Positions 1-36,135 of a stretch of DNA of 36,135 nt are shown one piece after another (the stretch's first letter is position 1; every line of letters starts with the position of its first letter). A model generated the notes under the pieces. It searched no databases, had not been told where the DNA came from, and saw only the letters and a program-made list of their open reading frames with translations. The stretch is from contig JAFSKK010000025.1 in assembly GCA_017448965.1 (NCBI GenBank), positions 1-36,135 on the forward strand. Reading direction: 5' to 3'. Both the position numbers and the translations under genes were made by a program. This stretch comes from Bacteroidaceae bacterium (GTDB lineage: Bacteria > Bacteroidota > Bacteroidia > Bacteroidales > Bacteroidaceae).

Positions 1-8
1 TGGAGAAA

Positions 9-335
9 TCATCCACAAACGGAACAAATGTAAGTTCTGAAAACCGATTTCATCAATAATAGGAACTTTGAAATTGACATTTTGTAAGTGATTTTTTCTA
101 ATGACCGATTTGGGTTTATTTCATTTCTTGAAACAGGTTCCCCATTGATCTCTAAATTAGTGGCGAGATAATCCAGGCCAATCTTGTATGAACTCCGCCT
201 AGGTTTTTGGACACCCCGATATTTGCCTATTTGACCTATGGCGTAAATGAGTCCTTTGTTCGTACAATATGACAGTCGGTAGTCATTATTTCCGTCGTTT
301 AAGTGGCAGATTCTGATTGGGATGAAAGAGTACAT
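9..335 (-). CDS. hypothetical protein, 108 aa
   Basis: I do not recognise this protein. It is an open frame with a stop inside the window, 35 bases downstream of the membrane-protein gene at 371-1033 and on the same strand, so it could be co-transcribed. It is basic and hydrophilic, with no signal peptide, a weak hydrophobic stretch near the C-terminus and a final pair of cysteines (CSVC). Its composition is not strongly protein-like, and it may be a degenerate remnant or a chance ORF. Confidence 0.35.
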   Translation of the reverse strand: MYSFIPIRICHLNDGNNDYRLSYCTNKGLIYAIGQIGKYRGVQKPRRSSYKIGLDYLATNLEINGEPVSRNEINPNRSLEKITYKMSISKFLLLMKSVFRTYICSVCG

Positions 336-370
336 AATAGTTAAATGTGATTTTTAGAAGAATAAATCAT

Positions 371-1033
371 TTAGGGTGTATTTATGGGGTCAGGGTATAT
401 GACATTGTGGATGGAGAAGATTATTGGCTGATTTCTCGTCACTGCACCTCGGATTTCCTTTTCTTTGAATTTGATGATGATGCTTTGGAGCTGTATGGAA
501 TCCTTTGCCAATGATATCATAAACGCTCTTTGTCTCCATACTTTGGCACGATGATTGCCGTATGGATCATCCCAACCTCGTTGTAACACCTCTTTCAGAT
601 GTGTCATGTCGGAGTAATGGTCAACCTCAATGCTGTCGGGGATGCCCTGTGAGGAGGTGTATAAAGTAAGTGCCTCTGCCGAATGCCCTTTATCCATATT
701 CAATGGCATCACGTTCTGGTTCATCCTTTCATGTGTGGCCGACTCAAGATAGAAGTCCACGATGCTATCAGCACATCCATTGGGATACGGAGGTGTTCCG
801 CTGATGAAAAGCCCATGTCTGTAGTGAAAAGGCACCACATGGAATGTCAGTAAATAGTGGCGATAATTTGCAAGGGTGGAATCGTCAAGCTGGATTTCCT
901 CAATCGCCACACTTTCTATCTGATAGTCCACATACTGCTTTTCTGTGTAAAACTGCCAAATGACAATGCCGAGGAATATGGCAATCACACATCCCACAAT
1001 AGCCAACACTCGTTTTGTCGAATTCTTTTTCAT
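371..1033 (-). CDS. single-pass membrane protein, possible immunity or partner protein of the upstream peptidase
   Basis: About 220 aa. A short basic N-terminus (KKNSTKR) is followed by one hydrophobic segment (residues about 9-28), then a predicted extracytoplasmic domain rich in His, Tyr and Asp. I chose the start at 1033 because its ATG overlaps the stop of the preceding gene as ATGA (1030-1033), the usual sign of translational coupling; a longer frame to 1105 would overlap that gene's 3' end. I do not recognise the family. Tight coupling to a cysteine-peptidase candidate with no obvious inhibitor suggests a membrane-anchored immunity or accessory protein, but this is inference from context only. 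Confidence 0.7.
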   Translation of the reverse strand: MKKNSTKRVLAIVGCVIAIFLGIVIWQFYTEKQYVDYQIESVAIEEIQLDDSTLANYRHYLLTFHVVPFHYRHGLFISGTPPYPNGCADSIVDFYLESATHERMNQNVMPLNMDKGHSAEALTLYTSSQGIPDSIEVDHYSDMTHLKEVLQRGWDDPYGNHRAKVWRQRAFMISLAKDSIQLQSIIIKFKEKEIRGAVTRNQPIIFSIHNVIYPDPINTP

Positions 1034-2151
1034 TTCTTTTCCACCTTGTATATAAAATAGGTTTCTACATTTATGGTATGGTTGTTGTTGCTTCCCCAGT
1101 GCCAAAAAGAAATACCTTTCTCATCATAGATACCAGTTACTTGAATATAATGAGTTGGAACGGGGGAAGTTGTTGTAAGTTTGTATTCTACGTAAGCATC
1201 TGAAAGCGGTTCACTAACGACTGCGGCAATCACAAAATATTTCCCATAGTCAATATTTGCAAGTTCTTGATAACGGGCTATGTTAACTACGGTAACATCC
1301 AATCCTAATGTGTCGGATAGGAAATTTTTCATGGCCGTAGGCCAAAGAAAAGATTTTAATCCCGAACCATCTGAAAAGGGATTGTAATCTAGCACTATAT
1401 TTCTTGAATTTGTGATGGCTCCCTGCATGATAGCATCAACAGATGTTGTACCTATCTGTTGTAGTTGAGCGTCATCCCCTATTTTTGAGTCCTCCGCTAC
1501 ATGTAGATTCCAAGGGGTGTATTGTCCGTTCTCGTATAATGAGATGGCAACTTGAACATATTTTTCAGGCATAAACTCTGCGAGATATTTGCAAATGACG
1601 GCAGCTCCACAAGTTCCATTTTTTCCTTGTTGGATAATGTCAGGTCTGTACACATGTAGTTTTAATATCTTCGCAAAGTTTGTTTTATTAATATTGGGAT
1701 ATGCAACTGATTCATGGTTTCTTTTAGAGAAAGCCTGTATTTGTTCTAGCGCTTTCTCTTTCTGACTTTTTTGTGTGCCTCCTCCTCCTGTCTGGCCATC
1801 ATGATTAGGTGTGTTGGGATTCTGGTTGTTACCTCCATTTCCTCCACTTCCTCCTGGTTCGGGTGTGCTTCCCATGTGGCTGAAAGGATGGGAGTATTCT
1901 CCCCAGTTCCAATCGGAGAGCCAGTCAGAAAAATTGTCGGAATAGGCATTAGATGTACTGCTTCCAATGACCTCAGTCCATCGCGGAACATACCCCATTC
2001 CTTCCACGTATCCTCCTTTCCATTCTTTGTAGGGGATGGCATCAAACTCGTCTACGGTATAGGGGTTGTTCAGTGATCCTTTTGGGGAGGTATTGCTCCC
2101 ACTTCCACTATTGGTACTGTTGCTTGTTGTATAATGGTTAATGGTTGTCAT
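1030..2151 (-). CDS. papain-like cysteine peptidase-domain protein, candidate secreted effector
   Basis: 373 aa in three parts. The first 90 residues contain a Tyr/Trp/Gly-rich segment (NPYTVDEFDAIPYKEWKGGY) of a kind I associate with leaders of Bacteroidetes secreted or polymorphic proteins. Residues about 95-130 are a Gly/Asn/Pro/Gln linker. The C-terminal domain has QGKNGTCGAAV, where Gln lies six residues before Cys as in papain-like enzymes, followed by THYIQVTG, which fits a catalytic His, and then FWHWGSNN. No N-terminal signal peptide is visible, so export would need a dedicated route. The gene follows a DUF3244-like gene and is coupled by ATGA to a membrane protein. A bacteriocin-like or contact-dependent toxin, or a self-processing peptidase, are both possible. 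Confidence 0.6.
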   Translation of the reverse strand: MTTINHYTTSNSTNSGSGSNTSPKGSLNNPYTVDEFDAIPYKEWKGGYVEGMGYVPRWTEVIGSSTSNAYSDNFSDWLSDWNWGEYSHPFSHMGSTPEPGGSGGNGGNNQNPNTPNHDGQTGGGGTQKSQKEKALEQIQAFSKRNHESVAYPNINKTNFAKILKLHVYRPDIIQQGKNGTCGAAVICKYLAEFMPEKYVQVAISLYENGQYTPWNLHVAEDSKIGDDAQLQQIGTTSVDAIMQGAITNSRNIVLDYNPFSDGSGLKSFLWPTAMKNFLSDTLGLDVTVVNIARYQELANIDYGKYFVIAAVVSEPLSDAYVEYKLTTTSPVPTHYIQVTGIYDEKGISFWHWGSNNNHTINVETYFIYKVEKK

Positions 2152-2191
2152 GATTGTTCTTATTCATTTGCAAAATTAATACTTCTTTTTA

Positions 2192-2545
2192 TTATAATTC
2201 AATTTCTCCCACGAAAGTGATACTTCCTCTCTCAATTTCTATCTCAAAGATGCCAGAAAGGGTGTTGGGAAGTTCCACAATGCCAGTCTCATCTATTATA
2301 GTTGTATAGACGATGTTGTCATCCTCATCTATGAGTGTGAGGGGGCAACCGATGCAGCTCTCATCAAAAGTGAGAGTGTAGTCATCGATGTAGACTTCGG
2401 GGAGAGCAACGGGTGAACGCTTGGGCCTATTATGGTTGCTGCCATGTTGGGTGATTTTAACTGTTTTTCTTTCTTCGCTGGCAAATGTGGTAATTGAACA
2501 AGATGCCGCCAGCATGAGCATGAGCATGATAAATTTCCTTTTCAT
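2192..2545 (-). CDS. small secreted DUF3244-like protein
   Basis: 117 aa. A signal peptide (MKRKFIMLMLMLAASCSITTFA) precedes a basic segment with PKRSP and a beta-rich domain. The pattern YIDD-TLTF, LTLIDEDDNIVYTT and LSGIFEIEIERG matches the short Bacteroidetes DUF3244 proteins, which look like a single Ig-like or T9SS-tail-like sandwich. The function of that family is unknown to me. It is first in a likely operon with the cysteine-peptidase candidate and its membrane partner, behind a promoter at 2580-2587. Cys15 sits in a possible lipobox (AASC), so a lipoprotein is an alternative reading. Confidence 0.75.
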   Translation of the reverse strand: MKRKFIMLMLMLAASCSITTFASEERKTVKITQHGSNHNRPKRSPVALPEVYIDDYTLTFDESCIGCPLTLIDEDDNIVYTTIIDETGIVELPNTLSGIFEIEIERGSITFVGEIEL

Positions 2546-2579
2546 AACTTTGTTTTTTTAGGTTTTTGAATTGGTGATG

Positions 2580-2610
2580 CAAAGTTATGATAAGTATCTC
2601 TTGCTGAACA
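2580..2610 (-). promoter_or_regulatory. promoter of the DUF3244/peptidase operon
   Basis: On the minus strand TAACTTTG (2580-2587) matches the Bacteroidetes -7 consensus TAnnTTTG, with a TTTG-like -33 element about 20 bases upstream near 2610. It lies about 35 bases before the ATG at 2545. Confidence 0.65.
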
Positions 2611-2627
2611 AATTGGTTGACGAGTTC

Positions 2628-2647
2628 TTTTACACCCCTTTTACACC
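2628..2647. promoter_or_regulatory. direct repeat TTTTACACC x2, 11-bp period, possible activator site
   Basis: TTTTACACC occurs at 2628-2636 and 2639-2647, exactly one helical turn apart and upstream of the -33 region of the DUF3244 operon promoter. The adjacent upstream gene encodes an HTH regulator. The link is inference. Confidence 0.4.
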
Positions 2648-2717
2648 TCGGTTGCTGATGGCTTGAGGAGTGGCTGAAAAACAGTATGTTAACGAGGAGT
2701 GTCTCGCCTCCTTTATG

Positions 2718-4454
2718 TTACTCTTTCTCCAGATTTTTACTTAATGTGGCAGCACTTTCTGCTCCATAAAGTTTTTGGTTTACACGTTTCTTTACATTCG
2801 TTATTCGTTGTGGAGATGTGTTGAGAAGGTATGCTATTTCGCCAGGCGAGAAATGTAAACGGGTCAAAATAGTCGTTTGCAATTCTTGTCCGGATAAATG
2901 ATGCTCTCTAATCACCTTTTGGTAGAATAAAGGTGCGCATTGTTGTAAGATTATGGTTAACTTTCCCCAATCATTTTCGCATGGTAATACAGGATGAAGC
3001 TTGGGGCGTGCCATATCTTTGAAGGTTTGAACTATTTCGCTTTCACGCAATGCCTGCTCCTTTTCTCCAGATTCTAAGGCGTCATATTTCTTGTGATATT
3101 CTTGGATAAGGATGTTGAGCTGTTCTATTTCTTGTTGTTTGATAACAAGCACATTCTCTTTCAGATCATTATATGAATCTTGCAAAACAAGCAGTTCTTC
3201 TTTTGCTTGCGAGAATTTCACAACAGCATTTGTGTAATCAATGCCGATTTGTCTGATTTGTGCATTTTTCTTTTTCCTATATTTTATATAATTACTTGTT
3301 ACGAAACCAATCAGCAATAGGCTGATGATGCAGATTTCCCATTTGGCACGTCTTTCGTTTTCTGCTTCTTTCTTTTTAGCCTCGGCAATTTTTTGATGTC
3401 TCGTGTAGTTATACATGGATGAGAACTTGATGGTGGCCTCCATTTGGTTTTCGCTAAGAATGGTTTCAAGCCCTTCTTCACACAGGAAACTATATTTCAC
3501 GATAGAATCCGTATTCTTTTTGGTAGTGAAAATGGAAAGCAAGCCTTTGTAGGCATCGTACTTATAGCCAGCCTCAAGTAAATGTCGATATGAGATTTCT
3601 GCGGAGTCTGGGCAATTCACACCTTCATAGTAGAGTCCTCGCAAATAATAATAATGCTTGTTGGTGGGTGTCCCTATGCTGTCGAATAGCCCTGATTCAG
3701 TCTCACATATGTGCATTAGTTCTTTCGCTTTCTCATATTGTGATGTGCCAATATAAATGTCTATCATCTCATGGTATACGTTGGCTGCCTCTTGAGGATA
3801 TCCATACTTTTTGTATAGTTGGGCACTTTGGGTTGTATAATGGAATACTTGAATGGTGTCGCGCATCGCAAAATAAGGTACTACCATCAATTCTATGCCT
3901 TTGATGTAGCTGAACATATCGTTTGCCTTTGATGCATAATAACTGTATTTCCTCAATGCCTTGAGCTCTTCTTCTGGCAAGTATTGTGCTCTGAAGAGTT
4001 CTGCCATCTGCCCATAGATTCTAAATAATGTGTTATAGTCGCAGTCGGCACTAAGGGTGTCGGCTTTCTCCACAGCGTCTTCATAGCATTGCAGAGCCAT
4101 GGGAACTTCGCCCCGGTCGCGGTAGATGCAACCGAGCAGGTAATGGGCTTTGAGTTGCTGGTTGGGGGTGCCGTGGTGGTCGTAGTAGTCCACCACCTCT
4201 TGGAAAATGGTGTCGGGGGGCAGGGGCAGGTAGAGTTTGTTGTTGGCTTCGGCCATGAGGACGGCGTGGCGCATGCAGGTCTGCTCCGACTGCCGGGGGA
4301 TGAGGCTGTCCGCTTCCATCAGCAGGGTGTGGGCAGAGTCGGGCAGGCTGTCCATCAGGGTTTCGGCATGGTCTAACAACGACACAACCCTCCTGTCGTC
4401 AGCACATGCCGACAACAGGAGGGTTGTGATAAGAATGATGTAAAGATGTTTCAT
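2718..4454 (-). CDS. TPR/coiled-coil membrane regulator with C-terminal helix-turn-helix
   Basis: 578 aa. A lipoprotein-type signal (LLLSACADD, Cys17) leads into TPR-like helical repeats over residues about 20-350. One transmembrane segment follows (about 372-391), then a cytoplasmic coiled coil (about 395-475), and a C-terminal HTH-like domain (about 520-562) with the pattern FSPGEIAYLLNTSPQRITNVKKR seen in LuxR-like domains. This architecture is common in Bacteroidetes as a one-protein sensor-regulator. The gene is 172 bases upstream of the DUF3244/peptidase operon on the same strand and is its probable regulator. A 14-bp perfect inverted repeat spans codons 9-24. The N-terminal Cys with a later TM helix makes true lipidation uncertain. 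Confidence 0.8.
   Translation of the reverse strand: MKHLYIILITTLLLSACADDRRVVSLLDHAETLMDSLPDSAHTLLMEADSLIPRQSEQTCMRHAVLMAEANNKLYLPLPPDTIFQEVVDYYDHHGTPNQQLKAHYLLGCIYRDRGEVPMALQCYEDAVEKADTLSADCDYNTLFRIYGQMAELFRAQYLPEEELKALRKYSYYASKANDMFSYIKGIELMVVPYFAMRDTIQVFHYTTQSAQLYKKYGYPQEAANVYHEMIDIYIGTSQYEKAKELMHICETESGLFDSIGTPTNKHYYYLRGLYYEGVNCPDSAEISYRHLLEAGYKYDAYKGLLSIFTTKKNTDSIVKYSFLCEEGLETILSENQMEATIKFSSMYNYTRHQKIAEAKKKEAENERRAKWEICIISLLLIGFVTSNYIKYRKKKNAQIRQIGIDYTNAVVKFSQAKEELLVLQDSYNDLKENVLVIKQQEIEQLNILIQEYHKKYDALESGEKEQALRESEIVQTFKDMARPKLHPVLPCENDWGKLTIILQQCAPLFYQKVIREHHLSGQELQTTILTRLHFSPGEIAYLLNTSPQRITNVKKRVNQKLYGAESAATLSKNLEKE
4383..4428. repeat. 14-bp perfect inverted repeat inside the start of the TPR-regulator gene
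   Basis: CACAACCCTCCTGT at 4383-4396 is the exact reverse complement of ACAGGAGGGTTGTG at 4415-4428, with an 18-base loop. In the mRNA it begins 26 bases after the ATG and covers the signal-peptide codons, so it could limit early elongation or initiation. Confidence 0.75.
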
Positions 4455-4475
4455 GTGAAGGATGCCCCGTCGGGG

Positions 4476-6671
4476 TCACTTCTTGTTGTTCCGTTCCGCG
4501 TTTCTGTTTTTGATGTTTTTTTCTTTGTCAGGCTTCTGCTTGGTGATTTTCTCTGGTTTCTGCTTTGGCAAGGACAGGGCGGTGGGATTCCACTCTTGGG
4601 TGATTTCCCATTGTGCCTTGAGGGTAAGTGCCCCAGGGTAGTAGAAGACGGGTTCGGGCTGCTGCTGGAGGTCGTAGTCGCCCGTGTCCCATTGGCCGTT
4701 GCCGTTGGTGTCGCAGAAGAGACGCAGGTAGTAGGTGCCAGGGGTGAGGAAGTAGAAGTCGGCTTTGGCGTTCTTGGCGCGGATGGTCTTCACCGCCTTG
4801 TCGCTTCCGTCGAGCAGTTGCACGTAGGCATTGCTCCAGTTGGCACCTGTGGGGTCGGTGCCTTGCAGGGCAACGAAGAGAGTGGAGTAGGTGCTCATGG
4901 ACTTCATCTTGATGATGCGCTTCTGTGCCTCGTTGCGCTTGCCGTAGATGTTGACGAAGGCGGCGGTGTCAATCTCCACCTTGTAGGTGGTGTCGGGTTC
5001 CCATTCTGCATAGAGCCGATAGGTGCGTGTGTGGCCAGGAACGGGACGGAACAGGAACTTGGTGGGTTGGAACACGGAGTCGACCTGAATGCTGAAGTGT
5101 ATCTTGGAGACATCGAAGGTGTCGAGCGGCTCCTCGAACTCGAAGTCTATGTTCTTGTCAGGATCCATCGACTGTGCGTTGACGGTCTTGAAGGTGAGGA
5201 ACTCCTCTGGCATGGGAGGAACCTCGATGTCGTCATCGTCTTTCTTCCGCTTCTTTTTCTTCTTTTCCTTCCCCTCTTTCTTGGAGGACTTGTCTGGTTC
5301 CGTCACGCTTTCGTCGGGTGCAGTCTCGGTGTCATCTTCTGCAGTGGCCACTTCCTCGTCGGGGCTGGCTTCGGTGGCTTCGTCCTCATCCTCTCCGTCG
5401 TCGTCTTTCGTGTTGCCTTCTTTCCCAGCCTCTTTCTCTGCTTTGCGTGCAGCACGTCGCTCTGCCTTCACCTGTTGTCTGTACTGCTTGGCCCATTCTT
5501 CAAACTTCTCCTGCTGCTGACGGGCAATGCGGGCTTTGGTCAGTTTCGACACCAAGTAGAGGGTGTCGGTGGTGAGTGCCAGATTGCCTGTGGTGTCGGT
5601 GGCAAAGAAGTCGAGTTGGATGGAGAGGGTGTCGAGGTTGTAGATGAGGGAGTCGCGCACCCAGTAGTTGAGGGTGTCGTTATGTTGTGAGGCATCGATG
5701 ACGAAGGCCTGTTCGGCATCGAAGTTCAGTCCGGTGAGTCGGGGCAGCGTATCGCTGGGAGCTGTGAAGTAGAGGGTGAACTTCCAAGGGGTGGGGCGTT
5801 CGCTCTTCAGCAGGTAGCGGTCTTGAATGGCTGACTCGAAGGCTGTCAAGACGATGTCGTCGGGGTAGAAGTGGGTGTAGGGGGTCATCACGATAGAGTC
5901 GTAATGGATGCTGTCGTGCCACACGGTGTCGGGGCGGATATCGGGCTTGCTGGAGGGCGTGAGAATGCGCTCAGAGAAGGCCACCATCTCAGAACGTTGG
6001 TCATAGACGTAGTTCTGGTTGGCGTCTTTGAGTGCAAAGGCACGATATTGTCCCATGGAGAGTCCTTTGATGACGAAGTGCCCTCGACTGTCGGTGCGCG
6101 AGATGCGCTCGAAAGGTTGAGTGCGGAAAATGGAGTCGGGAAGTGAACCATCGGTGCTGAGGGAGTCTAACTTATAGAGTCCCACGAGCATGCCCTTGAT
6201 GGGTTCGAGGTTGCTGGCATCGAGCACATGGCCCGACACTTGGAAGGTGTCCACCTGCTCGCCTGTGGAGAAGGTGAAGGCAAAGTCGCCGTAGGGGTTG
6301 CCCTCGTTGTTATCGACGATGGCATCGGCAAAATCGATGGTGTAAGTGGTGTTGGGTTTGAGCGAGTCAAGCAAGGAGATGGTTACCTTCTTGCCATTGG
6401 CTTCAATCTCTGGCTGTTCAATCTGAGGTGGGGAGATGACCACCTTCTCCATCGCATTGTCTATCTTGATGATTTCATCGAACTCGATGGTGATTTTCTT
6501 GGCATGCTTCACGTTGGAGGCACCCAGTTTGGGCGATGTGCGCACCACCTTGGGCGGTGTCTCATCGTAGGGGCCTCCGTCGGGTGTGCCAATGCGGGCA
6601 CAGGAAACAAAAAGGAGGAGGACGACGGATAGGAGCGTTTGGAGAAGGAATCCTCTTTTTACTTCCATCAT
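4476..6671 (-). CDS. Ig-like (SbsA/Big_5-type) domain lipoprotein
   Basis: 731 aa. The signal peptide ends in a lipobox (LFVSC, Cys24), so this is a probable outer-membrane lipoprotein. Residues about 38-135 form the Bacteroidetes N-terminal Ig-like domain (PPKVVRTSPKLGASNV, KKITIEFDEII, LKPNTTYTIDF, FAFTFSTG). A carboxypeptidase-regulatory-like beta segment follows (VSGHVLDASNLEPIKG). Residues about 383-485 are an unusual low-complexity insert, very rich in Lys, Glu, Asp, Ala and Arg, which makes the protein longer than I expect for the family. The start is ATG 6671 or 6668. The gene begins 10 bases after the GH3-family gene, indicating an operon; the TPR-regulator gene starts 21 bases after its stop. 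Function is unknown; a surface or envelope role is likely. Confidence 0.85.
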   Translation of the reverse strand: MMEVKRGFLLQTLLSVVLLLFVSCARIGTPDGGPYDETPPKVVRTSPKLGASNVKHAKKITIEFDEIIKIDNAMEKVVISPPQIEQPEIEANGKKVTISLLDSLKPNTTYTIDFADAIVDNNEGNPYGDFAFTFSTGEQVDTFQVSGHVLDASNLEPIKGMLVGLYKLDSLSTDGSLPDSIFRTQPFERISRTDSRGHFVIKGLSMGQYRAFALKDANQNYVYDQRSEMVAFSERILTPSSKPDIRPDTVWHDSIHYDSIVMTPYTHFYPDDIVLTAFESAIQDRYLLKSERPTPWKFTLYFTAPSDTLPRLTGLNFDAEQAFVIDASQHNDTLNYWVRDSLIYNLDTLSIQLDFFATDTTGNLALTTDTLYLVSKLTKARIARQQQEKFEEWAKQYRQQVKAERRAARKAEKEAGKEGNTKDDDGEDEDEATEASPDEEVATAEDDTETAPDESVTEPDKSSKKEGKEKKKKKRKKDDDDIEVPPMPEEFLTFKTVNAQSMDPDKNIDFEFEEPLDTFDVSKIHFSIQVDSVFQPTKFLFRPVPGHTRTYRLYAEWEPDTTYKVEIDTAAFVNIYGKRNEAQKRIIKMKSMSTYSTLFVALQGTDPTGANWSNAYVQLLDGSDKAVKTIRAKNAKADFYFLTPGTYYLRLFCDTNGNGQWDTGDYDLQQQPEPVFYYPGALTLKAQWEITQEWNPTALSLPKQKPEKITKQKPDKEKNIKNRNAERNNKK

Positions 6672-6681
6672 GCACAGGGGG

Positions 6682-8208
6682 TTAGTGGTTCATTTCCATG
6701 AGTTCCTCAATGTACTGCCTTGAGTTGCTGAGGCGTGGAATCTTGTGCTGACCTCCCAATTTTCCCTTGCTCTTGAGCCACTCATCGAAGAGGCCTGGCT
6801 TGGCCACGATGATTTCCAGCGGCTGAAGGGTGATGTTCTTGTGACGCTTGGCCTCGTAGTCGGAGTTGATGGCTTGGAGGGAGCGGTCGAGAATGGAGGC
6901 AAACTCGCTGATGGAGCCTGGCTGCTTGGCAAAGTCAATCATCCACTGGTGGCGACACTTTGCGTTGCTGTCCATGAAGATAGGAGCGGCGGTGTATTCC
7001 TTCACTTGTGCGCCAGTGGCTACACAGGCTTGCAGCAGTCCCTGCTCAGCATTGTCAACAATGAGTTCCTCGCCAAATGCGTTGATGAAGTGCTTGGTGC
7101 GTCCCGTGATGCGGAACTTGTAAGGGTCGCGCTGTGAGAACTGCACGGTGTCGCCAATGAGGTAGCGCCACAAACCGCAGTTGGTGCTGATGATCATGGC
7201 GTAGTTTACTCCTGGCTCCACTTCCCAGAGGGGGATGATTTTGTCCTCGTCGATGGGGTAGCCGTTGGCAGAGAGGTTGTCCATTGGGCAGAACTCGTAG
7301 AAGATGCCGTAGTCAATCATCAGCAGCATATTGGGGTCGGAGAGGTCGTTTTGCAGCCCGAAGAAGCCTTCGCTGGCATTGTAGGTCTCCATATAGTGCA
7401 TGTTGGGCAGGCCAATGATGCTCTCGTATTGTTCGCGATAAGGGGTGAAGGCAACACCGCCATGGAAGAAGACTTCGAGATTGGGCCACACTTCGTCGAG
7501 ACGGTTCACGCCCTTCAGTTCCATGACGCGGTTGAGCACGCTGAGCATCCATGAAGGCACACCGCTGATGTTGGTGATGTTCATGTCCATCGCTGCACGG
7601 GCTATCTTGTCGCGCTTCTCCTCAAAGTCGCTCAAGAGGGCGATGTTCTTCTTGGGAACGCGTATCATCTTGGCTGCCGAAGGAATGTTCTCGATGAGGA
7701 TGGCACTCAGGTCACCAACGAGGCTATTGGGCGTGTTCAGGTTGGGCGAGTGGCTTCCTCCGAGGATAAGACTCTTGCCCGAGAAGAATTTGCTGTTGGG
7801 GTTGATGTGCAAGTAGCTGACGATGCAATCGGTGCCACCGCGATAGTGGATGTTCTTCAGACCTTCGCCGCTCACAGGAATGAACTTGCTCTTGTCGTTG
7901 GTGGTGCCTGATGACTTGGCATACCAACGCACCACACCTGGCCAAAGAATGTCGGCTTGGCCTTGGCGCATCTTGTGGATGTAGCCCTTGAGTTCCTCAT
8001 AGGTGTTCACATGCACTTGCTGACGGAATTGCTCGTAGGAGTCAATCTGGTCGTAGCCATGTTGTGAGCCCCATTCAGTTTTTCTTCCTTGACGAATGAG
8101 GTGTCGGAAGATTTTCTGCTGTATTTCCTGAGTTTTTGTGGCATATTTCTCCAGTTGCTTCTGCCTTTTGGAGAAATATATCTTATTAAGAAATCCTGTA
8201 GTGTTCAT
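6682..8208 (-). CDS. GH3 auxin-responsive-promoter family protein (acyl-adenylate-forming enzyme fold)
   Basis: 508 aa, the usual length of bacterial GH3 proteins. It has the ATP-binding motif AKSSGTTNDKSKFIP (SSGTT at 99-103), YNASEGFFGLQ, YLIGDTVQF and the hinge-like ITGRTKHFINAFGEEL. Plant GH3 enzymes conjugate amino acids to acyl acids through an adenylate; the substrate of the bacterial proteins is not known to me. The gene heads a unit with the Ig-like lipoprotein and is driven by a promoter at 8230-8237. It forms the left chromosomal neighbour of the integrated element. Confidence 0.9.
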   Translation of the reverse strand: MNTTGFLNKIYFSKRQKQLEKYATKTQEIQQKIFRHLIRQGRKTEWGSQHGYDQIDSYEQFRQQVHVNTYEELKGYIHKMRQGQADILWPGVVRWYAKSSGTTNDKSKFIPVSGEGLKNIHYRGGTDCIVSYLHINPNSKFFSGKSLILGGSHSPNLNTPNSLVGDLSAILIENIPSAAKMIRVPKKNIALLSDFEEKRDKIARAAMDMNITNISGVPSWMLSVLNRVMELKGVNRLDEVWPNLEVFFHGGVAFTPYREQYESIIGLPNMHYMETYNASEGFFGLQNDLSDPNMLLMIDYGIFYEFCPMDNLSANGYPIDEDKIIPLWEVEPGVNYAMIISTNCGLWRYLIGDTVQFSQRDPYKFRITGRTKHFINAFGEELIVDNAEQGLLQACVATGAQVKEYTAAPIFMDSNAKCRHQWMIDFAKQPGSISEFASILDRSLQAINSDYEAKRHKNITLQPLEIIVAKPGLFDEWLKSKGKLGGQHKIPRLSNSRQYIEELMEMNH

Positions 8209-8229
8209 TGCTGGTGAGATTTACCGATG

Positions 8230-8237
8230 CAAAGTTA
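8230..8237 (-). promoter_or_regulatory. -7 element of the GH3 gene promoter
   Basis: TAACTTTG on the minus strand matches TAnnTTTG and lies 22 bases before the ATG. The surrounding bases (AAAGTTACAAAATAATTATG) resemble those of a second minus-strand promoter at 17300-17307 beyond the right end of the mobile element. Confidence 0.65.
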
Positions 8238-8374
8238 CAAAATAATTATGAATTAGAAAAGCGATTTTGGAAGATTAACGCAGTTCATCCCATAAATGAA
8301 GGCATATGAGCGTAAAACGTGGAAAAATCGCAAGAGGCCAATAAGCAAATCGAGGCAGATTGCGGAACGAATTA

Positions 8375-8393
8375 GGTTTCTTATTCGTAACCC
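8375..8393. other. attL candidate
   Basis: This 19-bp sequence matches 17225-17243 at 18 of 19 bases, with AATTAG-like bases just outside in both copies. Inward, a small palindrome GAAAGTTAAACTTTC lies near 8410, as expected for integrase arm or core sites. The 8218-8579 gap otherwise contains only the GH3 and integrase promoters. Confidence 0.6.
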
Positions 8394-8540
8394 GATAGGG
8401 CTGTTTCCGAAAGTTAAACTTTCCTTAACGACCTACGCAATCCGTGACATATCGCGGCAGTTCAAACCGCTTTAACACTTCCCGTTCCAACTTCCGAAAT
8501 TTGACGTGATTTGCGTAGTGATTTATTCCCAGAAAGGTAT

Positions 8541-8548
8541 TACTTTTG
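8541..8548 (+). promoter_or_regulatory. -7 element of the integrase promoter
   Basis: TACTTTTG fits TAnnTTTG and is followed after 31 bases by the ATG at 8580. This excludes an upstream in-frame ATG at 8511 as the start, since it would precede transcription initiation. Confidence 0.6.
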
Positions 8549-8579
8549 CAGCCCGAATTTTAAAACTGAGTTAAGAAGA

Positions 8580-9809
8580 ATGAGAAGAGCAACATTTTCT
8601 GTTTTGTTCTACGCGAACAAGAGTAAGGTAAAGGACGGCATCGTGCCAGTGATGGGCAGAATCACCATCAACGGGACACAGAGCCAGTTCAGTTGTAAGC
8701 GCAGCATCCCACTGTCATTATGGGATGCCAAGGGCAACTGCGCCAAAGGCAGAACAAGGGAGGCACTGGACTTGAACCGCGACCTTGACAACATAAAAGC
8801 ACAGATTATCAAGCACTACCAGCACCTGTCAGACCGTGAGGCATTCGTCACGGCTGAGATGGTGCGCAATTCCTATCAAGGCTTCGGCAGCGAGTATGAG
8901 ACCTTGCTACGAGCCTTTGACAAGGATTGTGAGAGTCTGAAACGGCGTGTCGGCAAGGACAGGGCATTGGGAACATACAAACTGCAAGTGAGGTCGAGGA
9001 ACTATGTGGCAGATTTTCTTCAAATGAATTTCCGTCGCACTGATATATCCATGCAGGAACTCACGCCCGACTTCATCAAGGACTTTGCCGTATACCTTGC
9101 CAATGACCGCCACTTAGCCAAGTCCACTATCTGGCTGACGTGTATGCATCTGAAAGGAGTTGTAGGCCGTGCCCATGATAACGGCAAGATACAACGCAAC
9201 GTGTTTGCGCAGTTCCACATCAGTCCCAAGTGCAAGGAACGCACGTTTCTGACAGAGGAAGAACTGAAGACGGTGATGGCGCATGAGTTTGAGGATAGTA
9301 ATCTTGCCTTTGTCCGTGACCTCTTCGTATTCATGAACTTCACCGCCCTGTCGTTCGTGGACTTGAAGGAACTGACTACGGATAACATCGTGGAGGTGAA
9401 CGGTGAGAAATGGATTGTCGGCAAACGTCATAAGACGGGAGTACCCTATCAAGTGAAACTGCTGGAAGTTCCCCTGCAAATCATTGAGCGTTACCGTGAC
9501 TTCCCGAAGGGAAATCCCAAATTGGTGTTTGGCGAAGTGAACTACTGGAGTGTCTGTAAGAAGTTGAAGCCAGTGATGAAAGAGTGCGATATCGACAAGC
9601 CCATTTCGGCTCATTGCGCAAGGCATGGGTTTGCTACCATGGCTTTAACGAACGGCATGCCCATCGAGAGCGTGAGCCGAGTATTGGGACACACCAACAT
9701 CGTCACGACACAGATTTACGCCCGCATTACAACACAGAAGTTAGACAACGACCTTACAATGTTGGGTAACAAGTTAAACGCATCATTCAACAATATCAAA
9801 ACAGCATAG
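8580..9809 (+). CDS. int: tyrosine-type site-specific integrase
   Basis: 409 aa. It has an N-terminal arm-binding domain (RRATFSVLFYANKSKVKDG), a SAM-like core-binding domain (about 100-210) and a catalytic domain. Visible catalytic residues are HCARH (His345, Arg348), GHTN (His371) and IYAR (Tyr380), plus KRHKTG for the Lys loop. The usual first Arg region reads NFTALSFVDLKEL, with Ser where Arg is expected; I believe this substitution recurs in Bacteroidetes element integrases. It lies just inside the left repeat and should catalyse integration and excision of the element. Its stop codon is TAG, relevant to the amber-containing ORF later in the element. Confidence 0.92.
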   Translation: MRRATFSVLFYANKSKVKDGIVPVMGRITINGTQSQFSCKRSIPLSLWDAKGNCAKGRTREALDLNRDLDNIKAQIIKHYQHLSDREAFVTAEMVRNSYQGFGSEYETLLRAFDKDCESLKRRVGKDRALGTYKLQVRSRNYVADFLQMNFRRTDISMQELTPDFIKDFAVYLANDRHLAKSTIWLTCMHLKGVVGRAHDNGKIQRNVFAQFHISPKCKERTFLTEEELKTVMAHEFEDSNLAFVRDLFVFMNFTALSFVDLKELTTDNIVEVNGEKWIVGKRHKTGVPYQVKLLEVPLQIIERYRDFPKGNPKLVFGEVNYWSVCKKLKPVMKECDIDKPISAHCARHGFATMALTNGMPIESVSRVLGHTNIVTTQIYARITTQKLDNDLTMLGNKLNASFNNIKTA

Positions 9810-9813
9810 AGAC

Positions 9814-10185
9814 ATGGAAGAGAGAAACATCATCAAGTGGAGCGAGTATAGTGAGTGCACAGAACTGACTATACCGAGTGGGGAGATATGGATGAGCGAG
9901 TCCGAACTGGTGGACTTGTTCGGAGTGTTCATCCCCAAGTTGAGAAACACCATCAAAGCCCTCTACAAAGAGGGACAGGTAAAGCCCTATGAGGCAGAGC
10001 GAACAATCAAAGTGAAGCGAAACCAGTACCTTACCGTATATAATATGGAGGTGGTCATGCTGCTTGCCTTCTGCCTTAATACCTACCAGACAAGGGCTGT
10101 CCGCAGGGAACTTATGGAGCGTATAGAACGCAATCACAAGCCGTTTGAAGTTATCCTGACCGCAATGAGCGGCACAGGAAACTGA
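9814..10185 (+). CDS. RhuM-like small mobilization-region protein
   Basis: 123 aa, starting 4 bases after the integrase stop, hence probably one transcript. The segment SESELVDLFGVFIPKLRNTI followed by YNMEVVMLLAFCLNT resembles the conserved DNA-binding-like N-terminal region of RhuM/Fic-associated proteins and small proteins commonly found beside Bacteroidetes integrases and mob genes. It could be an excision or mobilization accessory factor. I see no enzyme motif. Assignment to the family is moderately secure; its job is inferred from position. Confidence 0.7.
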   Translation: MEERNIIKWSEYSECTELTIPSGEIWMSESELVDLFGVFIPKLRNTIKALYKEGQVKPYEAERTIKVKRNQYLTVYNMEVVMLLAFCLNTYQTRAVRRELMERIERNHKPFEVILTAMSGTGN

Positions 10186-10389
10186 CAGAGAAGAAGAGGG
10201 GCAGACAGGGAAACGGAAAGTTGGAGGATAGTTTGGTGTGCGGGACGGCAGGAAGTCCTGCACACCATCCATCCGCCCATCCTTCTACCTCACCGTCTTT
10301 CCATCCATCCGTCACACGGTACGGCAATGTACGACGGACTTGATGCTGGCGCAGGAACGGGTATTTCCCACAGGCGGAAAATACCGTAG

Positions 10390-10447
10390 CCTATTAGGGG
10401 ATTTTTCGAGCCGCACAACAGAGTTAGTGCTAAAAATCCCCAATAGG
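10390..10447. repeat. large inverted repeat, candidate oriT stem of the mobilizable element
   Basis: CCTATTAGGGGATTTTT (10390-10406) and AAAAATCCCCAATAGG (10432-10447) form a 16-bp stem with one bulged A and a 25-base loop. The repeat lies in a 450-base non-coding stretch directly upstream of the MobV relaxase gene, where oriT sites of this relaxase class are normally found. No protein-like ORF is convincing in 10186-10639. Confidence 0.55.
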
Positions 10448-10549
10448 CCGAGGAGTTGCACCCCTCTGGACACCCTGCCAAGACCGTCGGCAAGAACCGA
10501 ACACGAGCAGAAGCGAAAAGCGAACCTTTTCGATAAGCCAAATGACCAA

Positions 10550-10577
10550 AGCCATGCTTGCATGAGCTTTGGCATGG
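10550..10577. repeat. short inverted repeat GCCATGC / GCATGGC
   Basis: Seven-base arms at 10550-10556 and 10571-10577, about 60 bases before the relaxase ATG. It may be part of the oriT region or a leader hairpin controlling the relaxase gene. Confidence 0.45.
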
Positions 10578-10639
10578 CGAGAAAAGGTGCATAAATATGA
10601 ACGAAACAGAATGTCAAACGGATAAATCTTAACAAGCGA

Positions 10640-11971
10640 ATGGGATACGCAGTATTACACTTAGAGAAAGCAAAAGGAGCGGACAGCGGCATGTCTGCCC
10701 ATATCGAAAGAACCATACAGCCCAAGAACGCCGACCCGACAAGGACGCACCTCAACCGTGAACTTATCCAGTTCCCCGATGGTGTACGTAACCGCACGGC
10801 AGCCATCCAGCACCGCCTTGACACGGCTGGGCTTAAACGCAAAATAGGCAAGAACCAGGTACAGGCCATCCGCATCGTGCTGACTGGCACCCATGCTGAT
10901 ATGGAACAAATAGAGCAGACGGGCAGACTGGATGAATGGTGCCAAGACAACCTTGACTGGCTCCGTAAAACCTACGGGGCAGATAATGTCGTTTCAGCAG
11001 TGTTGCACATGGACGAGGAAACACCGCATATCCACGCCACCATCGTCCCTATCGTGCAGACTGAGCGTAAGAAACAGAAGAAGGAGCAGACCGCCAAGAA
11101 GAAATACAGGACGAAAGCACCTGCACCCCGTCTGTGTGCTGACGAGGTGATGAGCCGTGCCAACTTGATACGTTACCAAGACACATACGCTGAGCAGATG
11201 GCGGCATACGGACTGCAACGTGGTATCAAAGGCTCGGAGGCGCAGCACATATCCACGCATGAGTATTACCGTAGCCTTATTGCGCAGGGCGAGGATTTAC
11301 AGGCGAACATCACCCAACTGCTGGCAAAGGAAGCAGAGGCAAGAGAGGTGATAGCCGAGGCAGAACAGGCAAAGAAAGACCTTGCCCGTATCAAGGTAGA
11401 GGCAAAGACGGAGGAACTGAAGAACTCCGCCACGAAGACTGCCACCACTGCACTCAATGGGCTTAATTCTCTTCTTGGCGGTAATAAGGTTAATAGACTG
11501 GAGAAAGAGAATGCCCAACTGCACAGGGAAGTGGACGAATTGAGCGAGCGCATTGAAAGATTTCAAACTGACATGCAGAAGTTGAAAGACAACCATGCAA
11601 GGGAAAGATACAGGGCGGAGGAACAGCACCAACAGGAGGTGAACAATCTGAAATTCCTTATTGACAAGGCTTATAAGTGGTTTCCGAGTTTCAAACGCTT
11701 CCTCAAAATGGAGCGTGAATGTCTGGATTGTGGCTTCAACATAGAACAGACCGACAAACTGCTGCACGGACTGACCGTCAATTATAGTGGATGGCTTCAC
11801 TCAAACGAGTATAGGCGCAATGCGCTTGCCGATAACGTCATGGCACAGGTGATAAGGGACGAGAAGCGGAACTTGTTCCTGCATATCAACGAGACACCCA
11901 TTGCCCAATGGTTTAAGGAGCAGTTCGGAATAGGACAAAGTGAGGCACAAAGGAAGGGAATTAGGCTATAA
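10640..11971 (+). CDS. mob: MobV-family relaxase (Mob/Pre)
   Basis: 443 aa. The N-terminal relaxase domain shows the family motifs: HIER with His21, HLNREL near residue 37, and the metal-binding HMDEETPHIH (123-132). A long coiled coil (about 230-340) and a C-terminal helical tail follow, as usual for Mob/Pre proteins. It should nick one strand at oriT and pilot it through the machinery of a co-resident conjugative element. The candidate oriT inverted repeat lies 190-250 bases upstream. No separate mobilization accessory protein other than the RhuM-like gene is visible. Confidence 0.92.
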   Translation: MGYAVLHLEKAKGADSGMSAHIERTIQPKNADPTRTHLNRELIQFPDGVRNRTAAIQHRLDTAGLKRKIGKNQVQAIRIVLTGTHADMEQIEQTGRLDEWCQDNLDWLRKTYGADNVVSAVLHMDEETPHIHATIVPIVQTERKKQKKEQTAKKKYRTKAPAPRLCADEVMSRANLIRYQDTYAEQMAAYGLQRGIKGSEAQHISTHEYYRSLIAQGEDLQANITQLLAKEAEAREVIAEAEQAKKDLARIKVEAKTEELKNSATKTATTALNGLNSLLGGNKVNRLEKENAQLHREVDELSERIERFQTDMQKLKDNHARERYRAEEQHQQEVNNLKFLIDKAYKWFPSFKRFLKMERECLDCGFNIEQTDKLLHGLTVNYSGWLHSNEYRRNALADNVMAQVIRDEKRNLFLHINETPIAQWFKEQFGIGQSEAQRKGIRL

Positions 11972-12049
11972 GCCTATCCCTTTTTCTTGCAAACACATTA
12001 AATTTTGCTTTTTTCTTATATTTCTGATCAATATCTCACAGAAATTTAC

Positions 12050-12057
12050 TATTTTTG
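12050..12057 (+). promoter_or_regulatory. -7 element upstream of the secreted protease gene
   Basis: TATTTTTG fits TAnnTTTG and would give a leader of about 200 bases before the ATG at 12266. Within that leader a frame reads NEHTPIIGTATQTGAAFP before a TGA at about 12209. It looks more protein-like than random and could be the remnant of a truncated gene, but I cannot name it. Confidence 0.45.
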
Positions 12058-12265
12058 CACACGGATTTCGTATTTATACGTTAGCCAAGACATATTGCTC
12101 AATAGTCTCACAATCACCACCAAGAGAAATGAGCATACTCCTATTATTGGGACTGCAACCCAAACGGGCGCAGCTTTCCCATATTTAGGAGTGGTTTGTG
12201 GTGAACCGTGAGACGTATGGCGAATGTCTGCGCTCATTTTTGTAAGAATAGAAAATAGATAGCTT

Positions 12266-14659
12266 ATGAGACAGGTAATCACATTTCTGATGGCAGTTTT
12301 ACTTCTTCCTGCCGTTGCGCAAAGGAGTGAGAAACAAGGATGGTATGTAAAGGATTATAACGAATCCACAGCAAAAGCGTACTTGGACAACAACTACTAT
12401 CTTGACAAGGTAGAGGGAATATGGCAGTCTACAGATGGCTACAAATATGCCATTGAAAAGAATGTCGAGAACAGCAAACGTGAATCTAACCGATTTAGGG
12501 TGATTGTTTTAGAGTCAAGTGTTGATGGATGGAGACAGTCAGAGATAAAAGGCTTTATTGATTTCGGAAGTATCAATGAGGTTTATTCAATGAAGTACTA
12601 TACTAAAAATATTTATGACGGGTCTGATTTGTCATCGGAAAATGTATTTTTGGTGTTTGACAACCCAATGATGATGAGTTTTCAAAGATTGAATGGAAAC
12701 AAGATAAACCTTTATAAATTATATCCGAAAGTAGATAATCAACAAGCACAACAAAGCCAATACTCAAATTCAAAACCTGTTGAGCAATGGTCTGGTTCAT
12801 GCGTGGCAATTGGGAAGAAACTCGTTGCAACGAATTTCCATGTGGTTGAAGATGCCCAGAACCTCGTTGTTACTGGCATTAACGGAGACAAGACAACCAA
12901 CTATACAGCCGAAGTAATTCTTACAGATAAGTTTAACGATTTGGCAGTAATGAAGATTACCGACTATCGTTTTAATGGTTTCAATATCAAATATGGGGTA
13001 AAGAATAATGTTTCTGATATTGGAACGGATATCTTTGTTCTTGGCTATCCTCTGACGACCACTATGGGAGAGGATATAAAACTAACAACAGGTGTCATCA
13101 GTTCAAAAACGGGTTTCCAAGGTGATGTGTCACAATATCAAATTTCTGCCGCTGTTCAGCCAGGCAATAGTGGTGGCCCTTTATTTGACAACCAAGGTAA
13201 TTTGATTGGAATTGTATCTGCAAAACATCGTGGTGCTGAGAATGTTGGCTATGCCATAAAACTAAGCTATCTTCGCAACCTGTTAGATTCTTCCAATGAG
13301 CCAATCACGATGAATCTAACAAACACCATATCTTCTCTCTCTTTGCCCGAAAAGGTAAAAGCAATATCGCCTTGTGTTTTATTGGTTAAGGCAAATGTTG
13401 GTACGACCACAAGTAGCTCATCTGGGCAACATAATGGCGGAGTGCAAACTCATCAAGGGACTTCAACGGAAAATAAGGCAAGGGCACAAGCCTTAATGGA
13501 ATCAGCAGGTGAGAAATACGAAAGACAAGATTTCTCAGGTGCCTATAGTGATGCTTGCCAATCTGTAAATCTATATCCAACTCCTGTCAGCCATTACATG
13601 AAAGGATTTCTCGCAGCCTATTTCGCCAATGATGCTGACGCAGCAATAGAATCGTTAGAATATTGTATGAGGGAGAAACATAGACCAGAGGCATGTAGCG
13701 ATATTCTCGCAACTTGTTATGCACAAAAAGATGATTGGGAAAAGGCCATTTTGTATGCTGACAAAGCTTTGGGGTATGATAGAAAGAACATGCATGCATT
13801 AGAGTTGAGGGGAATTGGGAAAAGTGAATTGGGGCGAAAAGATGATGCAATAGCAGACTATCTTCAAGCAATCAAGTTTGATGGTGTTGTTGAATACAAT
13901 TTCGCAAATGTGTACAACAATCTTGCCTTCGAATATATGAAAAAAGGTGAATTGAACAAAGCGAAAGATTATATTGACAAGTCTATTAAACATAGCCATA
14001 CTTATGGTAATGCGTGGGACACGTATGGAGAATTAAATTATCGGCTAGGCAATTATGCAGAATGTATTGATTGCATGAACAAATCCATAACGATAGCCAA
14101 ACTTGCAAAGCAGGCCTCTTGGATTGACAATTCATATTTGTATAGGGGATTAGCGAGAAAGAGTCTTGGAGATATGACTGGAGCATACAAGGACTTAGAG
14201 AGAGCCGTTGAGAAGGGAGACGAAACAGCAAAAGAAGAACTTGCGAAGATAGACGCATCGTCAATTGATTTCAGCTTAGACAACGCATACAATGAAATGT
14301 ATGCAAAACCCACTATACGGAAAAGTGGGGCTCCTCATTTGCAAATAAAGGGTGTCGAAGTTTGCGATGAGTATACTGCAATATATTGTCAATGGACAAA
14401 TACCAAATACTCTCCATCTGGTTGGTATGCAATAGATGCTAATGCATATATTCGTGATAAATCGTCAGGAAAGAAATACCTACTATTAACAACAGAAAAC
14501 TGTGCTATTTCTCCTAACACAACATCAATACAAATTAATGAGACTAAAAGTTTTGTCCTTTATTTCCCCGCTATATCTAAAGATGCAACAGAAATTGATT
14601 TCGTTGAATCAGACAAGAGCGAATGGAAGTTCTATGGCATCAAATTGAAGAAAGAATAA
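12266..14659 (+). CDS. secreted trypsin-like serine protease with TPR repeats
   Basis: 797 aa. A signal peptide (MRQVITFLMAVLLLPAVAQ) is followed by an unassigned beta-rich domain (about 22-155) and a chymotrypsin-fold protease domain (about 170-345). Its triad is visible: TNFHVVED (His192), FNDLAVMK (Asp225) and QPGNSGGPLF (Ser302), closest to the S1C/DegP group. No PDZ domain follows; instead there are five or more TPR-like repeats (about 408-640) and a C-terminal beta domain (about 680-797) that I cannot assign. Export to the periplasm or surface is expected. AT content is visibly higher than in flanking housekeeping genes, consistent with imported cargo. A solitary 5S-like RNA starts two bases after its stop. 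Confidence 0.85.
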   Translation: MRQVITFLMAVLLLPAVAQRSEKQGWYVKDYNESTAKAYLDNNYYLDKVEGIWQSTDGYKYAIEKNVENSKRESNRFRVIVLESSVDGWRQSEIKGFIDFGSINEVYSMKYYTKNIYDGSDLSSENVFLVFDNPMMMSFQRLNGNKINLYKLYPKVDNQQAQQSQYSNSKPVEQWSGSCVAIGKKLVATNFHVVEDAQNLVVTGINGDKTTNYTAEVILTDKFNDLAVMKITDYRFNGFNIKYGVKNNVSDIGTDIFVLGYPLTTTMGEDIKLTTGVISSKTGFQGDVSQYQISAAVQPGNSGGPLFDNQGNLIGIVSAKHRGAENVGYAIKLSYLRNLLDSSNEPITMNLTNTISSLSLPEKVKAISPCVLLVKANVGTTTSSSSGQHNGGVQTHQGTSTENKARAQALMESAGEKYERQDFSGAYSDACQSVNLYPTPVSHYMKGFLAAYFANDADAAIESLEYCMREKHRPEACSDILATCYAQKDDWEKAILYADKALGYDRKNMHALELRGIGKSELGRKDDAIADYLQAIKFDGVVEYNFANVYNNLAFEYMKKGELNKAKDYIDKSIKHSHTYGNAWDTYGELNYRLGNYAECIDCMNKSITIAKLAKQASWIDNSYLYRGLARKSLGDMTGAYKDLERAVEKGDETAKEELAKIDASSIDFSLDNAYNEMYAKPTIRKSGAPHLQIKGVEVCDEYTAIYCQWTNTKYSPSGWYAIDANAYIRDKSSGKKYLLLTTENCAISPNTTSIQINETKSFVLYFPAISKDATEIDFVESDKSEWKFYGIKLKKE

Positions 14660-14660
14660 A

Positions 14661-14765
<105 letters not shown>

Positions 14766-14827
14766 AATAAAGATGATGGCAACTCTATATGAGAGTCATT
14801 TAAACTACAAATTTAAAATTGAATCTT

Positions 14828-15010
14828 ATGAAGAAGTTTTTTAAAACTTTGGAGTAGGCCATTGAGTTCGGGATGTCAATGTACGGCGTTTATACCGCAC
14901 TTGTTGCAGTATTGACATCTACAAATCCTGGGCTCTTTGGTCTGTTCTGCCTCGCCTACGCGATATACGGGGCTGGCAAGTAGATTAAGAAGCTGGATAA
15001 CTTGTTATCC
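14828..15010 (+). pseudogene. tiny membrane-protein ORF interrupted by two in-frame TAG codons
   Basis: ATG at 14828 opens MKKFFKTLE, then TAG (14855-14857), then AIEFGMSMYGVYTALVAVL and a second hydrophobic part (LFGLFCLAYAIYG), then GAGK, TAG (14981-14983), IKKLDNLLS and TGA. With both TAG codons read as an amino acid this is one coherent protein of about 61 aa: amphipathic start, transmembrane hairpin, amphipathic end. Gln (LEQAIEF, GKQIKKL) or Trp would each need one base change per site. The integrase of the same element ends in a true TAG, so element-wide recoding is unlikely; decay by two nonsense changes, or use of the internal ATG at 14873 for a 36-aa product, are the simpler readings. 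Confidence 0.45.
14995..15010. repeat. hairpin GGATAAC-TT-GTTATCC
   Basis: A perfect 7-bp inverted repeat with a 2-base spacer overlaps the end of the small amber-containing ORF. It could be an operator or a weak bidirectional terminator between the convergent small ORF and the minus-strand gene ending at 15055. Confidence 0.45.
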
Positions 15011-15054
15011 TGAACAATGCCCGAAAGGGAGGGTGGGTTGGTGGGAAGTTTTAC

Positions 15055-16200
15055 TTATTCATTAGAAATGTTTCGGTTCTTATAGAAAGTCCCAATACTC
15101 CCATCCTCGTTTATATGAATCGTGTAGTAATCACCTAATAGATAATAGCTTTGTTTTCCATACTTGCTATATCTTTGGTCAGGATGGTCTGTTTTAAATA
15201 CTTGGTAATCGGTATTAATGCCATGAATGATGCGAGACATGACAGCTTCAACATCTTTTTCATACAATTGAAATTTGTCTTTGTGGGCATATTGACTACC
15301 TATTTGTAAATCTTCGACATGGCGTAAATAAATGTGCAAAAAGCCATCTAAATTAAGATACAGCGGGAACTTTCCATGAGCGTTATATCTTTTCTCATGG
15401 AATCTGCGAACGGCATTAATCAAGAAATCGGCTTTGTCAGGTTCGGTCTTTTTTAGTTTTTCTATACTGCTACCAATTTCCCTAAGTCTGTTATCTAAGA
15501 TACCAATACGCTTTGTATAACGCTTCTGGCATAGTCTCATTAAGTCCACTATCTCCTCTTTTGAAATGTTTAGGGTTACGCATTTAAATCCTAAATACAC
15601 ATAGGCGACATCTTCATTCATTTTCCCCTCTGCATCATAGATGTCTGCATTTTCTTCTTCTGTCAGTTTAGTAGGTTCTAATATTAGCTTATATGCTAAA
15701 TAGTTCGCTTGTTCTTCTGGGCATAGCCCAATACCTTTTTCTTTATACGTTTTGAGAGCACCATACATCCACAATATATCGTTTTCATATCCGGAAGGCT
15801 TTGATTCTATCGCTATTGTGTTTATATGTCGTTTCTCTTTACTTCCGTATGTATTTCTATGTTCTGTATATGGTAGCCACTCAATATCTATTATGTCAAT
15901 GGTATTAACGCCAATCTTCTCAAGTGTTTCTATCTTGTTATCGGGCAAATCAAAAAGAAGATACTTCGCTTTCACATATCCATGCGTTCCTGTAACACCC
16001 GTTTTTATATTATGCTCAAGATTTACACGTTCTTGTTGGGTATATAGGAACACAATAGTAAGAGTGTTGCCATATTGCTTTGCAGAGTGGGAGTTTGGAC
16101 GAAAAGTAATGGTGGAAGTGTAATCATTCCTTCCTACTAAATCATATATCTTTTCGAGTGTGTATTTCCCGCAATATGGGCTCTCACATTCTGTTTCCAT
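15055..16200 (-). CDS. unknown protein with BECR-nuclease-like C-terminus, partner of a KilA-N protein
   Basis: 381 aa, family not recognised. The N-terminal half (1-200) is mixed alpha/beta without motifs I know. The C-terminal 110 residues carry LHIYLRHVEDL, a helix with DVEAVMSRII, and a strand pair YYLLGDYYTIHINEDGSIGTF. The order HxxxxH, Asp-led helix and beta-hairpin resembles phage barnase/EndoU/ColicinE5/RelE-fold nucleases; this is pattern matching, not proof. The start is one base after the KilA-N stop, so the two are co-transcribed and probably functionally linked. It could be a toxin or anti-phage effector, or a phage-derived remnant. Confidence 0.65.
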   Translation of the reverse strand: METECESPYCGKYTLEKIYDLVGRNDYTSTITFRPNSHSAKQYGNTLTIVFLYTQQERVNLEHNIKTGVTGTHGYVKAKYLLFDLPDNKIETLEKIGVNTIDIIDIEWLPYTEHRNTYGSKEKRHINTIAIESKPSGYENDILWMYGALKTYKEKGIGLCPEEQANYLAYKLILEPTKLTEEENADIYDAEGKMNEDVAYVYLGFKCVTLNISKEEIVDLMRLCQKRYTKRIGILDNRLREIGSSIEKLKKTEPDKADFLINAVRRFHEKRYNAHGKFPLYLNLDGFLHIYLRHVEDLQIGSQYAHKDKFQLYEKDVEAVMSRIIHGINTDYQVFKTDHPDQRYSKYGKQSYYLLGDYYTIHINEDGSIGTFYKNRNISNE

Positions 16201-16201
16201 C

Positions 16202-17017
16202 TTACTGTTTCAATAATCCTTTATTGTTGCTTTCTTCCAAGACCCGCATTTGCTGAATAGCAATCTGATTAAGTTTTACAAGCCTTTCACCCTGTGGAAC
16301 TCCATCATTGATTAGCACGGCATTGATATTCTCCATATTCGACAAGCATATCAGTTCGTTTATAGTGGCATAGTCACGGATATTGCCCTTCAAGTCGGGA
16401 TTTGCTTCTCGCCATTGTTTGGCAGTCATGCCGAACATAGCCACATTTAGCACGTCTGCCTCCTCTGCATAGATAATGCTTGCTTGTGAGGGTGTCACTT
16501 CTTCTGGTATCAAGTGGCTCTTGATGGCATCAGTATGGATGCGGTAATTGATTTTGGATAGTTCTCTCTTGGCAGTCCATCCTAATAGTTTCTGCTCTTC
16601 CTCTTTTAGCCGTTGGAATTCCTCTATAAGATAGAGTTTGAAAGTCACACTAATTGCAGTTCCAAACTCAAAGGCAATATCTTTGAAGGCATATGTCCCT
16701 CCATATCGTCCTTTCTTCACAATAATGCCAATGGCATTTGTCTCTTCTATCCACTCAGTGGCACTAATGACAAAAGTGGGCAAACCTGCTTGCATTCTAA
16801 AGTGGTCAAATTCGACCACTTTAAAATTCGGGTTGTGTATCATTTCCCAAGTACCAAGGAACTCGATGGTATATCGGTTCCGCAGCCAGTTCTTAATGAT
16901 GTCTGCTGCACGGCTCTCACTTTGCTTGCCATTAGCCATATCGGTAAGCGATATGTAGTCTTTGTCGTTATAAGACAAGACCGTTATTTCAGTATTTTGG
17001 ACGGTAATCTTTGCCAT
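16202..17017 (-). CDS. KilA-N domain DNA-binding protein
   Basis: 271 aa. Residues 1-130 match the KilA-N domain of phage and mobile-element proteins: YISLTDMANGK, DIIKNWLRNR, TIEFLGTWEMIHNPNF, GGTYAFKDIAFEFGTAISV, then KLYLIEEFQRLKEEE. A C-terminal helical domain follows (TPSQASIIYAEEADVLNVAM, MTAKQWREANPDLKGNIRDY). The domain binds DNA in known members. The gene is transcribed from 17043-17050 and heads a two-gene operon with the unknown protein at 15055-16200. It may be the regulatory half of a toxin-antitoxin-like or defence pair. It is AT-rich and lies at the right end of the mobilizable element. Confidence 0.85.
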   Translation of the reverse strand: MAKITVQNTEITVLSYNDKDYISLTDMANGKQSESRAADIIKNWLRNRYTIEFLGTWEMIHNPNFKVVEFDHFRMQAGLPTFVISATEWIEETNAIGIIVKKGRYGGTYAFKDIAFEFGTAISVTFKLYLIEEFQRLKEEEQKLLGWTAKRELSKINYRIHTDAIKSHLIPEEVTPSQASIIYAEEADVLNVAMFGMTAKQWREANPDLKGNIRDYATINELICLSNMENINAVLINDGVPQGERLVKLNQIAIQQMRVLEESNNKGLLKQ

Positions 17018-17042
17018 TGGTTCGTTCTATTATATATTATGT

Positions 17043-17075
17043 GTGCAAAGGTAGCACAAAATCACGAGACAAAAG
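17043..17075 (-). promoter_or_regulatory. promoter of the KilA-N operon
   Basis: TACCTTTG on the minus strand at 17043-17050, with TTTG-like -33 bases about 18 bases upstream, sits about 26 bases before the ATG at 17017. A divergent plus-strand promoter lies close by at 17101-17134. Confidence 0.65.
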
Positions 17076-17100
17076 AACAAAAGGAGAAAAATCCCTCAAA

Positions 17101-17180
17101 AGTTTTGTAATCTCGCATTTTCTGTGTACCTTTGTACCCGACAACGAGCCATTGAAACAGGCTGGTGGTTCTGCGTCGGG
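17101..17180 (+). promoter_or_regulatory. plus-strand promoter and structured leader with no following gene
   Basis: TTTTG at about 17103-17107, about 20 bases, then TACCTTTG (17127-17134), a good Bacteroidetes promoter. The predicted transcript begins with CCCGAC and folds back on GTCGGG about 35 bases later, with an inner GAGCC/GGCT stem. No plus-strand gene follows before the convergent rnc gene. It may make a small RNA, be the broken end of a former gene, or read outward across attR. In the 17018-17407 gap I otherwise see only the KilA-N promoter, attR and the 17300 promoter. Confidence 0.45.
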
Positions 17181-17224
17181 AGTTCTTTGATACGCAAATC
17201 ATAGCAGAATGAGGAAATTAGAAA

Positions 17225-17243
17225 GGTCTCTTATTCGTAACCC
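17225..17243. other. attR candidate
   Basis: GGTCTCTTATTCGTAACCC repeats the left-end sequence at 8375-8393 with one mismatch, in direct orientation, marking the right limit of the mobilizable element. It lies between the KilA-N operon and the host rnc gene. Confidence 0.6.
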
Positions 17244-17299
17244 CGATTTTTCCCAATCCCTCAGACTGCCTTTATACAAAGAAAGATTGCTTTTTCTTC

Positions 17300-17307
17300 C
17301 AAAGTTA
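17300..17307 (-). promoter_or_regulatory. minus-strand -7 element outside the right end of the mobile element
   Basis: TAACTTTG on the minus strand, in a context (AAAGTTACGGAATAATTATG) resembling that of the GH3 promoter at 8230. It reads into attR and the element. Before integration it may have read toward the GH3 gene. Confidence 0.45.
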
Positions 17308-17407
17308 CGGAATAATTATGAAAGAGGTGGTATTTGTAGCACGAAACGTGCATTACTCCCTCAGGTTTTAGGATAAATTAAGGATATCTCTTGCTCCTTG
17401 CCCCTTC

Positions 17408-18316
17408 TTACTCACCTTCGGTGGTTCTTGGCAGTGCTGCCGCTTTTGCGATACCTTTTTTCAAATCCTTGTCTCGTTTGATGCGTGTGTAGGCCTGTTG
17501 TGCCGCACTCTGATCGCTTTCTTTTTTGCTGTAGCCGTAGCCAGTTCCGCAGGGCACTCCTTCGATGAGCACCGTGGAGCGGAAGAAGGGGATGCTGCCA
17601 TTCTCTTGGTTCTGAGCCGATTTCTGCGTGAAAGCGAATTTGTACTGATGTTTCTGACACCACTCGATGATGCGGCTCTTGTAGTTCTGTTCCTGTTTCT
17701 CCACCTTCTCGATGTCGATGATTTGTCCGAAGACCTTCTTGCTGAGGAAGTGGTAGCAATAGTCATAACCGCGGTCGATGTAGATAGCTCCGATGAGTGC
17801 CTCGAAGGCATTGCCGCTCATGAAACTGTTGTGTCCTGTTGTGACGGCACCTGCATGGCGAATCAGTTGGTCAAGCCCTAATTGGATGGCCACATGGTTG
17901 AGTGTGGCACGGCATATCAGCTTGCTTTTCAGCGTGCTGAGAAAACCCTCCTGCTTCTTTCCGTAGTGTTGGTAGAGGATGTCGGAAACGATGGCTCCCA
18001 ACACGGCATCACCCAGAAATTCGAGACGCTCGTTGTTGATGTAGAGTGACTGTTGTGTTGTTGGCTGTTGCTGTTTTGAGGGCTGCTGTTTCTTTTGTTG
18101 CCGTTTGGCTTGCCAATACTTTTGGGGAGCAGTGTTGTCTCCCTCTTTCTTCTCCTTGCTTTGTTCATGATAGGCCATCGACTTGTGGATGAGTGCCTGT
18201 CGATAAGGATGGATGTCGTGAGGATAGAAGCCGAGGATGGCTCTAAGGCGCAAAAAAGGCTTCTTCTCGCGAACGAAAAGAAGCCTAATTATATCTAACA
18301 GATTTGAAATCACCAT
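17408..18316 (-). CDS. rnc: ribonuclease III
   Basis: 302 aa. It cleaves double-stranded RNA in rRNA maturation and mRNA turnover. The signature NERLEFLGDAV (95-105) and the second acidic site GNAFEALIGAIYIDRG are intact, and a C-terminal double-stranded RNA-binding domain follows (about 205-280, ending with SKKESDQSAAQQAY). An insert rich in Gln and Lys (about residues 51-91) separates the first helix from the signature and lengthens the protein beyond the usual 220-250 aa. It is the third gene of acpP-fabF-rnc, starting 37 bases after the fabF stop. The mobile element inserted downstream of it. Confidence 0.95.
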   Translation of the reverse strand: MVISNLLDIIRLLFVREKKPFLRLRAILGFYPHDIHPYRQALIHKSMAYHEQSKEKKEGDNTAPQKYWQAKRQQKKQQPSKQQQPTTQQSLYINNERLEFLGDAVLGAIVSDILYQHYGKKQEGFLSTLKSKLICRATLNHVAIQLGLDQLIRHAGAVTTGHNSFMSGNAFEALIGAIYIDRGYDYCYHFLSKKVFGQIIDIEKVEKQEQNYKSRIIEWCQKHQYKFAFTQKSAQNQENGSIPFFRSTVLIEGVPCGTGYGYSKKESDQSAAQQAYTRIKRDKDLKKGIAKAAALPRTTEGE

Positions 18317-18353
18317 GTGAATTCTTTAGAAGCTTCGACGGGGAAACTTCAGA

Positions 18354-19616
18354 TTACTGGTATTTCTTGAAAATAACGCTTGCGTTGTGACCACCAAAAC
18401 CAAAGGTGTTGCTGAGGGCAGCACGTACAGGGCGCTCTTGAGCCTTGTTGAAGGTGAAATTGAGGTTGTAGTCAATTTCTGGGTCTTGGTCATCTTCTGC
18501 GTGGTTGATGGTTGGAGGAACGATGTCGTTCTTGACAGCCAAAACACTAATCATAGCCTCTACTGCTCCAGCGGCACCCAGCAGGTGACCAGTCATGGAC
18601 TTGGTAGAACTGATGTTGAGCTTATAGGCTGCTTCGCCAAACACCTCCTTGATGGCCTTAGCCTCAGAGATGTCACCCACGTGAGTGGAGGTGCCGTGAA
18701 CATTGATGTAGTCAATGTCTTCAGGCTTCAAACCAGCGTCTTTGAGTGCACGTTCCATCACCAGTTTTGCGCCCAGTCCCTCAGGGTGAGTGGCTGTGAT
18801 GTGGTAAGCGTCAGCAGACATGCCGGCACCGACCATCTCGGCGTAAATCTTGGCGCCACGGGCTTTGGCGTGTTCCAACTCTTCAAGAATCAGAATGCCT
18901 GCACCTTCACCCATCACGAAACCGTCGCGGCTTGCGCTGAAAGGACGGCTTGCCTTTTCTGGCTCTTCATTGCGGGTGGAGAGTGCCTTCATGGCGTTGA
19001 AACCACCTACACCTGATGCCCAAATGGCAGCCTCTGCACCGCCTGCCACAATGGCGTTGGCCTTGCCGAGACGAATGAGGTTGAAAGCGTCAGCCAATGC
19101 ACTTGAAGATGAAGCGCATGCGGAAGTTGTTGTGTAGTTAGGGCCACGGAATCCATACTGAATGGAAATATGGCCAGAGGCGATATCCGCAATCATCTTG
19201 GGGATGAAGAAGGGGTTGAACTTAGGACCAAGTTCTGGACCGTTGAGGGCATAGTTGCCTGCCTCTTCCTCGAAAGTCTTGATACCTCCGATACCTACAC
19301 CAAGCACAACTCCAATTTCGTTCTTATCTACAGCCTCGAGATCCATGCCTGAATCTTCGATGGCCATTTTGGCTGCGGCAAGTGCATATTGGGTATAGAG
19401 ATCCATCTTGCGGGCTTCCTTGCGGTCGATGTATGCGGCCGAATCAAAGCCCTTCACCTCGCATGCAAACTGAGTCTTGAACTGTGAAGCGTCGAAATGC
19501 GTAATAGGGCCAGCGCCACTCTTACCTGCCTTGAGATTCTCCCAAGACTCCTCAGCAGTGTTGCCGAGTGGGGTCAAGGCGCCCATACCTGTTACAACAA
19601 CTCTCTTTAATTCCAT
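18354..19616 (-). CDS. fabF: 3-oxoacyl-[acyl-carrier-protein] synthase II
   Basis: 420 aa, the full family length. This condensing enzyme extends acyl-ACP with malonyl-ACP in fatty acid synthesis. The catalytic Cys is in TTTSACASSSSAL (Cys167), and the two active-site His are in NVHGTSTHVGD (His308) and MTGHLLGAAGA (His344). GFGGHNASV near the C-terminus completes the set. It lies between acpP and rnc on one operon, with a hairpin between acpP and fabF. Confidence 0.97.
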   Translation of the reverse strand: MELKRVVVTGMGALTPLGNTAEESWENLKAGKSGAGPITHFDASQFKTQFACEVKGFDSAAYIDRKEARKMDLYTQYALAAAKMAIEDSGMDLEAVDKNEIGVVLGVGIGGIKTFEEEAGNYALNGPELGPKFNPFFIPKMIADIASGHISIQYGFRGPNYTTTSACASSSSALADAFNLIRLGKANAIVAGGAEAAIWASGVGGFNAMKALSTRNEEPEKASRPFSASRDGFVMGEGAGILILEELEHAKARGAKIYAEMVGAGMSADAYHITATHPEGLGAKLVMERALKDAGLKPEDIDYINVHGTSTHVGDISEAKAIKEVFGEAAYKLNISSTKSMTGHLLGAAGAVEAMISVLAVKNDIVPPTINHAEDDQDPEIDYNLNFTFNKAQERPVRAALSNTFGFGGHNASVIFKKYQ

Positions 19617-19636
19617 AACAAAATAATAATATTAAA

Positions 19637-19696
19637 GAATTGAAAGATTGAAGTTGCTACGCATGATACGTGGCAAGAACTTCAATTTTTCAATTC
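19637..19696. repeat. hairpin between acpP and fabF
   Basis: GAATTGAAAGATTGAAGTT (19637-19655) and AACTTCAATTTTTCAATTC (19678-19696) pair at 18 of 19 positions with a 22-base loop. It fills most of the 94-base acpP-fabF spacer and could be a processing or partial termination site that keeps acpP message in excess. Confidence 0.65.
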
Positions 19697-19710
19697 TTCA
19701 ATTCCTTAAT

Positions 19711-19947
19711 TTATTTTGCGTTAGCCTCGATGTAAGCGATAGCGTCACCTACAGTAGCGATCTTTTCAGCCTGATCGTCAGGAATATTGATACCGAAAGC
19801 CTTCTCAAACTCCATGATGAGTTCTACAGTGTCGAGAGAGTCAGCACCGAGGTCGTTAGTGAAACTTGCTTCTGGCTTTACTTCAGCTTCGTCAACGTTG
19901 AGCTTCTCAACGATGATAGATTTTACTCTTGATTCAATTTCAGACAT
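19711..19947 (-). CDS. acpP: acyl carrier protein
   Basis: 78 aa, acidic. The phosphopantetheine attachment motif [15 protein letters not shown] places the modified serine at residue 37. It carries acyl chains for fatty acid and lipid A synthesis. It is first in the acpP-fabF-rnc unit, with a promoter at 20015-20022 about 68 bases upstream of the ATG. Confidence 0.97.
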
Positions 19948-20014
19948 AATCTTAAATTTTTAAATGTTAATTGATTACTTTCTTTTTTAGTCCGTCTTTT
20001 TACGTTTTGCGGTG

Positions 20015-20022
20015 CAAAGGTA
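20015..20022 (-). promoter_or_regulatory. -7 element of the acpP operon promoter
   Basis: TACCTTTG on the minus strand, with TTTG about 21 bases upstream as -33 element. It precedes acpP by 68 bases. The 19948-20190 stretch holds nothing else I can support. Confidence 0.7.
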
Positions 20023-20190
20023 GGAATAATTCTTTAAATTGTGCAAAAATATTCCCATAAAAAGCACTTTTATTGCTCAAACACTATATTTTTGTGCACA
20101 AAACAGCGAAAATGCGCACTTTTTAGCGTGTCGGCTTTGCAAAACCGTCCGTTGTCTCCTTCATTGCGGTTGGAGGTGCCCAAGATGGTT

Positions 20191-21996
20191 TCACTCTTCG
20201 CGATTCGCACGTTTTCTTTCCAGATGGTCGAGGATGATTTTGCGGATGCGCATGCTTTTTGGGGTCACTTCCACGTATTCGTCAGCCTTGATGTACTCCA
20301 ATGCTTCTTCGAGCGAGAGTTGTACGGGTGGAATGATGTGCGCCTTCTCGTCCGTTCCGCTCGCGCGTACATTAGTTAATTGTTTTGCCTTGGTCACGTT
20401 GATGACGAGGTCAATCTCATGTACGTGCTCACCCACTACTTGTCCGGCATACACCGTGTCTTGTGGGAAGATGAAGAACTTGCCGCGGTCTTGCAGGTGG
20501 TCAATGGCGTAGGCAAATGCGGTGCCTGACTCCATAGCGATGAGCGAACCGTTGGTGCGGCGTGTCAGTTCACCCTTGAAAGGCTGGTAGTTCTTGAAGC
20601 GATGTGCCATGATGGCCTCTCCCTGACTGGCTGTCAGTACGTTGGTGCGCAAGCCGATGATGCCGCGTGAAGGTATCTCGAACTCGATGTTCACACGCTC
20701 GCCCTGTGCTTCCATGCTCACCATCTCACCCTTGCGGCGAGTCACCATATCAATCATCTTGCTCGAAAATTCTTCAGGCACATTGATGGTCAGTTCCTCC
20801 ACGGGTTCACACTTCACACCGTCAATCTCCTTGAAGATGACTTGTGGCTGACCCACTTGCAGCTCATAGCCCTCGCGACGCATGGTCTCGATGAGCACAG
20901 AGAGGTGCAGCACACCACGTCCGCTCACAATCCACTGATCGGTTGAGCCTTCCTTGGTTTCCACACGCAAGGCGAGGTTCTTCTCCAGTTCCTTGTAGAG
21001 ACGGTCGCCAATGTGGCGGCTGGTGCAGAACTTGCCCTCCTTGCCGAAGAAGGGAGAATTATTGATGGTGAAGAGCATCGACATCGTCGGTTCATCAATC
21101 GAGATGGTGGGCAATGCTTCTGGCTCCTCGAAGTCGCAGATGGTGTCGCCAATCTCGAAGTTGGAAAGGCCAATGACCGCGCAGATGTCGCCTGAGCTGA
21201 CAGCCTCTGCAGCACGGTGTCCCATACCTTCAAACGTGTGCAGTTCCTTGATTTTTGTCTTCTCCTTCGTGCCGTTGCGATGCACGATGGTGATGTTCTG
21301 ACCAGCACGGAGTGTGCCACGATGTACACGTCCCACAGCGATACGTCCCGTGTAGGTGGAGTAGTCGAGCGATGTGATGAGCATCTGAGGTGTGCCCTCC
21401 AGCTGTTCGGGAGCGGGGATGGTGTTGAGAATCACGTCCAGCAGGTAAGTGATGTCATTGGTCGGGGTCTTGTAGTCAGGACCCATCCATCCCTGCTTGG
21501 CAGAGCCATACACCACAGGGAAGTCCAGTTGTTCTTCGGTCGCATTGAGCGAGAACATCAGGTCAAACACCATCTCATACACTTCTTCGGGACGACAGTT
21601 GGGCTTGTCCACTTTGTTCACCACCACCACAGGCTTCAAGCCAATCTCCAAAGCCTTCTGCAGCACGAAGCGTGTCTGAGGCATGGGGCCTTCGAAAGCG
21701 TCCACCAGGAGGATGCAGCCATCTGCCATATTGAGCACACGTTCCACTTCACCACCAAAGTCCGAGTGTCCCGGGGTGTCAATCACGTTAATCTTTGTTC
21801 CCTTATAATTGATGGAGACGTTCTTCGAGAGGATGGTGATACCACGCTCACGTTCCAGTTCGTTGTTGTCCAAAATCAAGTCGCCTGTTTGCTGGTTCTC
21901 ACGGAAGAGATTTCCTGCCAACAGCATCTTGTCAACCAATGTCGTCTTTCCGTGGTCGACATGCGCAATAATCGCAATGTTTCTGATGTCCTGCAT
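20191..21996 (-). CDS. typA: ribosome-associated GTPase TypA/BipA
   Basis: About 601 aa, a translational GTPase of the EF-G class that aids ribosome assembly under stress. G-motifs are clear: [20 protein letters not shown] and NKVDKP. The C-terminal part shows the TypA signature [21 protein letters not shown] place the start at 21996 ([17 protein letters not shown]), because the promoter -7 element lies at 22021-22028, so the in-frame ATG at 22023 is upstream of the expected transcript start. It is divergent from rpsO. Confidence 0.95.
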
Positions 21997-22020
21997 GTTC
22001 GTTGTTTCAAGAATCGGGTG

Positions 22021-22028
22021 CAAAGGTA
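22021..22028 (-). promoter_or_regulatory. -7 element of the typA promoter
   Basis: TACCTTTGCACCCGATTC on the minus strand: a -7 element plus initial transcribed bases identical to those of the glycosyltransferase gene at 35670 and nearly identical to rpsO. It gives typA a leader of roughly 20 bases. Confidence 0.7.
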
Positions 22029-22046
22029 CGGATTTTCCTTGGAAAA

Positions 22047-22165
22047 TTTGTGAGGTTCAATGAAAAAACTTACCTTTGCACCCGATTTTCGACGAGCCAT
22101 CCATTCGGCTGAAAGAATCATGGCGCGTTGAACAACACATTATTAATTAATTATTACAAAACATT
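22047..22165 (+). promoter_or_regulatory. rpsO promoter and structured leader
   Basis: TTTG (22047-22050), 20 bases, TACCTTTG (22071-22078) is a near-ideal promoter. The leader of about 80 bases contains GAGCCAT and ATGGCGC arms around an inner CATTCGGCTG segment. Leaders of rpsO often bind S15 for feedback control; whether this one does is inference. Confidence 0.6.
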
Positions 22166-22435
22166 ATGTATTTAGATTCAGCAAAGAAGGCAGAGATTTT
22201 TGCCGAGTATGGCGCTTCTGCCACTGACACAGGTTCTTGCGAGAGCCAGATTGCACTCCTCACTTACCGTATCCAGCACCTCACTGAGCATGTGAAGGCT
22301 AATCACAAAGACTATGTGACCAACCGTTCGCTCGTGAAGCTTGTAGGTCAGCGTCGTCGTTTCCTCGCTTATTTGAAGAAGAAGGACATTGAGCGCTATC
22401 GTAACATCATCAAGAAACTGGGTCTCCGCAAGTAA
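22166..22435 (+). CDS. rpsO: 30S ribosomal protein S15
   Basis: 89 aa, full length. S15 binds 16S rRNA early in assembly of the 30S platform. Conserved residues include GSCESQIALLTYRIQHLTEH, NHKDYVTNRSLVKLVGQRRR and DIERYRNIIKKLGLRK. It stands alone, with its own promoter upstream and a strong terminator downstream. Confidence 0.97.
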   Translation: MYLDSAKKAEIFAEYGASATDTGSCESQIALLTYRIQHLTEHVKANHKDYVTNRSLVKLVGQRRRFLAYLKKKDIERYRNIIKKLGLRK

Positions 22436-22465
22436 ACACACTTTCGGAACAACCAAGAAAAAAGG

Positions 22466-22500
22466 AACCGCAGCATCTTCGGATGTTGCGGTTTTCTTTG
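22466..22500 (+). terminator. rho-independent terminator of rpsO
   Basis: AACCGCAGCATC-TTCG-GATGTTGCGGTT (22466-22493) has a 12-bp stem with one G-T pair, a UUCG tetraloop, and a T-rich tail. The caspase-like gene ends at 22543 from the other side, so it may serve both. Confidence 0.9.
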
Positions 22501-22542
22501 TTGATGTTATCTCTGTACTGGTATAGTTACGATGTTGCCGTG

Positions 22543-23298
22543 CTACCTCTTCGGGTTCCAGTTCATGATGTGCATGTTGTCGTTGAATTTCCCCCACATG
22601 ACAGGGTGCTGTTTGCCTTGGGTGCGCTCCACCACATTGGTGGACACATACATGAAGGTTTCCTTTGCCGTGATGATGCGGTCGCCGTTGGTGTCGGCAG
22701 CTCCCTTGATGCCTTTGAGCAGATATTGGGTGAAGAAACCATTGCTGGCCCATCGGTTTTCCTGCGAGGTCTCATTGGTGCGTGAGGAGAGGAAGAGCAT
22801 CACCCCCTGGTTGTCGTTGAAAGAACTTTGAGCTGTGGAGGAGGGTTGTTTCGTCGATTTTCCTTCGCGCAATCCTCCCGCATAGCAGGCATCGATGAAG
22901 AGCTGCTTGTTCTTGGCGCGGCAGGTTTGGATGATTTGCTGCACTTCTTGATAGGTGACCATCGATTGCTGGTTGCGTGTGTCGTAGGCACAGAGGCCTC
23001 CTTTTCCGCCGTGCCCACTGAAGAAGAAGACAAGGACGTCACCCTCAGTGGCCTGGTTGCATGTCTGGCGCAGTTGTGCGAGGATGTTGTCGTGGGTGGC
23101 CTGTGCACCAAGCAACAAGGTGATGTGTTGGGTATGTGTCTTGTAGAGTTCAGCGATGGCTGTCGCATCCATCTCCGTTTTCTTCAGGTCGCGGATATGC
23201 TGATAGTGGCTGATGCCGACAGAGAGCACATAGATGGTGCGCGCCTCTGCTAATAGGCCGCAGAGTGTCAGCAGACACAGGAAGAGGATTCTTTTCAT
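22543..23298 (-). CDS. secreted caspase-like (peptidase C14) protein
   Basis: 251 aa. A signal peptide (MKRILFLCLLTLCGLLAEA) precedes a caspase/metacaspase-type domain. The catalytic dyad is visible: FFFSGHGGKGG (His96) and QLFIDACYAGG (Cys138). The N-terminal strand YVLSVGISHYQHIRDLKKTEMDA is typical of C14 proteins. The signal peptide puts the enzyme outside the cytoplasm, unlike most defence caspases. It is the third gene of an operon with a LytTR regulator and an FHA/zinc-ribbon membrane protein. Specificity cannot be read from sequence, though acidic residues near the S1 pocket would suggest Arg/Lys preference as in bacterial homologues. Confidence 0.88.
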   Translation of the reverse strand: MKRILFLCLLTLCGLLAEARTIYVLSVGISHYQHIRDLKKTEMDATAIAELYKTHTQHITLLLGAQATHDNILAQLRQTCNQATEGDVLVFFFSGHGGKGGLCAYDTRNQQSMVTYQEVQQIIQTCRAKNKQLFIDACYAGGLREGKSTKQPSSTAQSSFNDNQGVMLFLSSRTNETSQENRWASNGFFTQYLLKGIKGAADTNGDRIITAKETFMYVSTNVVERTQGKQHPVMWGKFNDNMHIMNWNPKR

Positions 23299-23319
23299 GA
23301 TGTGGAATGTATGATGTGT

Positions 23320-23931
23320 TTATGGCAGCGGCACACCGCAGATGGGGCAGTAGCGTTGCTGCTTGAGAATCTGGTAGGGGGTGAAGCCGAGGAACTTGTG
23401 GCAGTGTGGACAGACATATTCCCGCTGCATCTGTGCGTTGAGTTCGGCCATGCGCAGGTTCTTCTTGGCCAGCACCTTCTCGCCCGCCACCATCGAGATG
23501 AGCATCACGACGACGAGCACCGACACCGACACCATCCAGTTCTGTCCTACCAGTTGTGCGAGAGCCATGGTGATGACGGGAGAGAGCATACGGATGGAGT
23601 TGACCCAGAGGGTGTAGCGATCCCAGCGGCGTTTCTCGTTGTCGTAGCGGTTCCACACCTCAGCCAGGTTGATGCTTTCCACATCCTTCATCAACTGGTG
23701 TACACTGGTCTTGTAGTTGCCGAGGAAGAAGGGGGTCTCGGCCTTGATGGTCTTGCGCATCACGCGGATGCCGAACACCGACACACCGCGCTGCGACTGG
23801 CGGTCTTCAATCTGGTAGGTGTCTTCGCCTGTACGGCGTAAGGTGGCGTGTTGTGGGTCTACAGTGGGGTCGGCTATGCTCATGGGCTGCTGTCCGAGCG
23901 TACCAACGATGATTTCTTCTCCTATTTCCAT
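23320..23931 (-). CDS. FHA-domain membrane protein with C-terminal zinc ribbon
   Basis: 203 aa. The N-terminal 75 residues resemble a forkhead-associated domain (VGTLGQQPMSIADPTVDPQHATLRR, then QIEDRQSQRGVSVFG), which binds phosphothreonine peptides. Two hydrophobic segments follow (about 115-155), and the C-terminus carries a zinc ribbon, CPHC and CPIC. Its start overlaps the LytTR gene by 10 bases, and the caspase-like gene starts 21 bases after its stop. Another zinc-ribbon/FHA protein sits in the kinase operon at 31897. Both termini are probably cytoplasmic. Confidence 0.8.
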   Translation of the reverse strand: MEIGEEIIVGTLGQQPMSIADPTVDPQHATLRRTGEDTYQIEDRQSQRGVSVFGIRVMRKTIKAETPFFLGNYKTSVHQLMKDVESINLAEVWNRYDNEKRRWDRYTLWVNSIRMLSPVITMALAQLVGQNWMVSVSVLVVVMLISMVAGEKVLAKKNLRMAELNAQMQREYVCPHCHKFLGFTPYQILKQQRYCPICGVPLP

Positions 23932-24290
23932 ATCTGATGTTGTTCGTAGAGTTCTTTCACTTGTTTCAGCGCCTCCTTCGCCACTGGCAGGGCGAAGTTG
24001 CCCGGATGGTCGAAGTCGGAGAGGATGAGTTGCTGCTTACTGAAGTTGATTTGTACAATCATGTCGGCATTGACAATGAATTTCTTGCCAATGCGGATGA
24101 AGGACATCTGCTCTTGTTCTGCGGCTTTTCCCAGTAGTTCTCCCACCTGCGAGAGGCCGATGGGGAGCATCACTTTCTGCTTGTTGGGGAACACGCCATA
24201 GCAGTAGTTGCCATAAGCCTCGTAGAACATGGCTTTGGCCAAAGGAACCCTCAGGAGTTCGTTGCGGCGGTTGAAGATGACTTCTTTCAT
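23922..24290 (-). CDS. LytTR DNA-binding domain protein
   Basis: 122 aa, essentially a LytTR domain alone: YEAYGNYCYGVFPNKQKVMLPIGLSQV, then FIRIGKKFIVNADMI and LPVAKEALKQVKELY. LytTR domains bind direct repeats in promoter DNA and are usually joined to a response-regulator receiver, which is absent here. It heads the LytTR-FHA-caspase operon with a promoter at 24325-24332. It may control that operon or the nearby DGR targets; this is inference. Confidence 0.85.
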   Translation of the reverse strand: MKEVIFNRRNELLRVPLAKAMFYEAYGNYCYGVFPNKQKVMLPIGLSQVGELLGKAAEQEQMSFIRIGKKFIVNADMIVQINFSKQQLILSDFDHPGNFALPVAKEALKQVKELYEQHQIWK

Positions 24291-24324
24291 GGCGGGCTTC
24301 GGTTAAACGGTATCGAAAACGTGA

Positions 24325-24332
24325 CAAAAGTA
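24325..24332 (-). promoter_or_regulatory. -7 element of the LytTR-FHA-caspase operon
   Basis: TACTTTTG on the minus strand, 34 bases before the LytTR ATG. The 24291-24531 interval also contains an imperfect AT-rich inverted repeat (24392-24405 with 24431-24445) and a divergent promoter for the PIN pair. Confidence 0.6.
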
Positions 24333-24499
24333 GGAAAAAAAAAGCAATCAAGCAGATGGAATCCACGAAAAAAGTGTCCAAAGCCCCTTCTTTTTCATCT
24401 TTGTTGTGAAAAACAGGTGTCTTTTGAGGAAACAAAGATAGAAAAGATGCAAAAGATGATTTTTTTCGGGAAAAATGATTGAAAAGAAAAAAAGTGTTG

Positions 24500-24507
24500 T
24501 ACATTTG
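24500..24507 (+). promoter_or_regulatory. -7 element of the PIN toxin-antitoxin operon
   Basis: TACATTTG matches TAnnTTTG with a TTG about 20 bases upstream, and lies 24 bases before the ATG at 24532. Confidence 0.6.
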
Positions 24508-24531
24508 CATATTCAATAACAAAAACTAATC

Positions 24532-24801
24532 ATGTTTATGAACGTAACGATTTCAATGAATAATATCTTGAACATCATCCATGCTATGGCATTGTCATCG
24601 AGCAATAAGCAATGGTTGGGTGAAAGGCTCATCAACGAAGCCAAGGCGGAGCAACAGGCTGCTGCAGAGAATCAGTCGGCTGTTGCTGCTGATTCCGTCA
24701 CTCCTAGAGTGCTGCGTTTCAAACGTGGTAATCCATGGAATGTGACAGATGAAGAGATTGAAAAAATGCGTTATGAATACTTAAAAGAAAAGTATAAATG
24801 A
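24532..24801 (+). CDS. putative antitoxin of a PIN-domain toxin-antitoxin pair
   Basis: 89 aa. Hydrophobic and Asn-rich N-terminus, Ala/Glu/Gln-rich middle and a C-terminal RFKRGNPWNVTDEEIEKMRYEYLKEKYK that would wrap a toxin. I see no confident DNA-binding domain. Its last four bases overlap the toxin start as ATGA (24798-24801), the classic arrangement in which the antitoxin is first. The start could also be ATG 24538. Confidence 0.7.
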   Translation: MFMNVTISMNNILNIIHAMALSSSNKQWLGERLINEAKAEQQAAAENQSAVAADSVTPRVLRFKRGNPWNVTDEEIEKMRYEYLKEKYK

Positions 24802-25229
24802 AACGTGTGTTTGTTGATGCAAATATAATCATCGATCTGCTTTGTGAACGCTATCCGTGGTTTCCTGATGTATTGCGCCTTTTCAGTATGGGTGACCTTG
24901 GTCAGATAAAACTATACTGTTCGTCACTTTCACTCGGTACAGCTAGTTATCTGATGGAAACAAGGAAGATGACAAGTCAGGAGATTTTTGAAAATATTGA
25001 CCTCCTGTGTCAAATGTGTACCCCAACTACCGTGGATGCTGCAGTAGTGAAAAATGCTCTTGAATCAGGTTTTACAGACTTTGAGGATGCATTGCAGCAT
25101 TGTTCGGCTCAGACCATTAACGCAGATTGTATTGTTACACGCAATTCAAAAGATTTTTCTGCTTCAGAAATTCCCGTGTACGAACTTGAGGAGTTCATTG
25201 CCTTGATGGAGAAGGTTCCCATGATATGA
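24798..25229 (+). CDS. PIN-domain ribonuclease toxin (VapC-like)
   Basis: 143 aa. PIN-fold acidic residues are present: VFVDANIIIDLL at the N-terminus (Asp7), the middle Glu/Asp region, and DFEDALQHCSA with TRNSKDF near the C-terminus. PIN toxins cut RNA using a metal held by these residues. It is translationally coupled to the upstream antitoxin. The pair lies between the caspase operon and the DGR and may stabilise the locus. Confidence 0.88.
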   Translation: MKRVFVDANIIIDLLCERYPWFPDVLRLFSMGDLGQIKLYCSSLSLGTASYLMETRKMTSQEIFENIDLLCQMCTPTTVDAAVVKNALESGFTDFEDALQHCSAQTINADCIVTRNSKDFSASEIPVYELEEFIALMEKVPMI

Positions 25230-25269
25230 TGGAAGAACAAAGATGGTTATTTTATAAAAAGAGTCAGTC

Positions 25270-25288
25270 ATTACACATTTTGTGTAAT
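25270..25288. promoter_or_regulatory. palindrome ATTACACA-TTT-TGTGTAAT, possible operator
   Basis: Perfect 8-bp arms (25270-25277 and 25281-25288) overlap the -33 region of the first target gene. A partly conserved version (ATTACACATTTTGTTGTAAC) precedes the second target gene near 26328. Confidence 0.5.
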
Positions 25289-25302
25289 CAAGAGTAAGGT
25301 CG

Positions 25303-25310
25303 TATCTTTG
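25303..25310 (+). promoter_or_regulatory. -7 element of DGR target gene 1
   Basis: TATCTTTG followed by TGGCAGAAAAACTAAA, repeated almost exactly before target gene 2 (26375-26382). The shared promoter and leader show that the tandem duplication included the control region. Confidence 0.65.
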
Positions 25311-25336
25311 TGGCAGAAAAACTAAAGAGGAAAATG

Positions 25337-26277
25337 ATGAAACAGAAATTGATACTATTCCTGTTGTACAGCCTCTTTACCGTTGGTGTGAGTGCACAGG
25401 GAGTCATTACGAGGCAGAAGCCAACCACACAACAGGTGACACCGAGCAAGCCGAAAACCACCACGCAGCCAAAGCAGAAGCCTCGGTCAACTACTCAAAC
25501 ACAAACGAGACCACAATCGCGCCCCAGCCATACCCATTCAGTTCCTCAGGGCAGCAACAAGACCTTTACGGCTAATGGTGTTTCGTTCACGATGGTGTAT
25601 GTGCAGGGTGGTAAGTTCCTATGGGTGCTACCAGCGAGCAGGGCAGCGATGCGGAAAGTGACGAGAAGCCCGCTCACTCTGTCACCCTGAGCAGTTACTA
25701 CATTGGCGAGACCGAGGCGACGCAGGCTCTTTGGCAGGCAGTGATGGGCACGACTATTAGACAACAACGTGATAAGGCTGTTAAAGGTTGGCCATTGCAA
25801 GGTGAGGGCACCAATTACCCAATGTATTGTATTTCATGGGAGGACTGCCAAAGGTTCATCGGCAGACTTAATAGTCTGACAGGCCAACACTTTCATTTGC
25901 CCACTGAGGCGCAATGGGAGTATGCCGCCAGAGGTGGCAGCAAGAGTTGTGGCTATAAGTACAGTGGCAGTAACGACATTGGATCCGTTGCGTGGTATGG
26001 CGAAGTCAACGGTGGCGCCCGTCCTGTGAAGACTAAATCGCCCAATGAGTTGGGCATTTACGACATGAGCGGCAACGTGTGGGAATGGTGCCAGGACTGG
26101 TACAGCTCCTACAGCAGCAGTTCACAGACAAATCCTACAGGCATATCCAGTGGGTCTTACCGCGTGTTTCGTGGTGGCTGCTGGCTTTATAACGCAATGG
26201 GCTGCCGTGTCTCGTACCGTGGCAATGGCACCCGCCCGGATCGCGACTACTACCTTGGGCTGCGCCTCGCCCTCTGA
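25337..26277 (+). pseudogene. DGR target gene 1: secreted FGE/SUMF1-like (C-type lectin fold) protein, frameshifted
   Basis: This reads as a close paralogue of the next gene: signal peptide (MKQKLILFLLYSLFTVGVSA), Thr/Gln/Lys/Pro-rich linker, then the formylglycine-generating-enzyme-like domain ending in GLRLAL. One base is missing at about 25619-25620 compared with the paralogue (GGKF-MGATSEQ against GGTFTMGATSEQ), moving the rest to another frame (25621-26277). As it stands the product would end at 25690 without the lectin-fold domain. Restart at ATG 25621 would lack a signal peptide. A sequencing error would also explain it. Its variable region VR1 is 26149-26278. Confidence 0.8.
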
Positions 26278-26278
26278 G
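26149..26278 (+). repeat. variable region VR1
   Basis: 130 bp aligning without gaps to the template repeat 28947-29076. It differs at about 33 positions, of which about 18 are template adenines and 15 are not, so it has drifted beyond mutagenic homing and is not a recent copy of this template. The 3' part CTTGGGCTGCGCC is retained. Confidence 0.85.
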
Positions 26279-26374
26279 TTTCACAACCCTTCCAAAAGAT
26301 GACTTCTTGCCTCAAATGAGGGTGTGATTACACATTTTGTTGTAACACATTCTGTGTGATCAAGAAAAAGATTG

Positions 26375-26382
26375 TATCTTTG
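26375..26382 (+). promoter_or_regulatory. -7 element of DGR target gene 2
   Basis: TATCTTTG followed by TGGCAGAAAAACTAAA, matching the target gene 1 promoter. It lies 28 bases before the ATG at 26410. Confidence 0.65.
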
Positions 26383-26409
26383 TGGCAGAAAAACTAAAAA
26401 AGGAAAACT

Positions 26410-27321
26410 ATGAAACAGAAACTTTTGTTATTCTTGTTATGCTGCATCTGCACCGTTGGTGCGGCTGCACAAGGTATCATCACGCGGCAGAAACCGACCA
26501 CGCAGCAGCAGACACAGCGCAAACCGAAGACCACCACGCAATCAAAGCCGAAGCCTCGGTCGAACACGCCAACCCAAACGAGACCGCAGTCGCAGCCAGC
26601 TCAAGGCTCGTCATCCTCTCAGGGCGGCAACAAGACCTTCACCGCCAACGGTGTGTCGTTCACGATGATCTATGTGCAGGGCGGCACGTTCACCATGGGT
26701 GCCACCAGCGAGCAGGGCAGTGATGTGGAAAGCGACGAGAAACCAGCCCACTCGGTTACCCTGAGTAGTTATTATATCGGAGAAACCGAAGTGACGCAGG
26801 CTCTTTGGCAGGCGGTGATGGGAAGCAATCCATCCAACTTCACGGGTGACAGCCGTTTACCTGTGGAGCAAGTGAGCTGGGAGGACTGTCAAACCTTCAT
26901 CAGTCGTCTTAACTCCTTGACTGGTCAACATTTCCGTCTGCCAACTGAGGCACAGTGGGAGTTTGCCGCCAGAGGAGGCAACAGGAGCCGTGGCTACAAA
27001 TACAGTGGCAGCAACGACATTGGTTCTGTGGCGTGGTATACAGACAATAGTGGTTCCAAGACTCATCCAGTAAAGACCAAATCGCCCAACGAGTTAGGCA
27101 TCTACGACATGAGTGGGAATGTGTGGGAATGGTGTCAGGACTGGTATGGCGATTACAGCAGCAGTTCGCTGACCAACCCTACAGGCGCATCCAGTGGGTC
27201 TTACCGCGTGATCCGTGGTGGCAGCTGGAACTACATCGCAAGGTCTTGCCGCTCGTCGAATCGTTACAACTTCACCCCGTCGTTCCGCAACAACAACCTT
27301 GGGCTGCGCCTTGCCCTCTGA
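26410..27321 (+). CDS. DGR target gene 2: secreted FGE/SUMF1-like (C-type lectin fold) variable protein
   Basis: 303 aa. A signal peptide (about 1-21, ending VGAAAQG) leads to a Gln/Thr/Pro/Lys-rich linker (22-75) and an FGE-sulfatase-like domain (about 85-303). Landmarks are GGTFTMGATSEQ, LPTEAQWEFAARGG, NVWEWCQDWY and RGGSWN. This fold is a common scaffold for DGR variable proteins, where the last residues form the ligand face. Diversified codons lie in the last 43 residues (27193-27322). The catalytic Cys pair of true formylglycine-generating enzymes is not evident, so it is a binder, not an oxidase. Its ligand is unknown. It is expected in the periplasm or on the surface. Confidence 0.93.
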   Translation: MKQKLLLFLLCCICTVGAAAQGIITRQKPTTQQQTQRKPKTTTQSKPKPRSNTPTQTRPQSQPAQGSSSSQGGNKTFTANGVSFTMIYVQGGTFTMGATSEQGSDVESDEKPAHSVTLSSYYIGETEVTQALWQAVMGSNPSNFTGDSRLPVEQVSWEDCQTFISRLNSLTGQHFRLPTEAQWEFAARGGNRSRGYKYSGSNDIGSVAWYTDNSGSKTHPVKTKSPNELGIYDMSGNVWEWCQDWYGDYSSSSLTNPTGASSGSYRVIRGGSWNYIARSCRSSNRYNFTPSFRNNNLGLRLAL

Positions 27322-27322
27322 G
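27193..27322 (+). repeat. variable region VR2
   Basis: 130 bp matching the template repeat with 12 differences. Ten are A to T, one is A to C, and one (27246, C to T) is not at an adenine. Affected codons are mostly AAC in the template, giving Tyr, Ile, Ser and Phe. It ends one base past the stop codon. The 3' 25 bases are identical to the template and act as the probable homing site. Confidence 0.95.
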
Positions 27323-27328
27323 TTATAC

Positions 27329-27457
27329 AACCCTTACATAAGGGGTTCTAAGCTCGGTGACAGCATGCAGACACAGCGGAGCATGGGCAAGACGGAGTAA
27401 GCCCATGCAACGATGTGGATGAATGATGGAGCATTCATTATACCGGCGTAAGCCGGT
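27329..27457. repeat. four successive hairpins between VR2 and the HRDC gene
   Basis: AACCCTTA/TAAGGGGTT (27329-27347, one bulge), GCATGGGC/GCCCATGC (27381-27408), ATGAATG/CATTCAT (27419-27438) and ACCGGC-GTAA-GCCGGT (27442-27457, GNRA loop). In the phage BPP-1 DGR a GC-rich hairpin just after VR is needed in the DNA target for homing. Here the cluster may do that, or act on the RNA. Confidence 0.7.
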
Positions 27458-27476
27458 CGAAAAATATTTTGTCAAC

Positions 27477-27977
27477 ATGCAAATCAGGATATTTACTATT
27501 CCTCTCTTGGGCGACGAACAAGGCCTAAGTGAACTGAACCACTTCTTGCGAGCGAACAAGGTGATAGACATCAGAAAAGAATTGGCACAATCGGGTGGCA
27601 GTGCTTTCTGGACGTTCTGCATCACCTATATGCTCAGCTCACATTCCGCGGCTGATGCTGCTCCTGCATCGACCACTCGCCCCAGCAAGGTGGACTACAA
27701 GGAAGTGCTGGACGAAACCACGTTCGCCCGTTTTGCCAGAATGCGCAAACTGCGCAAGCAGATAGCGGAGAGCGAGGCGGTGCCAGCATACGCAGTCTTT
27801 ACCGATGCCGAACTGGCTGAAATGGCCAAACTGGAAGTGCTGGACACAGCCAACATGTTGAAGATTCCGGGCATCGGAAAGAAGAAAGTGGAGAAATACG
27901 GAAACGCCTTTTGCTTGACTGACTATACACTACTGGATGATGAAGAGAGTGGGAAATCTGACGGAACGGATCGCTGA
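27477..27977 (+). CDS. DGR accessory protein with HRDC domain
   Basis: 166 aa from ATG 27477; a longer frame from 27423 would put the hairpins inside the coding region. The N-terminal 55 residues (IFTIPLLGDEQGLSELNHFLRANKV) form the conserved alpha/beta module I associate with Bacteroidetes DGR accessory proteins. The C-terminal part (about 84-148) is an HRDC domain with VFTDAELAEMA and LKIPGIGKKKVEKYG, which binds nucleic acid. It stands where Avd stands in other DGRs. It overlaps the RT gene by 41 bases. Confidence 0.85.
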   Translation: MQIRIFTIPLLGDEQGLSELNHFLRANKVIDIRKELAQSGGSAFWTFCITYMLSSHSAADAAPASTTRPSKVDYKEVLDETTFARFARMRKLRKQIAESEAVPAYAVFTDAELAEMAKLEVLDTANMLKIPGIGKKKVEKYGNAFCLTDYTLLDDEESGKSDGTDR

Positions 27978-28965
27978 GCTGGACAATCTCTATCTGGCAT
28001 TCGCCAAGGCATGCAGAGGAAAGCAACGGAAACGCGAAGTGCAGGACTTCAGAGAACACTTCGATGAGAACATGTCGAAACTGAGAAGTGAGATACTCTC
28101 GGGAGACATCCAGGTGGGGCAATACCATTATTTCACCATCCGCGACCCCAAGGAGCGCATTATCTGTGCGGCTCCGTTTCGTGAAAGGGTTTTGCATCAT
28201 GCCATCATGAACGTGTGTCACGAACACTTTGACCGCAGCCTCATAGACACCACTTACGCGACTCGTCCAGACAAGGGCGTGTATGCCGCCATCGACAAAG
28301 CGGTGTGTGCTGCCAGCCGCTATGAGTGGATGGTAAAGCTCGATTTCCGTAAGTACTACGACTCCATCAACCATATCGTGCTAAAGCAACTGCTGGAAAG
28401 AAAGTTCAAGGATAAGACCCTGCTCCGCCTGTTCTTTCGTATCATCGACAGTTATCATGCTGAAACAGATGTGGGACTGCCCATTGGCAACCTGACCAGT
28501 CAGTACTTCGCAAATCTCTACCTGTCGGACTTCGATCATCGAGCCAAGGAGGTCTTGCGCGTACCTATATATATAAGGTATATGGACGACATCCTTATGG
28601 CTGGGAACAATAAGCGTGAACTGATGGAAAGTGTCAGAGAGATGGAGGCTTTCGCTCTATCGAAGTTCTGCCTGACGCTGAAACCGCCTATCTGCCATAA
28701 GTCGAAAGATGGGGTGGTGTTCTTGGGATATCGAGTGCTCCCCCACCACTATCTGCTGGCAGGAAGGAGCAAGCGGAGGTTCAGGACAAAGATGATAGCC
28801 TATGGGCACCGGCTGCATGAAGGGGTATGGGAAGAACAGACCTATCAGGAACATATACTGCCGCTGTTGGCCTACGTGCAACATGCCGACTGCAAGGAGT
28901 TCAGACGGTCGTGTGTGTCAATCATAGAAAAAGGTGACAATCGAAGAGTGGGTCTAACCGCGTGA
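27937..28965 (+). CDS. DGR reverse transcriptase
   Basis: 342 aa, start at ATG 27937 or 27940, overlapping the accessory gene. Palm motifs are visible: KLDFRKYYDSI (Asp136), GLPIGNLTSQYFANLYL (180-196) and YMDD (215-218). It lacks the maturase and endonuclease domains of group II intron RTs. It makes cDNA from the template RNA with errors at adenines. Its stop codon at 28963-28965 lies inside the template repeat, so the gene and template share one transcript. Confidence 0.95.
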   Translation: MMKRVGNLTERIAELDNLYLAFAKACRGKQRKREVQDFREHFDENMSKLRSEILSGDIQVGQYHYFTIRDPKERIICAAPFRERVLHHAIMNVCHEHFDRSLIDTTYATRPDKGVYAAIDKAVCAASRYEWMVKLDFRKYYDSINHIVLKQLLERKFKDKTLLRLFFRIIDSYHAETDVGLPIGNLTSQYFANLYLSDFDHRAKEVLRVPIYIRYMDDILMAGNNKRELMESVREMEAFALSKFCLTLKPPICHKSKDGVVFLGYRVLPHHYLLAGRSKRRFRTKMIAYGHRLHEGVWEEQTYQEHILPLLAYVQHADCKEFRRSCVSIIEKGDNRRVGLTA

Positions 28966-29076
28966 ACCGTGGTGGCAGCTGGAACAACAACGCAAGGAAC
29001 TGCCGCTCGTCGAATCGTAACAACAACACCCCGTCGAACCGCAACAACAACCTTGGGCTGCGCCTTGCCCTCTGAG
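28947..29076 (+). repeat. template repeat (TR) of the DGR
   Basis: 130 bp. If read in the VR frame it is full of AAC (Asn) codons: 12 of 35 codons before the constant tail, which is how DGR templates permit changes to many amino acids. The first 19 bases overlap the 3' end of the RT gene. Bases after it (CTTAGAAC) diverge from those after VR2 (TTATACAA), fixing the boundary. Confidence 0.96.
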
Positions 29077-29140
29077 CTTAGAACACCTTCTGTGAGTGGA
29101 TGCTCGCTTTTAGTAAGGGTTGTAAACAGATTGTCATCTT

Positions 29141-29165
29141 GGACAGAACATCATTATTCCTGTCC
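29141..29165. repeat. hairpin GGACAG / CTGTCC downstream of the template repeat
   Basis: Six-base arms with a 13-base loop, about 65 bases after the template. It may belong to the structured 3' part of the template RNA that DGR reverse transcriptases need for priming. Confidence 0.4.
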
Positions 29166-29207
29166 GAAACCGCGCCTCCGTCCTTTCTTAAGGTTGGGTG
29201 GCAAAAG

Positions 29208-29267
29208 AAACAGACCTTAGTAGTTTCTTGGATGAGAAACCGAACAGGTCTGTTTCCTTTAGTTTTT
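29208..29267. terminator. terminator closing the DGR transcript, possibly bidirectional
   Basis: AAACAGACCT (29208-29217) pairs with AGGTCTGTTT (29246-29255), followed by a T-rich tail on the plus strand. The convergent kinase gene ends at 29293, so the same hairpin may stop its transcript. This gives a DGR template RNA reaching about 180 bases past TR. Confidence 0.8.
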
Positions 29268-29292
29268 TCTTACAGGAGGTTGTGATTACACA

Positions 29293-30840
29293 TCACATCT
29301 CTTTTCCGTCCACCACATCGGCATCCTTTGTGCCTTTGCTGTTGTACCAAGTGCCATCCCAAGGAGAACCTGATTTGAACGTGCCCTTGAAGTAGCTGCC
29401 GTCGGAGAGGGTGTAGGTGCCTTCTTTGTAGAAACCACCATCAAATGTGCCCTCGAACTTGTCGCCGGAGGTGAAGGTGAGTGTACCTTTGCCTGTGCAG
29501 AGACCTTGTTCAAAGTGACCCACATAGGTGGCAGCAGGAACATTGCCATACTTGGCGAATTGGGCAGTACCTTCTCCCTGAGGCATCTCGTTCTCATCCA
29601 CATCGCCCGTGTAGGTGTAGGAACGCATGTTTTCAGGGCCGCTCGATACAGTGACTTCTTGGTCGGTGACGGCAATGGTCGGAAGGGTGTCCGCTGCCAG
29701 GGTGTCACTCGCCAGAGTCTCAGACTTCCCGCTACATTGCGATTGGCTCAGTACCATCACACCACCTCCAACACAAATCGCTGCCAAGGCAACCAACAGG
29801 TAAGTCACCGTTTTCTTGCTGCCACCCACCTTCTTCGGGGTAGGTGGAGGAGCGGGTGGTGTCTGGCCTTTCTTCTTCTTCAGCAACGTCTCGTCCTCCT
29901 CTTTCTTTGGTTCCGACGGCTTAGGCTGTTGCGGTTGCTCGGGCACCTCCATCAGGAACTGCTTCACGTCAGCCACGCTTTGTGGGCGCATCTTTCTGTT
30001 CGGCTTCATCAGCCAGAAGATGAGGTCGCGTGTCTTCTTCGAGATGGTGGCAGGCATGGGTAATGCTGCCTCAGCATCCTCGTCGATGTCGGATGGTGAT
30101 GGCGGCTGCTTTTTTGTCAGCAGGTTATACATGGTGGCACCCAGTGCATAGAGGTCTGTCCAGGGACCAAACTTCTCCATGTTCTGCTCCATCTGTTCAG
30201 AAGGCGCATACCCAGGCGTGTAAGCCAATGCCGACGAAGTGGAGAGCGAGTTGCCATCCTTGTTGCGCAACTGCTTGCTGGCACCGAAGTCGATGAGCAG
30301 GGCGTTGCCCTTGCGGTCGAGCATGATGTTGGCAGGTTTGAGGTCGAGATGCCAGATGCCCTCGGCATGCACCGTTTCCAGCGCGTCGAGCACCTGTGGC
30401 AGAATGAGCATCAACTCCTGTTCAGCCATCGGCTTATCGGTGCGCTTCATGCGTTGCGAAAGGCTCTCGCCATCCACCAAATCCATCACATAGTAAGAGG
30501 TACCGTTCTCGTCGAAGAGGTCGTGCACACGGATGATGTGGGGATTGACCAACTTGCGCAAACGGCGTGCCTCCCTTCGGAACTTCTCCTGCTGGGCAGC
30601 AAACGTGCGCTGGTTTTCCGTCAGGCTGATGGAGACGTTCGCATTGTCCTCACCTCGTCCGCACACACCCTTGATAAACAGTTCCTTGATGGCCACTCGT
30701 TCATCGAAAGCGGTGTCGATGGCCACATAGGTGTTGCCAAAACCGCCCGATGAAAGGTGGCGTTCAATCTTGTATTTTCCATTCGACAGCTCAGTTCCTA
30801 CCTGTAGCATGCCTTCTCTTTCCTGATTCTGTTCGTTCAT
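29293..30840 (-). CDS. membrane Ser/Thr protein kinase with extracytoplasmic MORN repeats
   Basis: 515 aa. The Hanks-type kinase domain (about 20-285) shows a Gly loop (SSGGFGNTYVAID), VAIKE (Lys52), HLDLKPANIML (Asp166) and DFG (184-186). HLD in place of HRD makes it a non-RD kinase, perhaps not needing activation-loop phosphorylation. A Pro/Lys-rich linker leads to one transmembrane helix (about 347-368), then four or so MORN repeats near the C-terminus (GEGTAQF, GKGTLTFTSGDKFEGTF, GTYTLSDGSYFKGTF). The repeats may sense or anchor outside the membrane. Its ATG overlaps the PP2C stop (ATGA, 30837-30840). Likely partners are the FHA proteins here and at 23320. Confidence 0.93.
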   Translation of the reverse strand: MNEQNQEREGMLQVGTELSNGKYKIERHLSSGGFGNTYVAIDTAFDERVAIKELFIKGVCGRGEDNANVSISLTENQRTFAAQQEKFRREARRLRKLVNPHIIRVHDLFDENGTSYYVMDLVDGESLSQRMKRTDKPMAEQELMLILPQVLDALETVHAEGIWHLDLKPANIMLDRKGNALLIDFGASKQLRNKDGNSLSTSSALAYTPGYAPSEQMEQNMEKFGPWTDLYALGATMYNLLTKKQPPSPSDIDEDAEAALPMPATISKKTRDLIFWLMKPNRKMRPQSVADVKQFLMEVPEQPQQPKPSEPKKEEDETLLKKKKGQTPPAPPPTPKKVGGSKKTVTYLLVALAAICVGGGVMVLSQSQCSGKSETLASDTLAADTLPTIAVTDQEVTVSSGPENMRSYTYTGDVDENEMPQGEGTAQFAKYGNVPAATYVGHFEQGLCTGKGTLTFTSGDKFEGTFDGGFYKEGTYTLSDGSYFKGTFKSGSPWDGTWYNSKGTKDADVVDGKEM

Positions 30841-31913
30841 GGTTCCTCTTTTCCTTTTGTCCGTTGAATGGGGCCCTGCACTTTGGTACCATCCTCGTTC
30901 TTCTTCTCCACCTGTTCCGTCTGTTCGATCGACTGTCCGATGGTAGGAAGGTGGTCAAACACTGGGTTCTTCAACACGAAGAAGTACAGCAGGGTCAGGA
31001 CCACAGCCAATCCGACCAGAATGGACAGGATGACATAGAGCAGACGGGACGATTTCTTCGGTTGTGGTGACATGGTCAGAGTGGGGTCGAGGGTGACGGA
31101 CTCCTTGGCACTTTCGTCCATCTTCTCCACCGCCACCATCTCTATCCCTTCCACATCTTCCACTTCAAATGCGTAGCAGGAGTGGTTGTCACGCGTTCCA
31201 CGCTTGGCACACTCAGCCTTCAGCATGTCGAGCCTTTGCTGCAAGGGCTGATTTGTCAGCAGGATGGCGGACAGGTCAGGATTCTCAATCTGTTCCACGA
31301 TGCCGTCGCAGCAAAGGAAGAAGAGGTCGCCTTGCCGCACGTCGGTGAGCACCTTGAACGTGGCCTTTGAGGGATATTCCTGATGAGGCATCACCGCACG
31401 GGTGATGACGTTCTTCTGGTCGAAGTTGCGTGCTCCCTCCTCGTCCAGTTCGCCAGCGGCAATGAGGTCGTTGAGCAGGGAGTGGTCGTGCGTCTGGAAC
31501 ACCACCCCCTTGCCTCGACGCATCTGATACACACGGCTGTCGCCGATGTGTGCCACCAGAATGCCGTCCGTGCAGAGTGCCAGGAAGGTGAGCGTGGTGC
31601 CCATCTTGCGGATGGAATCAGAGGACTGATCCAGTTTGTCGAGTTCCTGATAAGCCGTTGCCAACGCCTGCTCAAACAGGGTGCGTGTCTCGGCAGCGCT
31701 GTGCACGGGATGACTTTCCATCAACTGACCGATGGTGTCTGCCACACAGGAACTGGCCACCTCGCCATGTTCGTGACCACCCATGCCGTCGCACACAAGG
31801 AGCACATGACTTTGGGCGCTGGCCTGTCCCTCATGGGGATATAGCGAGTCCTCCTGATTGGGCTTCTTGCCCAGTTCGGAGAAACATAGCGGTTTTCTAA
31901 TCCTGATATTCAT
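30837..31913 (-). CDS. PP2C-type Ser/Thr phosphatase with C-terminal membrane helix
   Basis: 358 aa. Metal-binding motifs are NQEDS (Asp22), CDGMGGHEHGE (Asp42), HIGDSRVYQ and a terminal RDNHSCYAF. A transmembrane helix (about 296-318) is followed by a short tail. It should reverse the phosphorylation made by the coupled kinase. The start overlaps the FHA gene by 17 bases, and the stop overlaps the kinase start by four. Confidence 0.93.
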   Translation of the reverse strand: MNIRIRKPLCFSELGKKPNQEDSLYPHEGQASAQSHVLLVCDGMGGHEHGEVASSCVADTIGQLMESHPVHSAAETRTLFEQALATAYQELDKLDQSSDSIRKMGTTLTFLALCTDGILVAHIGDSRVYQMRRGKGVVFQTHDHSLLNDLIAAGELDEEGARNFDQKNVITRAVMPHQEYPSKATFKVLTDVRQGDLFFLCCDGIVEQIENPDLSAILLTNQPLQQRLDMLKAECAKRGTRDNHSCYAFEVEDVEGIEMVAVEKMDESAKESVTLDPTLTMSPQPKKSSRLLYVILSILVGLAVVLTLLYFFVLKNPVFDHLPTIGQSIEQTEQVEKKNEDGTKVQGPIQRTKGKEEP

Positions 31914-32340
31914 TCGCCAAATACATTTTTTGTCCGCCCATTTGCAGACAGTCGTTGATGTTCAGATAAACGATGTCGTTCTCAATCAGTTCCACTCCTC
32001 TCAGCGAAGTGGGGTTTTTTCCATGCTCCTCAAAGGTGCAGCGGATGCCTGTCGGTTGACAGGAGAGTTCCACCACCGCATGCTTGCGGCTCATGTAACG
32101 GCTATCGTCGGGAATCTGCACTTCAGCGTCGCTGCCCTCTTTCTGGCGGCCAATCCATTGTCGGCCAAAGTGCAGTTGATAGTTCTTCACGCCCACCTTG
32201 AGGCTGTAGCGTGGCAGGTAGTCGCCAATCTTCTGTTTGGAGTGGCAGTGGGGGCATTCGGCCGTTTTCTCCTCCAGCCCCTGTGCCGACTCAACTTGTA
32301 TCACGCCCTTGCAGGAAGGGCACTTCAATGAGATTTTCAT
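31897..32340 (-). CDS. zinc-ribbon/FHA protein
   Basis: 147 aa, soluble. N-terminal zinc ribbon CPSCKG and CPHCHSK (about 7-33), then an FHA domain: WIGRQKEGSDAEVQIPD, SRYMSRKHAVVEL and LIENDIVYLNI. The phosphothreonine-binding Arg and Ser-Arg-Lys-His residues are conserved, so it should read kinase products. It mirrors the protein at 23320, where the same two domains are in the opposite order and joined by membrane helices. Confidence 0.9.
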   Translation of the reverse strand: MKISLKCPSCKGVIQVESAQGLEEKTAECPHCHSKQKIGDYLPRYSLKVGVKNYQLHFGRQWIGRQKEGSDAEVQIPDDSRYMSRKHAVVELSCQPTGIRCTFEEHGKNPTSLRGVELIENDIVYLNINDCLQMGGQKMYLANEYQD

Positions 32341-32368
32341 GATGCGTCAAGCGATTCTGTGTGAGAAA

Positions 32369-33406
32369 CTACACATCATAGATGGTGATGTCTTCGTCGT
32401 TCGAATAGTCAGGCAACTCATTGTTGCTGGCCAAGTCGGTGCTCACGTCGTCGACCGTAGGCATGGAGATGTGGGAGTCTGTCACCACTTCCGTCTCGTC
32501 GGCACTGAAGTCGCCATCGTGATTGACATCTACGGAAAGGACATCCACTTCGCCATTCTGATCCACATCTATGAGCAGCGCAGCCGTATTGTCCACGGTC
32601 ACCACGGCCACATCGACAGTGGTGCCGTCCATGTCCACATCGTTCTGCACAGCCACCACCTGCATCTCAGAAGAAGCGGGCGTCACCTCCACCTCTGTGT
32701 TGGCAGGAGTCACGGCCACCTCTGTCTCCACCATGTGGTCGGCCAGGTTGGTCATGGTCAAGCCCTGTCCCTCGGTGTGCACCACTTCGCCCTCGTCAAT
32801 CTCGCTGTTGTCGTTCAGGTCGACCACATAGCCCTGCACATTGCCGTGACCGTCGTCCAGGAAGACTGCCTCATGGCCGTTCACCGTACCGCTGGCCACA
32901 TGCACCATGTCGCCATCGTCGGTCTCGTTGGTCTCGATGCTCGAGATTCTCACGTCGTTCTCACGGTAGAATGCAGGCTCTTCCGTTCCCGTGGTGTGGG
33001 TGTTGGAAGCATAGTGGATGTTGGGGTCTTGTCTGTGTTCGGGTTCTGGATGATGCTCAGGCTTGGGAGCAGGTGCAGGTTCTGGCTCAGGCTCCTTGGT
33101 GTGTTCATCAGCCTGTTGTGCTGCGGCTTCCTGTGCAGCTGCTGCGGTTTCTTCTTCAGGAGTGGTGGTCTCTTCCTCGTTCGCTGGAGTAGTCACGGCC
33201 TGTGCCTGGAGTTCTTCCTCAGGATCGAACATGCCGGCAGCGTAGGCAGCAGCGGCACCTGTACCAACGGCAGCAGCGGCACCAGCCACTCCCCCAGCGG
33301 CAAAAGCGGCCACCTTCTTCAAAGTTTCATTGCTGTTGTTCTGAGCCTTGTTGGGTTGAGCGGCGTTTCTTGCACCCACAACCGTGTCTTCATTGTTCGG
33401 ATACAT
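32369..33406 (-). CDS. acidic EF-hand-like protein with Ala/Gly hydrophobic segment
   Basis: About 345 aa from ATG 33406; the frame is open to 33481, but the promoter -7 element at 33448-33455 lies inside that extension. A short N-terminus with Asn and Gln is followed by an Ala/Gly-rich hydrophobic segment (about 35-60), a Glu/Pro/Ala-rich linker, and a C-terminal half with calcium-loop-like Asp repeats (DLNDNSEIDEGE, DVDQNGEVDVLSVDVNHDGD, FSADE). Family unknown to me. It is first in the FHA-PP2C-kinase operon and may be the kinase substrate or a surface component. Its low-complexity N-terminal half holds several Thr residues flanked by acids. Confidence 0.75.
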   Translation of the reverse strand: MYPNNEDTVVGARNAAQPNKAQNNSNETLKKVAAFAAGGVAGAAAAVGTGAAAAYAAGMFDPEEELQAQAVTTPANEEETTTPEEETAAAAQEAAAQQADEHTKEPEPEPAPAPKPEHHPEPEHRQDPNIHYASNTHTTGTEEPAFYRENDVRISSIETNETDDGDMVHVASGTVNGHEAVFLDDGHGNVQGYVVDLNDNSEIDEGEVVHTEGQGLTMTNLADHMVETEVAVTPANTEVEVTPASSEMQVVAVQNDVDMDGTTVDVAVVTVDNTAALLIDVDQNGEVDVLSVDVNHDGDFSADETEVVTDSHISMPTVDDVSTDLASNNELPDYSNDEDITIYDV

Positions 33407-33447
33407 AATTCTATAGGTTTTAGAGGTTAATGAATTTATTTGTCTGG

Positions 33448-33455
33448 TGCAAAGG
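33448..33455 (-). promoter_or_regulatory. -7 element of the kinase-signalling operon
   Basis: TACCTTTG on the minus strand followed by CACC, 42 bases before the ATG at 33406. It decides the start of the first gene. Confidence 0.65.
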
Positions 33456-33544
33456 TACAACACCTCATTCGCTTTTTCCAAATATTTTTTGCCTCATTGG
33501 ACAAACACCCCTCCTCACGTGACAAAACCCTCGTTTGAAAGAAG

Positions 33545-33629
33545 AAACCATCTTTTACATCTTTTCCATCCAGCACGAAGTGTGATGTTCTTTATTCAAC
33601 AAAGATTCAAAAGATATAAAAGATGGTTT
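33545..33629. repeat. 21-bp inverted repeat downstream of the acyltransferase gene
   Basis: Arms at 33545-33565 and 33609-33629 match at 20 of 21 positions (AAACCATCTTTTACATCTTT and its complement), with a 43-base loop. It ends 18 bases after the acyltransferase stop and may be its terminator, or a small MITE-like repeat. Confidence 0.7.
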
Positions 33630-33646
33630 CTGAGTCGTCTGCAGAA

Positions 33647-34549
33647 TCACTGTTTCTCCCGTTCCTGCCGTTTGAGCCATGCCTCTTTTGTGCGGCTCCA
33701 ACGTTTGTGGCTCCAGAGCCACATTTCGGGGTGCTGGCGGATGTCCTCTTCGAGCATTTGGAAGTAGCGGTCGGTGAGGGTGGTTTCGGGCACGTTGGCG
33801 GGGTGATCCTCCATCGGCACGACTTCCAGATGGTAGTAGCCGCGTTTGGGGCGGGTCATGCGGCCGTAGGTCATGAAGGCGTCCACCTTGCGGGCGATGT
33901 GCTCGGCACCGATGAAGACGGCGGTTTCGTGGTTGAGGAAGGGTACGAAGTGGTGGATGCTGCTCCAGTTGGGTTGCTGGTCGCTGATGAAGCCAATGGT
34001 GTAGTTCTTGTTCTCGCGTTTCAGTTGCAGGATGCGTCGGAAGGTGTCGCGCATTTTGATGTTCACGCCGCCGTATTGTCCGCGCAGGTCGTAGAAGAGT
34101 TTGTCCATCACCTTGTTGCGGAGCCGATGGTAGATTTGTCCCGATGTGCCCCAAGGCTGCATGCTGTAGTTGATGGAGGCAATCCACTCCCAGTTGCCGA
34201 AGTGGCTCAGGTAGAAGAAGTGGAGGGGTTGTCCTGCCTCGTGGCGTTTCTTGATTTCTTCAAGTCCGCTGAAGGTCATGCGGCGCATGGTCTCCTCTTT
34301 CGACATGGAGAGCATTTTGATGTCTTCCACGAAGTTGTCGCAGAACTGGTGGTAGAATTTCCGCTCAATCTCTTTCAGTTCCTTCTCTGACTTCTCAGGG
34401 AAGGCGGTGCGCAGGTTCTCGCGCACTACTTTGGTGCGGTAGGTCTTGCTGACGAACAGGCACAGGAAGTCGGAGATGGCGTATAGGATGGGGAAGGGGA
34501 GCAGGCTGATCGTCCAGAGGATTCCTCTGACAAATTTGTATTGGAACAT
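33647..34549 (-). CDS. lysophospholipid/lipid A-type acyltransferase (LpxL/HtrB family)
   Basis: 300 aa from ATG 34549; the open frame continues upstream, but that part overlaps the glycosyltransferase gene out of frame. The N-terminal hydrophobic segment (about 8-33) anchors it to the inner membrane. The catalytic HX4E motif is HFGNWEW (His116, Glu121). It adds secondary acyl chains to lipid A. It follows a family 9 glycosyltransferase by 47 bases, consistent with joint work on lipopolysaccharide. Confidence 0.92.
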   Translation of the reverse strand: MFQYKFVRGILWTISLLPFPILYAISDFLCLFVSKTYRTKVVRENLRTAFPEKSEKELKEIERKFYHQFCDNFVEDIKMLSMSKEETMRRMTFSGLEEIKKRHEAGQPLHFFYLSHFGNWEWIASINYSMQPWGTSGQIYHRLRNKVMDKLFYDLRGQYGGVNIKMRDTFRRILQLKRENKNYTIGFISDQQPNWSSIHHFVPFLNHETAVFIGAEHIARKVDAFMTYGRMTRPKRGYYHLEVVPMEDHPANVPETTLTDRYFQMLEEDIRQHPEMWLWSHKRWSRTKEAWLKRQEREKQ

Positions 34550-34596
34550 ACGGTCGTTTTTATTTAAGTTTTTGAAGTTACCGGTTCGCTCAGAAG

Positions 34597-35670
34597 TTAA
34601 AGACGTATCATTCTGAGTGCCGCTTGGGCAACGGTGTCGGCGGCGATGTCCATGCATCGCAGGTCGCCGAAATGGCAAGGTGTCTTGCCGTAGATGGAGC
34701 AGGGTCGGCAGGGCAGGTCGAGTCCGATTTCGCTTTCGGGCTTTTGCTGATAGCCGGAGAATCCCGCTTTGGGATGGGTGGCTCCCCAGATGGAGAGGAC
34801 GGGGATGCCGAAGATGGAAGCGATGTGCATGTTGGCCGAATCCATCGAAATCATGAGGTCGAGCCTGGACATGAGGAGCATCTCGTTTTTCAATCCGTGG
34901 AGTTTGCCGCAGACGCTGACCACAGAGCCTGATTGTGCAGCCTTCTTGTAGTCGCGTTCCCAGCATGTGAGGGTGGTGGCCTCTTTGTCGCCTGCTCCGA
35001 ACAGGAACACCTTGCATCCGGCATCGGCCAGTTGGTTCACCACTTGCTGCATGCGGTGGAGCGGATATATTTTCTGCGGATGTGCGGCAAAGGGTGCCAC
35101 ACCCACCCAGCGTTCCGTCTCACCCTTGTGGCCAGCCACATTTCTGATGGCGGTGAAACTCTCGCTGCGCAGGTTGGGACGGACGGGTTGCGTGAGGTCG
35201 ATGTCCAGTTTCAGTTGGCGGAACACCTCGGCATAGCGCTCCCGCATGGGTTTCAGGGCAGCGTGTGTCTGTCCGTGCCCAATCAGTTCCTTCTTCTCCT
35301 TGCGCCCCTTGTCAATCACCGCCACACGTGTGCCGCCCATCGCGAATCGTGTGCGCAGGAACTTCGAGCGAAGCACATCGTGCAGGTCGGCCACCGCGTC
35401 GAAATTCCCTTTCTTCAGTTGGCTATAGAGCCGTGAGAGGCCGAGGATTCCCTCGTATTGGGTGAAATCGATGCCCTCTACTTGTACATTGGCAGGCAAC
35501 CACTCGAACAAGGGCACAAAGCGGGTGCGCGTCAGCATCGTGATGCGCAAGTCGGGGTGCTGGGTGGCCAGTGCATGCAGCACCGGCACCGTCATAGCCG
35601 CATCGCCCATCGCGCTGAAACGCATGACGAGCAGCCGCTTGATCGTGTGGTCTTTGTGTGAGCCAAACAT
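34597..35670 (-). CDS. glycosyltransferase family 9 (heptosyltransferase-like)
   Basis: 357 aa. N-terminal LLVMRFSAMGDAAMTVPVLHAL is the family 9 acceptor-side motif, and SMDSANMHIASIFGIPVLSIWGATHP is the donor-side motif with the conserved Asp and His. FLFGAGDKEA also fits. A Cys cluster near the end (CRPCSIYGKTPCHFGDLRC) is usual in this Bacteroidetes branch. It adds a heptose-like sugar to the lipopolysaccharide core. Promoter -7 element at 35694-35701. Confidence 0.92.
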   Translation of the reverse strand: MFGSHKDHTIKRLLVMRFSAMGDAAMTVPVLHALATQHPDLRITMLTRTRFVPLFEWLPANVQVEGIDFTQYEGILGLSRLYSQLKKGNFDAVADLHDVLRSKFLRTRFAMGGTRVAVIDKGRKEKKELIGHGQTHAALKPMRERYAEVFRQLKLDIDLTQPVRPNLRSESFTAIRNVAGHKGETERWVGVAPFAAHPQKIYPLHRMQQVVNQLADAGCKVFLFGAGDKEATTLTCWERDYKKAAQSGSVVSVCGKLHGLKNEMLLMSRLDLMISMDSANMHIASIFGIPVLSIWGATHPKAGFSGYQQKPESEIGLDLPCRPCSIYGKTPCHFGDLRCMDIAADTVAQAALRMIRL

Positions 35671-35693
35671 GATATCTGTCTGTGAATCGGGTG

Positions 35694-35701
35694 CAAAGGT
35701 A
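35694..35701 (-). promoter_or_regulatory. -7 element of the glycosyltransferase gene
   Basis: TACCTTTGCACCCGATTC on the minus strand, the same 18 bases as at the typA promoter, ending about 14 bases before the leader reaches the ATG at 35670. Confidence 0.65.
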
Positions 35702-35802
35702 CGAAAAAACTATGGAAAGAATGATAAAATAAGATGATTAAAGTTGGGTACGTCGATAAAAACCACAGATGACACCAATTGAAAGGATTTTGGTACGCTA
35801 AA

Positions 35803-35910
35803 TGTTACAAATGTTACACACCCAGTGTTACATGTGTAACACACCCACTGTTACAAGTGTAACACTGGAACTGTTACAGATGTAACATAAAAGTATTCAA
35901 AAATGTTACA
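35803..35910. promoter_or_regulatory. array of TGTTACA/TGTAACA palindromes at 23-bp period
   Basis: Three copies of TGTTACA-NN-TGTAACA start at 35826, 35849 and 35872, exactly 23 bp apart, with spacers TG, AG and GA. Single TGTTACA half-sites flank them at 35803, 35812 and 35904. The cores read TACAnnTGTA, the operator consensus of BlaI/MecI/CopY repressors. The gene they would serve is probably beyond 36135. In 35671-36135 I see no protein gene. Confidence 0.6.
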
Positions 35911-35944
35911 ATTTCAACTTTCGGAAGTGTTCAACTTGTTCATT

Positions 35945-36129
35945 TTAACACGAATTACACAAATTTTCACAAAACTATGCAGCGAGAATTTATGACACAA
36001 AGCACCTTCTGTGCTACGAATTGCACTAATGCCATCCGGATGGTTCGTGAAATTCGTTGCCGTCCACGGCTTCGAGTAATAGGAATACCGTCCGCATGGT
36101 TTCGTATCAATTCGTGAAATTCGTGTTAA
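35945..36129. repeat. inverted-repeat element with internal palindromes
   Basis: TTAACACGAATT (35945-35956) and AATTCGTGTTAA (36118-36129) form perfect 12-bp ends of a 185-bp block. Inside are a hairpin AGCAC/GTGCT (36001-36015), a perfect palindrome CCATCCGGATGG (36032-36043), and a direct repeat TTCGTGAAATTCGT (36043-36056 and 36111-36124). It looks like a dispersed non-coding Bacteroidetes repeat or MITE. Confidence 0.55.
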
Positions 36130-36135
36130 GATAAA

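Follow-up and report, generated by a model that had tools for sequence, protein, structure and literature searches.

Downstream of the template repeat (TR) of a diversity-generating retroelement (DGR) in a Bacteroidaceae genome lies a conserved structured RNA, and in most relatives of this element the segment that follows the variable repeat (VR), ~33 nt long, is, locus by locus, the reverse complement of the ~33-nt segment that follows the TR. This inverted complement after the target gene suggests how the element might find its target. We propose an HRDC-type DGR in which cDNA is primed from the TR flank and a block at the target is matched to the resulting RNA-cDNA strand, a model that, taken as a whole, we regard as probably correct.

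Organization of the DGR

The window, i.e., the entire stretch analyzed, comprises 36,135 nt (positions 1–36,135 of contig JAFSKK010000025.1, Bacteroidaceae bacterium, assembly GCA_017448965.1), and the DGR block occupies 25303–29076, with all features on the forward strand. Judging by its sequence, the locus is a genuine chromosomal DGR of the HRDC type with one apparently working target. The search for a phage or plasmid origin gave no match of at least 60% identity (among the matches listed, the maximum was 38.7% for phages and 38.4% for plasmids), and no close relative was found in viral contigs searched by protein and by the exact TR end. The reverse transcriptase (RT; 27937–28965) matches RT families (PF00078, 63.2 bits) and contains YMDD and IGNLTSQ, the latter with the SQ motif. 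This motif, which figures in a section heading of the DiGReF paper (PMC3521204), is a putative mark of the DGR type of RT. The RT gene is preceded by that of the HRDC accessory protein (27477–27977, alternative start 27423; PF00570, 62.8 bits), an order observed in 30 of 31 relative loci, the exception having just 34 nt upstream; no bAvd scored above the cut-off of 40 bits in the genome (best 33.7). The TR (28947–29075, 129 nt aligned with both VRs) and the end of the RT reading frame have 19 nt in common, stop codon included. The original prediction of a DGR with a TR overlapping the RT stop codon, a YMDD-bearing RT, an HRDC gene and two VRs is thus borne out. The neighboring genes for a Ser/Thr kinase (29293–30840, with a MORN match below cut-off) and a PP2C phosphatase (30837–31913), both on the reverse strand, lie outside the DGR.

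Two tandem lectin-fold targets had also been predicted; the fold holds, but only one target is intact. Target gene 2 (26410–27321) encodes 303 aa with an N-terminal hydrophobic leader and matches PF03781, and among proteins of solved structure its best relative is variable protein 1 of Treponema denticola (2y3c, E 1.4e-47), the DGR protein TvpA. VR2 (27193–27321) ends with the stop codon of this target, whose C-type lectin fold is assigned from these two sequence matches. Target gene 1 (25337–26277), of the same FGE-sulfatase/C-type lectin fold, is split by a frameshift near 25615 into open reading frames 25310–25690 and 25621–26277, leaving gene pieces 25337–25690 and 25621–26277. Both targets start with a hydrophobic stretch that reads AQG at its end, a putative signal peptide such as had been proposed originally.

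VR2 differs from the TR at 12 of 129 positions, namely, 11 of 34 adenines and 1 of 95 other bases (Fisher p 1e-6), in line with the predicted adenine-biased rewriting. VR1 (26149–26277) is an old copy, with mismatches at 18/34 adenines and 15/95 other positions. Given that the latter fraction is not far below the divergence between the two targets outside the VR (167 of 773 aligned positions), VR1 has gone without overwriting for a long time. In the relatives, 28 VR/TR pairs from 24 of the 31 loci differ at 447/967 adenines versus 45/2622 other positions; these pairs were picked by an adenine-tolerant rule, and a base-blind scan yields the adenine bias in the same 24 loci. The search for adenine-biased VR variation that had been proposed as a check was carried out at the cross-species level. 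One genome of the same genus contains three VR copies, which differ from the window TR at 14, 19 and 19 of 34 adenines and at 4, 8 and 10 of 95 other positions, variation that fits retrohoming activity. Elsewhere in the window genome, three short TR-like matches were detected (27, 20 and 14 nt), the best of them within an unrelated gene. The changes in VR2 are skewed to A>T (10/11, compared with 184/447 in relatives, p 0.001).

A structured RNA downstream of the template repeat

The structured RNA spans ~190 nt (29076–29266) directly 3′ of the TR and combines covarying stems with an AGUA/GAA internal loop. It begins with the TR 3′ flank, denoted F (29076–29127), where helix P1 (29078–29080 with 29123–29125) closes hairpin H1 (29094–29105, GAG-TGGATG-CTC). 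Hairpins H2 (29138–29167) and H3 (29174–29201), which together cover 29138–29201, are predicted for the window only; they are followed by the terminal stem (29207–29256), with the internal loop TAGTAG (29218–29223)/CGAA (29241–29244), and by a T run (29263–29268) in the sequence. The terminal stem is found in 26/31 elements versus 17/310 shuffles, a count that also serves as the control for the choice of the stems in the covariation analysis, which were selected by a pairing-favoring scan; their covariation is 1.045, against 0.165–0.315 when slid and 0.234 when shuffled. The sequence of the terminal stem varies while its internal loop is nearly invariant, and H1 and P1 likewise vary with compensation. 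For P1, 83 of 90 cells are paired, a value reached in 0 of 20000 permutations. A conserved motif (UGAAC/UAAAC) pairs with the TR junction, and it is at this motif that the complement block ends.

An RNA model built on 17 elements (R1) recovers, at 44.9 bits or more, 19 of the 23 HRDC loci in a later set that comes mostly from one genus, plus one locus with its upstream part cut off. It also retrieves an orphan TR with its element and no RT nearby (L098). The window element possesses P1, H1 with a GGAT loop and the AGUA/GAA terminal stem, and scores just 13.7 bits (E 0.015). The weak R1 matches comprise 13 rows below 33 bits. Two of them (L085, L086) fall in unrelated genes, and two correspond to inverted blocks that follow a VR, namely, L088 and L100, the latter at the same site as the match in L059; the other nine come without an RT or target match. 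No Rfam family exceeds its cut-off in the window between 25200 and 29400, RT-14 (48.1 bits) included.

Similar RNAs fill the spacer between TR and RT in other DGRs, where the Rfam families RT-14 and RT-17 are found. A spacer role is probable for the window RNA as well, and in its support phage BalMu-1 carries RT-14 in the interval from TR to RT (70.4 bits, cut-off 48.1). A like stem occurs between TR and RT in L143/L144 (17.9 bits), L107 and L072. Neither this RNA nor the inverted complement after the VR was part of the original prediction.

An inverted complement downstream of the variable repeat

The complementarity between the segments after VR and TR is locus-specific: it reaches p<0.01 in 21 of 25 loci, and a locus's own flank is the best match in 20 of 25. 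In the later set, an inverted complement is present in 18/21 loci and a forward copy in 0/21. In a separate comparison, median likeness is 31.5 for inverted matches and 14 for forward ones, i.e., at the chance level given by shuffles (13). In the window, the block after VR2 (27322–27355) resembles the TR 3′ flank in reverse complement: 27333–27355 matches inverted 29074–29096, and the first ~15 nt look, by eye, like the complement of 29114–29127. The stretch after VR1 (26280–26297) is complementary to 29109–29126. A blind R1 run returned opposite-strand matches just after the VR in L059, L054, L060 and L129 (22.2, 11.1, 11.1 and 14.5 bits, respectively) and at a target without a TR in L088 (23.1 bits). 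End-to-end fitting of F uses 32–37 nt after the VR in 27/35 loci and is poor (score ≤16) in 7/35.

No inverted match was detected in L107, L072 (=L146), L102–L106 and L147, all with the TR before the RT, in L108, for which the boundaries of TR and VR may have been placed incorrectly, or in the HRDC-type loci L051 and L141; the match is weak in L048, L056 and L069 (p 0.013–0.043). Extended to the VR end, an inverted match in BPP-1 (p 0.007) would fall at spacer position ~53; priming in this phage is reported to use adenine A56. If the H1 loop were excluded from the complement, pairing could be told from copying; across the 19 original loci, the arms reach 0.87 and 0.71 and the H1 core 0.70, values that decide for neither. 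A 5-bp stem follows VR2 (p 0.11).

Proposed mechanism and alternatives

Under the proposed model, the operon transcript would end in the TR and the structured RNA, which would serve as the template-RNA spacer and recruit the RT-HRDC complex. The P1 helix would hold the nucleotides of the UGAAC/UAAAC motif against the 3′ end of the TR, so that cDNA is primed from its own RNA while the RT misreads adenines. If the TR flank primes the cDNA, the product would be one continuous strand, F joined to cDNA, antisense to the VR and the DNA downstream of it; the cDNA would pair with the VR, and the RNA part with the ~33 nt that follow it, the complement of F. What the sequences show directly is the set of parts, their covariation, their order in the relatives and the locus-specific complementarity; binding of the RNA by RT and HRDC, the exact priming nucleotide and the pairing of F with target DNA in homing are what we infer here. 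More tentatively, and with less confidence than would make it our expectation, the template RNA of HRDC-type DGRs in general could bear the target address, with the RNA-cDNA strand invading the VR and the block in an RNA-guided manner through the ~33-nt flank; the orphan L098 would then be a trans-acting template gene.

The block could instead be the known hairpin or cruciform of DGR target DNA, recognized by shape, its likeness to F arising from one protein that binds a similar RNA and DNA hairpin (the bottom strand reads F). We consider this somewhat unlikely. In the window, F itself is predicted to fold into a long, imperfect hairpin, and, according to PMC3240598, the stem after the VR of BPP-1 may change its sequence as long as it is still a stem, a tolerance that argues against a strict requirement for sequence pairing in that phage. 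However, the likeness is locus-specific and confined to the inverted orientation, with forward likeness at chance, and simple hairpins are no better after the VR than after the TR; with a mean best stem of 4.3 in both places, a hairpin was rejected as a conserved target mark. The lengths in the end-to-end fits of F would suit a scar, left when top-strand synthesis, having copied the cDNA, continues on the RNA primer and so adds the complement of F behind the VR, a reading that also implies priming at the motif. It is unlikely nonetheless: VR2 looks freshly written, yet the block departs widely from exact complementarity to F, which argues that the block is not rewritten at each event. That the block acts within the operon mRNA, where pairing with the distal F would control processing or RT expression, is quite improbable. 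Most of the 31 relative loci do have their target, HRDC and RT genes in one run on one strand, but in L016 (the Saprospiraceae element of JAHBTU010000001.1) a second target ~2.3 kb beyond the TR, past the terminal stem, carries the block as well (score 36).

Two further alternatives concern the element as such. In the window and in many relatives the stem is followed by a T run, which would fit a mere transcription terminator, with the remainder of the element devoid of function; the near-invariant loop within a variable stem, the compensatory variation in H1 and P1, and the like stems in TR-RT intervals that have to be transcribed through make this hardly credible. Somewhat less far-fetched, albeit still improbable, is a dead DGR whose parts persist after diversification has ceased: target gene 1 is frameshifted, and in the same-genus genome with three targets the HRDC match is limited to residues 1–78 and no RT is detected at E<=1e-40. 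Against this, the RT and HRDC reading frames in the window are both intact, and VR2 is nearly clean outside adenines.

A 2026 paper (PMC12875486) calls the integration of DGR cDNA into the target unknown. Under the TR-flank-priming model, the locus-specific complement block ending at a conserved motif provides a testable sequence-level prediction of where cDNA is primed and of the target address, and offers a likely job for RT-14 and RT-17; R1, used as a search model, picks up template RNAs that lack an adjoining RT.

Relationship to known systems

A DGR on a plasmid of Prosthecochloris aestuarii (L108) likewise encodes an FGE target, HRDC and RT, followed by the TR, and a GGTAG/CGAA terminal stem is seen by eye (R1 7.3 bits), but it has both HRDC and Avd and no inverted block was found in it. 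Like the DGR-diversified conflict-system sensors described in PMC10907252, the window DGR has a CLec/FGE target and lies near kinase and caspase-like genes, which are neighbors by position; its target differs in being a separate protein with a leader, unfused to an effector or NTPase. In the HRDC-associated DGRs of Treponema denticola, as described in PMC4891356, the HRDC gene overlaps the RT gene as it does here, but there the TR and the RT gene flank the accessory gene, whereas in the window the TR follows the RT. The BPP-1 phage DGR (L101) shares a structured RNA after the TR, adenine mutagenesis and an element after the VR; it differs in having Avd in place of HRDC, the TR before the RT and a phage tail protein as the target, and its spacer matches Rfam Phage_DGR (RF03022, 104.7 bits) whereas the window-type model reaches at best 0.9 bits. 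RT-14 (RF02921) and RT-17 (RF03020) lie 3′ of the TR in DGRs, as the window element does. Across the 12 relative loci scanned, RT-14 gave two matches (38 and 41.5 bits), below its cut-off of 48.1, and it has a UUAGUA/GAA stem in common with the window-type element.

Anatomy and surroundings of the retroelement

The region had been predicted to be a diversity-generating retroelement (DGR), and its repeats bear this out: the second variable repeat (VR2, 27193–27321) differs from the template repeat (TR, 28947–29075) at 12 of 129 positions, 11 of which are TR adenines. The HRDC gene (27477–27977) overlaps the reverse transcriptase (RT) gene (27937–28965), which itself overlaps TR by its last 19 nt. 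Only one of the two predicted tandem targets, target 2, is intact. Target 1 is frameshifted, and its VR1 differs from TR at 18 of 34 adenines and at 15 of 95 other bases, the latter not much below the target-gene divergence outside the VR (167/773); given the frameshift and these other changes, we read target 1 as old and broken, with an old VR copy. The adenine changes of VR2 (10 A>T, one A>C) differ in spectrum (p 0.001) from those of the relatives' VRs (205 A>G, 184 A>T, 58 A>C). Directly before the HRDC start lies a hairpin-like sequence, CCGGCGTAAGCCGG (27441–27462), also present in G007, a genome of the same genus; a role in translation control is possible.

The DGR is flanked by genes for a Ser/Thr kinase, PP2C, two FHA proteins, LytTR and a caspase-like peptidase (22543–24290 and 29293–32340), possibly a signalling or conflict cluster. 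Conflict-system sensors diversified by DGRs are known (PMC10907252), and the present DGR is tied to such systems by location only. Directly upstream of target 1, a PIN_3 protein (24798–25229) with a small ORF ahead of it (24532–24801) resembles a toxin-antitoxin pair. More than 10 kb upstream, an integrase, a Mob_Pre protein and a trypsin-like TPR protein (8511–14659) possibly mark a mobile element.

Distribution and adenine-biased variation

The RT is rare and patchy in distribution. At E≤1e-60 it was found in 8 of 399 family genomes and in 16 of 393 genomes from the order; at E≤1e-40 one of 45 genomes of the genus gave a match. All three counts include the window's own genome. HRDC lies upstream of RT in 30 of 31 relative loci, and the exception has just 34 nt upstream. 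VR/TR pairs were accepted in 24 of these loci (28 pairs in total), with 447 of 967 adenines changed versus 45 of 2622 other bases; the pair-picking rule tolerates A mismatches, and a base-blind scan gives the same bias in the same 24 loci. No pair was accepted in the remaining seven (L018, L050, L061, L065, L068, L070, L071).

The expected adenine-biased variation is also seen across species. In G007, three targets adjoin the same kinase and phosphatase genes as in the window, and, compared with the window TR, their VRs carry changes at 14, 19 and 19 of 34 adenines and at 4, 8 and 10 of 95 other bases. The HRDC match there covers residues 1–78 only, and no RT was found at E≤1e-40 genome-wide or at 1e-3 within the 19-kb stretch. 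This cross-species evidence suggests that the target family has been rewritten from a TR of the window type and that the DGR machinery can be lost. The G007 locus (L119, G007:C49:15000-34000), with its three DGR-type targets by kinase/PP2C genes, appears to be a fossil DGR.

A structured RNA follows the template repeat

The relatives share a common layout 3' of TR. AGC sits at the end of TR; next come a hairpin (H1), which bears a GGAT loop in many of them, then a (U)GAACAG motif and additional hairpins, and last a terminal stem whose internal loop is UAGUAG/CGAA. The AGUA/GAA internal loop is similar to the loop E (sarcin-ricin) motif. Terminal stems scoring at least 10 were found in 26 of 31 elements, compared with 17 of 310 shuffled sequences and 11 of 123 windows of coding DNA, and those scoring at least 14 in 24 of 31 versus 2 of 310 and 3 of 123, counts that provide the fair control. 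Because the stem scan favours pairing, the figures for 11 pairs over 26 aligned sequences are biased toward the stem (87.1% paired cells versus 46.8% shuffled; covariation 1.045 versus 0.165–0.315 slid and 0.234 shuffled). With H1 included, covariation over 17 sequences is 0.818 versus at most 0.234 slid. The window RNA folds with a z of -3.26, and 1 of 200 shuffles was equally stable.

H1 is closed by a short helix, P1, in which the three bases past the TR-end AGC pair with the three preceding the AC of the motif, as UCA/UGA, UUA/UAA (the window), UCU/AGA, UCC/GGA or CUA/UAG. Pairing holds in 83 of 90 cells and is complete in 24 of 30 rows, four of them entered by hand, versus a mean of 68.5 and a maximum of 78 in 20000 permutations, which ignore kinship.

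A covariance model, R1, built from 17 elements, gave 28 matches in 24 of 247 genomes of the order at E≤0.01. Of the 15 matches of at least 59 bits, 11 are loci that the RT search had already given and four are new: L078, with HRDC and RT in two pieces; L081, with RT pieces and a target; L099, with TR-like repeats at the contig start; and L098 (G492:C180, 1250–1672), an orphan TR with a complete element behind it. Neither RT nor HRDC was found within the 3.2-kb stretch of L098; its genome carries the HRDC-RT locus L078 on another contig. A later test set came from an RT search of the phylum, which gave matches in 28 of 395 genomes. Not counting the genome of the window there were 37 matches, of which 29 were used; almost all of these come from a single family and genus, and one of them (L146) is L072 again. 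R1 scored at least 44.9 bits in 19 of 23 later loci with HRDC, as well as in L142, whose upstream part is cut off; it missed L125, L140, L141 and the cut locus L137 (27.3 bits). The window scores 13.7 bits (E 0.015) and forms with the relative locus L014 a divergent subtype of the element.

An inverted complement of the TR flank behind the variable repeats

A repeat search of the window flagged two inverted pairs, 27333–27355 with 29074–29096 and 26280–26297 with 29109–29126. The DNA behind VR was compared with the TR 3' flank (F; 29076–29127 in the window) in 28 VR/TR pairs, which leave out window VR1 and a truncated pair of locus L016. Its match to the reverse complement of F has a median score of 31.5, versus 14 for forward, 13 for shuffled and 13 for cross-locus controls; the shuffled 95th percentile is reached by 23 of 28 inverted versus 3 of 28 forward comparisons. 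With the best VR of each locus, the own TR flank ranked first in 20 of 25 loci, with p<0.01 in 21, and the mean own-flank score was 33.6 versus at most 20.1 over 5000 reassignments. In the later set, p<0.01 was obtained for 18 of 21 testable loci of the 29 (one at 0.00998), including 16 of 17 of the HRDC type, versus forward copies in none of 21; these loci are mostly of one genus and thus not independent. Among 35 loci with a GGAT loop, fitting F end to end, from its boundary with TR as far as the motif, takes 32–37 nt past VR in 27, and seven fits are poor.

R1, although built on the RNA only, matches the opposite strand directly after VR in L059, L054, L060 and L129, and also the target end in L088. 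In the latter (G419:C180, 1501–1614), an FGE target end is followed by an inverted TR-flank block nearly identical to that of L059; no RT was found within this 1.7-kb stretch, and the target is possibly served in trans. In L016, a target beyond TR likewise bears an inverted block. The inverted match is absent in L051 and L141, in the TR-before-RT loci L107, L072 (identical to L146), L102–L106 and L147, and in the Prosthecochloris aestuarii plasmid DGR (L108), where the forward scores (42 and 51) suggest that the TR/VR ends are ill set. Two further TR-before-RT loci (L143, L144) and BPP-1 show weaker inverted matches, deeper into the spacer (p 0.007–0.008). Locus L056 (4655–4805, oriented with RT) contains a VR-like copy with a forward TR-flank copy behind it, like a second TR.

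Proposed mechanism

We propose that P1 pairing would bring the motif adenines to the end of TR, the place that calls for a primer, and that F, held there, would prime cDNA synthesis; the joined F-cDNA strand would then be antisense to VR and the block behind it. The boldest step is the putative pairing of F with target DNA. BPP-1 tolerates stem changes, which argues against a strict need for F-target pairing in that phage, though its loop acts by sequence (PMC3240598). In the literature search, which covered sources partly in excerpt, we recognised no description of an HRDC-type spacer RNA or of VR-flank complementarity; earlier mention in Weinberg 2017 or Naorem 2017 is possible.

Relationship to RNAs of other DGRs

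Among 12 loci scanned, two (L028, identical to L054, and L029) have matches to the Rfam family RT-14 directly after TR, at 38 and 41.5 bits, both short of the 48.1 cut-off. About 200 bases past the element of L028 lies a DUF805 RNA of Rfam (2954–3021, 85 bits). The RT-n motifs were reportedly described by Weinberg in 2017. In the Avd-type Bacteroidota DGR L072, the sole RT-14 match in the scan of 395 genomes (41.6 bits) occupies the space from TR to RT, and in phage BalMu-1 RT-14 scores 70.4 bits between TR (1517–1636) and RT (1789). RT-17 (cut-off 40.4) lies between TR and RT in the crAss-like phage records L102 and L103 (33.7 bits each) and in an unannotated phage record, L106 (43.8 bits), and the BPP-1 spacer matches the Rfam family Phage_DGR. 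These placements indicate that such an RNA follows TR whether TR stands before RT, after RT or alone. The structure of the BPP-1 complex, said to have been published by Handa and co-workers in 2025, might mention the spacer RNA or the complementarity.

HRDC is not a mere substitute for Avd, since the P. aestuarii plasmid DGR contains both. In BPP-1, RT-Avd is recruited by the spacer, which also primes cDNA (PMC12875486), and, by analogy, we infer that the window-type element would have the same role, recruiting RT and priming cDNA.
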